64,000 nucleotides of DNA, taken from positions 3,025,131 through 3,089,130 of the forward strand of contig JAOSJT010000001.1 of assembly GCA_027493955.1 (NCBI GenBank). The letters run 5' to 3'. Position 1 is the stretch's first letter. Each line of letters starts with the position of its first letter. This DNA is from Bacteroidia bacterium. Its GTDB lineage: Bacteria > Bacteroidota > Ignavibacteria > SZUA-365. This document shows, one piece after another, positions 1 to 64,000 of this stretch. The translations under genes were made by a program, and so were the position numbers. The notes under the pieces were generated by a model. The model ran no database searches, was not told the origin of the DNA, and saw only the letters and a program-made list of their open reading frames with translations.

Positions 1-2241
1 CATCGAATGCGTGAGCACGCGACCTTCAACTTCGAGACGGTAGAAGTACACGCCGCTCGCGAGCGAAGAAGCGTCGAAGGTTACGGCGTAGGATCCGGCT
101 GCTTTCGCGCCGTTGACCAGTTCCGCAACGATACGACCGCTCGCATCGAATACGCGCAGCGTGACTTCAGCGCTTTCAGGAATGGAGTATTGAATCGTCG
201 TCGAGGGATTGAAGGGATTGGGGAAGTTGCGCGAGAGAGAAAAATCGGGAACGTGCCTTCCGGACTCCCGTCCCGACGCGCTGCCCTTGTACACAATATT
301 CCCGGCTGGTACTATGCCCGCGCCTATCATCACCTGATTGTTGACGCGTTCGGCGAGATCCTTCGCGAGCGCATCGTTGCCGGAATTATTGTCGGTAAGA
401 AGTACTGAGACGTAGGTCATCACATCCGCCGCGGTGCGCCCGTCCAGAGTGACGACACTGACAGGTCCGATTTTCAGTGAGAAGAAATTCATGAGCAGCG
501 CGGCAAGCTCCCGTTTCGCCTTTCCGTGCATGGGCTGGGGATTGACTCCGGTCAGAGCCGTCTGCCACTGCTGGAAGGACGCAACGCCCGCGAACAGATC
601 GAAGCGCGGGGTGTAATGCGCGTGCACTGCGGTGATGTAGTCCGCAAGTTGGGATGCCGTTTCCTGCGCTTGTCCCTGCGACGTAACGTGCACATCATAC
701 TGATGCTTCCAGTAGCCCCTGCCTCTGGCGTCGTTGCTGGTGGCTACAGGCGTGAGAGAGAAGTCCAGCGTGTGTACGGTGGCGGGGAGTACGGTGACCG
801 CTTTGGGATTCTGATCGATGGTATAGCCGAAGGGTTCCACCAACATGATTTGATACGCCGCCGGCGGAAGCGGCGAGAATTCGTACTGTCCGTTACTGCC
901 TGAGAGGACCGGATCGAAGCCGGGAAGAGGATTTCCGTTTCCATCGAGCAGTTTGACGGTGACGCCGGAGAGTCCGCTGCTGCCCGAAGTGAGCACACCT
1001 TCGATACTTCCGGGTAACGGCGCGAATTCCACCGCGATGCTCTGATCGCTGATGACATTCGTGAACGTGTACGTGGACTGCGGATTCGGTACTGGTACAC
1101 CGTTCACCTTCACCGAAGCTATCTCATATCCCGGATCGGGAGTGAAGGTAAAGCTTTTATTTTCACCCTCACCAACTATCACGAGTCCGGTCGGTGAGAT
1201 GGTGCCGCCGGGTCCGGACGATGCGCTGATTTTCTGGATGTCACGCATGCAACGCACGGAAAGACCGAGCAGCCGGTAGTTATCCTTGTTCGGAGAGGCG
1301 ATGACGAACACGATATCATCGCTGCTGTAATACAGCTCGCGGTAAAAGGCCCAGCCTCCCGAGAGCGAAGTGCTCCACAGTCGTGCTCTGTCTCCCCGCT
1401 GCAGGTAGGATCCGCCTTGCGAGCGATACCCGGCCGGCAGCGCGGTAAAACCGCTGATATTTGTTGCGTCGTTCGGCGAGGTCCAATGTATCGTGCCGAT
1501 CTCCTTGAGCTTTCGACCGATCCCATTGACGGTGGAGCCGCTGCCGGTGCTCCCGAGATACAATTCCATTTCGTTCCAGTCATCTCTCGAAGGAACACGG
1601 AATCCCGCCGGCGCGATGTTGCGCGCATCTGTGGCTGCGTACCAATTGTAGAGTCGTCCGTAGGTCGGGACGTTCGAAGCATCGTTGTCGTAGTTGCAAT
1701 ACGCGCCTTTGTCGGTGGCGGTGTTTATATTGAACCAGGTCGCATTATTGGTGACGTGCTGAATCGGATCGCCGTTGCTGTAGCGTGTCACCTTGAGGTT
1801 TTCCATCATCCATTCCTGCGAACCGATGATCACCGTCGTGTAGGTGTTGGCGTCGATGTCCGTGACCGTACCGAAGACAGGATCGGCGAGAGTGGTAAAG
1901 ACGATTTGATTGCCGTAGGTTCTGCCGTTATCGGTGACGGCATACGCGCGTGCATAGTAGGTGGTATTCGGTTGCAATCCTGTAAGATCACACCAGTAAT
2001 TCCCCGTACCCGACCCCTTCCTGATTCTGAAGTCGCTGACTTTGGGATTCGGGTTCGTGTCCCACACGACACCCCGTCGGATGATATCATCGCTGTTGCC
2101 GCTGTAAGTGATACTGCCGCCTACCGTAGCCGAGGTTTGCGTGATGTCGCGGCTGCGGTAGGTGGTAGTCACCGACGGTGTCTGGGCCAACGCCGCCGAG
2201 GCGCAAAGGGCCACCAGGATGAAGGTTGCTAATGTTTTCAT
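1..2241 (-). CDS. Fib_succ_major-domain exported protein with T9SS sorting tail (3' end cut by window)
   Basis: My own translation gives an uninterrupted frame of 747 codons from ATG at 2241 to the window edge, where the stop lies just outside. Residues 1-20 are a signal peptide ending ALAQ. Residues about 25-118 look fibronectin-III-like (LQPNTTYYARAYAVTDNGRT). Residues about 123-335 match the Fibrobacter succinogenes major paralogous domain: they open with VTDIDANTYTTVIIGSQEWM, contain GRLYNWYAA and GFRVPS, and end VRCMRD. Then come an InlB/Flg_new-type bacterial repeat (about 337-400) and a Cna-B/SdrD-like segment (about 405-470). A T9SS type A tail starts near residue 671 (NFPNPFNPSTTIQYSIP) and runs to VYFYRLEVEG at the edge. 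It is probably a secreted or cell-surface protein; no catalytic function is implied by these domains. Confidence 0.9.
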   Translation of the reverse strand, partial: MKTLATFILVALCASAALAQTPSVTTTYRSRDITQTSATVGGSITYSGNSDDIIRRGVVWDTNPNPKVSDFRIRKGSGTGNYWCDLTGLQPNTTYYARAYAVTDNGRTYGNQIVFTTLADPVFGTVTDIDANTYTTVIIGSQEWMMENLKVTRYSNGDPIQHVTNNATWFNINTATDKGAYCNYDNDASNVPTYGRLYNWYAATDARNIAPAGFRVPSRDDWNEMELYLGSTGSGSTVNGIGRKLKEIGTIHWTSPNDATNISGFTALPAGYRSQGGSYLQRGDRARLWSTSLSGGWAFYRELYYSSDDIVFVIASPNKDNYRLLGLSVRCMRDIQKISASSGPGGTISPTGLVIVGEGENKSFTFTPDPGYEIASVKVNGVPVPNPQSTYTFTNVISDQSIAVEFAPLPGSIEGVLTSGSSGLSGVTVKLLDGNGNPLPGFDPVLSGSNGQYEFSPLPPAAYQIMLVEPFGYTIDQNPKAVTVLPATVHTLDFSLTPVATSNDARGRGYWKHQYDVHVTSQGQAQETASQLADYITAVHAHYTPRFDLFAGVASFQQWQTALTGVNPQPMHGKAKRELAALLMNFFSLKIGPVSVVTLDGRTAADVMTYVSVLLTDNNSGNDALAKDLAERVNNQVMIGAGIVPAGNIVYKGSASGRESGRHVPDFSLSRNFPNPFNPSTTIQYSIPESAEVTLRVFDASGRIVAELVNGAKAAGSYAVTFDASSLASGVYFYRLEVEGRVLTHSM

Positions 2242-2472
2242 ATAGATAATCTCCTCTTGTATATGATCATTGAATGTCTTGCGGCAAACACCGTCGCGGT
2301 ATCGCGCTGCCATCCGGCGTTTATCTCCGCTCTTTTGCAGCGTCGAGCGTCACGCAAACCGTGCGCTGTGCGGGGCAAGGGTATCACCGGAGTGCGCGAG
2401 CAGTCGAGTCCGCCGTCGTCGTGGCGGTGAGGATCACCACGACGACGGTGTTGACATGGACTCGCTTGTGCA

Positions 2473-5400
2473 TCACTTGAGCAGCATCATCGTGCGGGAG
2501 AGCACGGTCCCGCTGCTTTCGATACGACAGATGTACGTACCGGCCGGAAGAGCGCCTGCATCGAAATGCACGGCGTAGCTGCCCGCGCCCTGTGTGCCTT
2601 CGACAAGCGTAGCGACTTCACGGGAGTACAGATCGAAGACCCGGAGCGTCACATGCGCCTGATCGGGCAGCGTGTAGCGAATGGTGGTCGAGGGGTTGAA
2701 GGGATTGGGATAATTCCCGTGCAGTCGAACCGCTGCGCCGGCATCGACAGCCGCATGCTTCGGTGTGGCGCAGGATACCACGGTGCGGCATTCGTCGAAC
2801 GCTTCGTTGATCGCGGTAACCGCGTCGTTGATGTGTGAAAGAGACGCGCCCGCGGTGGACTGCCCCGCCAGAGCCCGATTCGCGAGTTCGAGTAAACCAC
2901 CGGCCGTGTGTTGCAACGTGAGATTGCTGAGCGCCGTGAAGACCAGGCCTGGTATGGCGTACGGTCCCGCTATCGGAGACTGCGCATCGCGCCGCGTGCA
3001 GAACGACGCCGGAAGCGTGAAGGCCGCAAGGAGATTATCCCGACGAATGTTCAGCGTCAGAGCGATAGTCTGCCCAAGCAGGACGTTGTTGAAGCGGCCT
3101 GTGGACGAAAGCGGGATGATCGTGTTGGTCGGACAGAGCGACGTTCCCACGGAGTAATCGCCGATACCGGACGGAAGAACGGACGGCGGACCTCCCGCAG
3201 GCAGTTTTGACGCAAGGCATGAACCCTGATTCGCTTCGAAGGTCAGCGAGCGGCCTGGTTTTCCAATAGTGATCGGAAGCAGAGTGTTGACAAGTGCAAT
3301 ATTGCTGGTGGCACCGTAGTATCCCTGTCCGCTGGTGCAGAACGTCGCGCAGGCATTTACCTGCACGCTCGCGCTCGCCGTTGACGGACTTCCGCAGCCG
3401 CTGGTGAGCGTGTAGGAAATCGTTGTGTTCCCCGCTCCCACAGCGGTAACCAGCCCGCTTGAAGGATGCACGGTGGCCACGGTATTATCCGCCGAGCTCC
3501 AAACGCCACCGGGCGTCCCGTTGCTGCTGAACGACGCGCTGGATCCAACGCAGAGCGACGGACTCCCGCTGAGTATCCCGGCGGTCACCAGGGGTTGCAC
3601 AAGCACTTCCACGGGCGCCGATGTCGCGAAACAGCCGTTCGCATCTGTGCCTATGACGCTGTAGCTGCCTGAGGCCGAGACGGTAATGGACGGTGTGCTT
3701 TCGGAGGTACTCCACAGATACGAAGCAGCGCCCGATGCGGTGAGCGTAACCGATGCTCCCTCGCAAAACGTGGTCGGACCTTGCGCGGTAATACTGACGG
3801 CGGGCAACGGATGCACGGTGACCGTAACCGCCCCGGATGTCGTCGAGCAATTGTTCGCGTAGGTCACAGTGACGGAGTAATCACCGCCCGTCGTGGCAGT
3901 GATGGAGCGCGTGGTCTCGTTGTTGCTCCAGAGCCATGCGATGCCGTCACTCGCTTCAAGCACCACCGAGCCGCCCTCGCAGAATGACGTCGGTCCGGAA
4001 GCGGTGATGGTTGCTGTTTCGTTGACGGTCAAAGTCGCCACCGCCGAGGTTTGTGACGGAGCGCATGCACCCGTGACGATGACATCGTAGTTGCCGGCGT
4101 CGGCGGTGACGACGGATGAGATGGTGTAGGTCTCGCTTTCGGCACCGGGAATATCAACGCCGTTTTTGCGCCACTGATAGGTGAGGGCGGAGCCTGTGGC
4201 GGAGACGGAGAAGGTGATTGGCTCACCTTCGCACCTGGTTGCGCTTCCCGGATGGCTTGTGATCGAAGGCGGAGTATTCACTGTCAATACTGCGATAGAG
4301 GACGTTTGCGATGGTGTGCACGAGTTACCGATAACGACATCATAATTCCCGTCGTCACCTGGCGAAGCTGAAGGTATCGTATAGTTCTCGCTGCTTGCAC
4401 CCGGGATATCTACGGAATTCTTTCTCCATTGGTACGTGAGATCTGTTCCACTTGCCGTTACAGAAAACGTCACGGATTCTCCGGCACATTTCGTTTGATT
4501 CACCGGAGGAGTGCTGATGACGAGTGGATCGCAACCATTGGTAAGAGCTGCGAAACCCTTTCGATTTTCACCGAGTATCGACGCGAATAATCCTCCGGCA
4601 TACACTGTTGAGCCATTCACCGCGAGAGAGCGTACATCGCTGCTTGCATTCGGATTCCAGGCCGTCGCGGCACCGGTTGTTGCATCAAGTGCGGCGATAC
4701 GGCTCCGCGGCTGCCCTCCGGCATTGTTGAAACCACCTCCCGCATAGATGGTTGACCCGGAAACGGCGAGTGCCCAAACGCCACCATCAATATTCGGATC
4801 CCAGCTCGTCACGGCGCCCGTTATTGCATCGAGTGCGGCACAGCGTCTCGTTTGCCCTCCGATAGTATTGAAGTCACCACCCACATAGATGATCGAACCA
4901 GACTCTGAAATAGCACGGACTGCGCCGTTTGCGTTCGGATCCCAACCTGTCGCGGCACCCGTTGTTGCATCGAGTGCGGCGATGCGGTTGCGTGCCTGCC
5001 CTCCGATGCTGGTGAACGCCCCCCCTGCATAGACGACTGAATTGGAGACAGCGAGAGTATTGACAGTATTGCTCGCACTCGGATTCCAGCTGCTTGCGGC
5101 ACCAGTTGTTGCGCTGAGTGCGGCGATGCGGTTTCGCGTCGAACCTCCGATACTTGTAAAGGCGCCACCAGCATAGACTGTTGAACCGGAGACGGCGATG
5201 GCATTGACCGAACCATTCGCATTCGGATTGAAGCTTGTTGCGCTGCCTGTGGACGCATCGATCGCGGCAATACGGTTTCGCGTCTGCCCCCCGATGCTGG
5301 TAAAACTCCCTCCGGCATAGACAGTGGTACCTGAAATGCTAAGCGCAAACACATTACCGTTTGCATCCGGATTCCAGGCTGTAGCCACACCGGATGTGCC

Positions 5401-6609
5401 GTTTAGCGCGGCGATACGGTTTCGATTCTGGCCACCGATACTTGTAAAGGCGCCGCCCGCATAGACAGTAGCACCGGAAATGGCAAATGTTTGAACAACA
5501 CCGCCGGCATTTGGATCCCAGCTGGTCGCAGTGCCGCTCGTTGCATCGAGCGCGGCAATGTAGTTTCGTGGTTGCCCTCCAATAATTTTAAACCCGCCTC
5601 CGGCATAGATTGTTGAACCGGCCACGGCGAGAGCAACGACGAAACCATTCGCATCAGGATTCCAGCTTGTCGCGGCGCCGGTTGTTGCATCAAGCGCGGC
5701 GATGCAGATTCGCGTCTGACCTCCGATACTACTGAAGGTGCCACCAGCATAAATGGTCGAGCCCGAGACAGCAAGGGCGGAGAGAGAGCTATTCGCATTC
5801 GGATCCCAACCAGTCGCACTGCCCGTTATTGCATCGAGTGCGGCAATTCGATTCCTCGCTTGCCCTCCGATGCTGGTGAAGTCGCCGCCGGCATAGACGG
5901 TTGATCCGGATACGGCGAGAGCCCTGACAGTGTTGTTTGCAGTCGGATCCCATCCGGTCGCTATGCCGGTTGTTGCATCGAGCGCGGCGATGCAGATTCG
6001 CGTCTGACCTCCGATACTATTGAAGTTGCCGGCAGCATAGACGGTTGTGCCGGAGACGGCGAGAGCGTAGACATCATTGCCTGCGTTTGGATCCCACGCC
6101 GTTGCGGTGCCCGTTGTTGCGTCGAGTGCGGCAATGCGATTTCTCGCTTGCCCTCCGATGCTGGTGAAGTTGCCGCCGGCATAGACAGTTGATCCGGAGA
6201 CGGCGAGAGCCATAATCGCACCACTTGCATCCGGGTTCCAACTTGGATTCAATGTTTTATTCGGCAGGATGTGCGCAATCCCGTTCCTGGGGACGCCACC
6301 AACGGATGTAAAGGTACCACCGATAAACCAGCCACCGGAACCGTCCGAAACTGCAGCGAGGATGAGACCATTGACCTTTGGAAAAGCCGCATCCCTGATC
6401 CCGCTTGTTGCGTCAAGTGCGACGCCATTTCCTGTATGAGGACCGACGTAGGAAAAGTTTCCGCCGATATACACGGTATTGGAACTCTGTTCATAGACAG
6501 TGGCCGAAACCGTCCCGTTCGTCTCCCAGAGATTTTGCTGAATCGTCTGGCCGTATGCAGGAAGTCCCAGCAAGAGATAGACTGCAAGTAGAAGGATTGT
6601 TCTTTTCAT
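2473..6609 (-). CDS. Giant T9SS surface protein: 14 propeller repeats, Ig-like domains, sorting tail
   Basis: A 1378-residue protein starting at ATG 6609 (AAGGAC upstream). Residues 1-20 are a signal peptide ending AYGQ. From about residue 45 to 690 there are 14 copies of a roughly 44-residue unit centred on VYAGG(N/A/D)FTSIGGQxRNRIAALD and SWDPNAN, of the kind annotated as delta-60/DUF5122-like propeller repeats. Two Ig-like domains follow (about 695-860, YQWRKN and NYDV motifs), then two PKD/Ig-like units rich in FCEG and YLWS (about 860-1020), a BIG2-like unit (to about 1105), an unrecognised segment, and a T9SS tail from about 1298 (NYPNPFNPSTTIRYTLP to MLLK). It is probably secreted and attached at the surface, perhaps in adhesion or matrix. 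It lies in a same-strand run with two other exported proteins, 43 bp downstream of the interrupted gene. Confidence 0.9.
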   Translation of the reverse strand: MKRTILLLAVYLLLGLPAYGQTIQQNLWETNGTVSATVYEQSSNTVYIGGNFSYVGPHTGNGVALDATSGIRDAAFPKVNGLILAAVSDGSGGWFIGGTFTSVGGVPRNGIAHILPNKTLNPSWNPDASGAIMALAVSGSTVYAGGNFTSIGGQARNRIAALDATTGTATAWDPNAGNDVYALAVSGTTVYAAGNFNSIGGQTRICIAALDATTGIATGWDPTANNTVRALAVSGSTVYAGGDFTSIGGQARNRIAALDAITGSATGWDPNANSSLSALAVSGSTIYAGGTFSSIGGQTRICIAALDATTGAATSWNPDANGFVVALAVAGSTIYAGGGFKIIGGQPRNYIAALDATSGTATSWDPNAGGVVQTFAISGATVYAGGAFTSIGGQNRNRIAALNGTSGVATAWNPDANGNVFALSISGTTVYAGGSFTSIGGQTRNRIAAIDASTGSATSFNPNANGSVNAIAVSGSTVYAGGAFTSIGGSTRNRIAALSATTGAASSWNPSASNTVNTLAVSNSVVYAGGAFTSIGGQARNRIAALDATTGAATGWDPNANGAVRAISESGSIIYVGGDFNTIGGQTRRCAALDAITGAVTSWDPNIDGGVWALAVSGSTIYAGGGFNNAGGQPRSRIAALDATTGAATAWNPNASSDVRSLAVNGSTVYAGGLFASILGENRKGFAALTNGCDPLVISTPPVNQTKCAGESVTFSVTASGTDLTYQWRKNSVDIPGASSENYTIPSASPGDDGNYDVVIGNSCTPSQTSSIAVLTVNTPPSITSHPGSATRCEGEPITFSVSATGSALTYQWRKNGVDIPGAESETYTISSVVTADAGNYDVIVTGACAPSQTSAVATLTVNETATITASGPTSFCEGGSVVLEASDGIAWLWSNNETTRSITATTGGDYSVTVTYANNCSTTSGAVTVTVHPLPAVSITAQGPTTFCEGASVTLTASGAASYLWSTSESTPSITVSASGSYSVIGTDANGCFATSAPVEVLVQPLVTAGILSGSPSLCVGSSASFSSNGTPGGVWSSADNTVATVHPSSGLVTAVGAGNTTISYTLTSGCGSPSTASASVQVNACATFCTSGQGYYGATSNIALVNTLLPITIGKPGRSLTFEANQGSCLASKLPAGGPPSVLPSGIGDYSVGTSLCPTNTIIPLSSTGRFNNVLLGQTIALTLNIRRDNLLAAFTLPASFCTRRDAQSPIAGPYAIPGLVFTALSNLTLQHTAGGLLELANRALAGQSTAGASLSHINDAVTAINEAFDECRTVVSCATPKHAAVDAGAAVRLHGNYPNPFNPSTTIRYTLPDQAHVTLRVFDLYSREVATLVEGTQGAGSYAVHFDAGALPAGTYICRIESSGTVLSRTMMLLK
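4540..6240 (-). repeat. In-gene tandem array of about 132-bp coding repeats
   Basis: Within the 1378-residue surface protein the propeller unit repeats about every 132 bp. Short blocks recur nearly unchanged, for example gcatagac(a/g)gttg(a/t)(a/t)cc with cggagac and the cctccgatgctggt block. Similarity is clear at DNA level as well as in protein, so copy-number change by recombination or slippage is possible. Confidence 0.85.
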
Positions 6610-6652
6610 GGTTGAAATGTCCTTGTGATATTGGTGTAATCGATCATCACGG

Positions 6653-8749
6653 TCATTTCATCAACGTCATCTTCCCGCTCAGCACCGCGCCGTTGGCATC
6701 AAGGCGGTACACGTACAGGCCGCTGGTCAGACTTCCGGCGTCAAATTGCACGCTGTGCGTTCCGGCGCTTTTCACCTCATTCACCAGCACTGCTACTTCG
6801 CGACCGAGCGCGTCGAACACGCGCAACTGCACCACTGCTTCGGCAGGGATGGAATAGCTGATGGTTGTCGTGGGGTTGAAGGGATTGGGATAATTCTGTT
6901 CGAGCCGCAGATCCGTAGCAACGGCTCCGACATCGCTCTTGGGCATGGGAATCATCTCGCCAAGCGGACGCTTCCACACACCGTTTCCGATGGTACCGGC
7001 ATAGAGCGTGGTTCCCATGATTTCCAGGGCGCTTATCCATGTACTGCTCATACCAGTACTTGCATTGGACCAGCTCGTCCCGTGATTGGTGGTGAGGAAC
7101 ACTCCGGCCTGCGTGCCGACAAATACTTTACCCCCGGTCACCGCAAAAGAATTTGCGTAGAGATTCGTGAGCCCGCTGTTTGCGGCGGACCAGCTTGCGC
7201 CGTTGTTGCCGGAGACAAACACTCCGCCGCCGTAGGTCGCCGCGTAGAGGTTCGTCCCGGTGGCGGCAAGGGCAATCACATTCGTGTTGGTCAGACCGCT
7301 GTTGGTCTGCGTCCACGAGCCCCCGTCGTCCGTCGATTTGAACACGCCGCCGTCGGAGGTGCCGGCAAACAGGTCCGTGCCGTTGACCGCGAAGGCGTAG
7401 ACGCGCTGGTGGGTAAGGCCGTTGTTGACCTGTGTCCATGTCGCACCATTGTCAGCCGAACGATAGACACCTCTCTGCGTGGTGACAAACGGGTTCGGCG
7501 AACCGGCGAAGATGTACGACCCCTTCGCGATCATGGCACCGATGTACGCGCTGCCAACTACTGCGGAGGACCACGTTGCACCGTTGTCGTTGGACCGATA
7601 CAGGCCCTGTCCGAACGTTCCCGCGAAGACGGAAGTACCGGTCGCAAGGAGTACCTAGGGCAGACTCGGCAAAGTCCCCGTCCAGCTTGCGCCTTCGTCC
7701 GTGGATTTCATTACATCGGCCGGAATGGAACCGCCTGCGAACAGAATGCTCCCGTTCGAGGCCAGAGCGTTTATATGCGACGCACGCAAGCCGGTGTTCA
7801 TCGCTGTCCAGCTTGAGCCGAGGTTGGTCGTGCGATGTACGCCATTGCGCAGCGTACCCGCGAGCACATTCGAGCCAACGACTGCCACACTGAGCGCGCT
7901 TCCTTGCTGAAGCGTGGTCGCAGTCCAGTTCGCTGCTCTGTCGGAAGAGTAATACACTCCGCCGTACCATGTTGCCGCATACACTTTCGCTCCTGTGCCG
8001 GCAAGCCCATACACGATCGGCATAGTATTGCCGCCCGTAACAAGTCCGGTATTCATGAATGTCCAGTCCTTCCCGTTATTGGTGGATCTATGCACACCAC
8101 CATCGCCACCGGCATAGAGATAGCTGCCGGAACTAGAGCGATACAAGGCACGGACGGAGAGATGGGTGAGACCGGTGTTGGTTTTATTCCAACTCCCGCC
8201 GTAGTTGTTGCTTCGATAAATGCCGCCTTTCCACGTGCCGGCAACAACAAAGTTGCCGCTCACGGTCAGCGAAAACACCATCTCGCCGCTCAAGGCATTG
8301 TTGCTTACGGAGGTCCAGCTCCCGCCGGAATGATCAGCGCGGAATACTCCCGCCGCGGTACCGGCGAACACATACGAATCCTTGATGCACAGGGAGCGGA
8401 CGTTGGTATTCGTGAGACCGGTGCTTACCTCGGTCCAGGTCGTTCCCAGATCGGATGAACGGTGGATGGCGCCTGCGCCTCCCGCGTATATCGTTGAGCC
8501 CGACACCGCGAGTGCATTGACATCCAAGTGCGCCAGACCCTTGAACACCCAGCTCGCACCGTTGTTCGTTGTGTAGTACACACCCCCGCCGGTACCGGCG
8601 AAAAAGTTGCTGCCTGACGCGCAGATCGCGCGAACCGATGCACCCTCGGGACCATTGGTTTGCGTCCACTGTGCCTGGACGGGAAAGGCCAGAACAGCGC
8701 AGAATGCAAGTATCGTGGCCAGGGCCGCGTGCAGTCGAGTTTTTCTCAT
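6653..8749 (-). pseudogene. Repeat-propeller T9SS protein gene interrupted by an in-frame TAG
   Basis: The frame opens at ATG 8749 (GGAGG seven bases upstream) with signal peptide MRKTRLHAALATILAFC...VQAQ. It has BNR/Ycf48-like propeller repeats (SGSTIYAGG, IHRSSDLGTTW). At 7655-7657 it meets TAG after TGTLPSLP. Beyond the TAG the same frame continues without other interruption as VLLATGTSVFAGTFGQGLYR, more repeats, and a T9SS tail (NYPNPFNPTTTISYSIP to MTLMK) ending at 6653. With the TAG read through the product would be about 698 residues; without it, a 364-residue exported protein lacking the sorting tail. I call it a nonsense-interrupted gene. Alternatives are a sequencing error, readthrough, or internal initiation at ATG 7534. 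Confidence 0.85.
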
Positions 8750-9412
8750 GATAGACCTCCAGAAATATGGTATGGTTGATGATCGTGTGCTGTGTTTCAT
8801 GTACCGTCCTGTTGACATCCGCATGGCGGATATACAGTCAGGTCTTCCTACGATCTGCGTACCTCGTACAACCGTGGTGGAACTCCGGTGACGACGGCTC
8901 GATCATGTATGCGTGTGAGCCCGGGTGCTGCGGAACGCAATGTGCTTGAGTGACTGGGTACAAATTGCGGATTCGTATCCCCGTGAGAAATGCGTAGCAC
9001 TACTCATTTCCATGAGTAGTACTACGTGATTTTCATTTTTCTGACCATTTATCGAACAGCAGATGACAAGAGGATGAGGTCCGGGCTTCGGATCGCTCTC
9101 TCGCGCTACGATGGAAGGAGAAGGACACCCCGCGTCCCGGTTCCATGATTCAATCGAATGCCTTTTGTCGTGTTTTCAGTTTTTTTTCACCCGCCCAGAC
9201 GATACAGCAGGCAGACCATAAACGGCGTACATCCCGCAATGCGCGTTGGCTCTCGCCCGCCCTGGTTTCTTCCTGGAGCTTCCATTCGGGAAACACCTCT
9301 GCGATACACACCGACACGTGGTCCCGGAGATCGAAATATGACATCTTCATGACATCGCATGATCGGGAATGGATGATATTTCCATCGTCGTCACACATCC
9401 CGGAGCACGATC
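8750..9412. other. Divergent intergenic region, no gene seen
   Basis: This 663-bp region separates the minus-strand surface-protein block from a plus-strand gene at 9413. Open frames here have no family resemblance and poor starts. It holds the 15-bp hairpin described separately and must contain promoters for both directions, but I cannot place them with confidence. Confidence 0.5.
8993..9026. other. 15-bp near-perfect inverted repeat with TTCC loop
   Basis: Arms at 8993-9007 and 9012-9026 (cgtagcactactcat / atgagtagtactacg) pair at 14 of 15 positions with a four-base loop. Two G-T pairs can extend the stem outward. T-rich sequence follows on the plus strand (gattttcattttt). No plus-strand gene ends just before it, so it may be an operator, a 5' leader structure or a stray terminator. 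Confidence 0.6.
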
Positions 9413-9997
9413 ATGCGTTGCACATGTTTGCTTGTTTTCTCGCTGTTCCACATCACGCATGGCCTGGCATCCGCGCAACTCGATGCGGATGCCACGCTAT
9501 ACCTGGTCGGCGGATCGACACGGACCGCCATCTTGCTGTACTGCACGGACAGCACGCTCTACGCGGATTTCAGCATGCAATCCTGGGAGCGCGAAACAGT
9601 GCCTCCGCTCGATGCGGTCTACTGGTTTTCGCCGGAGGATGTGGATTCGGTGTATTGTCACGGGACGGAATACAGTGCTTTACCGAGTATTGTCGGCGGC
9701 ATATTCGGCGCCTTTCTCGGGATGCTACCGGGCGTACTCGTGGGCGGTGGGCTCGGCGCTCTCGTCGCTTCGGACGACGACGACGGTGTCGCCCTGGGCT
9801 TTGGAATCGCCGGAGGAATCGGCGGAATGATCACCGGAGCTGTCATCGGCTCATCGCGGGATGCTTCTGACGACCTTCCTCCTCAGATGTGTCATCCGAG
9901 GAACGGACTATTCCCGGCTGCGCTATCCGTCCGCTGTTTGTACAAGGAGCGGCTCCCGCGATTTCTGCACGTCGTCCGGGCGTACACAGAGCAATAG
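9413..9997 (+). CDS. Small exported protein with glycine-zipper segment
   Basis: A 194-residue protein with a hydrophobic N-terminal signal (MRCTCLLVFSLFHITHGLASAQ) followed by a short domain containing GTEYSALPS. A glycine-rich hydrophobic stretch (about residues 88-145: GGIFGAFLGMLPGVLVGGGLG, then LGFGIAGGIGGMITGAVIG) resembles glycine-zipper membrane segments of small envelope proteins. An acidic SDDDDG lies between the two halves. I do not recognise the family. The ATG at 9413 follows a weak GGAGCACG. It stands alone, with 360 bp to the next gene. Signal, hydrophobic pattern and lack of a better frame support it as real. Confidence 0.65.
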   Translation: MRCTCLLVFSLFHITHGLASAQLDADATLYLVGGSTRTAILLYCTDSTLYADFSMQSWERETVPPLDAVYWFSPEDVDSVYCHGTEYSALPSIVGGIFGAFLGMLPGVLVGGGLGALVASDDDDGVALGFGIAGGIGGMITGAVIGSSRDASDDLPPQMCHPRNGLFPAALSVRCLYKERLPRFLHVVRAYTEQ

Positions 9998-10358
9998 CAG
10001 GACCTGCGGGTACGGGCATACGATATCCCTCTGTATTACGCTGCTTCCCGTCGCCATCCGCAACGAAGCCTGCACAGCGCATTCGGAGACGGAGCGATAT
10101 TGGTGACTTGATTCTCCCTCCCATCCGCACTACTTTTCATAATTGGCGACAAATACGACGTTGAACAAGAAACGCGCCGTTCCCGTGATACGGACACTCG
10201 TCTTCAATGCAAAGACGCGACCAGCCCCGCACGAATGGCTCCGGGCACAATAGCCGTGCCTCGACCACACAACGACATGACGACGGGCACCCTGAGCGAC
10301 TTCAGGATGTTGTCGAGTACAGACTCCCATTCCGAAACATCATACAGGAAAGACAGGC
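9998..10358 (+). other. Intergenic region, nothing recognised
   Basis: This 361-bp stretch between two plus-strand genes has only short overlapping frames without family resemblance. I see no clear terminator or promoter. AGGAAAGA just before 10359 serves the next gene. Confidence 0.4.
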
Positions 10359-10829
10359 ATGAAAAATACACAGAACCAGGGCGGCTCAGGCGGGAAGGAA
10401 TCGCAACTCGTCTCGTTGCAGCGAACCGTGAAGCAACTCCGCGTCGCCACCGCTGTGTTGGCCGTCGCACTCGCGGTCAGCATCATCTACATTGTGGCCA
10501 CACCATCGACACCGGACGCCGCGACGGAACTTCCCGTGCAAATGCAGGCACAGGAGGCGGTTCCGTCTCCACAGCCCACTCCGGTACAAAACACCGTGCA
10601 GCCGCAGATGCAGACCGGGAGTGTGCAACAGCCGGCGACGGTGACAAGCACACCGACAGCGACCAGCACACCGACAGCGACCAGCACACCGACGGCGACA
10701 AGCACACCGACACCCGCACCAGCGACCGCCACTCCAACCGGCGGCACGCAAAAAGCCGGCAACCTCAATCCGCCCCACGGACAGCCGGGCCATCGCTGCG
10801 ATATTCCTGTCGGCAGTCCGCTGAATTGA
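10359..10829 (+). CDS. Membrane-anchored protein with TP-rich linker and C-terminal HGQPGHRCDIPVG motif
   Basis: A 156-residue protein. Residues 1-28 are cytoplasmic and polar with a short heptad-like stretch (LVSLQRTVKQL). About 29-48 is one membrane helix (VATAVLAVALAVSIIYIVA). About 50-130 is a low-complexity P/Q/T linker including TSTPTA repeats. The C-terminus reads NLNPPHGQPGHRCDIPVGSP. That last motif is one I remember as a conserved ending of uncharacterised Bacteroidota proteins, usually after a proline/threonine-rich linker; its function is unknown to me. Orientation is probably N-in, with the motif in the periplasm. AGGAAAGA precedes the ATG. A hairpin terminator follows at 10857. 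Confidence 0.8.
   Translation: MKNTQNQGGSGGKESQLVSLQRTVKQLRVATAVLAVALAVSIIYIVATPSTPDAATELPVQMQAQEAVPSPQPTPVQNTVQPQMQTGSVQQPATVTSTPTATSTPTATSTPTATSTPTPAPATATPTGGTQKAGNLNPPHGQPGHRCDIPVGSPLN
10647..10711 (+). repeat. 18-bp tandem repeat in the TP-rich linker
   Basis: The block agcacaccgac recurs at 10647, 10665, 10683 and 10701, an 18-bp period encoding STPTAT. The period is a multiple of three, so copy changes would alter linker length without shifting frame. Confidence 0.9.
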
Positions 10830-10856
10830 AGCCTTTTACATCGCTTATAGTGCACG

Positions 10857-10880
10857 GCGCCCCCGATGAAACGGGGGCGC
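10857..10880 (+). terminator. GC-rich hairpin between convergent genes
   Basis: Perfect 9-bp stem gcgcccccg (10857-10865) / cgggggcgc (10872-10880) with loop atgaaa. It lies 28 bp after the stop of the plus-strand gene and before the end of the convergent minus-strand gene. There is no T-run, so termination is inferred from position and stem strength. Confidence 0.6.
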
Positions 10881-10936
10881 TGGTGTGTACGATGATATGT
10901 GCGTTGGTTCGGTACTCAGTGAATACCTGTTCCGCT

Positions 10937-11335
10937 TCATTTTTTAAACATATCGAACAGACCGCCGAGCGCACCTTCGATGGATCCGCTATCCGGGACC
11001 TTACCATCCGGCGTCAGTTTGTCAATAACACCCGGAAGAAGCGACGCAAGGCCGCTGGATACATCTTCTGTTGATATGCCGACTTTCCCGGCGATAGCCT
11101 TCACCTGCTCGCTGCCGAGCACGGATTGAATCTGCTCGGCGGAGATCGGCAGATTGCTGCCTGTACCGATCCACGAGGAAACGGTATCTCCGAGTCCGTT
11201 CTTCGTGAAATTTTCGACGATAGATTGCATACCGCCACCACTGAGCATGCCGCCGATTGCGTTCATCAACCCCTCGTTCCCGCTTTTTTCGCCTCCACCT
11301 GTCACGGCTCCGGCGATGTCATCAAACAAACCCAT
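10937..11335 (-). CDS. YidB-like DUF937 family protein
   Basis: I place the start at ATG 11335, preceded by GATGAGGTGC, rather than 36 bp upstream. This gives a 132-residue protein MGLFDDIAGAVTGGG... It has the glycine-rich N-terminus and the middle and C-terminal motifs of the DUF937/YidB family: NGLGDTVSSWIGTGSN(L), ISAEQIQSVLGSEQV, GLASLLPGVIDKLTPDG, and a C-terminal GLFDMFKK. YidB-type proteins are small and soluble and their function is not settled. It is transcribed toward the 10857 hairpin and convergent with the TP-linker protein. It appears monocistronic. Confidence 0.88.
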   Translation of the reverse strand: MGLFDDIAGAVTGGGEKSGNEGLMNAIGGMLSGGGMQSIVENFTKNGLGDTVSSWIGTGSNLPISAEQIQSVLGSEQVKAIAGKVGISTEDVSSGLASLLPGVIDKLTPDGKVPDSGSIEGALGGLFDMFKK

Positions 11336-11600
11336 GTGCACCTCATCGTTTCTGATCATTGGACAATACACTCCATCATGGCGAATCGCTATGCAGCTTC
11401 ACGCGCACGTCGCAACGCGAGCTCCTGATAAAGTGTCGTAGTGATTATTCCTAATGTACATGTTTTTCCTGCCCGATGCACTTCAGGCTGATCGAATGTC
11501 GTCGTTGCGCATTCAGGGCAACGCTGAGGAAGAGAAGGGAAGGCCGCGGTGCTTCCGATCGGCCCCGGCGGACAGACCAATCCGGGAGCACACCGCTGTG

Positions 11601-12389
11601 TCATGGCATCTGAGCGGGATTGCCGTAGACCGTGATGTCTATCCCCACCCCACCCAGCCAGTTCGCGCTGCCGTATTTGTCCATGATGGGGAATTTTGTG
11701 GTAAACCATTTATGCGCCGCGTGCGTGACGGTGATTTCCTCCACAAGATGCACGACGTGCTTTTCCCGCAGTACCTCTTCATCGCTGCTGCGCATGCGTT
11801 CCGCGAGATCGGAGGGCAGGATTTCCTCATCGCGCAGACCGAGGCATTCGATGGGCTCATGGCTGATGTACAGCGGAGCGGCATCGTTGAGAAACACATA
11901 GCGGCGATCCTTGTCCTTGATGAACGCCACACCCGGCAGGTTGCTCATGAACGCGGAAAATTGTTCTTCTTTCTGCCTGATGAGTTCCTCGGCTTTCCGT
12001 CGGCGGCGCTGTTCATCCTTTTCGTCCATTGCCCGACGCAGCACGGGGACGAGACGCCGGAGGTTGTGCTTGAGCACATAATCGGTAGCGCCGCGCCGCA
12101 GCGTCTCTATGGCATTTTCTTCACCGATGGTCCCGGAGACGAAGATGAACGGAATATCCGACGCTGCGCTCAAAGCATCCTCGAGCGCCTGCAGGCCTCC
12201 GTAGCCCGGCAGTGTGTAGTCGCTGAAAATGACATCCGGAGGCCGGTCGCGCAGCATTCCCAGAAAGTCGTCCCGCGTGTCGACGTCCACGACACGACAA
12301 CCGGGACATTCCGTATCGAGATGTGCTTTCAGCAACTCCACATCCATCGCGCTGTCTTCGAGATAGAGTATATGCAACGGGGTTTTCAT
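11601..12389 (-). CDS. Response regulator with REC and PAS domains
   Basis: A 262-residue protein. Residues about 5-125 form a receiver domain: acidic pocket YLED, phosphoacceptor Asp in VIFSDYTLPGYGG, conserved FVSGT and the final Lys in YVLKHN. A basic coiled linker (about 128-150) leads to a PAS domain (about 152-255) with LPGVAFIKDKDRRYVFLNDA. There is no DNA-binding or catalytic output domain, so it probably passes signal by protein contact. Two ATGs sit in tandem; ATG 12389 has better spacing to GGAGGG than 12392. It lies 34 bp downstream of a second response regulator and with the kinase gene forms a three-gene phosphorelay cluster on one strand. Confidence 0.9.
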   Translation of the reverse strand: MKTPLHILYLEDSAMDVELLKAHLDTECPGCRVVDVDTRDDFLGMLRDRPPDVIFSDYTLPGYGGLQALEDALSAASDIPFIFVSGTIGEENAIETLRRGATDYVLKHNLRRLVPVLRRAMDEKDEQRRRRKAEELIRQKEEQFSAFMSNLPGVAFIKDKDRRYVFLNDAAPLYISHEPIECLGLRDEEILPSDLAERMRSSDEEVLREKHVVHLVEEITVTHAAHKWFTTKFPIMDKYGSANWLGGVGIDITVYGNPAQMP

Positions 12390-12423
12390 CATACCCTCCG
12401 TTCTGCTTCGTGAGACATCCGTT

Positions 12424-12885
12424 TTACTCCTGCGGTCGCGTCTGACCGTTCGGACGCGATTCGTTGATGACGGCCCAGAACAAGCCCAGGGCTTTCACCG
12501 CTTCAATGAATTCCGTGAAATCCACCGGTTTGACCACATACGCATTGCTGCCCACTTCATAGCTCTCCAATATGTCGCGCTCTTCCCTCGATGAAGTGAG
12601 CATGACCACGGGGAGCGAGCGATATTCCCGGCTTGCGCGGATTTCCCGGAGCACTTCGATGCCGTTCAAGCGCGGCATCTTGATATCGAGCAGCACCACT
12701 GCCGGGGGACCGCCGGTTCTGCCCTCATACTTTCCGCGTCTGAACAAATAGTCCAACGCTTCCACGCCGTCTTCGACGACGGTAACCTCATTGGCGAGAT
12801 GAAATTCCGCCAGCGCTTCGAGCGTCAGTTCCACATCGCGGGCGCTGTCCTCCGCGAGCAGTATACCTCGCAAATACGGTTTCAT
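12424..12885 (-). CDS. Stand-alone receiver response regulator (Rcp1-like)
   Basis: A 153-residue single-domain receiver: ILLAEDSARD acidic pocket, phosphoacceptor Asp in VVLLDIKMPRLNG, VMLTSS and the Lys in VVKPVDFTEF. The DYLFRRGKYEG insert and overall pattern match Rcp1-type regulators that partner phytochrome-like or PAS histidine kinases in phosphorelay. It has no output domain. Its ATG at 12885 overlaps the stop of the upstream kinase gene (ATGA), so translation is probably coupled, and the kinase is its likely phosphodonor. Confidence 0.93.
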   Translation of the reverse strand: MKPYLRGILLAEDSARDVELTLEALAEFHLANEVTVVEDGVEALDYLFRRGKYEGRTGGPPAVVLLDIKMPRLNGIEVLREIRASREYRSLPVVMLTSSREERDILESYEVGSNAYVVKPVDFTEFIEAVKALGLFWAVINESRPNGQTRPQE

Positions 12886-14555
12886 GACGTCCTCTGCTGA
12901 TTTTCGAAGGAATGGTTTTCATTGTCCTTGTTCTCCGTCCGTTTCGGCAGGCTGAAGTAAAATACCGCCCCCTTGTTCAGCTCTCCTTCGGCCCACACAC
13001 GGCCTCCATGCCGATGGATAATGCGCTGCACATTCGCCAGACCGATTCCGGTACCCTCATAGTCTTTCGCCGAATGCAGCCGCTGAAATACGCCGAAGAG
13101 CTTGTCCGCATATTTCATTTCGAAGCCCACGCCATTGTCTTTCACGGCCACGATCCACTCACGATCATTTTCCGAACTGATGACTTCGATGCGGGCTGGG
13201 CTGCGGCCCCGGGTGTATTTGAATGCGTTGCCGATAAGATTGAGCATGGCCAGCCGCAGCATGGAGGGATCGCCGTGAACGACCGGCAGCTCGGAAATGC
13301 TCCATTCCACGTCCCTGTCATGTACATCGCCCGAAACCCGCTGCACGGCTTCGAGCACGATGCTTCTCAAATCGCAGTCCGTACGCATCATTTCCGTGCG
13401 TCCCATGCGCGAAAAGACCAGTAAATCCTCTATGAGCTGTGCCATTTCCTTCGACGCGTCGGCCACGAGTCCAAGCCATCGCCTTCCCTTTTCATCGAGC
13501 GTCCCGGCGGTATCGCGCAGCAGCAGATCCACGAAACCGCTGATATGCCGCAAGGGTGCGCGCAGGTCATGAGACACCGAATAGCTGAAGGCCTCCAGCT
13601 CACGGTTTGCCGCCTCCAACAGCGCCGTACGCTCCTGCACACGTTGCTCCAGCTCTGCATTGAGTTGCCGCAAGTCGGCCTCGCGCTGTTCGAGCTGCGC
13701 CGTCCGCTCGCGTACGCGGTGATCGAGCGATTCGTTGAGTTCCTTCAGGCGTTCCCGCGCCTCGATATGCGGTGTGATGTCGCGGGCCGCGGCGTAGATC
13801 ATTCTGCCGGAAGGTGCCGAACGCCATTCGATCCATCTGTAGCTGCCATCTTTACAGCGATACCGATTCGCGAAGCCAATCACGGGCTTCTGTGTGGACA
13901 GCGTCGCTATGGCGTCGAGCGTCGTTTGCACGTCTTCCGGATGCACGAGTTCCAGGAACTGCCGTCCCTGGAGTTCCCCGAGCGTGTAGCCCAGGGTACT
14001 TTCCCACTCGTGATTCAATCGTCGGAAATAGCCATCGGTATCGGCGATACAGAGCAAGTCGAGCGCGATATTGAAAAAACGGTCCAGTTCTTCCGTTTTT
14101 TCGCGCAGAGCCGCCTCGGCGATTTTCTGTGGTGTGATGTCGCGCACCGTGGCCTGCAGCACGCGCCGCCCCCCGAAATCTATTGCGGAGAGCAGAACGT
14201 CCGCGAAGAAATCCGTGCCATCCAGCCGTCTGTGCATCCATTCGAAACTGTCCGTACCCTGCTCCAATGCTCTGGCGATGTGCACCAGTGCCGCCTCGCG
14301 TGATTTTCGGCCATCCGGCTGCAACGGCGCGGAGATGTCGGATGGATGAATCGTGGTGATCATCGCGCGCGACGGAATGCAAAAAATCTCCATCGCGCGC
14401 GGATTACAGTCAAAAAATCCGTCTTCCGTCAACAGAAAGAGCGCATCGCTCGAGGATTCGAAGATTGTGCGGAATTTCCCGGCAGGTTCCTGTACAATCT
14501 GTGCGGCAAGCTGCTCCAGCGTGGGAGTACCTTGGTTTACTCTGACATCACTCAT
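12882..14555 (-). CDS. PAS-PAS sensor histidine kinase
   Basis: I choose ATG 14555 (MSDVRVNQG). In-frame ATG 14585 or TTG 14645 would lengthen the N-terminus. The protein has about 557 residues. PAS 1 (FRTIFESSSDALFLLTEDG) and PAS 2 (LDRFFNIALDLLCIADTDG) are followed by PAC motifs (LQATVRDITP, YAAARDITP). A coiled coil (about 240-320) leads to the HisKA H-box SYSVSHDLRAPLRHISGF near residue 329. The HATPase domain has NLIGNAFKYTRG, DNGVGFEMKYADKLF and EGTGIGLANVQRI. No membrane segment is seen, so it is probably a cytoplasmic sensor; the ligand is unknown. It is first in the cluster with two response regulators and overlaps the next gene by 4 bp. Confidence 0.93.
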   Translation of the reverse strand: MSDVRVNQGTPTLEQLAAQIVQEPAGKFRTIFESSSDALFLLTEDGFFDCNPRAMEIFCIPSRAMITTIHPSDISAPLQPDGRKSREAALVHIARALEQGTDSFEWMHRRLDGTDFFADVLLSAIDFGGRRVLQATVRDITPQKIAEAALREKTEELDRFFNIALDLLCIADTDGYFRRLNHEWESTLGYTLGELQGRQFLELVHPEDVQTTLDAIATLSTQKPVIGFANRYRCKDGSYRWIEWRSAPSGRMIYAAARDITPHIEARERLKELNESLDHRVRERTAQLEQREADLRQLNAELEQRVQERTALLEAANRELEAFSYSVSHDLRAPLRHISGFVDLLLRDTAGTLDEKGRRWLGLVADASKEMAQLIEDLLVFSRMGRTEMMRTDCDLRSIVLEAVQRVSGDVHDRDVEWSISELPVVHGDPSMLRLAMLNLIGNAFKYTRGRSPARIEVISSENDREWIVAVKDNGVGFEMKYADKLFGVFQRLHSAKDYEGTGIGLANVQRIIHRHGGRVWAEGELNKGAVFYFSLPKRTENKDNENHSFENQQRTS

Positions 14556-14928
14556 CGTTGCACCCCGATTGGGATTGTACCCCATCGCAGAGATGCCTGT
14601 ACTGTCCGGCACTCGTTTCGAGAGGGACACGCGTTCCGTCGCCAAAGGTTGTGGTATCGTTGCAGGAACTTATGAAATATTTTCGCCGCTGTCAATGCAG
14701 AAATTCCCGAGTGAGGAATACAACGCAGGTCCGCGTCCCGGTCTGCTTCCAGCGATCCCGCCCGTCGTCCCCCTTGTTCGGGAATAAAAGTTTCGCCATC
14801 TTTTTCCTGAATTACCATACATTCCGTTGTCGCGGGACTCCACCCCGCGGGATACTCTCACCGCCGACCACGCGCATGCGGGGATACCGGCGGCAAGATC
14901 ATCATCATTTCATTCAATGGAGGCCCTT
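14556..14928. other. Divergent promoter region
   Basis: This 373-bp region lies between the kinase (minus) and a small exported protein (plus). Part of it may be N-terminal kinase coding sequence if an upstream start is used. No RNA gene or palindrome stands out. TGGAGG at the right end serves the gene at 14929. Confidence 0.4.
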
Positions 14929-15333
14929 ATGAAGTCCTTTACCATATCCGTCGTGCTGTGTCTGTTTTTCGTCGCAAGCGCTGCATGGGCGCAATCCGCC
15001 GAGCGTCCCGAACCGAAGTTCATGGCAATCAATTTCAACAAAGTAAAGATGACGGACATGTCGGCGCTGCAGAAGATCTGGTTTGAGCAGGCAGTGCCCA
15101 TACTCAACGACCTCGTCCGAGAGGGTAAACTCGTCAGCTACGGCCTCATGGAACACGCCTGGGGCGACGAGTGGAATTTCAACTTCTTTTTCGTAACAAA
15201 GGACCATAAAGCGCATCTTGATTTCTTCGATATGTATATCGAGCGCCTGCGGAAAAAGTATCCCGATACCATGGGAGAGTATCTGTCGAAAATCATCGAA
15301 CACAAGGACAACATGTACACCTTGTACCAATAA
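14929..15333 (+). CDS. Small exported protein, unknown function
   Basis: The start at ATG 14929 is set by TGGAGG five bases upstream and by the signal peptide that follows (MKSFTISVVLCLFFVASAAWAQS). The mature part is about 112 residues with no cysteine, is rich in aromatic and charged residues, and contains FEQAVPILNDLVREGKLVSYGLM, WNFNFFFVTKD and YPDTMGEYLSKIIEHKDNMYT. The pattern (short strands plus helices, conserved Lys/His/Trp) could suit a ferredoxin-like alpha-beta fold, but I do not recognise the family. A hairpin terminator follows at 15373. Confidence 0.8.
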   Translation: MKSFTISVVLCLFFVASAAWAQSAERPEPKFMAINFNKVKMTDMSALQKIWFEQAVPILNDLVREGKLVSYGLMEHAWGDEWNFNFFFVTKDHKAHLDFFDMYIERLRKKYPDTMGEYLSKIIEHKDNMYTLYQ

Positions 15334-15372
15334 TCGCCAAACCCACAGCCATGAGCATGTGAAACCGGAACA

Positions 15373-15402
15373 CGGAGGGACGCCAGCCCTCGGCGCCCTC
15401 CG
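15373..15402 (+). terminator. Stem-loop terminator
   Basis: The outer stem cggaggg (15373-15379) / ccctccg (15396-15402) continues inward as cgcc / ggcg with one bulged A. It is followed by ctcccttt. It lies 40 bp after the stop of the small exported protein. Confidence 0.65.
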
Positions 15403-15513
15403 CTCCCTTTCACGGGATTCCTATCCTTGATGTCATATTTGCCCCTCGCTCCATTTCGGCATAATTTGTGCTTCAGTCCCATTCGGAGCACACGGGCAAC
15501 AAGAGGCACCCCC

Positions 15514-16827
15514 ATGCTGGAAAAAATCCTTCATTACCTGAATCTCGACAGCGACGTCGAAGACTTCGACCGGATTCACGAGACCATCACCAAGGATGTC
15601 ATTTTCAAGGGGACCAACCTCTGGATCCTTGTTTTCGCTATCATTGTGGCGTCTGTCGGTCTCAATATGAATTCCACGGCGGTCATCATCGGCGCCATGC
15701 TCATTTCGCCGTTGATGGGTCCGATCAACGGAATGGGCTACAGCATAGCCACCTACAACTTTCCGCTGCTCCGCATCGCCGTGAAGAATTTTTCCTTCGC
15801 TGTGGGCGCCAGTTTGCTCGCCTCCACGGCCTACTTCGCCATCAGTCCCGTATCCACCGCACATTCGGAATTGCTCGCACGTACCAGTCCGACGATTTAC
15901 GATGTACTCATCGCTTTCTTTGGGGGACTCGCGGGCATCGTGGCGATCAGCAGCAGGACGAAAGGCAACGTCATCCCTGGTGTAGCTATCGCAACGGCCC
16001 TCATGCCGCCGCTGTGCACCGCCGGCTATGGCCTGGCGACCGCTAAATTTGAGTTTTTCTTCGGCGCGATCTATCTGTTTACCATCAACACGGTATTCAT
16101 CGCGATTTCATCGGTGGTGATTTCACAGATTCTGAAATTCCCCATCCGCACCTTGCAGGATGAATCGAAAAAAAAGCGCGTCAATCGCCTGATCACCATC
16201 GTCATCATCATCACGGTAACACCGAGCGTGTACTTCGGTTACATGCTTGTGCAGCAGGAACGCTTCAACGAGCGGGCATCGCGCTTTATTGCGAGTGTTC
16301 GACTGTTCGAGGGGAATTACCTGCTCGGCTCCGAGGTGCGTCCAAAGCAGGGAAGCGTTTCGTTGGTCTATGGCGGCAGCTCGCTGGACACGACACAGCG
16401 TGATATGATTCGCAAACGGGCAGAGGATTTCGATCTCCTCGATGCGCGTATCGATATCCGGCAGGGTTTGTCCTTCAGCGAATTCGCGACAGATCTCAGT
16501 GAAATCGAGCAGTTGAAGGGTGAGATCAATCGTCTGTCGCTGCTTCTGCGTGATTCGGAACGAAAGCAGGACAGTCTTCTGCTCCGGGAACAGCTCGGCA
16601 ACCGCCTGCTCTCGGAGATCAGGCCTCTCGAGCCGCGAATCATCGCCTGCGGATACTCGGAGGCACTTGTGTACTCCGCCACAACGGGCCCGCCACGACG
16701 CATGACAGTTGTCTCTTTCGGTACCTCGCGCACTCTTCCGCAACGTGATCGCGCTCGTGTTCTCGACTGGCTCCGCTCCCGCGTTCCCGCCGATTCGCTC
16801 ACCGCGACCTTTGATGCCCGCCCGTAG
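15514..16827 (+). CDS. DUF389 family membrane protein
   Basis: I place the start at ATG 15514 (AAGAGG upstream), giving 437 residues; an open extension upstream has no hydrophobic or family character. Residues about 20-250 carry the DUF389 (TIGR00271-type hydrophobic domain) core with some six membrane helices and the motifs LNMNSTAVIIGAMLISPLMGP, TKGNVIPGVAIATALMPPLC and FFGAIYLFTINTVFIAI. A cytoplasmic or periplasmic C-terminal part (about 255-437) contains a short coiled region (IEQLKGEINRLSLLLRDSERK). The family's transport role is not established. It stands alone, 120 bp before nikR. Confidence 0.92.
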   Translation: MLEKILHYLNLDSDVEDFDRIHETITKDVIFKGTNLWILVFAIIVASVGLNMNSTAVIIGAMLISPLMGPINGMGYSIATYNFPLLRIAVKNFSFAVGASLLASTAYFAISPVSTAHSELLARTSPTIYDVLIAFFGGLAGIVAISSRTKGNVIPGVAIATALMPPLCTAGYGLATAKFEFFFGAIYLFTINTVFIAISSVVISQILKFPIRTLQDESKKKRVNRLITIVIIITVTPSVYFGYMLVQQERFNERASRFIASVRLFEGNYLLGSEVRPKQGSVSLVYGGSSLDTTQRDMIRKRAEDFDLLDARIDIRQGLSFSEFATDLSEIEQLKGEINRLSLLLRDSERKQDSLLLREQLGNRLLSEIRPLEPRIIACGYSEALVYSATTGPPRRMTVVSFGTSRTLPQRDRARVLDWLRSRVPADSLTATFDARP

Positions 16828-16949
16828 GCAGCGGTGCACGCTGCACAACGTGGGGGGATGCTCGTTAGTCGTCTTACGGTAATGACGAAAAAGACGCTGA
16901 CCCTTCCACGTAGAAAAAATCAATACGCGTACGTAGATTACTGCAGAAC

Positions 16950-17375
16950 ATGAGCGAGCATCACATGAAACTCACACGCTTCGGCGTCTCACTTCCCGAG
17001 GATCTCATCAGTCGCTTCGACGCACTCATTCGGCGAAAGCAGTATCCCAACCGCTCCGAGGCCATTCGCGACCTGATTCGGCGCGAACTGGTGCAGGAAG
17101 ACATCGCCAGCGATCGTATGGTGGCCGGCGTCCTGAGTCTCCTCTACGATCACCACAAAACCGCCATTTCCGAAACACTGAACGCGCTGCAGCACGATCA
17201 CCACGATTCCATCATCTCCACCACTCATGTTCACCTGGATCATGACAACTGTCTGGAGGTGATACTGCTTCATGGACGCGCAAAAGACATCAAGCACTTC
17301 GCGGACAGCATCATCTCCATCAAGGGAGTGAAACACGGAGGCTTGCATCTCACCTCCACCGGTGATGAACACTGA
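16950..17375 (+). CDS. nikR: NikR-type nickel-responsive transcriptional regulator
   Basis: A 141-residue protein with the two-part NikR layout. The N-terminal ribbon-helix-helix domain (about 6-50) reads LTRFGVSLPEDLISRFDALI then YPNRSEAIRDLIRRE. The C-terminal ACT-like domain carries the high-affinity nickel ligands in family order: His in LYDHHKT, then the H-x-H and Cys of THVHLDHDNCLEV. The family represses nickel-uptake genes when nickel is bound. Its 3' end overlaps cbiQ by 11 bp, and a matching palindrome lies before the TonB receptor gene (18923-18949), so it probably regulates this locus. ATG 16965 is an alternative start; neither has a strong ribosome-binding site. Confidence 0.95.
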   Translation: MSEHHMKLTRFGVSLPEDLISRFDALIRRKQYPNRSEAIRDLIRRELVQEDIASDRMVAGVLSLLYDHHKTAISETLNALQHDHHDSIISTTHVHLDHDNCLEVILLHGRAKDIKHFADSIISIKGVKHGGLHLTSTGDEH

Positions 17376-18090
17376 CGCAGGCTTACGGACAACGAGCGCC
17401 GCGGATGTCGATCCACGAGCGGCACTGTTGTTGTTGCTCTGCGTGTGCGCGGTGATCGTGGCTTCGCCGACGGACGCGCGTCTGGCCGCCATCGCCGCCG
17501 GCATAGTGCTTGTCGCCGGGCTTCAGCATTGTCTGCCGCAGCTCCTGCGCAGGCTGCTTTTGCTGTTGCCCATGAGCATCGGCCTGGGTGTCCACATGTT
17601 TTTCACGGCCGGTGACTCCGGAATGGCAATCGGCAGGGAGTCCCCTGACGCCCTCGCGATGTCCGTCGGCACGGTCTCCCGTCTCCTTCTCATTGCCGCG
17701 GCTTCGATGCTGTTCGGTCTCATTGTGCCGATACAGCGGCTTGCGACGGCGCTGCGCGTCCTGAAGGTTCCGGCCTCGGCGGTGTCCGTTCTATGGATGA
17801 CAGAACGCTTGTTCCTGCTGTTGATCGCCGACGCCCGCCGTATGCTGGAAGCTGTGAGGGTACGATCCACATCGCTGTCGCTTCGCTTTCGTATCATGAT
17901 ACTTTCCCGCATCGCCGGCGCGTTTCTCGTCCGCGCTGTGTCGCGAAGCGACAGAATGGCGGATGCACTGCTCGCCCGTGGATTTGACGGAAACATTCCG
18001 GTCCTGCATCCGTTGCGCTGGCAGGTAACGGATACTCTTATCTGCTGTTCCGCCGCTGCGCTGCTGCTCATCATCTGGTTGCCGTCATGA
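17365..18090 (+). CDS. cbiQ: ECF transporter transmembrane coupling subunit (CbiQ-like EcfT)
   Basis: A 241-residue hydrophobic protein with about five membrane helices and the two coupling-helix signatures of EcfT/CbiQ proteins: a first in ADARRMLEAVRVRS and the clear ARG motif in DRMADALLARGFDG. It joins the ATPase to the substrate-binding S component in the inner membrane. I choose ATG 17365 over GTG 17362; both overlap the nikR stop, and its own stop overlaps cbiO by 4 bp (ATGA), indicating one coupled operon. The neighbours suggest a nickel-related substrate rather than cobalt or cobalamin. Confidence 0.92.
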   Translation: MNTDAGLRTTSAADVDPRAALLLLLCVCAVIVASPTDARLAAIAAGIVLVAGLQHCLPQLLRRLLLLLPMSIGLGVHMFFTAGDSGMAIGRESPDALAMSVGTVSRLLLIAAASMLFGLIVPIQRLATALRVLKVPASAVSVLWMTERLFLLLIADARRMLEAVRVRSTSLSLRFRIMILSRIAGAFLVRAVSRSDRMADALLARGFDGNIPVLHPLRWQVTDTLICCSAAALLLIIWLPS

Positions 18091-18851
18091 GCGGGATTGC
18101 GTCAGAACAGTCCGCCGTCCAGTGTGCGGCTCTCGCATCCGGCTACACGAACAGCATCGCGGCGTTGCAGGAGGTTTCCTTTTCCATACGCTATGGTGAG
18201 CGCGTGGGTATCATCGGTCCCAATGGTGCGGGGAAGTCTACCCTGCTCCGTTGCCTGGTCGGTGTACAGCCTTTTTCCGGTACTCTGTTAATTGACGGAT
18301 TCACGGTAGACAAACCGAACATGCGCGACGTACGTCTGCGCATGGGATTAGTGTTCCAAAATCCGGATGATCAGCTGTTTTCATCCACGGTGCGGGACGA
18401 TGTCGCGTTTGGACCATTGGCCATGGGCATGCCGCCGGAATCAGTTGACAGGCGTGTAACGGAGGCACTGCGAAGCGTGGGACTCGAATATGCCGCTGAT
18501 CGCAACCCGGTACAACTGAGTTTCGGCGAGCGACGTCTCGCGGCTATCGCCTCCGTCCTTTCCATGCGTCCACGTATTCTCGCAATGGACGAACCCAGCA
18601 GCAATCTCGATCCCCTGCATCGGCGTCGCCTCATCGATTGGTTGAACCTGCAGGAAGACCTTACGCTGCTGTTGGTATCCCATGACCTGGACATGGTGGC
18701 GGAGTGCTGCGACCGCGTGCTGCTCCTCAACACAACCATCATCGCGGATGCCGCAGCCCATACCATGCTGACGGACGCCACCCTACTCCATCGGCACGAT
18801 CTGGAGCTACCTCTCGGGTTGCAACGGCTCTCCTTCCGCTCAGTTTCGTGA
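18087..18851 (+). CDS. cbiO: ECF transporter ATPase subunit (CbiO-like EcfA)
   Basis: A 254-residue ABC ATPase. Walker A is GPNGAGKSTLL (about residues 47-57), the Q-loop FQNPDDQLFSSTVRDDVAFGP is typical of CbiO/EcfA, the signature is LSFGERR, Walker B is RILAMDEPSSNLDP, and the H-loop is LLLVSHDLDM. The signature has Phe and Glu where LSGGQ is commonest, a variation also seen in the CbiO family. Only one ATPase gene is present, so it would act as a homodimer with the CbiQ-like subunit. The start overlaps the cbiQ stop. A 106-bp gap with the putative operator separates it from the TonB receptor gene. Confidence 0.94.
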   Translation: MSGIASEQSAVQCAALASGYTNSIAALQEVSFSIRYGERVGIIGPNGAGKSTLLRCLVGVQPFSGTLLIDGFTVDKPNMRDVRLRMGLVFQNPDDQLFSSTVRDDVAFGPLAMGMPPESVDRRVTEALRSVGLEYAADRNPVQLSFGERRLAAIASVLSMRPRILAMDEPSSNLDPLHRRRLIDWLNLQEDLTLLLVSHDLDMVAECCDRVLLLNTTIIADAAAHTMLTDATLLHRHDLELPLGLQRLSFRSVS

Positions 18852-18922
18852 GGGGGTTGCTATTCTGAGCACGTATTTCAGATCATCCGCACTTGTTTCC
18901 TGAGAGTATGCGGTGTAGATTA

Positions 18923-18949
18923 GTAGCACGATTATTAAATACGTGTTAC
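18923..18949. promoter_or_regulatory. Putative NikR operator before the TonB receptor gene
   Basis: Inverted repeat GTAGCACG-N11-CGTGTTAC, pairing at 7 of 8 positions, with an AT-rich spacer (attattaaata). Its 27-bp span with outer GTA...TAC closely matches the geometry of the Escherichia coli NikR site GTATGA-N16-TCATAC (28 bp). It ends 8 bp before the receptor ATG. The core cacgtattt also occurs in the opposite orientation at 18870-18878, a possible second half-site. Regulation by the adjacent nikR product is inference. Confidence 0.6.
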
Positions 18950-18957
18950 GCCTCCCT

Positions 18958-20793
18958 ATGCACCCGATCAATCGTTCCTTCATCATCTCCCTCCTCATCA
19001 CAGTGGTCTCTCCTTTGGCGCTGCTCGCGCAGGATGCGTCCGATGCCAGGCTGTATCAGCTTCGGGATTCCGTGCTTATCGTGGCGAGTCGCTACGCCTC
19101 GCCTCTGTCGCGCGAGGCGAATTCCATCGTTGTCATCGACGGGAAGGATATCACCCGTATAGCGGATCATTCCATTCTTGAAATGTTGAAATGGCAGGTT
19201 CCGTCAGCGTTTGTGCTTCAAACACGCGTCGGCGGGTATGGTGTCGGTACCGCCGGCACAGGTGCCGTGTACCTGCGCGGTATGGGAGGCAAACCCAACA
19301 CCGGTATCGCCATGCTGGTGGACGGCCATCCTGATTTCATGGGAATCTTCGGTCACCCGCTTCCCGATGCATACGGTATGGAGGACGTCGAGCGAGTGGA
19401 TGTGCTGCTCGGTCCTGCCTCCACTGTGTTCGGCAGCAATGCACTCGGCGGTGTCATAAACCTCGTGACGAGCGATGCATCGAGGAATCTCCTGCGCGTT
19501 TCGGCGGAAGGCGGCAGCTGGGGAACCTATAGTACCACGCTCGGTGCTTCGCGCGTATTCGGCGATCACGGCGTGCAGCTCACACTCGGACGCAACGGCA
19601 CGGACGGACACATTGCGCAGACCAGCTTCACCGGCATGCGTGTGCAGGCCGGGTACGACTGGAAATTCTCCGACGCCTGGCGTCTCTCTTTCCGCGGCAG
19701 GCACGTCCCCTTCACCTTCGACGATCCGACGCGGAGCACCGATCCCGCAGGGCTCGGCACGTACGGGAACATCAAACGCAACATGGGACAGATCATCCTG
19801 CACAACAGAACCGGGGATGTGCAAGGTTCGACGCAAATCTATCTCAACAGCGGCCATCACGAATTCGCCGATGGTTTCGTATCCGACGATCAGGCGTACG
19901 GACTGTCCAGTTATCAGCAATGGCGTCTGGCAAGCAGTGTCAGCGTCGCCATGGGTACGGATCTGATCTCCTACGGCGGGAAGACGAATGTGGACAACAA
20001 GGAGTACTCGCTCCAGACTGCGGGCATCTATGCACTGGCGATGTACAGTCCGCTGGACATACTGCATCTCCGCGCAGGTATGCGCTACCAATATCACAGT
20101 CTCGAACTGAACTCGCTCGCACCCTCCGCTGGCGTCAGCGTTACTCCGATCGGCGGTCTGCGCGTATTCGCCAACGTTCAGAGCGGCTTCCGCCATCCGA
20201 CGCCGCGCGAATTGTATCTCTTTCCCCCGGCCAACGCCAGTCTGCGCGAAGAAAAAACTCTCGGCTACGAAGCTGGCGCCGAGTACCTGCTTCCGGAGGG
20301 GTCCCTTCGAGTCGCGTGGTTCCGCACCGACGCCACGGACCTCATCGCGACAGTGGCCAATCCCTCGCCTCCGCCGCCGATGCGAAATCTCAACGTCCTC
20401 GACGTACAGATGAGCGGATTGGAAGTGAGCGCACAGTATCGCATCCTGCCCTATCTTCTGGGCCGCGTTTCATGGAGCGGCATCGAGCCGGGGGATTTCA
20501 CCGCGTACAATCCGTCACAGCAGTTCAAGTACATGCTGACACTCCTTGCGGGCCCGATACACGGCAGCATTGCCGGCCAGTACGTGCATGAGCTGTTCGC
20601 GGGGAACAAGAACACCCTTCCGCTCGCGGACTATCACACGCTCGATGTCACACTTTCCTGGATAACGCCGTGGGGCGTCGAGCCCTATCTCAAGGGAAGA
20701 AACATTCTCGATCGCACCTACAACCTGCTGCCTGGGTACGCCGCGCCGGGAGTACATTTCCTTGCCGGTTTCCGGTACGCGTTCGAGGGATGA
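18958..20793 (+). CDS. TonB-dependent outer-membrane receptor of the nickel-linked locus
   Basis: A 611-residue protein from ATG 18958; GTG 18943 upstream lies inside the palindrome. Residues 1-25 are a signal peptide ending LLAQ. The plug domain spans about 38-165: SIVVIDGKDITRIADHSI, GAVYLRGMGGKPNTGIAMLVDG, VERVDVLLGPASTVFGSNALGGVINLVT. The rest is a 22-strand-type barrel, including FRHPTPRELYLFPPANASLREEKTLGYEAG, typical of BtuB/FecA/CirA-like receptors. There is no CarboxypepD-like N-terminal domain, unlike the receptor at 60683. It would bring a substrate too large or scarce for porins into the periplasm, probably for the flanking ECF module. Its stop overlaps the next gene. Confidence 0.93.
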   Translation: MHPINRSFIISLLITVVSPLALLAQDASDARLYQLRDSVLIVASRYASPLSREANSIVVIDGKDITRIADHSILEMLKWQVPSAFVLQTRVGGYGVGTAGTGAVYLRGMGGKPNTGIAMLVDGHPDFMGIFGHPLPDAYGMEDVERVDVLLGPASTVFGSNALGGVINLVTSDASRNLLRVSAEGGSWGTYSTTLGASRVFGDHGVQLTLGRNGTDGHIAQTSFTGMRVQAGYDWKFSDAWRLSFRGRHVPFTFDDPTRSTDPAGLGTYGNIKRNMGQIILHNRTGDVQGSTQIYLNSGHHEFADGFVSDDQAYGLSSYQQWRLASSVSVAMGTDLISYGGKTNVDNKEYSLQTAGIYALAMYSPLDILHLRAGMRYQYHSLELNSLAPSAGVSVTPIGGLRVFANVQSGFRHPTPRELYLFPPANASLREEKTLGYEAGAEYLLPEGSLRVAWFRTDATDLIATVANPSPPPPMRNLNVLDVQMSGLEVSAQYRILPYLLGRVSWSGIEPGDFTAYNPSQQFKYMLTLLAGPIHGSIAGQYVHELFAGNKNTLPLADYHTLDVTLSWITPWGVEPYLKGRNILDRTYNLLPGYAAPGVHFLAGFRYAFEG

Positions 20794-21347
20794 GACCGAT
20801 GGAATCCACGACAGACGCCGCTGTGGAGCGCGTGCGCAGCATCCCGCTTGCGGCGATGTTCACCGCGCTCGGCGTCCTGCTGCCGCAAGTGTTTCACTGG
20901 TTCGGTCTGGGCTCGACGTTTTTACCCATGTTCCTTCCTGTGCTCTCCGCCGCGATGCTGCTGCCCCGCGGGCTTGCCTGCACCGTGGCTATTCTGACTC
21001 CGCTGGCGTCGTTCCTGCTCACCGGCATGCCGCCGCTTTCTCCACCCATCCTCCCTCTGATGCTACCCGAACTCGCGGTCTCGGCCTTCGTCGCCTCCAC
21101 CATCCGGGTTCGGTACGGAAAAAACGTCGTCCTCGCTCTCGCCGCCGCGTTGCTGGTCGGTCGCGCATTGCTTTTCGTGATGGTTCATGCCGCGACGGGA
21201 CTTGCCGGAGTACAACATCCGTTATTCGGTCCCGCGATTGTCTTGTCGGGAGCGCCCGGTGTCATCCTGATGTTCGTGGTCATCCCGCCGGCTATCGCGC
21301 TCATTACATCTCGATTCCCGCGTCTGGACGCGGCACGGTTGCGGTGA
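20790..21347 (+). CDS. ECF-like substrate-binding (S) component
   Basis: A 185-residue, strongly hydrophobic protein with about six membrane helices: IPLAAMFTALGVLLPQVFHW, FLPMFLPVLSAAMLLPRGLA, LPLMLPELAVSAFVASTI, VLALAAALLVGRALLFVMV, AIVLSGAPGVILMFVVIPPAIALI. Size and topology fit ECF S components. It lacks the N-terminal MHIxDG metal motif expected of NikM/CbiM, so it may bind a complexed metal or another ligand. ATG 20790 overlaps the receptor stop (ATGA); ATG 20799 with GAGGG 11 bases upstream is an alternative. It sits between receptor and methyltransferase genes and is the obvious partner for the CbiQ/CbiO pair. Confidence 0.8.
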   Translation: MRPMESTTDAAVERVRSIPLAAMFTALGVLLPQVFHWFGLGSTFLPMFLPVLSAAMLLPRGLACTVAILTPLASFLLTGMPPLSPPILPLMLPELAVSAFVASTIRVRYGKNVVLALAAALLVGRALLFVMVHAATGLAGVQHPLFGPAIVLSGAPGVILMFVVIPPAIALITSRFPRLDAARLR

Positions 21348-21348
21348 C

Positions 21349-21954
21349 ATGCACGATATATCCGTAAAGAAACTGTTTTTTGACGAGACCGCACCGCGAT
21401 GGGTACGAGACGCGGAGCAGCGCAGCGCGCACATTGCGCGCATTCTTGCCAAGCACGATCTTCCCCTTACCGCGCCGTTGCTCGATGTCGGTAGCGGTGC
21501 GGGCATACTGCTTCCCTTCATCCTCGCGAACAACGATGACTCCGCTCTCATAACGGAATTCGATATTTCGCGGGAGATGATGCAACACGCCCGCGCCTTG
21601 CATGGCGCACGTTCCGGTGTGCACTACATCCAGGGTGATGCCCATCACCTCCCTTTTCGCGACGCCTCGTACGAAACAGTGATGTGTTTCAGCGTGTATC
21701 CGCATTTTCAGAATCCCGTTGCAGCACTGACAGAAATCCGCCGCTGTCTCATACCCGGCGGCCGGCTGTGTATTTTCCATCTCATGGGACACAGGGAACT
21801 GAACGATATGCATCGCGCCGCGGGAAAAGCCGTTCAAGGCGACGTCATTCCTCCCGCCGACGCCTTGTCGCTTTTGTTGGCAAAAAACGATTTTACTCCG
21901 TATGTTGTCAGGGAACTGAGCGATCTCTATCTCATTATCGCGCGGCGGAGCTGA
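21349..21954 (+). CDS. Class I SAM-dependent methyltransferase (UbiE/type 11-like)
   Basis: A 201-residue protein with a class I methyltransferase fold. The SAM-binding motif I is LLDVGSGAGILLPFIL, an acidic strand-2 end lies in ITEFDISREMM, motif II region is YIQGDAHHLPFRDASYETVMCF, and motif III is RCLIPGGRLCIFHLMG. The C-terminal part has several histidines (HLMGHRELNDMHR). It starts one base after the S-component stop, so it is surely cotranscribed. The substrate is unknown. In this context it may modify an imported chelator or a nickel-tetrapyrrole-type ligand, but nothing in the sequence proves that. Confidence 0.85.
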   Translation: MHDISVKKLFFDETAPRWVRDAEQRSAHIARILAKHDLPLTAPLLDVGSGAGILLPFILANNDDSALITEFDISREMMQHARALHGARSGVHYIQGDAHHLPFRDASYETVMCFSVYPHFQNPVAALTEIRRCLIPGGRLCIFHLMGHRELNDMHRAAGKAVQGDVIPPADALSLLLAKNDFTPYVVRELSDLYLIIARRS

Positions 21955-22216
21955 CGTCGGTACAGACGTCCGTACAGTTGCACTTTCAGCAGACGCTCCG
22001 CACACGGCAGCTGGTGCCGCGGCGGTACGGTGGCCCATGGTATCACGCACAAGATACCGCCTCCTCCGCACCGGGCCTGAAATTTCCGGCGTACCGAACT
22101 TTTGGGTCTCGTTCATCTTCATCATTCGGAAGGACGCATATCAGAAACAAAACAGACTGGATTTTCGTAGCACGTTGTATTGTCTGTTCACTTCAATTCA
22201 CATTAAGAGGGTTCCC

Positions 22217-22915
22217 ATGAAACGCATTGCGACGCTTTTTCTCCTGACAATTTTCCTTGCCGGCTCTGCGAGCGCCCAGGAAAAGACCGGTTTCGCCGGC
22301 CGGCCCATTACCAACAATCTCTTTGCCCCGACCGGAAACACTCTGCATCAGGGTGAGTTCACCATCGGCATCGGTCCCGTCGAATATGGTATTACCGAGA
22401 ATGTGCAGATCGGGACGAATCTTCTCCTCTTCATTCTGCAATACTATAATGCCGACCTGAAAGTATCTTTCATCAACACGGAAGAGCGCGCTTTCGCGGC
22501 TGGTGTCGGGGTGGGGTACTTCAATCTCAAGGTGTTCGGTGCCGATGCCGGCTTCACATCCTTCTCCCCCTACATCGCCTACAGCATGCCCGTCGGTCCC
22601 TCAACCCGCCTGCACCTCGGGGCGAATTACACGCATTTCGAAGCCGACGTCGATATTGATGACGCCGAGGAGCTGAATGCTTCCACCGAAGGAACGTCCG
22701 TGAATGCTGGAATCGAGCACAGCCTCTCCAACAAGACCAAGTTCGTCGGCGATCTGGGCTACGATATCGAATTTGAAGGTGTGCGACTGGGCGGCGGTGT
22801 TCTCTGGGGCTGGGACAGCTTCCGCCTCAAGCTCGGCTTGCAGTACTTCTCGCCGAAAGGTTATACCGGCTACGTGTTACCCTACATCGGCCTGTGGTGG
22901 CGTTTCGACGGATGA
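22217..22915 (+). CDS. Outer-membrane beta-barrel protein
   Basis: A 232-residue protein. ATG 22217 follows AAGAGGG, and residues 1-21 form a signal peptide (MKRIATLFLLTIFLAGSASAQ). The rest alternates polar and apolar residues in likely beta-strands, with ITENVQIGTNLLLFILQYY, AGVGVGYFNLKVFGADAG and a final strand ending YVLPYIGLWWRFDG. The family is not recognised; it looks like a small conserved barrel of Bacteroidota type. A 262-bp gap separates it from the methyltransferase, so it may be outside that operon. It is followed closely by a strong terminator. Confidence 0.82.
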   Translation: MKRIATLFLLTIFLAGSASAQEKTGFAGRPITNNLFAPTGNTLHQGEFTIGIGPVEYGITENVQIGTNLLLFILQYYNADLKVSFINTEERAFAAGVGVGYFNLKVFGADAGFTSFSPYIAYSMPVGPSTRLHLGANYTHFEADVDIDDAEELNASTEGTSVNAGIEHSLSNKTKFVGDLGYDIEFEGVRLGGGVLWGWDSFRLKLGLQYFSPKGYTGYVLPYIGLWWRFDG

Positions 22916-22944
22916 TCACCATTCCGGTACATCGTGTCAGTTAC

Positions 22945-22973
22945 AAGGCGCATCGAGATGCGCCTTTATTTTT
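22945..22973 (+). terminator. Rho-independent terminator
   Basis: Stem aaggcgcatc (22945-22954) / gatgcgcctt (22957-22966) followed by tattttt. It lies 30 bp after the barrel-protein stop. Confidence 0.92.
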
Positions 22974-23123
22974 GCACAAGAGTACCCGAGAGTGAAGCGG
23001 ACGCGCTCCGACGGCTTGGTTCGAAGCCCATACAGAGAGAGCATCGTCACGGGGGCAGGCGTCATCAACGTCCGCTGATTTCCACGATACACGTGCTCCG
23101 GCAGACCCTCAGGCAGTAAAGGA

Positions 23124-23150
23124 AACGCCCCGCCGTAGAGGCGGGGCGTT
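23124..23150 (-). terminator. Rho-independent terminator of the korAB transcript
   Basis: Perfect 11-bp stem aacgccccgcc (23124-23134) / ggcggggcgtt (23140-23150) with a five-base loop. Read on the minus strand it is followed by tttccttt. It lies 26 bp beyond the korB stop. Confidence 0.9.
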
Positions 23151-23175
23151 GAAGGTCAATGGGTATGGCGTAGGA

Positions 23176-24213
23176 TCAGTTCTCGGCAATTTCCCAGATC
23201 TGCCCTTCGTGCAGCAGTTCATCGAGCGTCTTGCTTTTCGCCTTGGCCTTTGCCGTCGCCATTTGTGCATCGAGTTCCGCTTCGTACACACTGCGCTCGA
23301 TATCGAGCAGAACACCGAGAACGGAAGGGAAGCCGGGTTGCTCGCTCATTTCGGCAAGGATGAACGCGAGCTCTTTCGATTTTTCGTCATGGACGAGGAG
23401 GTCGTTCACACTATACTCCTTGAGGGAGACCACCGTCGGCATGAACCCATCGAGACGAATGCCCTTGTCGTCTTCCTTACCAAACAGCAACGGCTTACCG
23501 TGCTCGAGGAAGATCGTGTGATCGTCTTTGGTCTCCTTGTCGGTGTAAATCTCGTACGCGCCATCATTGAAAATGGGGCAATTCTGCATCACATCGATGT
23601 AGGATGTACCCTTGTGCTGATGCATGCGGATGAGCATATCCCGAAGATGCTTCGGATCGCGGTCCATCGAGCGTGCCACGAAGGTCCCCTCCGCACCCAG
23701 AGCCATCAGCGCGGGATTGAACGGATGGTCAATGACGCCCTGCGGACTGGATTTGCTCTTCTGTCCATGCGTTGACGTCGGCGAATATTGGCCCTTGGTC
23801 AGCGCATAGATGCGGTTGTTGAACATCATGATGTTGATGTCGATATTCCTGCGCAAGGCATGGATGAAGTGGTTGCCGCCGATGGAAAGGCAATCGCCGT
23901 CACCGGTGGAGACCCAGACGGACAGGTTCGGATGCGCGGCCTTGAGTCCGGAGGCAATCGCGACGGCGCGCCCGTGAATGCCGTGCAGCCCGTATGTGGC
24001 CATGTAGTACGGGAAGCGGCTGGAGCAACCGATTCCGGCGATGATGGCGATATCTTCTTTCGGCACGCCGACTTCCGGCAGCGCTTTCTGGAGTTGCGAC
24101 AGGATGGAGTAGTCACCGCAACCGGGGCACCAGCGGACGTCCTGGTCGGAAACGAGGTCTTTCGGGGTAAACTTCGCCACCTGGGGTTCGAGGGTTGATT
24201 CATCTATACTCAT
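23176..24213 (-). CDS. korB: 2-oxoacid:ferredoxin oxidoreductase, beta subunit (2-oxoglutarate type)
   Basis: A 345-residue TPP-binding beta subunit: DVRWCPGCGDYSILSQLQ at the N-terminus, GIGCSSRFPYYM, the TPP/Mg motif VSTGDGDCLSIGGNH, and NNRIYALTKGQYSPTS. The Cys residues in WCPGCG and GIGCSS fit the cluster-binding set of this family. With KorA it interconverts 2-oxoglutarate plus CoA and succinyl-CoA plus CO2 using ferredoxin. I prefer the 2-oxoglutarate assignment over pyruvate from the two-subunit layout. GAGAGG precedes ATG 24213, 10 bp after the korA stop. Confidence 0.92.
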   Translation of the reverse strand: MSIDESTLEPQVAKFTPKDLVSDQDVRWCPGCGDYSILSQLQKALPEVGVPKEDIAIIAGIGCSSRFPYYMATYGLHGIHGRAVAIASGLKAAHPNLSVWVSTGDGDCLSIGGNHFIHALRRNIDINIMMFNNRIYALTKGQYSPTSTHGQKSKSSPQGVIDHPFNPALMALGAEGTFVARSMDRDPKHLRDMLIRMHQHKGTSYIDVMQNCPIFNDGAYEIYTDKETKDDHTIFLEHGKPLLFGKEDDKGIRLDGFMPTVVSLKEYSVNDLLVHDEKSKELAFILAEMSEQPGFPSVLGVLLDIERSVYEAELDAQMATAKAKAKSKTLDELLHEGQIWEIAEN

Positions 24214-24223
24214 AACATGCCTC

Positions 24224-26098
24224 TCATTTCAACGACGTGAGAATTTCATTCGCCCGGGCTTTGATTTCGCTCGGGGTGAAGGGCAGCCCCTGCACCTTGT
24301 TTATCGATTCCGTCTCGACGAGATACTTTGCGCGCAGCACAAAAGCCAACTGCCCGAGATTGAGTTCCGGTATCAGAATTTTCTTGTGGCGTTTGAGAAG
24401 TTCACCAAGATTTGTCGGGAAGGGATTGAGATACTTGATGTGAATATGGGCGACGGATTTTCCTTCCTTCACCATGTCTTCCACCGCGACACGAATGGAG
24501 CCGTAGGTTCCGCCCCAACCGACAATTGCGAGGTCGGCGTTCTCGGCACCGAACACGGTCTGTTCCGGGATATCATTGGCGATGCCCGCTACCTTGTTCG
24601 CGCGCATCTCCACCATGAACTGGTGGTTTGCCGGATCGTGGCTGACATTACCGGTGATATGCTGCTTCTCGAGTCCGCCGATACGATGCTCAAAACCGGC
24701 CATACCGGGTACGGCCCAGGGACGGGAGAGATGCTCGTCGCGCTGGTACGGTTTGTAGGTTTCCGGATCGGAGGCGAAGGGAACGGAAATATCCGGGAGA
24801 TCCTCCGCCTTAGGCAGCAGCCAGGGTTCGCTGCCATTTGCGATGTACCCGTCCGTAAGCAGGATAACCGGCGTCATATACTTCAGCGCGATCCGTGCGG
24901 CTTCAAACACCATGTGAAAACAGTTCGCGGGTGTATTCGCGGCGATGACTGGTACAGGCGCTTCACCGTTCCGGCCATAGATGGCCTGGATCAGATCCGC
25001 CTGTTCCGTTTTTGTGGGCAAGCCCGTGCTCGGGCCGCCGCGCTGCACATTGATGATCACGAGGGGCAGTTCGACCATGAGAGCCAGACCGATGGCTTCC
25101 TGTTTCAGCGCCATACCGGGACCACTGGTACTGGTAAAGGCGAGCGAACCGCCATAGGCGGCGCCGATGGCCGTACAGATGCCGGCAATTTCGTCTTCCG
25201 CCTGGAAGGTCCGGAAATCGAAATGCTTCAGCGCCGAAAGCTCGTGGAGAATTTCACTGGCAGGAGTGATGGGGTAGCTCCCGAGAAAACCGGGCAGCTT
25301 CGCCTTGATGGATGCGGCTATGGCACCCAGCGCGGTCGCCTCGTTGCCGGTGAGATTGCGGTACGTCCCCGCGGGAAGATCCGCTGCGCGCACCGTGTAG
25401 CGTGTATTGAAAATCTGAGTGATTTCGCCGAAATTGTGTCCCGCCCGGAGAGCTTTTTCGTTTGCATTGGCGATTTCCGGCTTGTTGCCGAATTTCGTCT
25501 GTATCCACTCAAGCGTGGCGTCCATAGGACGATCATAGAGCCAATACAGGAGACCCAGCGCGAAGAAATTCTTCGAACGGGTGATCTCGCGAAGAGTCAG
25601 GCCACTGTCCTCCAGCGCATTCGCTGTGAGCGTGGTGATGGGTACGGTAAAGAGCTGATATCCTTTGAGCGAATCGTCCTCGAGGGGATTGCTCTCGTAT
25701 TTTGCCAGTTTCAGATTTTTTGCATCGAAAGCATCAGCGTTGACGATGATATTCCCGCCTTCCCGCACATTCTTGAGATTGACCTTGAGTGCGGCAGGAT
25801 TCATGGCGATCAACGTGTCGTACTTGTCTCCCGGCGTGTAGATATTCTTGCTTCCGAAGTGGAGCTGGAAACCGGACACACCGTACAGTGTGCCGGCCGG
25901 GGCCCGAATTTCGGCCGGGTAATCCGGGAAAGTACTCAGATCGTTACCGACCTGCGCCGTCGTCGTGGTAAATTGCGTACCGGTAAGCTGCATACCGTCG
26001 CCAGAGTCACCGGCAAAGCGGATGACGACATGTTCGACGTCGACAAAATCGACGGTCTTCGTCGATTTGCCATTCGCCGTTTCTACTGTGGTTGCCAT
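24224..26098 (-). CDS. korA: 2-oxoacid:ferredoxin oxidoreductase, fused gamma-alpha subunit
   Basis: A 624-residue fusion. The N-terminal gamma-type domain (about 20-205) begins VVIRFAGDSGDGMQLTG, with FPDYPAEIRAPAGTLYGVSGFQ. The alpha pyrimidine-binding domain (about 235-450) has LPGFLGSYPITPASEI, AEDEIAGICTAIGAAYGG and TSTSGPGMALKQEAIGLALM. A C-terminal swivel domain has IVGWGGTYGSIRVAVEDM. The fused gamma-alpha arrangement is typical of KorA/VorA-type enzymes in Bacteroidota and Chlorobiota. The enzyme may serve an oxidative or reductive TCA step; the window holds no other gene to decide. It is first in a two-gene operon with korB. Confidence 0.92.
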   Translation of the reverse strand: MATTVETANGKSTKTVDFVDVEHVVIRFAGDSGDGMQLTGTQFTTTTAQVGNDLSTFPDYPAEIRAPAGTLYGVSGFQLHFGSKNIYTPGDKYDTLIAMNPAALKVNLKNVREGGNIIVNADAFDAKNLKLAKYESNPLEDDSLKGYQLFTVPITTLTANALEDSGLTLREITRSKNFFALGLLYWLYDRPMDATLEWIQTKFGNKPEIANANEKALRAGHNFGEITQIFNTRYTVRAADLPAGTYRNLTGNEATALGAIAASIKAKLPGFLGSYPITPASEILHELSALKHFDFRTFQAEDEIAGICTAIGAAYGGSLAFTSTSGPGMALKQEAIGLALMVELPLVIINVQRGGPSTGLPTKTEQADLIQAIYGRNGEAPVPVIAANTPANCFHMVFEAARIALKYMTPVILLTDGYIANGSEPWLLPKAEDLPDISVPFASDPETYKPYQRDEHLSRPWAVPGMAGFEHRIGGLEKQHITGNVSHDPANHQFMVEMRANKVAGIANDIPEQTVFGAENADLAIVGWGGTYGSIRVAVEDMVKEGKSVAHIHIKYLNPFPTNLGELLKRHKKILIPELNLGQLAFVLRAKYLVETESINKVQGLPFTPSEIKARANEILTSLK

Positions 26099-26148
26099 AA
26101 TTCTGCCTTCAAACCTTTGTCAATCAAGCAGTTCCGTGAAATATAGAA

Positions 26149-26167
26149 TGTCCCCGTGACGGGGACA
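26149..26167 (-). terminator. Hairpin after rplI
   Basis: Stem tgtcccc / ggggaca with loop gtgac. Outer bases gaatg / cattc can also pair. It is 38 bp beyond the rplI stop and before korA on the same strand; the downstream T-run is weak. Confidence 0.6.
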
Positions 26168-26204
26168 AGGTCATTCTCTGGTACGTCGGCTGGAGAAAGG
26201 CCCG

Positions 26205-26660
26205 TCAGTTTTCCTGGCGGACCACCCAGACCTTTACTTTTGCCACGACATCGGTATGCAATTTCACCTTGACCGTATAGATGCCGAGCACCTTGATGGG
26301 TTCGTCGATCTCGATCTTGCGACGGTCGATAGAGAAGCCCTTCTCGGCAAGTTTTTCCGCGACCATTTCCTTGGTCACCGTACCGAACAGCTTGTCTTCT
26401 TCACCGACCTGCATGGCGATGGTGATGGCGTTTTCGTGTTTCTCGAGCTCGGCGGCGATATCGGCGGCGGCTTTGAGTTCACGGTTCATTTTCACGCTGA
26501 GGCGCTTTTTCTCTTCCTCGAGCACGCTCAGGTTACCCTTGGTGGCCACGTACGCGAATCCGCGGGGGAGAAGAAAGTTACGTGCGTAGCCGTCCTTGAC
26601 GGTGACGACTTCACCCATCTTCCCGATGGAATCGATATTCTGGCGCAAAATGACTTTCAT
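26205..26660 (-). CDS. rplI: 50S ribosomal protein L9
   Basis: A 151-residue protein beginning MKVILRQNIDSIGKMGEVVTVKDGYARNFLLPRG, the classic L9 N-terminal domain, followed by the long helix (about 40-75) and the C-terminal domain with LFGTVTKEMVAEKL and VLGIYTVKVKLHTDV. It binds 23S rRNA at the L1 stalk base. GGAGTACAGC precedes ATG 26660. It lies 27 bp after ssb on the same strand; the rpsR gene usually found just before it is absent. Confidence 0.97.
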   Translation of the reverse strand: MKVILRQNIDSIGKMGEVVTVKDGYARNFLLPRGFAYVATKGNLSVLEEEKKRLSVKMNRELKAAADIAAELEKHENAITIAMQVGEEDKLFGTVTKEMVAEKLAEKGFSIDRRKIEIDEPIKVLGIYTVKVKLHTDVVAKVKVWVVRQEN

Positions 26661-26687
26661 GCTGTACTCCGAACAGGAAATTTGTTG

Positions 26688-27191
26688 CTAATCTTTTCGT
26701 GAATCCGCGATGTGATCCGCATCCACGTTGAAATACATGTCCTCGCTGCTTTCGAACAGCTCGAACAAGTGGTCTTCCTCACCGTCGGCAAAGAGATCGT
26801 GCTCGTCATAGGATTCGCCGAACTGTTCCATACCGTTAGCGCGGGAGAATTTATTGAGAAATTGAATTCTGCGTGCCTTGACTTCGAGAATGCTCCTGTA
26901 GCCGCCGTCGTCGGTTTTCCAGTTACGTGACTGCAGTTCGCCTTCGACCAGAACCGCGCTGCCTTTCCGCAAACGCAGGTGGCAGCTTTCCGCAAGCTTG
27001 TTCCAGGCGACGATGCCGATATAGCATACATCTTCCTGCCAGGCGTTGGAGCGATCCTTGTACCGCCGATTCGACGCTATGGAGAAATTGACGACCGGGG
27101 TGTTATTGGAGGTTGTCCGGTACACAGGATCCTTCGTCAGGTTGCCCACGATCAGCACGTAGTTGAGTTCCGGCATTTTCAGGTCTGCCAT
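26688..27191 (-). CDS. ssb: Single-stranded DNA-binding protein
   Basis: A 167-residue OB-fold protein: LNYVLIVGNLTKDPVYRTTSNNTPVVNFSIASNRRY, CYIGIVAWNKLAESC, LRKGSAVLVEGELQSRNWKTDDG. The C-terminal tail is acidic (DLFADGEEDHLFELFESSED) but ends DADHIADSRKD rather than the usual DDDIPF-like tip that recruits partner proteins. It may thus be a specialised SSB or a variant tail. GAGGAAG precedes ATG 27191. It lies between rpsF and rplI, the common ribosomal-operon position. Confidence 0.93.
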   Translation of the reverse strand: MADLKMPELNYVLIVGNLTKDPVYRTTSNNTPVVNFSIASNRRYKDRSNAWQEDVCYIGIVAWNKLAESCHLRLRKGSAVLVEGELQSRNWKTDDGGYRSILEVKARRIQFLNKFSRANGMEQFGESYDEHDLFADGEEDHLFELFESSEDMYFNVDADHIADSRKD

Positions 27192-27234
27192 TACGCTTCC
27201 TCGTCGTTAGGAAATCTTCTCGGACCGATACGGA

Positions 27235-27648
27235 TCAGGCGTTGACGCTGCTTTCCGCGGCGGGCGCGTCCGTTTCTTCGGGACGTGCAGCGGCGGCGGC
27301 TTCCGCGTCCTTCTGCTCCTGCAGGAAGGCGGCGCGGGCGCGCTTGGCGGCCAGCTCCCGGTGATCGAGGCTGATGGTCAGATAGCGCATCACATTTTCA
27401 TCGAGGGTGAGGAAACGCTCGAGCTTTTCAATAATGCGGCCCTCGGCCTCGAATTCCAGCGAGACGTAATACCCGTTGTGCTTCTTGGCGATGGGATAGG
27501 CGAGGCGGCGGCGACCGATGTGTTCGGTGGAGACCATCTCTCCGCCATTTTTCGTGATCGTGTCTTCCACCATTTTGACGGTGCTTTCGATCTGCGCATC
27601 GTCCATGCCGGGATTGACAATGAACGTGCACTCATAAAATCGCTTCAT
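27235..27648 (-). CDS. rpsF: 30S ribosomal protein S6
   Basis: A 137-residue protein: MKRFYECTFIVNPGMDDAQIES, HIGRRRLAYPIAKKHNGYYVSLEFEA, ENVMRYLTISLD are S6 motifs. The C-terminus is an extended Ala/Glu-rich tail (about residues 110-137). First gene of the rpsF-ssb-rplI run, 43 bp before ssb. Confidence 0.97.
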   Translation of the reverse strand: MKRFYECTFIVNPGMDDAQIESTVKMVEDTITKNGGEMVSTEHIGRRRLAYPIAKKHNGYYVSLEFEAEGRIIEKLERFLTLDENVMRYLTISLDHRELAAKRARAAFLQEQKDAEAAAAARPEETDAPAAESSVNA

Positions 27649-27689
27649 ACGAAACAGAGCCCTTTGGACTGGTGATGAAAAATCGGCCC

Positions 27690-27712
27690 GGCGGCGCTTC
27701 GTACGCCGCCGA
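27690..27712 (-). terminator. Rho-independent terminator after hppA
   Basis: Stem cggcggcg (27690-27697) / cgccgccg (27705-27712). On the minus strand it is followed within a few bases by gattttt. It lies 29 bp beyond the hppA stop. Confidence 0.75.
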
Positions 27713-27740
27713 ACAGGGACTGCAAATTGTTGTGCTCTAC

Positions 27741-29747
27741 TTACTTCGCCAAATATGCGATAAGCGGAGCAATCACTAAAGATACGATGGACATCAATTT
27801 TATCAAAATGTTCATCGAGGGACCGGAAGTGTCCTTGAACGGATCGCCCACGGTGTCACCCACCACGGTGGCTTTATGTACATCGGAATTCTTTCCACCG
27901 AGATTACCGAGTTCCACCCATTTTTTGGCATTATCCCAGGCACCGCCGGAGTTGGCCATGAAGAGCGCCATCAGCACACCGGAGAGCGTCGCTCCCGCGA
28001 GCATGCCGCCCAGCGCTTCCGGACCGAGAAGGAAACCGACGATCACCGGCGAGACGACGGCGACAATACCGGGAAGTATCATTTCGCGCAGCGCCGCTTT
28101 GGTGGAAATATCCACGCAGCGCGCAGTGTCGGGCTTGCCCGTGCCGTCCATCAACCCTTTGATCTCGCGGAACTGGCGGCGGACCTCCTCCACCATGCTG
28201 AACGCGGCTTTGCCTACCGAGGTCATGGTCATTGCCGCGATGGCGAATGGCAAAATTCCACCGAGCATGAGTCCAATCACCGTCGTGTGATCGAGAAGAT
28301 TGATTATGAAACCGGTATTACCGCTCACAGCGATAATCGTGCTCGTGTACGCTGAATACAGTGCCAGCGCCGTGAGAGCCGCCGAACCGATGGCGAAGCC
28401 CTTTCCGATGGCCGCCGTGGTGTTGCCGAGCGAATCCAGCGTGTCCGTGATCTTGCGCACATCCTTGCCAAGCCTGGCCATTTCCGAAATGCCGCCGGCA
28501 TTGTCCGCGATGGGTCCGTAGGCGTCTACCGACATCGTGATACCCACGGTCGCGAGCATACCGACCGCCGCGATGGCGATGCCGTACATTCCGGCCGTCT
28601 CGAAGGAAACGAAAATGGCAATCACGATGAGGAGCACCGCGCCGATAACGCTCTCCATTCCGACCGCGAGACCGGAGATGATGTTCGTGGCGACACCGGT
28701 GCGGCTGGCATTCGCGATCTTTCGTACCGGAGCTCCGCCGGTATAATATTCGGTGACAAACCCGATGAAGAGACCGGCCACAGCTCCCGCGAGTATCGGC
28801 CAGAAATAGTTCATGGGAATGCCCAGCGGACCCAGCGCCACGAAAGCGCCTATAAGGAAAAGGACGATCGCGATGATGGTGGAGTACCGCAGGGCTGCCG
28901 CGGGATTGGACGACGCGTACAGCTTCAGCGAAGCGATGCCAACGAGCGACGACACCAGGCCGATCATGGCAATGACCAGAGGAAGTGACATGTACGCGAT
29001 TCCCATCGCGGTGGAAGCGGCGATGGCCAGCGCGGCAATAATGGATCCGACATAGGATTCGAAAATGTCGGCGCCCATGCCCGCAACGTCACCGACGTTG
29101 TCACCGACATTGTCTGCGATAACGGCGGGGTTGCGCGGATCATCCTCGGGAATGCCCGCTTCCACTTTGCCCACCAGATCGGCGCCGACATCGGCGGCCT
29201 TGGTATAGATACCGCCACCAACGCGCGCGAACAATGCTATGGAACTGGCACCCATGGCAAAGCCGCTCAACGTGCCGACGTCCTGCGGTGCATGGAAAAG
29301 TATAAAGAAAATCCCGACACCGATCAGACCCAGGCTCGCAACCGAAAGTCCCATAACCGAGCCGCCGAAAAACGAAATCATGAGTGCCTTTGCTTGCCCG
29401 GAGGTACGGGCCGCTTCGGAGGTGCGCACGTTGGCGAGTGTGGCGGCCTTCATGCCGATGAAACCCGCAACGACGGAGCACAAGGCACCGGCCACGAACG
29501 CGATGCCGGTGTTCAGACCCAGAAATGATGCCAGCAGAGCAAACACGATGACTACGAAGATCGCGAGAACTTTATACTCGCTACGAAGAAACGCCATGGC
29601 GCCGATCTGAATCTGATGGGCAATGTCTCTCATGGCGTCCGTGCCGTCAGGCTGCCGCTTTATAGCCGCGAAAATGATGAGCGCGATGAGCAAACCGACG
29701 GCTCCGAGCAGCGGCGGCAGCATTCCCAACGTACCGAGTTCATTCAT
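27741..29747 (-). CDS. hppA: Membrane-bound, ion-pumping pyrophosphatase (K+-dependent, probably Na+-type)
   Basis: A 668-residue polytopic protein with about 16 membrane helices. The active-site block [38 protein letters not shown] holds the conserved Asp/Lys set for Mg-pyrophosphate, and a second acidic block lies in [10 protein letters not shown] and near the C-terminus ([22 protein letters not shown]). The segment [21 protein letters not shown] has Ala where K+-independent enzymes have Lys, and matches the Thermotoga-type Na+ pump as I recall it. It hydrolyses PPi to export Na+ (or H+). The ATG overlaps the pth stop by 4 bp. Confidence 0.95.
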
Positions 29748-30370
29748 ATCGAATCCTGTTTATTTGGTTGAATGGTGTTATACACGTTCATGGCCCTGTT
29801 CCAGCCGTCGTCCATGATTGCAAGAACGGCGTCCGCCGCCGTCGCGGTCATGGCGTCCACACGCGGGAGTTCATCCGACTCGAACGGATGCAACACGAAA
29901 TCCGCGAGATCCCCAGGCGCGGTGAACAATCCGATGCCGCAACGCAACCGCGCCACTGCATCACTTTCCGTCGTCGTGAGGATGGAGGATAGACCGTTGT
30001 GACCCCCGTCGCTGCCGCGCCGTCGCAGGCGAAGCACGCCCAGAGGAAGGCTCACATCGTCGTACACAACAAGAAGCTCGGAAAAATCAATCCCGAGCGT
30101 TCGATGTAAATTCAGGACAGCGTCGCCGCTGCGATTCATGAACGTCGTCGGTTTGCAGAGCAGCACGCTCCAGTCACCGCGGTTCGCTTCTGCCAACAGA
30201 TACGTCGGGTGAACGGCAAACTTGCGAACGTGCAACACATCCGCAAGTTTGTCGACCACGTGAAATCCGACATTATGCCGCGTCCGCGCGTAGCGTTCTC
30301 CGGGATTGCCCAGCCCTACGACACACAGCCGGCGGCCGGGTTCGATGGGCTGCCCGGATCTGTCGCGCAA
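29744..30370 (-). CDS. pth: Peptidyl-tRNA hydrolase
   Basis: About 208 residues. [25 protein letters not shown] carries the conserved Asn and catalytic His; [24 protein letters not shown] and GGHNGLSSI are further Pth motifs. It frees tRNA from peptidyl-tRNA released early. No ATG or GTG precedes the first motif; TTG 30370 is the only reasonable start and has no clear ribosome-binding site, so it probably relies on coupling to rplY, which ends 17 bp upstream. The stop overlaps the hppA start. Confidence 0.93.
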
Positions 30371-30387
30371 ACGACGAAAGAAACTGA

Positions 30388-31020
30388 TCAGCCCTCTTCT
30401 CCGGCTGACTTGCCGCGTGCAATCACCTCGGGTTCGGTGGAGGTTTCGGCTGCTTCGTCTGTTGCGGCTTCTGCGCGTGCATGACTCACAACGGCAACCA
30501 CCTGTTCGGGATCGTTGAGAATCGTGCCTTTCGGAAGAGTTATCTGTCCGGCGGTGAGAGACTCGCTGCCATGGAGTCCCGACACGTCGACCGTGATATG
30601 CTCCGGAAGCTCACCCGGCAGACATTCGACATCGAGCTTGTGCAGAATGTGCTGCAACACGCCGCCGTCGCGCACGCCGACGGGAGTGCCCTCGAGCACA
30701 ACCGGAACCTCGAATTTCATCTTCTCGCCCATAACCAGGCCGACGAGGTCAATATGCATTATTCTGTCCGTTACCGGATCGAACTGCACCTCACGAAGCA
30801 CACATTTCTCCTTCGTACCGTCGCTCAGAACGAGATTGACGAGATGCGTTTCGGCGGTGTACACGAGCGGTCGAAGATCCAAAGCGACGACTTCGATGGG
30901 GATGTTCTTCTTGTTCTGGAAATAGAAGACGCCGGGAACGCGCCCGCTGCGGCGCGCCTGATTCGAGGCAGAGCGGCCCTTGTAATCGCGGATCGATGCC
31001 TTAAGTGTGATTTCTGCCAC
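30388..31020 (-). CDS. rplY: 50S ribosomal protein L25/general stress protein Ctc
   Basis: I choose GTG 31020, seven bases after AGGAG. The frame open to 31167 overlaps prs and lacks family character. The 210-residue product VAEITLKASIRDYKGRSASNQARRSGRVPGVFY has the L25 domain (about 1-95, IMHIDLVG motif) and the Ctc/TL5 C-terminal beta domain (about 98-185). It ends in an acidic, Ala/Glu-rich tail. It binds 5S rRNA. It lies between prs and pth, the common order. Confidence 0.95.
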   Translation of the reverse strand: MAEITLKASIRDYKGRSASNQARRSGRVPGVFYFQNKKNIPIEVVALDLRPLVYTAETHLVNLVLSDGTKEKCVLREVQFDPVTDRIMHIDLVGLVMGEKMKFEVPVVLEGTPVGVRDGGVLQHILHKLDVECLPGELPEHITVDVSGLHGSESLTAGQITLPKGTILNDPEQVVAVVSHARAEAATDEAAETSTEPEVIARGKSAGEEG

Positions 31021-31066
31021 GAGAAACTCCTGATACCTGTATTGTGTCGTAAATGTATTGCAAAAA

Positions 31067-32008
31067 CTATTTGTCCTTGTCCACGTCGAACAGTGAGCTG
31101 ATAGACTGATGCAGATGCGTCCGCTTGATTGCCTCGGCAAACAACACGGCGACGGACTGCACATCAATCAGGCCTGTTTCTTCCATTTCCTTCCGCAGCG
31201 GAATGGTGTCCGTCACGGAAATACGGCTCACGCCGGAGGCGGAAATTTTCTGCGGTGCCAACCCGGAAAACACCGGATGCGTACAGGCCCCGTACACCGC
31301 CTGGGCGCCGTTGGCTATCAATGCCTTGACGGCATTCGCGAAGGTCCCACCCGTATCGATCATATCATCCACCAGCAGCACATTGCGTCCATCCACCTGT
31401 CCGATGATATTCATCACTTCCGCCTCGTTCGCACGCGGGCGCCGTTTATCAAGCACAACGAGATCCGCCTCCAGGCGCTTGGCAAATGCGCGGGCCATTT
31501 TGATGCCGCCCACATCCGGCGACACCACACTGAGATTCGGCAGGTCGAGATCACGGAAATGCTTGAGCAACACCGCGGACGAGTACAAATGGTCGAACGG
31601 TATGTCAAAGAACCCCTGAATCTGCGGGGCGTGCAAATCCATGGAGATCACACGGTCCGCACCCGCGCTGGTGATCAGGTTCGCGACAAGCTTGGCGGTG
31701 ATAGCCACACGGGGCTGATCCTTCCTGTCCTGACGCGCATAACCGAAGTACGGAATCACGGCAGTGACCCGCCGGGCCGACGCCCGCTTCGCGGCATCGA
31801 TCATGATCAGCAGTTCGAGCAGGTTCTCCGCGGGCGGATTGGTGCTCTGTATGATGAATACATCCCTGCCGCGGATGTTTTCGCGATATTTGACCCAGAT
31901 TTCACCGTCACTGAAGGTCTGGATTTCGCATACACCGACCGGCTCGCCGAGCTGCGATGCTATCGCCTCCGCGAGAACGGTATTGGAGCGTCCGCTGAAA
32001 ACCAACAT
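31067..32008 (-). CDS. prs: Ribose-phosphate pyrophosphokinase
   Basis: A 313-residue enzyme making PRPP from ribose 5-phosphate and ATP. MLVFSGRSNTVLAEAIASQLG is the N-terminal motif; TFSDGEIWVKYRENIRG, YFGYARQDRK, DLHAPQIQGFFDIPFDHL and the PRPP loop LLVDDMIDTGGT are all present. It supplies PRPP for nucleotide, His and Trp synthesis. It precedes rplY by 46 bp and follows tRNA-Gln by about 40 bp on the same strand, so tRNA and prs may share a transcript. Confidence 0.97.
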   Translation of the reverse strand: MLVFSGRSNTVLAEAIASQLGEPVGVCEIQTFSDGEIWVKYRENIRGRDVFIIQSTNPPAENLLELLIMIDAAKRASARRVTAVIPYFGYARQDRKDQPRVAITAKLVANLITSAGADRVISMDLHAPQIQGFFDIPFDHLYSSAVLLKHFRDLDLPNLSVVSPDVGGIKMARAFAKRLEADLVVLDKRRPRANEAEVMNIIGQVDGRNVLLVDDMIDTGGTFANAVKALIANGAQAVYGACTHPVFSGLAPQKISASGVSRISVTDTIPLRKEMEETGLIDVQSVAVLFAEAIKRTHLHQSISSLFDVDKDK

Positions 32009-32048
32009 GTTTGCGCCTCGTGTTCGGGGTCACCTGGTTCGTCGTCAG

Positions 32049-32120
32049 CTGGGGCGGCAGGATTCGAACCTGCGAATGTCGGCTCCAAAGGCCGATGCCT
32101 TACCACTTGGCGACGCCCCA
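32049..32120 (-). tRNA. tRNA-Gln (anticodon TTG)
   Basis: Acceptor tggggcg / cgcccca with discriminator G, D-arm gcc-aagtggtaa-ggc, anticodon stem tcggc/gccga around loop ctttgga (anticodon TTG), T-arm gcagg-ttcgaat-cctgc. The terminal CCA is not encoded. It lies upstream of prs on the same strand. Confidence 0.96.
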
Positions 32121-32350
32121 ACGTACTGCAAGATTATTCCATTTTGCAGTAGTTGGCAAATATACCAAACACACCCGTGCGAATCAACTGTCCTGCGCAA
32201 CCCGTCGCGAACAGCATGAAATCAGGCCCGCGCAAGGATATTTCCGTATGCGTGTGAGGAAATTTTCACGCGAAAACCGTCATTCGTCTCACATCCGCGG
32301 AAAGTTATCAACGGCGCTTTCGGCCGTCGTTCATCATCTTCAACCGGCTT

Positions 32351-33052
32351 TCACGTGCCGGATTTGAGTCGTTCGGCGAGCTTTCTCGGCAGTCCGGTTT
32401 TCAGTATCGCATGCATGGCGGCGGCGACGTCGTATTCGACCCGTATATGCATGAATGTTCCGGCCACACTGTCGAGCACGCCGTAACAGGCACGCCAGTC
32501 TCCGTCGCGCGGTTGACCGACGCTGCCCACATTGATCAAAAATCGGGACACGGTATCATATTCCCTTACGTCCGGATCGAGGGGATAGACACCGGGTACA
32601 TGCGAGTGGCCAATGAAGCATAATCGCTCGTGGAAGTAGCGGGCATACCGCCGTGCTTCCATTCCGCCGAACACATATTCCCACTGCTCGGGTACCCGCG
32701 GCGCCGCATGCACGAACAGCATGTCGTCTTTCGAATACCGATATGGCAATGTTGAAAGCCAGCGCAGATCATCCTCACCGAGTCTGCTGGACGTCCAGAG
32801 CAGCGCTTCGAGCGCGGCAGGGCTGAAAAACGATCTGTTGGCGGCGGATAGCACTCCCGCGTCATGATTCCCGAGCACCGCGGCGGAAACGCGCTCCCGT
32901 AAAAGCCGCACGCACGCGGCCGGTTCGGCACCGTACCCGACGATGTCACCCAGGCAGATGATACGGTCCACCTGTCTGCGGTCCATATCATCGAATACGC
33001 TCCTGAGCGCCTCGAGATTGCTGTGAATGTCGGACAATATTGCAAGTCGCAC
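32351..33052 (-). CDS. Metallophosphoesterase (YfcE/MJ0936-like)
   Basis: A 233-residue protein from GTG 33052; longer frames upstream lack family sequence. Calcineurin-like metal motifs are in order: LAILSDIHSN, ICLGDIVGYG, LGNHDAG, FVHAAPR, and FIGHSHVPG. Such enzymes bind two metal ions and hydrolyse phosphomono- or diesters; the substrate cannot be read from sequence. It is cytoplasmic, without a signal peptide. It is divergent from the LptA-like gene (237 bp apart) and upstream of tRNA-Gln. Confidence 0.9.
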   Translation of the reverse strand: MRLAILSDIHSNLEALRSVFDDMDRRQVDRIICLGDIVGYGAEPAACVRLLRERVSAAVLGNHDAGVLSAANRSFFSPAALEALLWTSSRLGEDDLRWLSTLPYRYSKDDMLFVHAAPRVPEQWEYVFGGMEARRYARYFHERLCFIGHSHVPGVYPLDPDVREYDTVSRFLINVGSVGQPRDGDWRACYGVLDSVAGTFMHIRVEYDVAAAMHAILKTGLPRKLAERLKSGT

Positions 33053-33289
33053 GATGCCGGTACAGCTGTGGTGCGTGAAAGCTAGGCAGTACCATCGCCA
33101 AAAACAAGCGCTGCATGCGCATCGGGCACGAACAAGCATCGAGCACGAACGCCGTAATCTTTCTACTATTGACGCATGGAATCCCATCGTGTGTCATCCC
33201 TCGTGTCCGGCGTTGCCGTGGTAACAGGAGAGCTCTTTCCACCGGCGTATACCAGTGTACTCTCATGTCATTCCCTCGTATCTTGCAGG

Positions 33290-34612
33290 ATGATTGTGTT
33301 TCGATCCATCCCGTTCGCTCTCGCACTGCTGCTGCCTTTTACAGTGCTCGCACAGGAGAGCTCCATTCTCCGCGTCCTCCAGGCCGATCGCCTCGAAGTG
33401 CGCACGGTTGGTGACGTCGAGCTGCGCGAATTGGTCGGCAGCGTACGCTTGCAGCAGGATAATGTGCACATCTCTTGCGACCGTGCCACGCAAAATCTCA
33501 CGCGCAACACCGTCTCGCTCTTCGGCAACGTTGTCATACGTCAGGATACACTGCTTTTGCGCACGAACAGTGGCAGCTACGACGCGAATACGAAGATCGC
33601 GCGATCCTACGAAGGAGTACATCTCTACGACGGGCACGTCACCCTCAGCGCGGCCATCGGCAGCTATGCGACGAGTACGCGCATCGCGGATTTTCTGAAC
33701 AACGTCACCATCGACGACACGGCCGCTACCATACACGCGGGGGCAGTGACCTACGACAGACGCGGCGGCCTTATGGTTGCTACACGGAAGGTACGCATCC
33801 GTTTCAAGGATGAGGAATCTCTGATCACCGCTGATTCCGTGCGGCATTACCCCGACGAAAAACGTTCGCAGTTTTTTCTCGATCCTGTCCTCTGGCAAAT
33901 CGACACCAGCTATGTGCGGCGCGACGCGACGGGCGGCATTGATTCGCTCGCGCTCGACACGCTGAACATCGCGGCAGACCGCATGGAAGCGCTGCGAGAT
34001 TCCACGAACCGCTTCCTCACCGAAGGGAACGTGCGCATGGTGCGCGGCGGTTTCTCCGCCCGCGGTGGCAGCGCGCTCTTCCTTCGTTCGGACAGTCTCA
34101 TCATCCTGCGCGCGTCTCCCGTACTCTGGTACGACGAGAATCAACTCACCGGCGATTCGGTCGCCGCCCGCATTGCCGACGGCGAGCTGCGCCATCTTCA
34201 TGTGCTGGGAAACGCGTTCAGCATTTCGCGCAGCAAGCCCGCGGAGCAGGATACGCTGTATCCGCCTGATCGTTTTGATCAGACAACAGGCAAAGAGATA
34301 CAGATGTTTTTTGAAAACGACAAACCGCGTCATATCCGCATCGAGGGGTCGGCCATCAGTCTGTATTATCTTTTTGACGAAGGCGCGCTCAACGGGGTGC
34401 GGCGCGAGAGCGGTGATTTGATCCTCCTCGATTTCGTCGAGGGTGATGCGAAATCCATACGCACCATCGGCGGCGTGGAAGGGACATACTACCCCGAAAA
34501 ATACGTCACCGGCGTCGAGAGCAGCTACAACCTCGAAGGCTTCGTCTGGCGCGAAGACCGGCCGGTGCTGCTGAAGATGCCGGAGGATGCCACCGCAAGC
34601 GACGCACCATGA
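33290..34612 (+). CDS. OstA/LptA-like periplasmic protein
   Basis: A 440-residue protein; ATG 33290 leads into a signal peptide (MIVFRSIPFALALLLPFTVLAQ). The mature protein is made of repeated beta-strand units of the OstA/LptA type: LVGSVRLQQDNVHISCDRA, LFGNVVIRQDTLLLRTNSG, YEGVHLYDGHVTLSAAIGSY, EGNVRMVRGGFSARGGSALF. This is the OstA-like pattern found in FCB bacteria in place of a short LptA. It probably forms a lipid-binding beta-jellyroll bridge carrying lipopolysaccharide to the outer membrane. It is longer than enterobacterial LptA (about 180 residues), so it may combine LptA-like and other segments. No other lpt gene is nearby. Confidence 0.85.
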   Translation: MIVFRSIPFALALLLPFTVLAQESSILRVLQADRLEVRTVGDVELRELVGSVRLQQDNVHISCDRATQNLTRNTVSLFGNVVIRQDTLLLRTNSGSYDANTKIARSYEGVHLYDGHVTLSAAIGSYATSTRIADFLNNVTIDDTAATIHAGAVTYDRRGGLMVATRKVRIRFKDEESLITADSVRHYPDEKRSQFFLDPVLWQIDTSYVRRDATGGIDSLALDTLNIAADRMEALRDSTNRFLTEGNVRMVRGGFSARGGSALFLRSDSLIILRASPVLWYDENQLTGDSVAARIADGELRHLHVLGNAFSISRSKPAEQDTLYPPDRFDQTTGKEIQMFFENDKPRHIRIEGSAISLYYLFDEGALNGVRRESGDLILLDFVEGDAKSIRTIGGVEGTYYPEKYVTGVESSYNLEGFVWREDRPVLLKMPEDATASDAP

Positions 34613-34704
34613 TGTCGCGGCGAGGGTTTGCGCCATGGCGCAACTTTTGACCTGACAATTTCGTACCCCGATGCAAATCTTCATTTTTACACGGAGGTGC
34701 AGCT

Positions 34705-35163
34705 ATGAAATCCCGTCTCTACCGATCTCGTAACGGCAAAATGATCGGGGGGGTCTGCACCGGACTTGCGGACTACTTCGGCATCGATCCCGTTCTCATC
34801 CGTCTGCTCTTCATCGTGCTCCTGTTCTTCAACGGCATCGGACTGCTCGCCTATATCATCCTCTGGATCGTCGTACCCTGGCAACCCGAGTATATTGCGG
34901 CGCCCACGGCATCTGTGGCGGAAGAGGCGGAAGCGGAATTCTCCGCTGCTGAAGGAACAGGCCGACCGACTCCGAAAGAGAATGGCAAGGGGCATACAGC
35001 CACCGGTTATTTACTTATCGGTATCGGTGTACTCTTTCTGTTCAACAACTTCCTGCCCGGATTTTCCTTCAGCGATTACTGGCCGCTGCTGCTCATCGCG
35101 CTCGGTATCGGCATACTCTGGAACGCAACCCCACGTCATACAGTCAACGAGGTGGAATCATGA
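34705..35163 (+). CDS. PspC-domain membrane protein
   Basis: A 152-residue protein. Residues 1-60 are a PspC domain: RLYRSRNGKMIGGVCTGLADYFGIDP then LLFIVLLFFNGIGLLAYIILWIVVP. A polar linker (about 62-98) precedes two more membrane helices (GYLLIGIGVLFLFNNFLPGF, YWPLLLIALGIGILWN) that resemble the DUF5668/LiaF-type helices of the next gene. PspC proteins take part in envelope stress sensing. The stop overlaps the next ATG (ATGA), so the two proteins probably work together. Confidence 0.92.
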   Translation: MKSRLYRSRNGKMIGGVCTGLADYFGIDPVLIRLLFIVLLFFNGIGLLAYIILWIVVPWQPEYIAAPTASVAEEAEAEFSAAEGTGRPTPKENGKGHTATGYLLIGIGVLFLFNNFLPGFSFSDYWPLLLIALGIGILWNATPRHTVNEVES

Positions 35164-36095
35164 AATCCGGCAGAGTATTTTGGGGCGCCTTCTTCGTCAT
35201 TCTCGGACTCCTGGGAATTCTGAACAACTTCTTCGGTATCGGCATTTGCTGGGGAACGCTGTGGAAGCTGTGGCCGCTTCTTCTCGTCTTCCTCGGTATC
35301 AGTGTGTTTCTGAAGGACACCAAACTCAAGTGGATAATCGTCGCCTCCATTGGACTGCTGACCGGGGTGGTGCTGTTTTCCTCCATTCAGCATGGCTGTG
35401 ACAGTGTGCATCGCATCGTCGAACACAATTTTGACGACGACGACAGCAGCACGACTATTACGCAGACGCTTATCGAAAGCTGGTCCGACCCCACGGCGAC
35501 GTCCGTATTCCGTTTCGAGGGAGGAGCCGGGCGCTTCGTCATGGAGGATACGACCGCCGATTACGTGAGCGTCGATGTCAACTCGAGTATCAGCGCCTAC
35601 CTGCTGCGCAGAGAGCGCATCGAGGGCCGTGATCATTTTTACGTCGGGATGGAAGAATCCTCCGTGAAATGGGAAGGAGGAACGGCGAAGAACCGCGTCA
35701 GCATGCGCCTCAATCCCACGCCGCTATGGGATGTGTTCGTCGAGGCGGGTGCGGCCAAGCTGAAATTCGATCTCACACCCTACCGAATCCGTACACTCTC
35801 TCTGGAGGCCGGTGCTGCAGATATCGAAGTCCGTCTTGGTGGCCGGAGCGATACCACCGATGTCCGCGTCGAGACCGGCGCTTCCAGTGTCAAACTCCTC
35901 ATCCCGGAAGAAGCCGCCTGTGAGCTCCGCACGGAGTCCGCGCTGTCCTCGAAGAATTTCGAGGGCTTCGATAAGGTGAATTCCGGGCTGTATCGGACAT
36001 CCAATTTTGATCAGGCGCGGCAGCGTATCAGCATACGCATCGAGTCCGGCCTTTCTTCATTGAGCGTCAAGCGCATCAAGGGCGGCGAGTGGTGA
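35160..36095 (+). CDS. LiaF-like membrane protein with toastrack-type beta domain
   Basis: A 311-residue protein. N-terminal membrane helices (about 5-80) have the pattern GAFFVILGLLGILNNFFG, WKLWPLLLVFLGISVFL of LiaF/DUF5668 proteins. The C-terminal domain (about 115-308) repeats beta-strand pairs such as FRFEGGAGRFVMED, VFVEAGAAKLKFDL, LSLEAGAADIEVRLGG and RVETGASSVKLLIPE, a toastrack/DUF4097-like right-handed beta array. Families of this kind regulate envelope stress responses. Coupled to the PspC gene and ended by a strong hairpin at 36146. Confidence 0.88.
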   Translation: MKSGRVFWGAFFVILGLLGILNNFFGIGICWGTLWKLWPLLLVFLGISVFLKDTKLKWIIVASIGLLTGVVLFSSIQHGCDSVHRIVEHNFDDDDSSTTITQTLIESWSDPTATSVFRFEGGAGRFVMEDTTADYVSVDVNSSISAYLLRRERIEGRDHFYVGMEESSVKWEGGTAKNRVSMRLNPTPLWDVFVEAGAAKLKFDLTPYRIRTLSLEAGAADIEVRLGGRSDTTDVRVETGASSVKLLIPEEAACELRTESALSSKNFEGFDKVNSGLYRTSNFDQARQRISIRIESGLSSLSVKRIKGGEW

Positions 36096-36145
36096 GCGGC
36101 GTGCGTCCGGGTACCGACAACCTTCCGTACATCTGTCAGTAATGC

Positions 36146-36172
36146 AAAACGGGACGCGCTGCGTCCCGTTTT
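36146..36172. terminator. Bidirectional terminator
   Basis: A 12-bp perfect stem aaaacgggacgc (36146-36157) / gcgtcccgtttt (36161-36172) with a three-base loop. T-runs or A-runs flank both sides, serving the PspC/LiaF operon on plus and the RidA-cytochrome operon on minus. Confidence 0.92.
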
Positions 36173-36199
36173 CATATCGTTCGCCTGCGAAAGAACAGA

Positions 36200-36565
36200 T
36201 CAACGCAGGGAAAGTACATACATCGCAAGTTTCCTGCGATCTTCGATAGGGAGATAGCTGTATTTCGGCATCAGGGCACCATACCCTTCGGCCCGCTCGC
36301 GAAGACGTTCGTCCCGCTGCACAGCGGCGTCGGGATCGTTGAGGTACTCCGCGAGCGATTCCACCGTGTAGTACTCCGCCAAATCCTTGAGAGCCGGTCC
36401 GGCCACGCCGCCCTCGCCTTCGGGGCCATGACAGGTGACACAGTTTTTACTGATGAAGAGTGCGGCACCTTCCTGCACATCCTTGGGCTGCGAGTCGGTA
36501 TTGGAATTGCACGCACATGCGAACGAGAGCGTCAGCATGCCTATGAAGAGCAGGCGCGGCGTCAT
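36200..36565 (-). CDS. Small c-type cytochrome lipoprotein
   Basis: I place the start at ATG 36565, overlapping the ridA stop; the longer open frame is an artefact of overlap. The 121-residue protein has a signal with lipobox-like LSFACAC, a haem motif CVTCH (about residues 49-53) followed by GPEGEGGVAGPAL, and a probable Met ligand in YGALMPKYSYLPIEDRRKLAMYVLSL. It is a class I cytochrome c of cytochrome cbb3/c6-like size, probably attached to a membrane and carrying electrons in the periplasm. Confidence 0.9.
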   Translation of the reverse strand: MTPRLLFIGMLTLSFACACNSNTDSQPKDVQEGAALFISKNCVTCHGPEGEGGVAGPALKDLAEYYTVESLAEYLNDPDAAVQRDERLRERAEGYGALMPKYSYLPIEDRRKLAMYVLSLR

Positions 36566-36951
36566 GGCTTCACGGCGATGCAACTGATTTCCACGATGCC
36601 GTCTTTCGGAAGCCGGGCGACCTGAATGGCAGCGCGCGATGGAGGATTTTCGCTGAAGTATTGCGCATACACCTCGTTCATCGCGACAAAGTCGTTCATG
36701 TCTTTGAGATACACGGTGCAGGCGGTGACGTCCGCCAAAGACGCGCCCGCGGCCTCGAGTATCGCAGTCATATTTTTCAACACCTGATGCGTCTGCTCGC
36801 GCACGCCGCCTGCAACGAATTCGCCTGTCGCGGGATCGAAGCCGAGCTGACCAGAAACAAAAATCAAGGATCCGGCGATATTCGCCTGGCTGTAGGGACC
36901 GATGGCCTTGGGGGCTTTGTCGGTATGCACTATTTCTCTGTGATGACTCAT
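36562..36951 (-). CDS. ridA: RidA family enamine/imine deaminase
   Basis: A 129-residue protein with the RidA/YjgF signatures IGPYSQANIAGSLIFVSGQLGFDPATGEFV, CTVYLKDMNDFVAMNEVYAQYF, PPSRAAIQVARLPKDGIVEISCIAV. The conserved Arg in PSRAAIQV and the Glu near the end are present. It hydrolyses reactive 2-aminoacrylate-type intermediates. The start at ATG 36951 has no clear ribosome-binding site. The stop overlaps the cytochrome start by 4 bp. Confidence 0.95.
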   Translation of the reverse strand: MSHHREIVHTDKAPKAIGPYSQANIAGSLIFVSGQLGFDPATGEFVAGGVREQTHQVLKNMTAILEAAGASLADVTACTVYLKDMNDFVAMNEVYAQYFSENPPSRAAIQVARLPKDGIVEISCIAVKP

Positions 36952-37085
36952 ACTGTGTCTCCAATGACGTGACGATTTCCGGCACCGCCGGTCTGTTCAA
37001 GATACGCAAGTCTGCGATTTTCTCCAGAATCGATCCATCCTCCATCGCTCAGGACGGGTCATATACACTGGCTTCGCAGCGCATG

Positions 37086-37832
37086 CTACCCGCCCCCCAG
37101 CATCGCGACACAGTCCGTGGCGTCAGGGGTGAAGGGATCTCCGCTCAAGGTCGAGCACAGCCGTACATTCGTGAATCCGGCATCGCGAGCGGCGGAGACG
37201 ATAGTCGAAGCGGTAAACGGGGTCAAGCGTGTGGAGCGCAGCGAATGCGTCAATCCCAGATCCGATTCTGTCATGGTAAGGATGTTGAACTGCAAGCCCT
37301 CATCGAGGAAATCGTAGAAGCGCAGCACGGTTCCGTCTGCAGTTTTTCTGATGTTCACAATGCGCTCCCGCTCCCGGAGAATGCGCTCATAGTTCAGCAG
37401 TTGTATCACGACGGTGCCTCCGGGCGTCATCAATGCCCTCCAATGCGCAAGTACGCCGGGAAGCGTCGCGCGTTCGATGTGCGGGAGGGAATTTCCGAGG
37501 CACAAGAGCAGATCCGCCGGCAGCAGAGGAGCGGGAGGTGTGGACATAAAATCTCCCTGCACAAAATCCACAATCACGTTCAGTCCTGCGGCGTGCGTCC
37601 GGGCGCGTTCGAGCATACCTGCGGACACATCGATGCCGACAACACGCGCACCGAGCTGCGCAAGCGCGATGCTGTGGATGCCCGTCCCGCAGCCCATGTC
37701 GACGGCCCTGCGGACGCCCGCATATTGCGATAGCATACTCTTTTGTTTTTCCAGCCGTGCGGCGAATTGCGTCATCGCATCGTACTCGGAGGCGAGACTG
37801 TCGTAGAAAGCGTCGGGATCAAGAATATTCAT
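37086..37832 (-). CDS. Class I SAM-dependent methyltransferase
   Basis: A 248-residue protein from ATG 37832 (GAGGTG five bases upstream). It has FYDSLASEYDAMTQ, the SAM motif VDMGCGTGIHSIALAQLG, VVGIDVSAGMLERAR, FVQGDF and LLLCLGNSLPHI, then LMTPGGTVVIQLLNYERIL. The C-terminal half resembles glycine/sarcosine or Methyltransf_25-type enzymes, but the substrate is unknown. It lies upstream of ridA with 134 bp between, on the same strand. Confidence 0.9.
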   Translation of the reverse strand: MNILDPDAFYDSLASEYDAMTQFAARLEKQKSMLSQYAGVRRAVDMGCGTGIHSIALAQLGARVVGIDVSAGMLERARTHAAGLNVIVDFVQGDFMSTPPAPLLPADLLLCLGNSLPHIERATLPGVLAHWRALMTPGGTVVIQLLNYERILRERERIVNIRKTADGTVLRFYDFLDEGLQFNILTMTESDLGLTHSLRSTRLTPFTASTIVSAARDAGFTNVRLCSTLSGDPFTPDATDCVAMLGGG

Positions 37833-38140
37833 GCACACACCTCATAGCGCTACGGTCATCGCGAACCCCTTCCGCGATGCAGTAAAATGGCAATACTTGT
37901 GTGAGGAACAAACCGATGGGTCACCGATGCGGCATTGTCACGAATGTCGTGCTCCCTTCGGTCGCCCGCATCCAAGGCCCGCATGGAGACACGCACCGAT
38001 CCGGATCGTGCCGTGATCGTCGTCCCGGGGTATGATCGTTACGCCAGTCATCGGAGCAGAGAGAGCGCATGCACCGCCGTTCGCGACTGCCCGGTATACC
38101 CTCCCTTGTCTGTCCCCCGCCGCATCGGTATATTTCAATA
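37833..38140. other. Divergent intergenic region, nothing recognised
   Basis: This 308-bp region between the methyltransferase and the amidase gene holds no family-like frame. I see no strong palindrome. Confidence 0.4.
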
Positions 38141-40411
38141 ATGAAGCCAGAGAAATCGTACATTCCCGCGCTCCTGAACCGGCTCATCCCTTTGCTGCTG
38201 CTGTCGTTCGCGTTTTCCGCCTGTGGGCCCACGGTATATTACGTTCAGCCGCCGGACTGGAAAGACGCCTTTAAACGCGATTCCGCCATTGCATCCTTCC
38301 GCGATGCCTTGCGGACCAAAACCATTTTCCTCGATCCCGGTCATGGCGGCGACGACCGCGCCAGCGTCGGTCCGGCGGGCGATGTGGTGGAAGCCGATGT
38401 GAATCTGCGCGTCGCCCTGGCGCTGCGCGACTATCTCAAGCAAGCGGGTGCCAATGTGATTATGTCCCGCGAAACGGATGTGACCGTTCCTCTCGAAGCC
38501 CGGGCACAGCAGGCCAATGCGAACAAGGCGGACCTGTTCATTTCCATCCACCACAACGCGGCGGACAATCCCCACACGAACTATACCGTCACCTTCTACC
38601 ATTCGCGGGCTGGAGAGCCGGGCTACAGGCCGTCAAGCTTCGATCTCGCGCGTTACATCCAGCGCGACCTTTCTTATGTGATGGGCACACCCGGTCCGCT
38701 GGCGTCCTTCGACGGCACCATGTCGGATTTCCAACTGTATCCGGGCAAGGGATTTTCCGTGCTTCGCAACACGGCGATGACAGCAACCATGGTGGAATGC
38801 TCCTTTTTCTCCAGCGCGTACGAAGAGCAGCGGTTGAAGAACGAGGAATTCAACCGCATACAGGCCTGGGGCATTTTCCGCGGCATCGGGAAATACGTCA
38901 GCGCGGGAATTCCCGTGCTCCGCTATGCCTCGCCTGTAGTGTTCGCCGAGAGTCAGCCGAAAATCGAAATCGAAGTGTCGGACCGCGCCGACATTCTCGA
39001 CGAAAGCATACTCGTCTATATCAACGGCAAGGAACAGGGCTTCGCTTATAACCGCAACACCGGACGCATCACCGTCACGCCCTACGACGCACTTGCGCAG
39101 GGGTATCACCGACTCACCGCACAGGTGAGGAACAGCGCCGGCAATTCCTCCGCGCCTTTCGAGCTGCATTTCGCGGTCGGCAAACCGCCCGTCTCTCTGC
39201 GCTCCACAGCCGAACCCGCTTTACTCCCACCGGATCGCAGCGCGTTCAGCATGATCACCATACTCGCGTTGGACAGCACCGGGAGCTCGGTACCGGACGG
39301 TCTTCCCATCCGCTTCCGTGCATCCACCGGTCTCGACACCATTCTCACGCTCAGGGAGGGCCTCGCGCGCGTGTACCTTTACCCGGGACGCAGCGAGCGG
39401 GTCACCTTCGAGGCCAGCAACGGACCCATCCGCACCGAAGGCGTGGTCACCACAGCACCTGATGCCAAATATGCCCGCGGTCTGGTCATGAGTACCGAGG
39501 GGAAAGCCATCGAGGGCGCGAGTATCGTGATGCCCGGCGGTGCGGCGGTCACGACAAATGATCGCGGCGAGTATATCATCGCCGGCAGGGACACCGAGGG
39601 GATGGAGGTCATCGTCGAAGCGCGTGGCTATTTTGGTCTCCGGCAGCAACTCACGGGACGACCGGTACAGGATCCAGTGCTTCTCGCACCCGTGGCCAAT
39701 GGCGCGTTGCTCGGCAAGCCCGTGGTCCTGAACCTCGCCTCGCCGTTGGACTCGGACGACAGGGAAAGAATTGATTTCCTCGCCATGAAGCATCTTCGGC
39801 AACTCCTGGTCGCGAGCGGCGCCATGGTAACGGCCCCTGCCATCGATACCACGCTGAAGATGGAGGACGCACTTATGCGCGAGCCGCGCGCGTTGGTCGT
39901 GCAGTTCGCAGTTGATGCGGCTGGACGCACCGTCACTCTGCGCGCCAATGCGGAATCCCGCAGCCGTGATCTGGGCATACTGCTGCAGCGTATCGTGCCG
40001 CAGTTCACCAGAATTTCTCTCCACCGTTTCGTGCTTCGCATGCCGCCACGTTCCGAACTCAAGGGGAATACACAAATCGGTATCGATCTCCCCGCACCAT
40101 CGGCCAGAACGTACACGGCGCAGGTCGCACCGCTGTTTTCCTGGAATATCGCCTGGGCACTCTATAGCGCCATCCTCAGCGATGCGGGATATAACAGTGC
40201 CGGAACGAAACGGGTGGAGGTGAGCGTCGTTGACCGGCAGAAAAATCCGGCCCCGTTTGTACTGGTGGAACTCAATCACGCATTGCAAGCCATGACGGAT
40301 AATACGGGCAAATGCATTTTCCCCGGCGTGACCATCACGGAAGATGATGTGAGCGTCGTGGACAGCGAGAATTTCATTATCAAAGGCGTGAGCACCGAAG
40401 TGCTCCGCTGA
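38141..40411 (+). CDS. N-acetylmuramoyl-L-alanine amidase lipoprotein, multi-domain
   Basis: A 756-residue protein from ATG 38141. The signal peptide ends with lipobox LSFAFSAC (lipoprotein). The Amidase_3 domain (about 62-255) has the zinc ligands in FLDPGHGGDD, Glu in DVVEADVNLRVALALRDYL, ISIHHNA, and catalytic Glu in MVECSFFS. A bacterial-Ig-like segment (about 270-350) and a carboxypeptidase-regulatory-like domain (about 445-515; GKAIEGASIVMPGG, TNDRGEYIIAG) follow, then a C-terminal region of unknown fold. It cleaves the peptidoglycan lactyl-amide bond, probably in cell separation. Domain length is much greater than a simple AmiC. SpmA/SpmB genes follow closely. Confidence 0.9.
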   Translation: MKPEKSYIPALLNRLIPLLLLSFAFSACGPTVYYVQPPDWKDAFKRDSAIASFRDALRTKTIFLDPGHGGDDRASVGPAGDVVEADVNLRVALALRDYLKQAGANVIMSRETDVTVPLEARAQQANANKADLFISIHHNAADNPHTNYTVTFYHSRAGEPGYRPSSFDLARYIQRDLSYVMGTPGPLASFDGTMSDFQLYPGKGFSVLRNTAMTATMVECSFFSSAYEEQRLKNEEFNRIQAWGIFRGIGKYVSAGIPVLRYASPVVFAESQPKIEIEVSDRADILDESILVYINGKEQGFAYNRNTGRITVTPYDALAQGYHRLTAQVRNSAGNSSAPFELHFAVGKPPVSLRSTAEPALLPPDRSAFSMITILALDSTGSSVPDGLPIRFRASTGLDTILTLREGLARVYLYPGRSERVTFEASNGPIRTEGVVTTAPDAKYARGLVMSTEGKAIEGASIVMPGGAAVTTNDRGEYIIAGRDTEGMEVIVEARGYFGLRQQLTGRPVQDPVLLAPVANGALLGKPVVLNLASPLDSDDRERIDFLAMKHLRQLLVASGAMVTAPAIDTTLKMEDALMREPRALVVQFAVDAAGRTVTLRANAESRSRDLGILLQRIVPQFTRISLHRFVLRMPPRSELKGNTQIGIDLPAPSARTYTAQVAPLFSWNIAWALYSAILSDAGYNSAGTKRVEVSVVDRQKNPAPFVLVELNHALQAMTDNTGKCIFPGVTITEDDVSVVDSENFIIKGVSTEVLR

Positions 40412-40448
40412 CGTGCATCGAACGGATCCTCCAACAACCGCGTCGGAC

Positions 40449-41411
40449 ATGCTGAATCATATCTGGCTTGCACTTATTGTTGTCGGTATTCTCACCGCTG
40501 CGGGAAGGGACATCTACGAGGTTACACAGAACAGTTACGGCAACGGAATCCCCTGGATCGTGAGCAGTCCGCAGCTCACCGCCGGAGCTGCGGAAGGATC
40601 GGAACTTCACGGTGATGTGTTATTCTCGGCGGAGCAACTCCGCAAACACTTCCCGGGTGCGGAGCCGGCAAGCGATGTTGCGTTACCAGCGCGTTTTATC
40701 CTGAAAACCGCCGACACGGGGAGCATGCTGCTTACCGTCGGCGACGATGCGCCCGGGCGCTTCCGCGTCATGGCGGAGGCCGCCGGGTCGAACGGGACGC
40801 TCAACGCGCGCATGTATCGCGACAGCGACGGCGCCTGGAGAGCGGAATTCGATCCCGTCAATCTCGTCTATCTGAAAAAGGTCACCAATGCCGCCTTCGA
40901 CATGGCGGGAACCGCCGTGAACATCGCGCTGGGATTGATCGGCATCATGGCGCTGTGGCTGGGCGTGATGCGCGTCGCAGAGGAAGCGGGACTCATCACC
41001 GTGCTAGCGCGCGTCGTGCGTCCCGTGATGAAACGCCTCTTCCCCTCCGTTCCCTCGGATCACCCCGCCGTTGGCTCGATGATCATGAACATCAGCGCGA
41101 ACATGCTCGGCCTCGGCAACGCTGCGACACCCTTCGGCCTCAAAGCCATGGAAGAACTGAACAAGCTGAACACCAAATCCGGTGTGGCCACCGACGCCAT
41201 GGTGACCTTTCTGGCGCTCAATACTTCCTGCGTCACCCTCATCCCCGCAACGGCCATCGCCATTCGCGCGGCGACGGGTTCGTCCGATCCCGCCGCCATC
41301 ATCGGCTCCACCTTTCTCGCCTCGTTGACGGCCACCATCAGCGCTGTGCTGCTGGCGCGCTTGTTCGGCCGGCTTCGTATGTTCCGTTGGGAACGCTCGG
41401 AGGCGACGTAA
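40449..41411 (+). CDS. spmA: SpmA-like nucleoside-recognition (Gate) domain membrane protein
   Basis: A 320-residue protein from ATG 40449; GTG 40413 is possible. It has an N-terminal helix (LNHIWLALIVVGILTAAGRDI), an extracytoplasmic segment of about 110 residues, and then the nucleoside-recognition domain: ALGLIGIMALWLGVMRVAEEAGL, MNISANMLGLGNAATPFGLKAM, FLALNTSCVTLIPATAIAIRA. In Bacillus SpmA and SpmB affect spore-core dehydration, but homologues are widespread in non-spore formers and may be transporters. The stop and the spmB start overlap (TAATG). Confidence 0.9.
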   Translation: MLNHIWLALIVVGILTAAGRDIYEVTQNSYGNGIPWIVSSPQLTAGAAEGSELHGDVLFSAEQLRKHFPGAEPASDVALPARFILKTADTGSMLLTVGDDAPGRFRVMAEAAGSNGTLNARMYRDSDGAWRAEFDPVNLVYLKKVTNAAFDMAGTAVNIALGLIGIMALWLGVMRVAEEAGLITVLARVVRPVMKRLFPSVPSDHPAVGSMIMNISANMLGLGNAATPFGLKAMEELNKLNTKSGVATDAMVTFLALNTSCVTLIPATAIAIRAATGSSDPAAIIGSTFLASLTATISAVLLARLFGRLRMFRWERSEAT

Positions 41412-41953
41412 TGGATATTCTGAGAACAATTGTCTCCATCCTCTCCGCCGTCGCCATTCCGGCGCTGATGCTGTTCTTCCTCGTCTATGGCGCCATGCGC
41501 AAAGTGAAGGTCTATGAAGTCGCGGTCGAAGGCGCGAAAGAAGGGTTTCAAATCGCCGTGCGCATCATACCCTACCTCGTACTCATGCTCGTTTCCATTG
41601 CGGTCTTCCGCGCCAGCGGCGCCATGGATGTGCTGATCACTGCCGTGCGTCCTCTCACCGATCTGTTGGGCATACCCGCCGACGCCCTGCCAATGGCCGT
41701 GATGCGGCCATTGTCCGGAAGTGGTTCGCTGGGTGTTATGACGGAAATCATGAAAACGCACGGGAGCGATTCACTGCTCGGAATGCTCGTGTCGACGATG
41801 TACGGCAGTACGGAAACCACATTCTATGTGATCGCGGTGTACTTCGGCAGCGTCGGCATACGCAACACCCGTCACGCTCTGCCCACCGGACTTTTGGCCG
41901 ACTTCATCTCCTTCCTCGCGGCGGTATTCTTCGTGCAGTTGCTCTTCGGTTGA
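41411..41953 (+). CDS. spmB: SpmB-like nucleoside-recognition (Gate) domain membrane protein
   Basis: A 180-residue polytopic protein from ATG 41411. Motifs IPALMLFFLVYGAMRKVKVYEVAVEGAKEGF, IPYLVLMLVSIAVFRASGAMD, MRPLSGSGSLGVMTEIMKTHG and MVSTMYGSTETTFYVIAVYFG are SpmB-type. It pairs with SpmA, and the genes overlap by one base, so the two probably form one complex in the inner membrane. The Gate fold of these two proteins is shared with nucleoside and metal transporters, but the substrate is unknown. Confidence 0.92.
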   Translation: MDILRTIVSILSAVAIPALMLFFLVYGAMRKVKVYEVAVEGAKEGFQIAVRIIPYLVLMLVSIAVFRASGAMDVLITAVRPLTDLLGIPADALPMAVMRPLSGSGSLGVMTEIMKTHGSDSLLGMLVSTMYGSTETTFYVIAVYFGSVGIRNTRHALPTGLLADFISFLAAVFFVQLLFG

Positions 41954-42180
41954 GCAGGCCGCGCCATTCTGTCGACGATTCGTAACCAACGGAAAACCTG
42001 ACCGGTTATCCTACGCCGGCGGAACGGCAATGCGCAACCGCAGAGGCAGGGTCCGCCGCTATCCCTCGCACACGTGTAACCCATCGTGACACATTGTGCA
42101 AGCCTGCTTCCAACGGACTCAACGCGCGCGGTGTCGTGATCGCGATTTTTGCATTGCGCATGATCGCCGCTACTCGTAAA

Positions 42181-43836
42181 ATGAATGGATATATGCGGCG
42201 CAGTTTTATACACATCCTCTTTTTCGCCCTGCTCGCAACGGCAGCTACGGGACAGTCCTATCCGGATTCACCCGTCTATCGCGATTACAGACCGAAGACC
42301 GAACGCCAGGACCGCGGCAGCGTGTACAGGCAGCAGCTCAATCTGTTTCTTCTGGAGCGCGAAGCGGCGAATGGCGACGCGCTTGCCCAACATGAACTCG
42401 GTGTACGGTATCTGACGGGACGAGGTGTTCAAGCGGACAGCGTACGCAGCGCCCTCTGGATGAAGCGCTCGGCGGAGCAGCAATACACACCGGCCATGTA
42501 TAACTACGCCCTGCATCTGGTGAACGGCTGGGGCGTGGACTGGAACCCCTTCGAGGCCTACACCTGGTTCTTGCGCGCGGCGGAAAAAGGCATGCCCGAG
42601 GCGCAATTCGTGGTCGGAGTATTTCATACCGACAATCTCGTCCTCCGGCAGAACTGGACAGAAGCTCATCGTTGGATGTCGCTCGCGGCGAAAGAGGGGC
42701 ATGAGGCGGCACAGCGCGGAAAAGATGAAATAGAACGCAGGGGCCATGTCCCCGCAGGCACACAGGTATACAACAGCAGCGCAACCCGTGCCAACGAAAG
42801 CAGATGGGACGCAGACTCCGTGGACACAAACACCTCCCGCGGTGCTAAGCACCCCGACGATGCTTCCGACGCTCCTCCTTCACACACCACGACGAAGGAG
42901 ACTAATAGATCCGACGTGGACGCCTCCGCGGATGATCGGAACACACAAGCGGGAAGCGAAGCCTGGGCACCTCTTTTCCTCGATTTCGAGCGGGACAGTA
43001 TGCAGACCGATCTCAGCACCATGCGGCTTTTGCATGATTGCATCCTGTCGCTCTCCCTTGACACCGACGATTCTCTGCGCTTCGTCGCGTTGCTCGATGG
43101 CGGGGACGGCACGAATGTGGCTTTGGAGCGCCTCCGCCGGGCGGCGCTTGTCTGCAATCCCGAGGCGATGCTGCTTCTTGGCCGCTTGTACGAGGAGGGA
43201 AGAAACGTCTCCGCGAACATTTCCCGCGCGGCAAAATGCTACCTGCAGGCATCATGGTACGAATCGCCGCTCGCCCTGGCTTCGCTCGGACGTCTCCTGA
43301 ATGTTCCTCGTCATCGTGACATACTCGTAAAGCAAGCCTGGGAGGGCGATGCGGACGCGCAATACGCGCTTGCTGCTCTGCGAGCTCTCGAAATAGACAA
43401 CAGAATCACGCCGGATCAGGCAATGGATTTTCTACGGCGTGCTATCGAATCGTCTTCGAGCGACGCCCTGGTCCAACTGGGACTGTGGTATGCAAGTGGG
43501 CGTCTCGTGACACAGGACAGGGAAAAGGCTATGGAGGCTTTCCAGCGGGCAGCGGCGGCGCAGAATGAAGAAGCGCGGCTCCGACTCGCCGCCGCAGCGG
43601 TCGTGAGTGAGGGATCCCCGCTTCCGGTTGCCGTTGCATTACCCATTCTCGAAGCATATGCGGAGAGTGGATCGCTGCTCGCCCTGACGGCACTGGCGCG
43701 CAGCTATGAAGCCGGTATCGGCCGCTCGCCCAACAAAGGCATTGCAGCCCGCATGTATCGTGACGCCGCGGTGCGCGGCAGCCACAGCGCGTATGCGGCA
43801 CTCAGGCGTATGTACGATATTTTGCGTCCCCGCTAA
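42181..43836 (+). CDS. Exported Sel1-repeat protein
   Basis: A 551-residue protein from ATG 42181 (ATG 42193 is equally possible). It starts with a signal peptide ending ATGQS. Sel1/TPR-like helical repeats come in two blocks: about 60-180 (AQHELGVRYLTGRGVQADSVRSALWMKRSAEQ, YNYALHLVNGWGVDWNPFEAYTWF) and about 335-545 (AMLLLGRLYEEGRNVSANISRA, VQLGLWYASGRLVTQDREKAM, LARSYEAGIGRSPNKGIAARM). A low-complexity polar linker (about 185-265) lies between. It is probably a periplasmic protein-interaction scaffold. It stands alone. Confidence 0.88.
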   Translation: MNGYMRRSFIHILFFALLATAATGQSYPDSPVYRDYRPKTERQDRGSVYRQQLNLFLLEREAANGDALAQHELGVRYLTGRGVQADSVRSALWMKRSAEQQYTPAMYNYALHLVNGWGVDWNPFEAYTWFLRAAEKGMPEAQFVVGVFHTDNLVLRQNWTEAHRWMSLAAKEGHEAAQRGKDEIERRGHVPAGTQVYNSSATRANESRWDADSVDTNTSRGAKHPDDASDAPPSHTTTKETNRSDVDASADDRNTQAGSEAWAPLFLDFERDSMQTDLSTMRLLHDCILSLSLDTDDSLRFVALLDGGDGTNVALERLRRAALVCNPEAMLLLGRLYEEGRNVSANISRAAKCYLQASWYESPLALASLGRLLNVPRHRDILVKQAWEGDADAQYALAALRALEIDNRITPDQAMDFLRRAIESSSSDALVQLGLWYASGRLVTQDREKAMEAFQRAAAAQNEEARLRLAAAAVVSEGSPLPVAVALPILEAYAESGSLLALTALARSYEAGIGRSPNKGIAARMYRDAAVRGSHSAYAALRRMYDILRPR

Positions 43837-43992
43837 ATCGTCTCTGCATCGCTGTTCACCACATCGAAAGAGGGCGGACCGCTCTGTCGTTATCGACCTG
43901 CGGTGAATGCACGTCCATTCCGGTCTTGCCTGCGGCAGAGAACATCACCGACGCGCAAGGTCAGCTTGTGGCACCGGATATACCACCCGCAG

Positions 43993-44349
43993 TCACCGTG
44001 GAAGGAGAGCGGATCGTACGGTCGCAGGCAAGGTGTTCACGACGAGCTGATACGAGTGATCGATCAATTCCCTGACCAGGCGCGACGAAAGGGAGCCGTC
44101 CAGCACGAGAGTATTCCAGTGCTTCTTGTTCATGTGATAGCCGGGAAGAATCGCTTCAAACTGTTCCCGCAATTCCACTGCCCGTTCCGGATCACATTTC
44201 AGATTGATCTGCAACGGAATGCTGTCCAGAGAAGCGAGACAGAAAATTTTGCCACCGACTTTGAATACCAGCGTCTGATCGTCGAAGGGAAAGTCTTCCC
44301 CGCAGCCCGCCTTTGCCTGACAGTACGTTCTGAGCATATCGATATTCAT
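43993..44349 (-). CDS. MmcQ/YjbR family protein
   Basis: A 118-residue protein. MNIDMLRTYCQAKAGCGEDFPF, LVFKVGGKIFCLASL, INLKCDPERAVELREQF and YHMNKKHWNTLVLDG are typical of MmcQ/YjbR (DUF419) proteins, which have a CyaY-like fold and an unsettled role. GAGGTG precedes ATG 44349. It converges on the Sel1 gene with 156 bp between and diverges from the large kinase gene. Confidence 0.94.
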   Translation of the reverse strand: MNIDMLRTYCQAKAGCGEDFPFDDQTLVFKVGGKIFCLASLDSIPLQINLKCDPERAVELREQFEAILPGYHMNKKHWNTLVLDGSLSSRLVRELIDHSYQLVVNTLPATVRSALLPR

Positions 44350-44615
44350 GTGTACACCTCGTCATGGATACATGGTCGTGGGATGTTCCAATATACGAAG
44401 CGGTATCGCGCGGTGAATCACGGACGGCCCGATCCCGACAACCCGGCCCATCCCCCAGCATCCCCTGAACGATTCGGTCACCTGCCTGTGACTGACGAGA
44501 CACAGGTACGACGGATTCATGAGGCAAAACGCACTCGGCGCGACGCAGCATCACGCTGCATGAAATCTCCATTTTTATTGGTATTTTCCGGCGAGCTCTT
44601 TAGTCCACGCTCAGT

Positions 44616-47315
44616 ATGAACAACAGCACTATCCGCATACTCATCCTCGACACGAACGAGGTGAATTCCGGAAACGTACGCCAGGCAATCCTGCGCAGCA
44701 GTATCCCGGCGCATGTTACCTCCTCCGGCGACGTGCAGACCGCGCCGGACGGCCTTCCTCTTGCCTCGTGGGACGTCCTCGTGCTCTCATCGGGTTTCAG
44801 CGCTGCCTGCGGCGAGACACTGCGCGCAGAGCTGCTCGGATGCGCTCGCCTCGGAAAAGTTCTGTATATCGATGAAGCTTTTGCCCAACACCCGACTCCC
44901 GAGCCCCAAATCTGGTCAGAGGCAACCGTCATCTCTTCCGAGGATGTGAATCCGACGGTGATGCGCCTCGCCACTTCCGGCATGCTCAAGTACCAGCGTG
45001 TTCTCGCGGCAGTCGAACACCGCGAAGCTGCGCCGGCGGGGAAAACATCCCTTCCGGAATCGGAAACGCGCACCGTACCCTCCGTCGGGACTCACACACC
45101 ACCCGGGTTACAAAACGATGTACCGGACCTGCTTATAGACGCATCGCAGGACGTTGCAATGCTGCTGGATAACTCGGGCCGCATCGTCTTTTCGAATGTC
45201 GCAGGAATCACACTGTTCCATCGAGACCCTGATACCTTCAGCGGAAGGAATCTTCTCGACGTGCTTCCGAAGGATACGGCTCATTCGTGCCGTCTGCATC
45301 TCGAGAAAGCACGCGAAACCGGAGAGGTCGTCAGTTTCGAAGTCGTCTTCAATGGTCACGTGTACGAAGCACACTTCACACCCCTGTGGGAGACAGCGGA
45401 TCCAGCTCGACGTATCGCCTTCTTCGCGCACGACATCACCGAGAGGAGTCTCGCATCGCACATTATCGAGAACGAGGAACGTAAGCTCCGGGGTATCCTG
45501 GACAACTCACCCGACGGCATCATTCTCGTTGACGAACGCGGGGTACTGGTGGAATGGAGCCCCGCAATGGCGCGCATTACAGGCCTGCGGGCGGATGACG
45601 TGCTCGGACGAAAATGCTGGGATGTCCATTGGGAACTGTCACTCGACGAGATCCGGACTCCGGAGCTGCTTCTGGAACTCGAGCAATGGCTGCAGGGCAT
45701 CCTTCAGTCCCCCGAAGAGGACTGGATCGGCAAACCGTATAGCGTGTGGACAGAACTGAACGACGGACGTCGAAGGCATCTTGAGCTTGTCGCTTTTCCT
45801 GTCGTAAGTCAGCACGGCCGCCTTCTCGCCGCCATTTGCCGCGATACCACCAGTCTGAAGCTTGCGGAGCTGGAATTCCGAAGAAAAAGCGATGAGCTGC
45901 ACACCCTGCTGCGTGTCATTCCCGACATGGTGTATTTCAAGGACAGGGAAGGACGCTACCGCATCTGTAATCAGGCTATTTGTGACTTTTTTGGACGTAA
46001 TCCAGCCGATGTGATCGGTAAAACGGATGCGCAGTTGCTGCCCGCGGAATTCGCCGAGCAGATTCATCATGCGGATGTTTCCGTACTCCAGTCGGGCAAA
46101 TCCTTCCACCTCGAAGACGTCCAGTCACCAGGAACTCCGGAGTGTCGCTACTTCGACACGATCAAGGTTCCACTGCGCGACAAGGACGGCGATATCATTG
46201 GTCTTGTCGGCATCAGCCGCGATGTGACCGAGCAAAGGAAAGCCGATAATGCTCTGCGGGAAAGCGAACGCATCCACCGCGACCTCATCGCGGCCTTTCC
46301 CGATATGCTCTTCATTTTCGATGCGGATTTGACCATCATCGACTATCACCTCGAGGACGAGCAAAAACAGCAGTTCGAGCAAAGCGGCACGCGGGGACGG
46401 ATACTGCGCGAGAGAGTACCGGGTCCGGATGGGGCAATGCTGGAGGATTTCATACGGCGCTTCCAGGCCGGCGGAAGCGTCGACCACTTGGAATTCCGCC
46501 TCGGACCTCCGTTTTTTACACGAATGACGGAGCTTGAAGCACGGTTGCGGCGTGTGGGCCCCAATATCGTCGCGCTGGTTCGCGACATCAGCGAAGAAAA
46601 GGAGAATCGCCGTATGCTGGAAGAGCAGAATATCATATTGACCGAACGCAACAACGAACTCGACGCCTTCACGCACAGCGTCGCGCACGACCTGAAGAAT
46701 CCGTTAAGTCTTATCATCGGCTATGCCGAACTGATCAACGAGGAAAGCGGCGATCTCTCCGTTGAAGAATTGCGCGAATTTGCGGACAGTATTCTCTTCA
46801 ACGCCAAAAAAATGATAACCATCATCAATGCGTTGCTGCTTCTCGCCAGTGTGCGGAAGGAGGACGTCACCATGCAGACGCTCGATATGCTGGCCATCGT
46901 GCACGATGCCGTGCGCCGTCTGCGGAAATTGATCGCCGACCGCCAGGCCTCGCTGACCTACCCGGAAGAATGGCCCGATGTGAAGGGGTATGCGCCCTGG
47001 ATCGAGGAGGTGTGGGTGAATTACCTCAGCAACTCGCTCAAGTATGGTGGATCTCCCTGCGTCGTGGAACTGGGTTTTGATGATACCGACGACGGTGTGT
47101 GTTTCTGGGTGCGGGACAACGGCGCCGGCATTCCCGCGGACAAACTCGACAATCTCTTCAAACCGTTTACACGGCTTTCCGACCTCGACGTCGAAGGCCA
47201 TGGCCTTGGTTTGAGTATTGTGGGACGCATTATCGCGAAACTGGGGGGCAAGGTGTATGCCGAAAGTCTGCCGCAGGGCGGATCGCTGTTTTCCTTCACG
47301 CTCCCGAAGGCCTGA
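44616..47315 (+). CDS. Multi-PAS sensor histidine kinase with degenerate receiver-like N-terminus
   Basis: An 899-residue protein. Residues about 5-125 have a receiver-like pattern (IRILILDTNEVN, DVLVLSSGFSA) but no clear phosphoacceptor Asp or final Lys, so probably pseudo-receiver. At least four PAS domains follow, e.g. DASQDVAMLLDNSGRIVFSN, RGILDNSPDGIILVDERG, TLLRVIPDMVYFKDREGRY, and DLIAAFPDMLFIFDADL. The H-box is THSVAHDLKNPLSLIIGY near residue 690. HATPase motifs are NYLSNSLKYGG, RDNGAGIPADKLDNLF and GHGLGLSIVGRIIAKLGG. No membrane segment is seen, and no response regulator adjoins it. The last 20 bp overlap the convergent DUF309 gene. Confidence 0.92.
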   Translation: MNNSTIRILILDTNEVNSGNVRQAILRSSIPAHVTSSGDVQTAPDGLPLASWDVLVLSSGFSAACGETLRAELLGCARLGKVLYIDEAFAQHPTPEPQIWSEATVISSEDVNPTVMRLATSGMLKYQRVLAAVEHREAAPAGKTSLPESETRTVPSVGTHTPPGLQNDVPDLLIDASQDVAMLLDNSGRIVFSNVAGITLFHRDPDTFSGRNLLDVLPKDTAHSCRLHLEKARETGEVVSFEVVFNGHVYEAHFTPLWETADPARRIAFFAHDITERSLASHIIENEERKLRGILDNSPDGIILVDERGVLVEWSPAMARITGLRADDVLGRKCWDVHWELSLDEIRTPELLLELEQWLQGILQSPEEDWIGKPYSVWTELNDGRRRHLELVAFPVVSQHGRLLAAICRDTTSLKLAELEFRRKSDELHTLLRVIPDMVYFKDREGRYRICNQAICDFFGRNPADVIGKTDAQLLPAEFAEQIHHADVSVLQSGKSFHLEDVQSPGTPECRYFDTIKVPLRDKDGDIIGLVGISRDVTEQRKADNALRESERIHRDLIAAFPDMLFIFDADLTIIDYHLEDEQKQQFEQSGTRGRILRERVPGPDGAMLEDFIRRFQAGGSVDHLEFRLGPPFFTRMTELEARLRRVGPNIVALVRDISEEKENRRMLEEQNIILTERNNELDAFTHSVAHDLKNPLSLIIGYAELINEESGDLSVEELREFADSILFNAKKMITIINALLLLASVRKEDVTMQTLDMLAIVHDAVRRLRKLIADRQASLTYPEEWPDVKGYAPWIEEVWVNYLSNSLKYGGSPCVVELGFDDTDDGVCFWVRDNGAGIPADKLDNLFKPFTRLSDLDVEGHGLGLSIVGRIIAKLGGKVYAESLPQGGSLFSFTLPKA

Positions 47316-47712
47316 CGCGCAGGGTAAACGCGATAGTGCTTTCAAAATTCCGGAGCTGATGCTCCGCAAATAACCGCACCCCCGCGACATCGATGCCCAT
47401 GAACCACGCCGGCGCCAGGCGGAGTTTGGGCAGCGCTTTCTCGAGATGATTCCGCGCTCCCTTGTAGCGTCCGCTGCGCTTGAGATGCACGCCGGAGGCG
47501 ACCTGTATCAGCGCACGAATAAAAATCTCCGCGTCGTCCGCCGCATCGTCGCCCATAAGCAGCCAGGCCGCTTCCCAGGACTCATGCGCGTGCCAATGCT
47601 TCCCGCTGTTGAACAAACCGATGCCGCGAAGAAAATGCTCACGCTGCGCGTCGGTCAGCCGGGGTTCGGTCAGACCGTGCAGCTCTTCAACTTGACGCTT
47701 TCTGGGAGGCAT
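47296..47712 (-). CDS. DUF309 family protein
   Basis: A 138-residue protein with the DUF309 signature FNSGKHWHAHESWEAAWLL, followed by ALIQVASGVHLKRSGRYKGARNHLEKALPKL. The family is a small helical protein of unknown function, possibly metal-binding through the HxxHExW motif. It overlaps the end of the kinase gene on the other strand by 20 bp and begins 4 bp after the membrane-protein gene at 47717. Confidence 0.92.
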   Translation of the reverse strand: MPPRKRQVEELHGLTEPRLTDAQREHFLRGIGLFNSGKHWHAHESWEAAWLLMGDDAADDAEIFIRALIQVASGVHLKRSGRYKGARNHLEKALPKLRLAPAWFMGIDVAGVRLFAEHQLRNFESTIAFTLRVRPSGA

Positions 47713-47716
47713 GGAC

Positions 47717-48106
47717 TCAGGAAGCGGAGGGTGTCGCAGCGCCGCGCTGACGACGGGCGTCGACGAAGGATTTCACCGCAAGGACAATAAATGCGATCAT
47801 GAGCAAGGCCATGACGCTCTGCATGATGGTCGCGAGCGGACGCGGCACGTCCCCTCCGCCAAGCAGCGTAAACAGGGACGTCAACCCGCGCACCGAGCCT
47901 GCGAAGCCGAGCACGGCCAGCACAGCGGCGGCGTGCATGAGATGCTTGCGCAAGCGCTCCTTACGCGCGAGAACACCAAGCAGGATAAAGACGACACCGA
48001 AAAAGCTCGGGATCAGAGCGGTGAAGCTCTCGGCGCCCGATCCGATATATCCGAAAATTCCAAGTGCGGTGAGAATGATACCAAGCCATAGCGTCAGGGA
48101 CGGCAT
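47717..48106 (-). CDS. Four-helix small membrane protein
   Basis: I choose ATG 48106 with GGAGT upstream. The 129-residue product has four predicted membrane helices: LTLWLGIILTALGIFGYIG, LIPSFFGVVFILLGVLA, AAAVLAVLGFAGSV and SVMALLMIAFIVLAVKSFV. A short basic loop (RKERLRKH) and a basic tail suggest an N-in/C-in topology. The pattern is known in small uncharacterised proteins of several phyla. It is cotranscribed with DUF309; four bases separate them. Confidence 0.8.
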   Translation of the reverse strand: MPSLTLWLGIILTALGIFGYIGSGAESFTALIPSFFGVVFILLGVLARKERLRKHLMHAAAVLAVLGFAGSVRGLTSLFTLLGGGDVPRPLATIMQSVMALLMIAFIVLAVKSFVDARRQRGAATPSAS

Positions 48107-48238
48107 AGAAATACTCCGGTTCAATGTATGTGGAAGCTCCTCCAGATATTCCACAACACCGCACCCCCGCTGAAGGTTTCACAGCGCGGGGCTGGATACG
48201 TAAAATCCGCTTCTGATAGCTGGTGGAAAGGTGAGAAG

Positions 48239-48303
48239 GTGAAATGGTGAAAAGGTAATAGCGATCCCAACCTTTTTACCTTTTTTCCTTTTCACCGTTT
48301 CAC
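48239..48303. repeat. Imperfect inverted repeat of gtgaaa/ggtgaaaagg words
   Basis: Left arm gtgaaatggtgaaaaggtaa (48239-48258) pairs with an imperfect right arm at 48276-48303 that carries an 8-base expansion (ccttttttccttttcaccg). It lies just beyond the copA stop and could end that transcript on the minus strand. Confidence 0.65.
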
Positions 48304-48319
48304 GATCCAAATCTTTTCA

Positions 48320-50602
48320 TCATCCTACGGAGTCTGTCCTTTTTTCTCTCCGCGCTCCGCTCCCGACCCGCAGCAGCAGCGAATTCCCCAGCACACTCAC
48401 GGAACTGAACGCCATCGCGGCCGCCGCAATCATGGGCGAGAGCAGACCGGAGGCGGCCAGCGGTATGCCGATGACGTTGTACACGAAAGCCCAGTACAGG
48501 TTCTGTCGAATTTTGCGCAATGTCGCTTTCGAAAGTCGGAGGGCGTCCACGACACCATGCAAATCCCCGCGCATGAGTATCATGTCGGCCGTCTCCATGG
48601 CGATGTCCGTTCCGCTTCCCATGGCGATGCCCAGATCCGCACGCGCCAGAGCGGGAGCGTCGTTGATACCATCGCCCGCCATGGCGACGATATTCCCGGC
48701 CTCCTGCAAGCGACGAATTTCGGCTTCCTTGCCCGCCGGCAATATTCCTGCCAGGACGCGCTCTATTCCCGCCTCTTGTGCTATACCATTTGCGGCCGCC
48801 TCTGCATCCCCGGTCAGCATTATGACCTCAATCCCCTGCCTCCGCAACGCCGCCACCGCTTGCACGGAACTTGGCCGCACCGCGTCAGCCAACACGAATG
48901 TGGCCGCATGATGTCCGTTGACCGCGGCATGCAATACGGTTGCCCCCGCCTGCGCGTCCAGGTCTTCCGGGAGCCGGACGCCGTACATGCGCATCAGAGC
49001 GGGACTGCCGATCAGCACAGAATCTGCTCCGACAAAGGCTGAAACACCCAGCCCGGGTTCGTACTGAAACGATTCCGCCTCGAGCCGCACATCGCCCGGC
49101 GCATACACATGGTCCAGGATCGCGCGCGCCAGAGGATGCTCGGAGTTGCGCTCCGCAGCCGCCACAAGCATTTTCACATTGGCCTCGTCCATTCCCTCCG
49201 CGACACGCATGAGCACGACACGAGGCTTGCCTTCGGTAATGGTGCCGGTTTTGTCGAGCACCACCACATTTACCGAGCGGGCACGCTCGAAGGCCTCGGC
49301 GTTGCGTATCACTATGCCCCTGTCTGCGCCGACACCCACACCTACCATGATCGCCGCCGGGGTTGCCAGTCCCAGTGCGCAGGGACAGGCGATGATGAGC
49401 ACCGCGACCAGATGCATCAGTGCGACGGAGAGTTCCGCGCCGACAGCCATCCAGAAAATCCCTGTAACTCCCGCGATGCCGATAACGATGGGCACAAAAA
49501 CCGCCGCGACTTTGTCCACCAGGCGTTGCACGGGAGCCTTCGATCCCTGCGCCTCATCCACCAGACGGATGATATGCGCGAGCACCGTCTCACTGCCCAC
49601 CGCCGTGGCTTCGATACGCAGACTTCCTTCCTGATTCACCGTGCCACCGATCACGCGGTCGCCCTCACGCTTCTCCACGGGCAGCGGCTCGCCGGTGATC
49701 ATCGATTCATCCACGCTGCTGCTGCCCGTACGAACGGTACCGTCCACAGGAATGCGCTCGCCGGGACGCACGAGCACCACATCCCCATGCGATAATTCAC
49801 CGATTGGTATATCGACGTCGCCGTCGTCGCGCACGATACGCGCCGTTGCCGGTTGCAAGCCGACGAGTTTTCTGATCGCGTCGGAGGCCCGTTGCTTCGC
49901 GCGGGTTTCGAGATATTTTCCCAGCAATATCAGTGTGATGATGGTGGCGCTGGTATCGAAATACACTTCGCCGTGTCCGGGATGCAGCCGCAGCCACTGC
50001 GGAAACAGGACGGCGATCGAACTGTACGCGAAGGCCGCTCCCGTCCCAACCGCCACCAGTGTATTCATATCCGCCGTGGCGTGACGCAGTGCCGCAAGAA
50101 AGCCTGTAAAAAATCTTCTTCCCGGAAACAACAGCACCGGCGCGGTGAGGAGCAACAGAATGCGATTGGTATCGTCGATGGATATCGGCCACACCGCCGC
50201 GACCGACGGAAACATGGTCAGCATGCTGATGAGCATGACGGGTAATGTCAGCGCTCCCGACGTTATCAAATCCCTGCGCAATGCACGGACGTCGCTCTCG
50301 TCCGCAGAGGCAGCGTCGGCAAAGACCTCGGCCGTACTGTCGCTCCGCGCGCTCTCATCCGGGATGGTCAGCGTGTAGCCGGCCTTGCGTACGGCCGCTT
50401 CGAGAGCATGCATATCCGTATCCGCCGCAACGCTGACGACAGCCTTATTCGATGCCAGATTGACGGAGGCCTTCTCGACGCCCGGCGTTTGCAGCAGTGT
50501 CGTCTCCACACGCAAGACGCAGCTGGCGCAGGTCATACCCTTGACGGGCAGACTCAAGGTGCGGATCCCGCCAACGGTTGCGGAGGGCGTCTCGTCGCTC
50601 AC
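48320..50602 (-). CDS. copA: Copper-exporting P1B-type ATPase
   Basis: A 760-residue enzyme from GTG 50602. The N-terminal heavy-metal domain (about 12-80) has GMTCASC. Eight membrane helices include the ion path CPC in [20 protein letters not shown] (near residue 400). The phosphorylation site is [11 protein letters not shown] (near 448), the N-domain has EHPLARAIL, and the hinge is [26 protein letters not shown]. The pattern is that of Cu(I) exporters, moving copper from cytoplasm to periplasm. The start overlaps the CopZ stop (GTGA), so chaperone and pump are coupled. Confidence 0.95.
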
Positions 50603-50805
50603 GATGCGAGAACGGTGTATCCTGCGGCCTCAATTGCCGCGATTATGCTCGCCAGGGGAGTCACCACTTCTTCGAAGGAAATGGACGCGGTCCCGATTGT
50701 CACATCGAGGATGTCCACGCCGGGGAGTGCGGCCAGAGCTCTGCGTATAGTCATCACGCAATGATTGCAGGTCATGCCGCCGATGGTCAGGGTTGTATGT
50801 GTCAT
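50599..50805 (-). CDS. copZ: Copper chaperone CopZ (HMA domain)
   Basis: A 68-residue single heavy-metal-associated domain from ATG 50805: [51 protein letters not shown]. The MTCNHC loop binds Cu(I) for transfer to CopA. An upstream extension to 50844 lacks family sequence; GACAGG precedes the chosen ATG. It is first in the copZ-copA pair, and 137 bp of promoter space separates it from the divergent peptidase gene. I see no clear copper-regulator box. Confidence 0.93.
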
Positions 50806-50942
50806 TCGATTGCCTGTCGTTGTGTTTGTATCTCTTCTGAACAAAAGTGCGCCGAAAAGAGTTTGGGGACAAGTGTATTCGCTCCGCTGTCAGCTGCGTA
50901 CTCTCACGCGACGATCGTATATTGTCCTTAAACCTGGAGCAC

Positions 50943-52604
50943 ATGACGCGATTCCGTCTTATATCCGCCTTGCTGCTGACGCCGCTTCTCGCGTGCGCGC
51001 AACCATCCGCCCTCGAGAAGCGCGTCCACGAGGCAATGCGGCGGGTTTCCGCGGCAGACATCATCCGGCATGCGACGGCGCTCGCACACGATTCTCTGTA
51101 CGGACGCGGTACAGGCAGCAAAGGTGAACGTCTTGCCGCCGCGTATATCGAGCAGGAGCTGCGGAATCTCGCCATACCCCCCGCCGGAGAAAACGGCGGC
51201 TACCTTCAGGCCATCCCTCTGCATGGCAGCGTCCCGCTCAGCGACAGCCGCTTGCAGCTCGCGGCCGGTGGCGTCATGCACGATTTCGCGCTGCGCAAGG
51301 ACTATTTGCTCTACAAAACGGGCGCGCAGACGTTTATTCCCCAACCGTTGCGTATGGTATTCGTCGGATACGGCATTGTTGCTCCGGAATTCGACTACAA
51401 TGATTATCAGAACATTGACGTCGCCGGAGCCATCGTCGTGTACCTGTCGGGAGAACCCTTGTCGGATGACGAAGGATTTTTTGACGGCCGACGTCCTTCC
51501 CTGCATGCCATTCCGGAAATGAAGCAGCGTGTCGCGTTGTCACGCGGCGCCCGTGGAAGCGTCATGCTCCCCTTGCCGCGCGAGAGCGTCGGCTATACCT
51601 GGTCTGATTGGGTGCAGATGTTCTCCTTCGAAGACGTCACCCTTCCCGTCACCGTACCCTCACATCTGAGCGTGCTCCTCAATCCGTCGCGGGCGCCGTT
51701 GCTGTTTGAAGGGGCCGCCTGGTCCTGGCGGGATGTGCTGGAACTCGATGCTTCGGGACGTATGCGAAGCTTCACGCTGGACACGCGTATGTCCTTTGCC
51801 GGGAGCTTCAAAGAGAGAGACTTTCTGGCGTACAATGTCGCCGCGTCTATCGAAGGCAGCGACCCGCTGCTGCGTGATTCCTGGGTGCTGTGTACGGCGC
51901 ACTATGATCATCTCGGTGTCGGACCAGTACTCGCGGGCGACTCGATTTATAATGGCATGGTGGATAACGCACTGGGCGTGGCCGCGACGCTCGAACTCGC
52001 ACGGCTGTTGTCCCGACCCGAATTCCGGCCGCGACGTTCTATTCTGTTTCTATTTGTCAGCGGGGAGGAGAAAGGATTGCTCGGCTCACAGTACTACTGT
52101 TCACACCCGCTCGTCCCCCTCTATAAGACGATCAGCGTTCTGAACATTGACGGAATCGGAATCATCGACACATTCGGCGACATAGTCGGCATCGGCAGCG
52201 AATTTTCCACGCTGCAGCAATTGCTGCGGCGCGTTGCCGTCGAGCTTGGACTCACCGTGTCGGAAATCCCGCCGGCGTTCGATCACCTGGATGCGTTCGC
52301 CAGTTCCGACCAGATCGCCTTCGCGCAGGCGGGTATTCCTGCCATGCTCGTCATGGAGGGTACGGAGTATCGGAATCTCGGACCGGAAGAGGGATTCCGC
52401 CGTTTCATCGAATGGGGCAAGGAGCGGTATCATACACCCTTCGACGACGCGGAGCAGCCTGTCGATACCGCCGCTGTAGGACATCACACCGTCGTACTGC
52501 TGGCCACTCTCGCGGCGCTTGCAGACACCTGGGAGGCGCCGCAATGGATACGCGGCACCAAATACATCAACGCGCGTCTTCAATCCATCGCGGAGGAACG
52601 ATGA
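50943..52604 (+). CDS. M28-family metallopeptidase with PA domain
   Basis: A 553-residue protein from ATG 50943 (GGAG upstream). The signal peptide ends near LLACAQP; the Cys in LLAC could be a lipobox. A PA-like insert (about 110-200) has MVFVGYGIVAPEFDYNDYQNIDVAGAIVVYLSGEP. Zinc motifs of M28 peptidases follow: TAHYDHLG (near 317), MVDNALGVAATLELARLL, FVSGEEKGLLGSQYY, LNIDGIG, and HTPFDD. It is probably a secreted aminopeptidase. Its stop overlaps the start of the PstS-like gene (ATGA). Confidence 0.93.
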   Translation: MTRFRLISALLLTPLLACAQPSALEKRVHEAMRRVSAADIIRHATALAHDSLYGRGTGSKGERLAAAYIEQELRNLAIPPAGENGGYLQAIPLHGSVPLSDSRLQLAAGGVMHDFALRKDYLLYKTGAQTFIPQPLRMVFVGYGIVAPEFDYNDYQNIDVAGAIVVYLSGEPLSDDEGFFDGRRPSLHAIPEMKQRVALSRGARGSVMLPLPRESVGYTWSDWVQMFSFEDVTLPVTVPSHLSVLLNPSRAPLLFEGAAWSWRDVLELDASGRMRSFTLDTRMSFAGSFKERDFLAYNVAASIEGSDPLLRDSWVLCTAHYDHLGVGPVLAGDSIYNGMVDNALGVAATLELARLLSRPEFRPRRSILFLFVSGEEKGLLGSQYYCSHPLVPLYKTISVLNIDGIGIIDTFGDIVGIGSEFSTLQQLLRRVAVELGLTVSEIPPAFDHLDAFASSDQIAFAQAGIPAMLVMEGTEYRNLGPEEGFRRFIEWGKERYHTPFDDAEQPVDTAAVGHHTVVLLATLAALADTWEAPQWIRGTKYINARLQSIAEER

Positions 52605-53482
52605 CGAAAAGCACTCCACCTCTTCCTCGCTTCAGGCGGACACTCGTCGCTGCTATCATCCTCGCGTTCTTCCTTGGCGGCTGCGGCAGCGGGAGCGATA
52701 CGACAACGGACACCCGATCCTCCGTGCGCATCAAGGGTTCCGATACCATGCTCCTGCTCACCACCCGTTGGGCCGAGGATTTCATGCGCGTCCATCCGCG
52801 GATCGCCGTCTACGCCGACGGCGGCGGAACGGAAACTGGTATTGAAGCGCTGATCGAAGGCGAAACCGACCTCTGCGCCGCTTCACGCACGCTGCGCGCG
52901 GAGGAAGTACGCCGCCTCTTGCAGAAGCGCGGTTCGCTCGGTATCAGCGTCCTCACCGCGAAGGACGCACTCAGTGTGTATCTTCACCCGGATAATCCTG
53001 TCGGTAGTCTTACGATAGAACAAATCACCGGCTTGTTCACGGGGGAAATCCGAAACTGGCGCACCGTCGGCGGCGCCGATCTGCCGGTGACCGTCATAAG
53101 CCGTCCCCCGAATTCAGGGACATTCCTCTTTTTTGAGGAGCATGTACTGCAGGGCAGGCCGTACAGCCGCGACGCCGAAACCGTTGCCAGTACGGATGCG
53201 GTGATACGGCGCGTGCGCGAGCTGCCCGGCGCTATCGGCTATGGCGGCCTCCCTTTCGGCGAGGATCTCCGCCACGTGGCCGTCGACGGCATCAAACCCA
53301 CGGCTGACAATGTGCGGAATGGATCCTATCCCATCTCCCGTTACCTTTATCTCTACGCCTCCCGTCCCCTCGAAGGCGAACTGAAGCTCTTCGTGGACTG
53401 GGTACTCAGCAACGCCGGACAAACCGTCGTCCGCAATGTGGGGTATATTCCGCTGTGGGAGGTTCCCTCGGACGGGAAGTGA
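52601..53482 (+). CDS. PstS-like phosphate-type solute-binding lipoprotein
   Basis: A 293-residue protein; ATG 52601 follows GGAGG. The signal ends with lipobox FFLGGCGSG. The PBP-like fold has IKGSDTMLLLTTRWAEDFMRVHP, the anion-binding GGGTETGIEALIEGETDLCAASRT, LTIEQITGLFTGEIRNWRTVGG, and PPNSGTFLFFEEHVL. PstS-type proteins bind phosphate, but no pstCAB lies nearby, and the pairing with a peptidase is unusual, so the ligand is uncertain. Confidence 0.9.
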   Translation: MTKSTPPLPRFRRTLVAAIILAFFLGGCGSGSDTTTDTRSSVRIKGSDTMLLLTTRWAEDFMRVHPRIAVYADGGGTETGIEALIEGETDLCAASRTLRAEEVRRLLQKRGSLGISVLTAKDALSVYLHPDNPVGSLTIEQITGLFTGEIRNWRTVGGADLPVTVISRPPNSGTFLFFEEHVLQGRPYSRDAETVASTDAVIRRVRELPGAIGYGGLPFGEDLRHVAVDGIKPTADNVRNGSYPISRYLYLYASRPLEGELKLFVDWVLSNAGQTVVRNVGYIPLWEVPSDGK

Positions 53483-53605
53483 CCACACCTCGTGTTCGTA
53501 GTCCCGTACGGTGTCGCGGTGATTGGAATTTCCGGCACAAAGACCTCTCCTCATTTCCGCGCATCCTCGAGCCAGGTCAATTACTCTCAGCGAGACTCCC
53601 TCGCC

Positions 53606-53884
53606 GCGCATCTGCGTTACATTCTCCTCTCCCCCCCGCGCCTCCGCATCTCTGCGCCTTTGCATCACATTCTCCTCTCCCCCCTGTGCCTCTGCATCTC
53701 TGCGCCTTTGCATCACATTCTCCTCTCCCCCCTGTGCCTCTGCATCTCTGCGCCTTTGCGTTACATTCTCCTCTCCCCCTGCGCCTCTGCATCTCTGCGC
53801 CTTTGCGTTACATTCTCCACTCCCCCTGCGCCTCTGCATCTCTGCGCCTTTGCGTTACATTCTCCTCTCCCCCCTGCGCCTCTG
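53606..53884. repeat. 48-bp tandem repeat array (about 5.5 copies)
   Basis: The block cattctcctctccccc recurs at 53620, 53668, 53716, 53764, 53811 and 53858, giving 48, 48, 48, 47 and 47 bp periods. Each unit also carries gcctctgcatctctgcgcc. The open frames across the array arise from the period being a multiple of three, and the two 47-bp steps shift frame, so I read it as noncoding. Confidence 0.93.
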
Positions 53885-54305
53885 ATGCATGTACGTCCAG
53901 ATTTTCAAAGCAGGATAAAGCGCAGCGACACACACACTCACGGACATTTATTCTCCGCTTTCTCCACTGCTCCCGATACCGGAAACAACGATGTCCGTGA
54001 ATTACGGACAAGCGGAGATACAATATCCTCTTCCACGGAAGAACCCGACACCGCCCTACGCACACGCTGTCAGCTAAAGCAAATACACATTTTACTCCCC
54101 AAAGACAGTGGTCTCAATTCCCGATCTCACACAGCTCGTGCTCAAGAATCGGTAATCTTATACCCACAATTTTATTGACCACACCCCCTGCACGCATGAA
54201 TAAAATCCCTGACTATGCCGTTGATTTTATTAGATTTGCGGTATAACTGGGTATACCATTCCCTATTTCTTACAAAATTGTAATGAAAAATGATGATTTA
54301 GGGAC
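53885..54305. other. Intergenic region with weak inverted repeats
   Basis: No family-like gene is seen. It has a 9-bp inverted repeat cacggacat (53939-53947) / atgtccgtg (53991-53999), an AT-rich stretch from about 54180, and a small palindrome ggtata-actggg-tatacc (54240-54257). Confidence 0.5.
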
Positions 54306-54334
54306 TTGACACCGCGATTTATTTTCCTTAACAT
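54306..54334 (+). promoter_or_regulatory. Sigma-70-like promoter
   Basis: TTGACA (54306-54311), a 17-base spacer and TAACAT (54329-54334). The -35 box is perfect and the -10 box matches four of six. It would start transcription near 54341, reading into the GC-rich hairpin region. Confidence 0.55.
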
Positions 54335-54340
54335 TGCATT

Positions 54341-54840
54341 GAGCTTTGACTCAATTTCCATAAGATTCTGTATTTCTTTCACTAACCTGACAGGAATCGT
54401 TCACATGGCAGCACGCACAATCATCACGGACCGTAAGCGCGGGGAAGATGAGGGACACGAAGCGGGTGGGACACACACAGTGACCGTGAGCGATTGGGGA
54501 AGGGTTTCCGTCAGGTTGGTATCCGCACAACAGGGGTCCCCGCGGTCCGGCGCTACCAGCGCGGACCGGGCTGTTCTCTGGGGGAGAATGGCGTTGGGGT
54601 CGGTCGGCAGGCGAGTGTACGGCATCGTACCGATGTCAAGCCGGACCGCGGGAAGGTGCGGAGCAGGTTTCCCTCATGGTTCTGGATCGCACGGACAGTC
54701 GGCCGGGCGGACGCAGGGAGTGTCCGCAGCAGGGAGCGGCGCTGTCGCTGTCGGTGTCTGCAGTACCGGATTCGTGACGACATCACCGTGGGGCGCATCG
54801 CGTCCGGGAGGCCGGGGAGCTCGCTCCCCGCTTCCCGGAC
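54341..54840 (+). ncRNA. Candidate structured noncoding RNA (or decayed gene)
   Basis: A GC-rich stretch of about 440 bp behind the promoter match has no convincing protein. It holds two strong hairpins. One is 54544-54567: ggtcc plus gcgct pairs with agcgc plus ggacc, with one bulged G and loop acc. The other is 54802-54840, about 18 bp with one bulged C and a TC loop. The 147-codon frame from 54405 (AGGAA upstream) is Gly/Ser/Arg-rich and family-less. It could be a leader RNA of the lipoprotein gene at 54923. Confidence 0.35.
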
Positions 54841-54922
54841 CGCAGTAATCGCATTCGGGACGCAGTCCGCTTTCAGAATGCACACCATTTTCCCTATTAT
54901 TCACCCGCAGCGGAATATTGAG

Positions 54923-56122
54923 ATGAAATACACCATGATGCATGACATTCTATCCTGGACTATTGAGAAAGACGACACACTGCAGCCGGCATCGCAAGAC
55001 CGCGGTTCTCACATTCACCGTTCTCCCTTCCAGACGGCTGCGCCTCCTGCCGGTCTCCGCATTGCCGGACACCAGTACAGCGCTCGTTTTCTGGCTGGTC
55101 TCGCGATGCTGCTCAGTGTTGTCCTCCTCCTCGCCTGCGACGACAATCCGCCCGACGCTCCCGTTGATCCCGTCCTCCCTCCAACCATTGATACCACCAG
55201 TCACGACTTCGTCTGGACCGTGGATACCATAGGCATGGAGCTGTCCTGGATCAACGATGTGGCGATTATTTCCGAAAATGACGTTTGGGTGGTGGGGATG
55301 TTCGAGCAAAGGGGAGACGACGGCCGCTACGATATTACGAAACGGGGCAACGCGGCACATTTCGATGGGAAAAAGTGGACGATTTATAATATCACTGATG
55401 GGACAAGGGGTTGGGGAGGAGAGAAGCGTGTTGTTTGTGCAGCTGGACCGGGGAATATCTGGATGATGAGCGGAGGCGGATGGCATTTTGACGGGAGCCG
55501 ATGGCGTTCACTTGATTTCTGGAGCCTTGGACATAAAGTATCCACACTTGACGCTTGGGTCTCTGATGATTTGAACACAAGGATTTTTGTGGGACCGGAC
55601 AGCAGTTTGGTTTATTTCAAGGACGGCGCGTATGTAAAACACCTCTCTGCTCCGGGGTATGATTTCAACGCGGTGGACGGCTTCTCGAACGGTGATGCAC
55701 TGATAGGGGCTGGCAAGTTCAATGTGGGTGCGCTATTCCGCATGAACCGCGAGGGTGGGTTCAGCACAGTGCTCAAATTGTCAAAGTATGAAATTGAAGA
55801 CGTCTCTGTCACAATACATGATGACATCGTTTTTACAACGAGACGCAACCTTTACCGATGCTACGGTGATCGCGCGATCGCGATGTTCGAAACCGATCAG
55901 AACATCTACGGTCTGAAGGCGAATACCGTAAATGACATCTTCATCGGAACGGGAAGCTCGACCATCTATCATTACAACGGCATCGATGTGAAAGACATCG
56001 GTCCGGACTATAGCGGGATCTGCTATGGTATGGGATTGACAGCCACAAAGGATCTCGTATACTTCATCGCCATAGGCGAAATGCAGCGCTGCCTCGTATT
56101 CCGGGGCGAACGAAAAAAATAA
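54923..56122 (+). CDS. Propeller-like lipoprotein, unknown function
   Basis: A 399-residue protein if ATG 54923 is used. The signal and lipobox LAMLLSVVLLLACDD lie about 55-70 residues in, unusually far, so the true start may be different, though no better ATG lies closer except inside the hydrophobic core. The mature part has repeated strand patterns: SWINDVAIISENDVWVVGMF, AAGPGNIWMMSGGGWHFDGSRW, FSNGDALIGAGKFNVGALFRM, KANTVNDIFIGTGSSTIYHYNG. These resemble beta-propeller glucosyl or BNR-type lipoproteins of FCB bacteria. It has no T9SS tail. A 63-bp gap leads to the phospholipase-like gene. Confidence 0.8.
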   Translation: MKYTMMHDILSWTIEKDDTLQPASQDRGSHIHRSPFQTAAPPAGLRIAGHQYSARFLAGLAMLLSVVLLLACDDNPPDAPVDPVLPPTIDTTSHDFVWTVDTIGMELSWINDVAIISENDVWVVGMFEQRGDDGRYDITKRGNAAHFDGKKWTIYNITDGTRGWGGEKRVVCAAGPGNIWMMSGGGWHFDGSRWRSLDFWSLGHKVSTLDAWVSDDLNTRIFVGPDSSLVYFKDGAYVKHLSAPGYDFNAVDGFSNGDALIGAGKFNVGALFRMNREGGFSTVLKLSKYEIEDVSVTIHDDIVFTTRRNLYRCYGDRAIAMFETDQNIYGLKANTVNDIFIGTGSSTIYHYNGIDVKDIGPDYSGICYGMGLTATKDLVYFIAIGEMQRCLVFRGERKK

Positions 56123-56185
56123 CGCCGGTTCTCCGGCATAGGGACAATTCATTATTCACCACCATCACACTCCCTGGGAGGATGT

Positions 56186-59100
56186 ATGAAGGCGATCACC
56201 GCTATTCTCACCCTGTATTTCTGCGCGCTTCTCTGCGCGAACGCCGGCGCCCAGCGCCTGCCCGACAACCGCATTCAGCACAGCCAGACCATGCATCAGT
56301 ATATCGTGGCCGAGGCCTACAAGCTGTTGCAGCGACTTGATCCCGTTGCTGCGAAAAAGCTGGAAAAACACATGGACTCCGAGGGTCTTCCGCTCAATAC
56401 GGGATCAACGCCCTGGGATGCGAAAACCATACTCGCCGGCGCCTGGAGAGAGGATGCCGAAGACGTGGTGTACGGCTATGGCAGCGCGAACAAAGAGCAG
56501 TGGCCGGACATTGATATGAGCCGCAAGGATTATTGGTCCGACGGTATGTATTCCGAGCTCGAAAAATCGCTGAAGAACGATCCTGGTTTCGCTGAGGGCT
56601 TAACGACCTGTACGCATTTCTGGGATGCCTCCTCGTCCAACCGCTATTTGATCAAATCCGGCATCGTTATAAACGGTACAGGCATTTTCGACGTCATGGA
56701 CGACGACAATCAGATTCTCACTATCAAACCGCAATGGACGGCCTGGGACAAGGCACAGCGCATCATCCGTCCCAACTGGACGGTAGCAATACGCGACAAA
56801 TGGTGGGAGCAGGGAGGCAAGTATCGTTACAATAACAATTCGAGCGAGGCGTTGCTGCCTCAGCAGACGCATGCCTCGCAGGAAATTGCGATTTCCTATG
56901 AATCACTCGCACACTTGTACAACACCGGTGCATGCTATCTCAGCATTCCCGGAATCGACAATTCTTCCATGTTCACGCTCACAACGGAACAGCGGAATCG
57001 CTATGTATGGGAAATGCTGGGCCGCGTCTGTCATCTGCTGGCGGACATGAGCGTTCCTGCGCATACACACCGTGATATACACATGGGGAATCTGGATCTG
57101 TACTCAGATCAGGGAAGTTGGGGAAGCATCTCGATCACTATTCGCGATCAGGACAGCTATGAAAACTGGATCGCCTCGCCCCATCGCGCATATTGGAATG
57201 CGAACAACATCCAGGGAGGGCTGCTCGACCTGAGCAATCATCCCGACCCGCTGTTTTTCATTTTCAACAGCACGCGCGAACGCGCTGCTTCCTTCGCAAG
57301 CGACGATGTCGACGGGTATGGCCCCTATGCAGGTGCGCCACGGACGGTAGCCGAAATGCTCGACCGCTATAATCCGTCGACGTGGTACACACCGGCGAAG
57401 ACCATGCAGATGGAAACAATACGCGACCATACACTCCCCTATGCCATTCGAGCCACAGCAACGCTGCTGGCGTGGTTCGCGCATCAACTTTCTATGCCCG
57501 AAACTTTCGTAGTTCGCAATACAGGTGCAGATGGTTATTCTGATTTCTTCAACAGAGATCGGTTTAATGTTCATTTTCCGGATTGGGGAACCACCTCGGG
57601 TACACCATTCAATGAAGAGGTTGGCGATCCGCTCTCACTACGTTCTCACTATCTTATGCATCGGGATACACAAGCGAAGTTTTCGTCCTGGAAGTACGCT
57701 CAGCAATTCAAGTCCGAACTTCACCAGTACGACGCGCGTGTCGATGAAAATCAACCTGATGTTAACTGCTTTTATCGACACTCCGAGCGTTACATTGTCC
57801 CAACTATTCAAATTATGGGCGAGCTTGGCCAGCCTCTTACAAGCGACTACCCCAGTTTTCGTGATCCCTGGCACGTCGATCCGTCAAAATGCACGCAGTG
57901 GGATATTCATCAACCCGGTATCTTCGACAGGTATCAGCCGTACGAGACAACAACGTCGAATGGTGGCATCTTTCTGAACAATTATGATCAGGATGAACCC
58001 CTTCTCCCCCACTACTCCATTCGCGCGTCGAAGATCTGGGACAAAAGCACGCTCGCGCACAAATGGCCGACGCCTGAAATCGGGGATTACATTTTCCAGG
58101 AATGGGAAGCGATCTACTCCGAGCTGTATGACGACGCGCTCAACGCGTTGCAGCCGCAGCATCACGCCTTCCTGAATCCCGAGCAGTACGACACACGCGC
58201 GGTGAACTTCCTGCAGAACACCGCCATCGTCAACGCGCATGTGAAAACGCATCGCACGTCGGTGGGACAGATCGCACCCAGCAACAGCAATTCGCAGCGC
58301 AAGGTGGCCCTGGCACAGGATGGTTCGTATCACGCCGTCTATGAAAGCAACGGACGCATCTGGTACATCAGCAGCACGGACAAGGGAGCGAGCTGGTCGC
58401 CCGAAATCGCCGTCACCGAAGCCGGTGTGCATGCCACCCGTCCCTCCATCGCCGCCATCGCCAGCAGCGCGTACATCTCCTGCCTCGTGGACGGACAGGT
58501 GCAGCTGCGCATGTATGAATACGGCGAGTGGAAACCCATCTACACCGCTCCGGTGAACATGGTCGGTGACGCAACGCCGGTGCTCGCCATTCTCCGCGAC
58601 GAACCACGCTCCGTGGATCACGCCGTCATTTCCGCTTTAGTATGGGAGGATTACAACGTGCTGAAATTCGCCGTCATCGCAAACCGCAATCCCATCGTGG
58701 ATAATCAGGTCATGGTCTACGGCGCACAGCGTGCGAATTCCGTTGATCAGCCGCGCTTCCCGAGCATCGCCGCCTCTGTGCTGCCCGTCACCTCCGCCAA
58801 TCCGACGCAGGCCTTTCATGTGGCCTGGATAGAAAACGGCTCCATTTTCCACAGCCAGATCAATATCGATCGCATGCAGAAAACCCCGGCCATCATCGGT
58901 TGGACTGCGGGCGGCACCTTCGCGAAAGAAGTGGTGCATGCGCGCACCGGCAGCGCCGGGCTCAGTTATCCCGCAAAACACGCCCCTTCCATCGCCGTTG
59001 ACGATCTCGGGCATGTGCATGTCGCCTTCGACGTGGTGAGCTGGCACTCGCCCTCGCCCACGACCTCTCCCACAGCGGGCGGTACGAGCGGCAGTCCGGC

Positions 59101-60271
59101 GAATATGTTCGCGCTGCGCGAACGGCCCAACACGCTCGCTCATACCGGCGGCTGGAATACCACCGCGACCGTCGTGAGCGCAAGCAATCCCGGTCAGGCG
59201 CTTACCGCGCCCACCGTCGGAACTCGCCCCGCCATGGCGCCGACACCCAAGAGCAGTAAGTCCTCGTCCCTGCGCATCACTTACAACGACCGCATCGGCG
59301 GCCTGCGCACGGTCAAACTCGACCACGCGCTCGGCAACGAATATCACGCCGACGGCCTCGATCCGAATATGACGGTCTGGTCCGGCAAGGCGGATGGACT
59401 TCTCGATGTGTTCAGTCTGCCGGCGGCACAGCCCTACGATTGGCATCTGCACAGTTCGCAGAATCACCTGACCAAAGCCGACACCCGCGTCCCGGCCCGC
59501 ATGAGGGAAATCATTCTGTCGAAGGACGAGGGCTTCAGCGTGTTCGGTATCGCCGATCTGCGCGTGAGCGACGGTACCGACAGGGGTATGAGCGTGGACT
59601 GGAATCCCGAGCACGACTCTCTGCAAATCGGCTTCAACGCCACCGTAGCCGGTAAAATGCGCAGCGACCGCATTCCGACTGCCGATGGCGGCTCGCTCCG
59701 CTTCCGCATCGAACGCTATGCCACCGGTATAACAGACGCGGCTGTCTCTTTTATCATCCGCCTGCGCGACGCCGTCACCGGCGAACTGCTGCGTCTGCTG
59801 GACTTCCCCGCCGATGAACAGGACACTATGGCACGGCTCGAAGCCAAGACTATCGATCTCTCGGCGTTTAACGGGCGTGACGTCGTGCTGGAAGCCGATG
59901 TGCTCGGTCTTGGCGACGGCCACCGCGTGGACATCGCGGACCGCTACGCCATGGTTGATCCCGCGGAATACGAAGCGACACTCGAGCAGGATATCGTTGT
60001 GGAGGGCGCCGCGCCTATCACGTTGCGCAACAGCCCCAATCCCTTCAATCCCTCAACCGTCATACGCTTCTCCCTTCCCGCAGACGCACCGGTCCGCCTG
60101 GCGGTATACGACCTCCTCGGCCGCGAGGTGAACGTCCTCGTCAACGGACGCCTCGACGCGGGTGATCATCAGGTCCGCTTCGATGGCGGGTCGCTGCCCA
60201 GCGGCGTCTATTTGTATCAGCTTACGGTTGGCGGACGTTCGCTCACCCGGAGCATGCATCTCGTGAAATAA
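56186..60271 (+). CDS. T9SS protein: zinc-phospholipase C-like domain plus sialidase-like repeats
   Basis: A 1361-residue protein; ATG 56186 follows GGGAGG. The signal peptide ends GAQ. The N-terminal part (about 28-430) resembles the zinc-dependent phospholipase C/S1-P1 nuclease fold: HSQTMHQYIVAEAYKLL, AGAWREDAEDVVYG, TTCTHFWDA, and MLGRVCHLLADMSVPAHTHRD, with His/Asp spaced as in tri-zinc sites. About 700-1050 has BNR/sialidase-like strands (ISSTDKGASWSPEIAV, SIAVDDLGHVHVAFDVV). A T9SS tail starts near 1282 (NSPNPFNPSTVIRFSLP) and ends MHLVK. It is probably a secreted hydrolase. A strong terminator follows. Confidence 0.85.
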   Translation: MKAITAILTLYFCALLCANAGAQRLPDNRIQHSQTMHQYIVAEAYKLLQRLDPVAAKKLEKHMDSEGLPLNTGSTPWDAKTILAGAWREDAEDVVYGYGSANKEQWPDIDMSRKDYWSDGMYSELEKSLKNDPGFAEGLTTCTHFWDASSSNRYLIKSGIVINGTGIFDVMDDDNQILTIKPQWTAWDKAQRIIRPNWTVAIRDKWWEQGGKYRYNNNSSEALLPQQTHASQEIAISYESLAHLYNTGACYLSIPGIDNSSMFTLTTEQRNRYVWEMLGRVCHLLADMSVPAHTHRDIHMGNLDLYSDQGSWGSISITIRDQDSYENWIASPHRAYWNANNIQGGLLDLSNHPDPLFFIFNSTRERAASFASDDVDGYGPYAGAPRTVAEMLDRYNPSTWYTPAKTMQMETIRDHTLPYAIRATATLLAWFAHQLSMPETFVVRNTGADGYSDFFNRDRFNVHFPDWGTTSGTPFNEEVGDPLSLRSHYLMHRDTQAKFSSWKYAQQFKSELHQYDARVDENQPDVNCFYRHSERYIVPTIQIMGELGQPLTSDYPSFRDPWHVDPSKCTQWDIHQPGIFDRYQPYETTTSNGGIFLNNYDQDEPLLPHYSIRASKIWDKSTLAHKWPTPEIGDYIFQEWEAIYSELYDDALNALQPQHHAFLNPEQYDTRAVNFLQNTAIVNAHVKTHRTSVGQIAPSNSNSQRKVALAQDGSYHAVYESNGRIWYISSTDKGASWSPEIAVTEAGVHATRPSIAAIASSAYISCLVDGQVQLRMYEYGEWKPIYTAPVNMVGDATPVLAILRDEPRSVDHAVISALVWEDYNVLKFAVIANRNPIVDNQVMVYGAQRANSVDQPRFPSIAASVLPVTSANPTQAFHVAWIENGSIFHSQINIDRMQKTPAIIGWTAGGTFAKEVVHARTGSAGLSYPAKHAPSIAVDDLGHVHVAFDVVSWHSPSPTTSPTAGGTSGSPANMFALRERPNTLAHTGGWNTTATVVSASNPGQALTAPTVGTRPAMAPTPKSSKSSSLRITYNDRIGGLRTVKLDHALGNEYHADGLDPNMTVWSGKADGLLDVFSLPAAQPYDWHLHSSQNHLTKADTRVPARMREIILSKDEGFSVFGIADLRVSDGTDRGMSVDWNPEHDSLQIGFNATVAGKMRSDRIPTADGGSLRFRIERYATGITDAAVSFIIRLRDAVTGELLRLLDFPADEQDTMARLEAKTIDLSAFNGRDVVLEADVLGLGDGHRVDIADRYAMVDPAEYEATLEQDIVVEGAAPITLRNSPNPFNPSTVIRFSLPADAPVRLAVYDLLGREVNVLVNGRLDAGDHQVRFDGGSLPSGVYLYQLTVGGRSLTRSMHLVK

Positions 60272-60365
60272 TCCCACCGCGGCGGGGTACCACACCACAC
60301 CACTCACATCAATTCCCGCCGCACACACCCTTCTCATCAGCCACATCACACCTCTGCCATCAGTA

Positions 60366-60391
60366 AAAGGCCCCGTCATTGCGGGGCCTTT
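60366..60391 (+). terminator. Rho-independent-like terminator
   Basis: A 10-bp perfect stem aaaggccccg (60366-60375) / cggggccttt (60382-60391) with a six-base loop, followed by cctgtttc. It lies 94 bp after the T9SS phospholipase-like gene. Confidence 0.85.
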
Positions 60392-60429
60392 CCTGTTTCG
60401 GTTGTAACCTGTATCACCGGAGTGATTAG

Positions 60430-60677
60430 GAGTGAAGGGGGCTGTGCCGGTACGTCTTGTGGCTTTGACGACGACTGAGTGAAGAGTGAAGGGTAAAGAG
60501 TAAAGGGGGCTATTGCCGGTACGTCTTGTGGTTCTGACTTCGAGGAGGTAAAGAGTGAAGGGGGCTATGCCGGTACGTCTTGTGGCTTTGACCACGAGGA
60601 GGTAAAAAGTGAAGGGGTCGAACGCACAGATGTATACGAAAAGGACCCCTTTACCCTTCACTCTTTACTCTTTACTT
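60430..60677. repeat. Three-copy gccggtacgtcttgtgg repeat flanked by gtgaagg/ccttcac words
   Basis: The block ccggtacgtcttgtgg occurs at 60447, 60516 and 60570 (69 and 54 bp apart), with gagtgaaggg and gtaaagag words between. A complementary run ccctttacccttcactc and more (about 60648-60677) can pair with those words. It resembles in word content the inverted repeat at 48239-48303. The minus-strand frame through it is repetitive (TRRTG) and not believed. Confidence 0.85.
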
Positions 60678-60682
60678 CTCCC

Positions 60683-62974
60683 CTAAAATTCCGCGCTCAC
60701 GCCAATTGTAGGTAATATCCCGATGGATCCGCCGGTGCTCTCCACGACATTATTGCGGGGATCCCAGCGGTAAGCCTGCGAATTCTTGCGGTTGTACACA
60801 TTCTGAATATCAATGTACGCAATCAGATTCCAGCCGCTGAAGAACCAGCGACGATCCACTCGTACATCCAGCGAGTGAAAATCCGGCAGCCGCGAGGCGT
60901 TGAAATCCGACGCGAACAATTGCTCTCCGTTCACATCGAACGGCGTGTACGGGGTACCGGTGCCGTAGCGAAATTTGAAGCTCGCTTCCCAGGCGGCATC
61001 GAAACGGTACCCGCCGCTCACATTGAAAATAATTCGTTGATCGTACAGGCCCGGACGCATCACGCCATCGAGTGCGGCATACTCCGTGTTGTTGTACGAA
61101 AGACTCAGAATGCCGTAGAGGGGCACGTCGGACATGCGCTTCTGCAGCAGCAGCTCTACACCGCTGGAGGCACCTTCCCCTTCGCTGACGAGAGGTTCAA
61201 GACCAAAGGACGAAAAGCCCTCTTCCGCGCCGCCGAAACCCGCACCCGTGTTGGCGAGCACCAGCCAGGGACGCACCGTGCTCGCCGGATAATCTGCGTA
61301 ATTCTTGTAATAGCCTTCCAGACGCACGCGAAGATCGGCACGCAACAGGTGCTCAATACCGAGTACCGCCTGATCCACCTGCACATGCCGCAACGACGCG
61401 TTCGCGGCATTCGACACCAGCCAGATATACGACGGCGCCTGATGATAGCGGCCGCCGCTGAGCGTCAGCGTGGTGAGATCCGTCAGTGCGTACCGCAGTG
61501 CCAGACGGGGAGCAATGGCGGCGGACTCGTCAATGAGATTGAAGTAATCCAATCGGCCGCCAAGCGTGACACGTAAGCGCTCAAAAAACGTCCGTGCTAC
61601 TTGCGCGTACACCGAGCCCTTGAACGCCGTCGTATCCCACACGTTCGACAACGGATCCAGGGCAGGGCCTGTCTGAATCGTATTGACCGTCGGCGTTAAA
61701 GCGAAGTCGCCTCTGACGCGTCCCATTTTGCCCTGCGCGCCGAAGGACAGTTCCGTGTCGCGGCTGAGGAGAAACACGCCATCGGCCCGCAGGCTGGTTT
61801 CGCCCTCTTTCGAGTCACTGCGAAACACCGGAGAGAGAAGAGAATCGGACTGCAGGAAGGAGTAATCAACATAGGTGCGGCCGAGACTGAACGTCATGAA
61901 ACCGCCGTCCATGAGCCGCCGCCAGGAAAAGCTGGTGAAGTATTGATTCTGTGAGTTCCCAAGAATGCGCGAATTCGAGAAGCGCTGATCCTCGGTGTCG
62001 TTGAAGAAGCGCACATTGTCCAGCGCACCGATGCCGAGGAAGGAAAACTCATTCAGGCGATCGGGAGACACCGTCGCCTTCGTAATGAAATCCCAGTACT
62101 CCGGGACGAAGCCAAAACCCGCCGCCTTGAAAATGAAATCCAGATAACTGCGTCGCGCGCTGAAGAGGTAGGAACCAACCTCCCCGATGGGACCCTCGGC
62201 ATTAAGTCCGAATTGGGACGCGGAGACGGTGAGCTTTCCACCGAGCCGGTCACGACGACCATCCCTGAGCTGTATGTTCATCACGGAGGAGAGTTTATCG
62301 CCGTAGCGCGCACCGAAACCACCTGTGGCAAACGTCACATCTTCCACGAAATCCAGGTTGATAAAACTCAACGGTCCGCCGGTCGCACCCTGCGTCCCGA
62401 AATGATTGATATTCGGGACTTCGAGATTATCCACAACGTACAGGTTCTCGGATGGAGCTCCACCGCGGACAATCAGATCGTTGCGGCCTGCGGACGCCTG
62501 CACCACACCCGGCAGCACCGACACAGCGCGAATCACATCCTCCAATCCTCCCGGTGCGCGACGGATTTCCTCGTACGACAAAGTCTGCGCGCTCACTTGC
62601 GCGTCGGCGTTTTCACGAAACCAGGCCGCCTCGACAACCACTTCCTCCAGATCGATCACCGACGGCTGCAGGGCGAAATTCAGTCGTGTCTCTCTGCCCG
62701 GGGCCACCTCAACGTCCGATGCGACCTGGGGCTTGTGCCCGATAACGGATGCGCGGATCTGGTAAATGCCCGCAGGCACTTCACGAATCTCGAAAACGCC
62801 GTCAAGGTTGCTCGCGGCGCCCAACGTCGTCCCGACCAGTATCACATTCGCGCCGAATAACGGCTCCTTCGTCACCGCATCGGTAACCGTACCGCGTATG
62901 GCTCCTCCCCCCTGCGCATGAAGGAGTGATGGCGTCAACAATAAAAGCAAAACTAAAATTCGATTATACGTCAT
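60683..62974 (-). CDS. TonB-dependent receptor with carboxypeptidase-like N-terminal domain
   Basis: A 763-residue protein from ATG 62974 (no Shine-Dalgarno). The signal peptide ends LLHAQ. A CarboxypepD_reg-like domain (about 24-110) has GAIRGTVTDAVTKEPLFGANVILVGT and DGVFEIREVPAGIYQIRASVIG. The plug domain (about 125-235) has GGLEDVIRAVSVLPGVVQASAGRNDLIVRGGAPSENLYVVDNLEVPNINHFG. The barrel ends SIGILPTIGVSAEF. In FCB bacteria such receptors import diverse ligands or act in biogenesis; the ligand here is unknown and no partner gene is adjacent. Confidence 0.93.
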   Translation of the reverse strand: MTYNRILVLLLLLTPSLLHAQGGGAIRGTVTDAVTKEPLFGANVILVGTTLGAASNLDGVFEIREVPAGIYQIRASVIGHKPQVASDVEVAPGRETRLNFALQPSVIDLEEVVVEAAWFRENADAQVSAQTLSYEEIRRAPGGLEDVIRAVSVLPGVVQASAGRNDLIVRGGAPSENLYVVDNLEVPNINHFGTQGATGGPLSFINLDFVEDVTFATGGFGARYGDKLSSVMNIQLRDGRRDRLGGKLTVSASQFGLNAEGPIGEVGSYLFSARRSYLDFIFKAAGFGFVPEYWDFITKATVSPDRLNEFSFLGIGALDNVRFFNDTEDQRFSNSRILGNSQNQYFTSFSWRRLMDGGFMTFSLGRTYVDYSFLQSDSLLSPVFRSDSKEGETSLRADGVFLLSRDTELSFGAQGKMGRVRGDFALTPTVNTIQTGPALDPLSNVWDTTAFKGSVYAQVARTFFERLRVTLGGRLDYFNLIDESAAIAPRLALRYALTDLTTLTLSGGRYHQAPSYIWLVSNAANASLRHVQVDQAVLGIEHLLRADLRVRLEGYYKNYADYPASTVRPWLVLANTGAGFGGAEEGFSSFGLEPLVSEGEGASSGVELLLQKRMSDVPLYGILSLSYNNTEYAALDGVMRPGLYDQRIIFNVSGGYRFDAAWEASFKFRYGTGTPYTPFDVNGEQLFASDFNASRLPDFHSLDVRVDRRWFFSGWNLIAYIDIQNVYNRKNSQAYRWDPRNNVVESTGGSIGILPTIGVSAEF

Positions 62975-63068
62975 TGCAAAAATCAACCTGTGAAAAAAAA
63001 TGTGCTCCGTACGCAAGGGATAACCAATTTCCATATCACTTCGGTTCCGCAACGGAGAGCAGTGAGTT

Positions 63069-63860
63069 GAGAGCAGAGCGCACGTATGTGGATGACCAAA
63101 GCCCGCGCCAAGATAATATCCCTCCGCGGCGGTCCCTGAGCGTAGTCGAGGGCTGCGTCACGTTCCCCTCTTCTTCCTTTCTGCGAATTCTGTTCCTGAC
63201 TTCGCCACGACACTGGTGGCATAACAGACACATGTTGATATACATGAGTTGCAAAGTTTTTATCTTCGGATTGGATGTTGCGCCAAACTCCACAGATTAG
63301 AGATGCGATCTGCGTTTCCGACGCGATTTCATCAGGCATGATTTCTTCTTTGGACTAATCGTGGGGCTGCATTGGCGAATTCAGGAGAGCAGAGCGCACG
63401 TACGTGGATGACCAAAGTCCGCGCCATGATAATATCCCTCCGCGGTGGTCCCTAAGCGTAGTCGAAGGGCAACCACCGTCGATGGGCTGCGTTAGCTCCC
63501 CCTCTTCTTCCTTTCTGCGAATTCTGTTCCTGACTTCGCCACGACACTGGTGGCATAACAGACACATGTTGATATACATGAGTTGCAAGGTTTTTATCTT
63601 CGGATTGGGTGTTGCGCCAAACTCTACAGATTAGAGATGCGATCTGCGTTTCCGACGCGATTTCATCAGGCATGATTTCTTCTTTGGACTAATCATGGGG
63701 CTGCATTGGCGAAGTCAGGAGAGCAGAGCGCACGTACGTGGATGACCAAAGTCCGCGCCATGATAATATCCCTCCGCGGTGGTCCCTGAGCGTAGTCGAA
63801 GGGCAACCACCGTTGATGGGCTGCGTTAGGTCCCCCTCTTCTTCCTTTCTGCGAATTCTG
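63069..63860. repeat. Array of about 316-334-bp direct repeats (2.4 copies)
   Basis: gagagcagagcgcacgta occurs at 63069, 63385 and 63719, and the sequence between is nearly identical. The first copy lacks an 18-bp piece (caaccaccgtcgatgggc-like) present in the other two. The third copy breaks off near 63860 after tttctgcgaattctgttc. Each copy carries ccctgagcgtagtcgaaggg, a short palindromic word of a kind common as a dispersed repeat in environmental genomes. Small open frames recur in each copy but have no family likeness. Confidence 0.93.
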
Positions 63861-64000
63861 TTCATTCTGCGTGTTCTGCGTTCTGTGTTCTGCGTTCTAA
63901 AAAAAATGGCGACCACAGGCCGCCTTTTCGCATGCAAAGAAATGAAAATGCCACTAAGGGACGTACTCCGGCAATCGCGGCAACGCATGCAGCGGCAGCC
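63861..64000. other. Window end, no gene seen
   Basis: A short run of ttctgcg/ttctgtg words, then a stretch with ggcgaccacaggccgcc that could form a small hairpin. Nothing coding is supported before the window ends. Confidence 0.4.

Follow-up and report, generated by a model that had tools for sequence, protein, structure and literature searches.

Six genes in the window, by which we mean the whole 64,000-nucleotide stretch of DNA that was analysed, probably encode a NikR-repressed importer that would carry nickel across both membranes by way of an ECF S component that is not of the NikM type, the cargo most likely being nickel on a small organic ligand. The case for this rests on what can be read from the sequence, i.e. 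the genes, their conserved synteny, the operator, the partner genes and the predicted folds. A liganded cargo appears the most likely because the S component has the fold of transporters for organic micronutrients and is without the nickel-binding N-terminus of NikM; as such a vitamin-type fold is also compatible with transport of the free metal, the organic complex is less than certain.

Organization and conservation of the locus

The locus (positions 16950–21954; Table 1) comprises nikR followed by genes for a CbiQ-like T component, a CbiO-like A component, a TonB-dependent receptor (TBDR), an ECF S component and a class I methyltransferase (MT), and, as an earlier note on this DNA had described, all six are present on the + strand with most of their junctions overlapping or a single nucleotide wide. 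nikR and cbiQ overlap by 14 nt when the latter is read from its GTG start, or by 11 nt from ATG 17365; cbiQ and cbiO, and likewise the TBDR and S genes, overlap by 4 nt, and the S and methyltransferase genes are separated by a 1 nt gap. This close spacing does not extend to the junction of cbiO and the TBDR gene, where approximately 100 nt intervene with the predicted NikR operator within them, so that the TBDR, S and methyltransferase genes are probably under a NikR-controlled promoter of their own.

Table 1 Features of the six-gene locus, with positions numbered from the first letter of the window
Feature	Position	Strand	Evidence
nikR (Ni-responsive ribbon-helix-helix repressor)	16950..17375	+	NikR_C 112 bits
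CbiQ/EcfT-like transmembrane T component	17362..18090	+	CbiQ PF02361 60 bits; alternative start ATG 17365
CbiO/EcfA-like ATPase	18087..18851	+	ABC_tran 105 bits; Walker A GPNGAGKST
Predicted NikR operator	18923..18949	+	GTAGCAC-N13-GTGTTAC
TonB-dependent outer-membrane receptor (TBDR)	18958..20793	+	Barrel PF00593 111 bits, plug PF07715 56 bits
ECF S component	20790..21347	+	PF12822 27.5 bits
Class I SAM-dependent methyltransferase	21349..21954	+	Methyltransf_11 77 bits

The earlier note had proposed a search for the same gene order in relatives, and the order nikR–cbiQ–cbiO–TBDR–S–MT was found to be identical in five genomes of the same family and also in a genome of another phylum, the Caldithrix abyssi-like Calditrichota genome G722; the six-gene arrangement is therefore more than chance. 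In family f4 of the same class the six genes are kept but reordered, as NikR–TBDR–S–MT–CbiQ–CbiO.

Nickel transport has already been predicted, with a NikR-like motif, for Cabys_1316–1319 of C. abyssi by Kublanov et al. 2017, a group made up of nikR, two cbi/nik homologues and a TBDR gene, whose components were named nikMNQO (PMC5317091). Apparently these are the first four genes of the six-gene locus, and in G722, presumably C. abyssi itself, the S and methyltransferase genes follow. The suggestion that no system with this exact set had been described thus has to be narrowed: four of the six genes had been predicted at an apparently orthologous locus, whereas the S component and the methyltransferase were not mentioned there (PMC5317091). 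The NikMNQO/NikKLMQO systems (PMC545781) have in common with the present locus a CbiQ-type T component, a CbiO-type A component, the type of NikR operator and, sometimes, a TBDR in front, but the locus described here has neither a CbiM/NikM-family S component with MHIxDG nor NikN/K/L, and has a vitamin-fold S component and a methyltransferase instead. G722 also carries a separate NikR-boxed TBDR–NikK/L-like–NikM–Q–O locus. To our knowledge, the nickel S components described so far resemble CbiM/NikM and have the bare ion as their ligand, and among the papers searched none described a vitamin-type S component in an ECF system for nickel.

NikR and its predicted operator

The nikR product, the sole NikR found by a family search of the host genome, scored 181.9 bits against the NikR equivalog NF003381 (cut-off 105), and its QHDHH (from residue 81), HVH (93–95) and Cys101 are placed, as we take it, where E. 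coli NikR has its nickel-ligand motifs. The predicted operator matches GTARCAC-N13-GTGYTAC with 0 mismatches, as does no other site in the genome, and lies just upstream of the TBDR gene, at which it recurs in the five same-family genomes. It emerged only by comparing the regions upstream of TBDR genes; a search of the window's own promoter for palindromes upstream of and around nikR yielded no box. A NikR signal of ‘reversed’ type has been published, with which the consensus found here agrees, and the operator described here is of the same type as those in Table 4 of that work (PMC545781). Across 427 kb of S-bearing loci we counted 18 NikR boxes with at most 1 mismatch, the expectation from a first-order random model being 0.2 per 183 kb. 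A second match in the host genome (4516792) and several in its relatives were rejected as NikR sites, being CIRCE-like (TTAGCACTC-N9-GAGTGCTAA), a pattern which we take to be the HrcA CIRCE element. With an orthologue of the regulator and a predicted operator upstream, conserved in relatives, membership of the locus in the NikR regulon is well supported by sequence comparison, and repression when nickel is plentiful would be the direction of regulation expected from knowledge of these families.

The TonB-dependent receptor

The open frame of the TBDR begins at a GTG codon (18943) overlapping the operator; a start at ATG 18958 appears more likely from the sequence, and the protein from this ATG has the signal-peptide-like MHPINRSFIISLLITVVSPLALLAQ. 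Both its plug (PF07715) and its barrel (PF00593) domains scored over their cut-offs. TBDRs that are NikR-regulated or active on nickel include FrpB4, FecA3 and NikH (PMC11247825), and, compared with these by description only, the receptor described here would likewise be TonB-dependent, governed by NikR and for nickel, but differs in being co-encoded with a non-NikM ECF importer.

The best NCBIfam and PDB matches of this receptor are to BtuB, covering part of the protein, and the T and A components are CbiQ- and CbiO-like, which together could suggest that the locus serves cobalt or cobamide uptake and that its NikR neighbour is misleading. We consider this very improbable, as the receptor reached 90.9 bits where the BtuB equivalog cut-off is 836, far below what that assignment demands, and as NikR boxes are present and the co-occurrence of the S component with hydrogenase (see below) is strict. 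In addition, a cobalamin riboswitch, which the earlier note had named as evidence that would speak against nickel, was absent by Rfam from the window, where a tRNA was the sole match, and from 13 homologous loci.

The S component and its nickel-related partners

The S protein has the N-terminus MRPMESTTDAAVERV, in which MHIxDG is absent as had been noticed from the sequence alone, and it has no match to PF01891 (CbiM/NikM), so that by family model it falls outside CbiM/NikM. Structure comparison of its predicted model (pLDDT 91.6) gave RibU (Z 16.2 over 157 residues, 2.5 Å), BioY (16.1) and PanT (15.6), with CbiM at 10.4, and the predicted fold is that of a vitamin-type S component. PF12822 gave 27.5 bits on the window protein, just below its gathering score of 30.7, and was matched by 28 of the 29 members of the S family at E ≤ 0.01 (best 2.4e-18); the FolT family TIGR04518 gave 18.7 bits, under its cut-off of 60, and was weakly matched by 25 of these 29 (best E 1.5e-10). 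As the window protein fell below the cut-off of every NCBIfam vitamin-transporter subfamily, the clear grouping with a known vitamin transporter family that would have counted against the nickel reading was not seen, though the fold is vitamin-type. A single-sequence search of the PDB gave no match, and the best match of a profile search was RibU (E 0.065). The S component shares the six-helix S fold (Z 14 to 16) and, probably, the PF12822 superfamily with RibU, BioY, PanT, ThiT and FolT, but forms a sequence family of its own, with the motif LPxxFHxxGxxGxxFLPM...SFLLTGMPP...EL...GR...PG, in nickel-linked neighbourhoods. H36, M47, M80, E94 and R125 are the residues of its predicted pocket.

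These neighbourhoods include the [NiFe]-hydrogenase operons L095 and L097, which contain the S gene, a CooT–FmdE fusion upstream of S in L018 and, by similarity, in L014 and L017, FmdE adjoining S in L011, L015 and L035, a complete NikM–Q–O set beside S in L042, and, near S, LarA-like genes, or NikMQO plus LarC. In Bacillota, S is also found beside DUF3842, DUF1893 and nucleoside-kinase-like genes, which have no known nickel role, and part of the family may therefore carry something else. The co-occurrence with [NiFe] hydrogenase that the earlier note had proposed to look for was borne out in the window's class, in which such an enzyme is encoded by every genome with a strong S match (28/28) and by 133 of the 363 others (p = 3.6e-12, 16 genera), a statistic that is inflated by the phylogenetic relatedness of the genomes. 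The strong set, taken at an E of about 1e-16 or lower and without two genomes of the long branch described next, was defined after seeing the matches; when all 42 S matches were taken, hydrogenase was present in 31 (p = 8.5e-6). The weak matches L055, L056, L110 and L112, which group apart on a long branch of their own, were excluded from the strong set, and most weak-match genomes are without hydrogenase. Family searches of the host genome (G000) found three [NiFe] hydrogenases, no NikM/CbiM (PF01891), no NicO and a single CbiQ, its only PF02361 match.

That S accompanies NikR and hydrogenases where a genome has no NikM, and that most of the family conserves His and Met in the FH and LPMH loops of the predicted pocket, would fit an S component that replaces NikM by binding hydrated or histidine-bound Ni2+ directly, the TBDR admitting weak nickel complexes and the methyltransferase being a side activity. 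We regard this as unlikely: in the window's own clade LPMH is replaced by LPMF or LPMY, a conserved methyltransferase is not obviously needed by a bare-ion importer, and in L042 and G722, which have NikM–Q–O, another importer of the bare ion would be redundant.

The methyltransferase

The model of the methyltransferase (pLDDT 93.0) compared with known methyltransferases at Z values up to 22.8 and, with the SAM motif I LDVGSGAG, the protein is class I SAM-dependent with a Rossmann methyltransferase fold; no characterized family scored over its cut-off on the window protein. H119, H144 and H155 are invariant in the alignment and were considered as a metal site, for which we make no claim, histidine being common in the stretch holding H119 in Methyltransf_11 proteins. 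The gene adjoins S in Bacillota, Zixibacteria, Atribacteria and Calditrichota. Some NikR-linked S loci are without it and have a cupin following S instead (L094, L099 and L103), so the methyltransferase is not essential to the transporter.

Its recurrence as a partner of S, the vitamin-type S fold and the nearness of S to LarA-like or LarC genes, whose enzymes use a nickel-pincer nucleotide, could also mean that the cluster imports not nickel but an organic compound on which the use of nickel depends (either the precursor of a nickel cofactor or an apo-metallophore for the methyltransferase to modify), NikR control reflecting nickel supply. This seems to us distinctly improbable, as the CooT, FmdE, hydrogenase and NikR partners have only nickel, and no single organic cofactor, in common, and as NikR boxes stand at the TBDR itself.

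Proposed route of nickel import

We favour uptake of nickel itself across two membranes under NikR, as the earlier note had proposed, to which the conserved predicted operator before the TBDR, the lack of a B12 riboswitch in the window and the homologous loci examined, the nickel partners and the hydrogenases without NikM or NicO all point. From what is known of these families, when nickel is short NikR would leave its operator (18923–18949) and the TBDR, S and methyltransferase genes would be transcribed, whereupon the receptor, energized by TonB, would take a nickel species through the outer membrane and the S component would bind it on the periplasmic side. The CbiQ T component and the CbiO ATPase would then drive the cargo through the inner membrane in an ECF toppling cycle. 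We infer an organic complex as the form in which nickel enters, and the ligand of that complex as the substrate of the cytosolic methyltransferase, whose action may serve nickel release, or trapping or recycling of the ligand. A wider proposal, which we offer tentatively and consider somewhat doubtful, is that the widespread S family carries an organic nickel complex which the dedicated methyltransferase (elsewhere the cupin or FmdE) dismantles in the cytosol; if true, this would be a nickel-metallophore pathway in which an enzyme frees the metal, common to Gram-negative and Gram-positive phyla.

In many Bacteroidota-related bacteria and Calditrichota that have [NiFe] hydrogenases, and in some cases no NikM or NicO, the S family is a candidate route for nickel. 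It points to an environmental nickel complex yet to be described, and to a chemical role for the methyltransferase (or the cupin, or FmdE). The family would also correct annotations like ‘nikMNQO’ or ‘folate-family S component’, and nickel-63 uptake is now directly testable with this family.

Cluster organization and a predicted NikR operator

The earlier note had called and placed the six genes of the cluster correctly, but overlooked the gap of approximately 100 nt between cbiO and the TonB-dependent receptor (TBDR) gene. Since this gap contains a predicted NikR operator, the TBDR, ECF substrate-binding (S) component and methyltransferase genes would have a control point of their own. Sites with up to two mismatches numbered two in the window (one perfect) compared with 0.30 expected, and a genome-wide box search found the perfect match to be the sole one in this genome, a 5.24-Mb single contig of which the window forms 64 kb.

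Features of the cluster and of the DNA 3′ of it
Feature	Position	Strand	Remarks
nikR	16950-17375	+	
CbiQ-like T component	17362-18090	+	
CbiO-like ATPase	18087-18851	+	
Predicted NikR operator	18923-18949	+	GTAGCAC-N13-GTGTTAC; 0 mismatches to GTARCAC-N13-GTGYTAC
TBDR	18943-20793 (open frame)	+	probable start ATG 18958
ECF S component	20790-21347	+	
Class I methyltransferase	21349-21954	+	
Small outer-membrane β-barrel protein (PF13505)	22217-22915		approximately 260 nt 3′ of methyltransferase gene; also downstream in same-family locus L092
2-Oxoacid:ferredoxin oxidoreductase α and β subunits	23176-26098	-	probable, by eye

The same box lies at the TBDR start in five genomes of the same family (G395, G399, G422, G432 and G443); G451 also has a perfect box, but on a different contig from its S gene. 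Other families of the class (Ignavibacteria) have boxes with identical half-sites and spacing 5′ of nikR or the TBDR gene. Boxes with at most one mismatch numbered 18 across the S-bearing loci (427 kb in total), the expectation under a first-order random model being 0.2 per 183 kb. The window operator represents the same signal as that published for NikR in delta-proteobacteria, GTGTTAC-[N13/14]-GTAACAC, or its reversed form, GTAACAC-[N13/14]-GTGTTAC, which precedes nikMLKQO in Desulfotalea (PMC545781). NikR is predicted to bind there.

Conservation of the gene order

A profile search with our second S alignment (A2) matched 42 of the 391 genomes of the class, 28 being counted as strong. The earlier note had proposed seeking the full order nikR-cbiQ-cbiO-TBDR-S-methyltransferase elsewhere. 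Seven relatives in the same family have S, and five of them keep this order (loci L088, L089, L091, L092 and L093), the remaining two loci running into contig ends; the exact six genes recur in G722, a 4.98-Mb single contig. Another family of the class (f4) has them rearranged as NikR-TBDR-S-methyltransferase-CbiQ-CbiO (L052 and L106), as does its locus L107 without NikR nearby. The TBDR gene of L052 (genome G014; minus strand, ~9681-10748) is without its plug half and directly abuts nikR, through either pseudogene formation or an assembly fault. S was also matched in 18 of 80 relatives of a Caldithrix-like genome, mostly in the order TBDR-S-methyltransferase.

A second G722 locus, in which a perfect NikR box precedes a TBDR gene followed by genes for two small NikK/L-like proteins, NikM (MHISDG), NikQ and NikO, agrees with the description of Cabys_2622-2627, which makes Caldithrix abyssi the most likely identity of G722. 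NikR-regulated nickel transport has been predicted for Cabys_1316-1319 (nikR, two cbi/nik homologues and a TBDR), annotated as nikMNQO (Kublanov et al. 2017, PMC5317091), and NikR-linked TBDRs (PMC11247825) and NikMNQO (PMC545781) have long been known. The earlier note's view that no such set had been described must be tempered for these four genes, apparently the counterparts of the first four in the window cluster. Of the S family, its nickel neighbourhoods and its methyltransferase pairing our literature search found no description, weak evidence as subscription journals were partly outside its reach.

The S component

The window S protein matched no NCBIfam S subfamily at cut-off. Its AlphaFold2 model (pLDDT 91.6) has the fold of a vitamin-type S component, with structural matches to RibU (Z 16.2), BioY (16.1), PanT (15.6), ThiT (15.0) and FolT (14.2), whereas CbiM scored lower (Z 10.4). 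Alignment of 29 relatives showed P32, G41, P46, FLLTGMPP (75-82), E94, L95, R125, G157 and P166 to be invariant and H36 and M47 nearly so; the first loop reads LPMH in many members and LPMF or LPMY in the window's clade. On a tree of 68 S sequences the NikR label changed 7 times, compared with 15.3 for shuffled labels. On this tree the association with nickel is clustered and falls into two distinct branches: TBDR and methyltransferase accompany S in the first, and cupin, hydrogenase or LarA in the second. A distant S-like family of Bacteroidota (L055, L056, L110 and L112) forms its own long branch and often adjoins a phosphoribosyltransferase-like gene or, in L055, lies opposite a related TBDR.

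Nickel-related neighbours and hydrogenase co-occurrence

The earlier note had proposed co-occurrence with [NiFe] hydrogenase as a check. Within the class, this enzyme was present in all 28 strong-S genomes (16 genera), whereas 133 of the remaining 363 genomes had it (Fisher p = 3.6e-12, a value that ignores kinship of genomes); counting all S matches, it was 31 of 42 (p = 8.5e-6). The window's genome encodes three hydrogenase large subunits and one CbiQ, and family searches of it found neither NicO nor CbiM/NikM. The latter was absent from 16 of 20 S-bearing genomes tested, several of which are MAGs and may be incomplete.

The [NiFe]-hydrogenase operons of L095 and L097 include S, placed between subunit genes or immediately 3′ of them, with HypA close by in L095; a small cupin accompanies S there (L095:8411-12141 and L097:7219-10612). 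CooT is a nickel-binding accessory protein of CO dehydrogenase. In Latescibacterota, a CooT-FmdE fusion precedes S in L018 (201-803) and, by similarity, in L014 and L017, suggesting that the fusion relays nickel immediately behind the importer; FmdE adjoins S in L011, L015 and L035. One FmdE structure has mixed zinc and nickel occupancy, and FmdE genes mostly adjoin metal transporters (PMC2954224).

L013, L053, L098, L101 and L102 encode Lar_N-domain (LarA-like) proteins at a distance of 3 to 5 kb from S. The last four share one run of LarA-like, 6-phosphogluconate dehydrogenase-like, PdxB/SerA-like, S, MFS and sugar-kinase genes (named by eye, Lar_N excepted), which resembles a sugar-acid locus containing a nickel-pincer epimerase. 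NikM-Q-O and LarC lie near S in L042, a clostridial locus (6576-12135) reading DUF3842, nucleoside-kinase-like, S, NikM, NikQ and NikO, LarC being encoded on the other strand, and this hints at the role of DUF3842 and the nucleoside-kinase-like gene. A DUF1893 (TM1506) gene is immediately 3′ of S in L009, L010, L022, L026 and L041 (Bacillota and Synergistota).

The methyltransferase and a proposed mechanism

The methyltransferase model (pLDDT 93.0) is a standard class I enzyme with H119, H144 and H155 invariant in the alignment, and the protein matched no characterized methyltransferase family at cut-off. In 31 of 70 loci, from Bacteroidota, Calditrichota, Zixibacteria, TA06, Atribacteria and Bacillota, its gene is found no more than 6 kb from S and is almost always the immediate neighbour, and it adjoins S in most further Calditrichota loci; a small cupin replaces it in L094, L095, L097, L099 and L103. 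Because the pairing recurs across loci of these phyla, it is independent of NikR and TBDR, which argues that the methyltransferase may act on whatever S transports.

We propose that low nickel would lift NikR repression, that the TBDR and then S with the T-ATPase module would take a nickel species inwards, and that the methyltransferase would process its ligand. The cluster very probably serves nickel uptake under NikR control. A bare nickel ion is a possible but less likely cargo, and we favour, with some reserve, the organic nickel complex that the earlier note had suggested; processing of the ligand of such a complex by the methyltransferase is the more tentative step.
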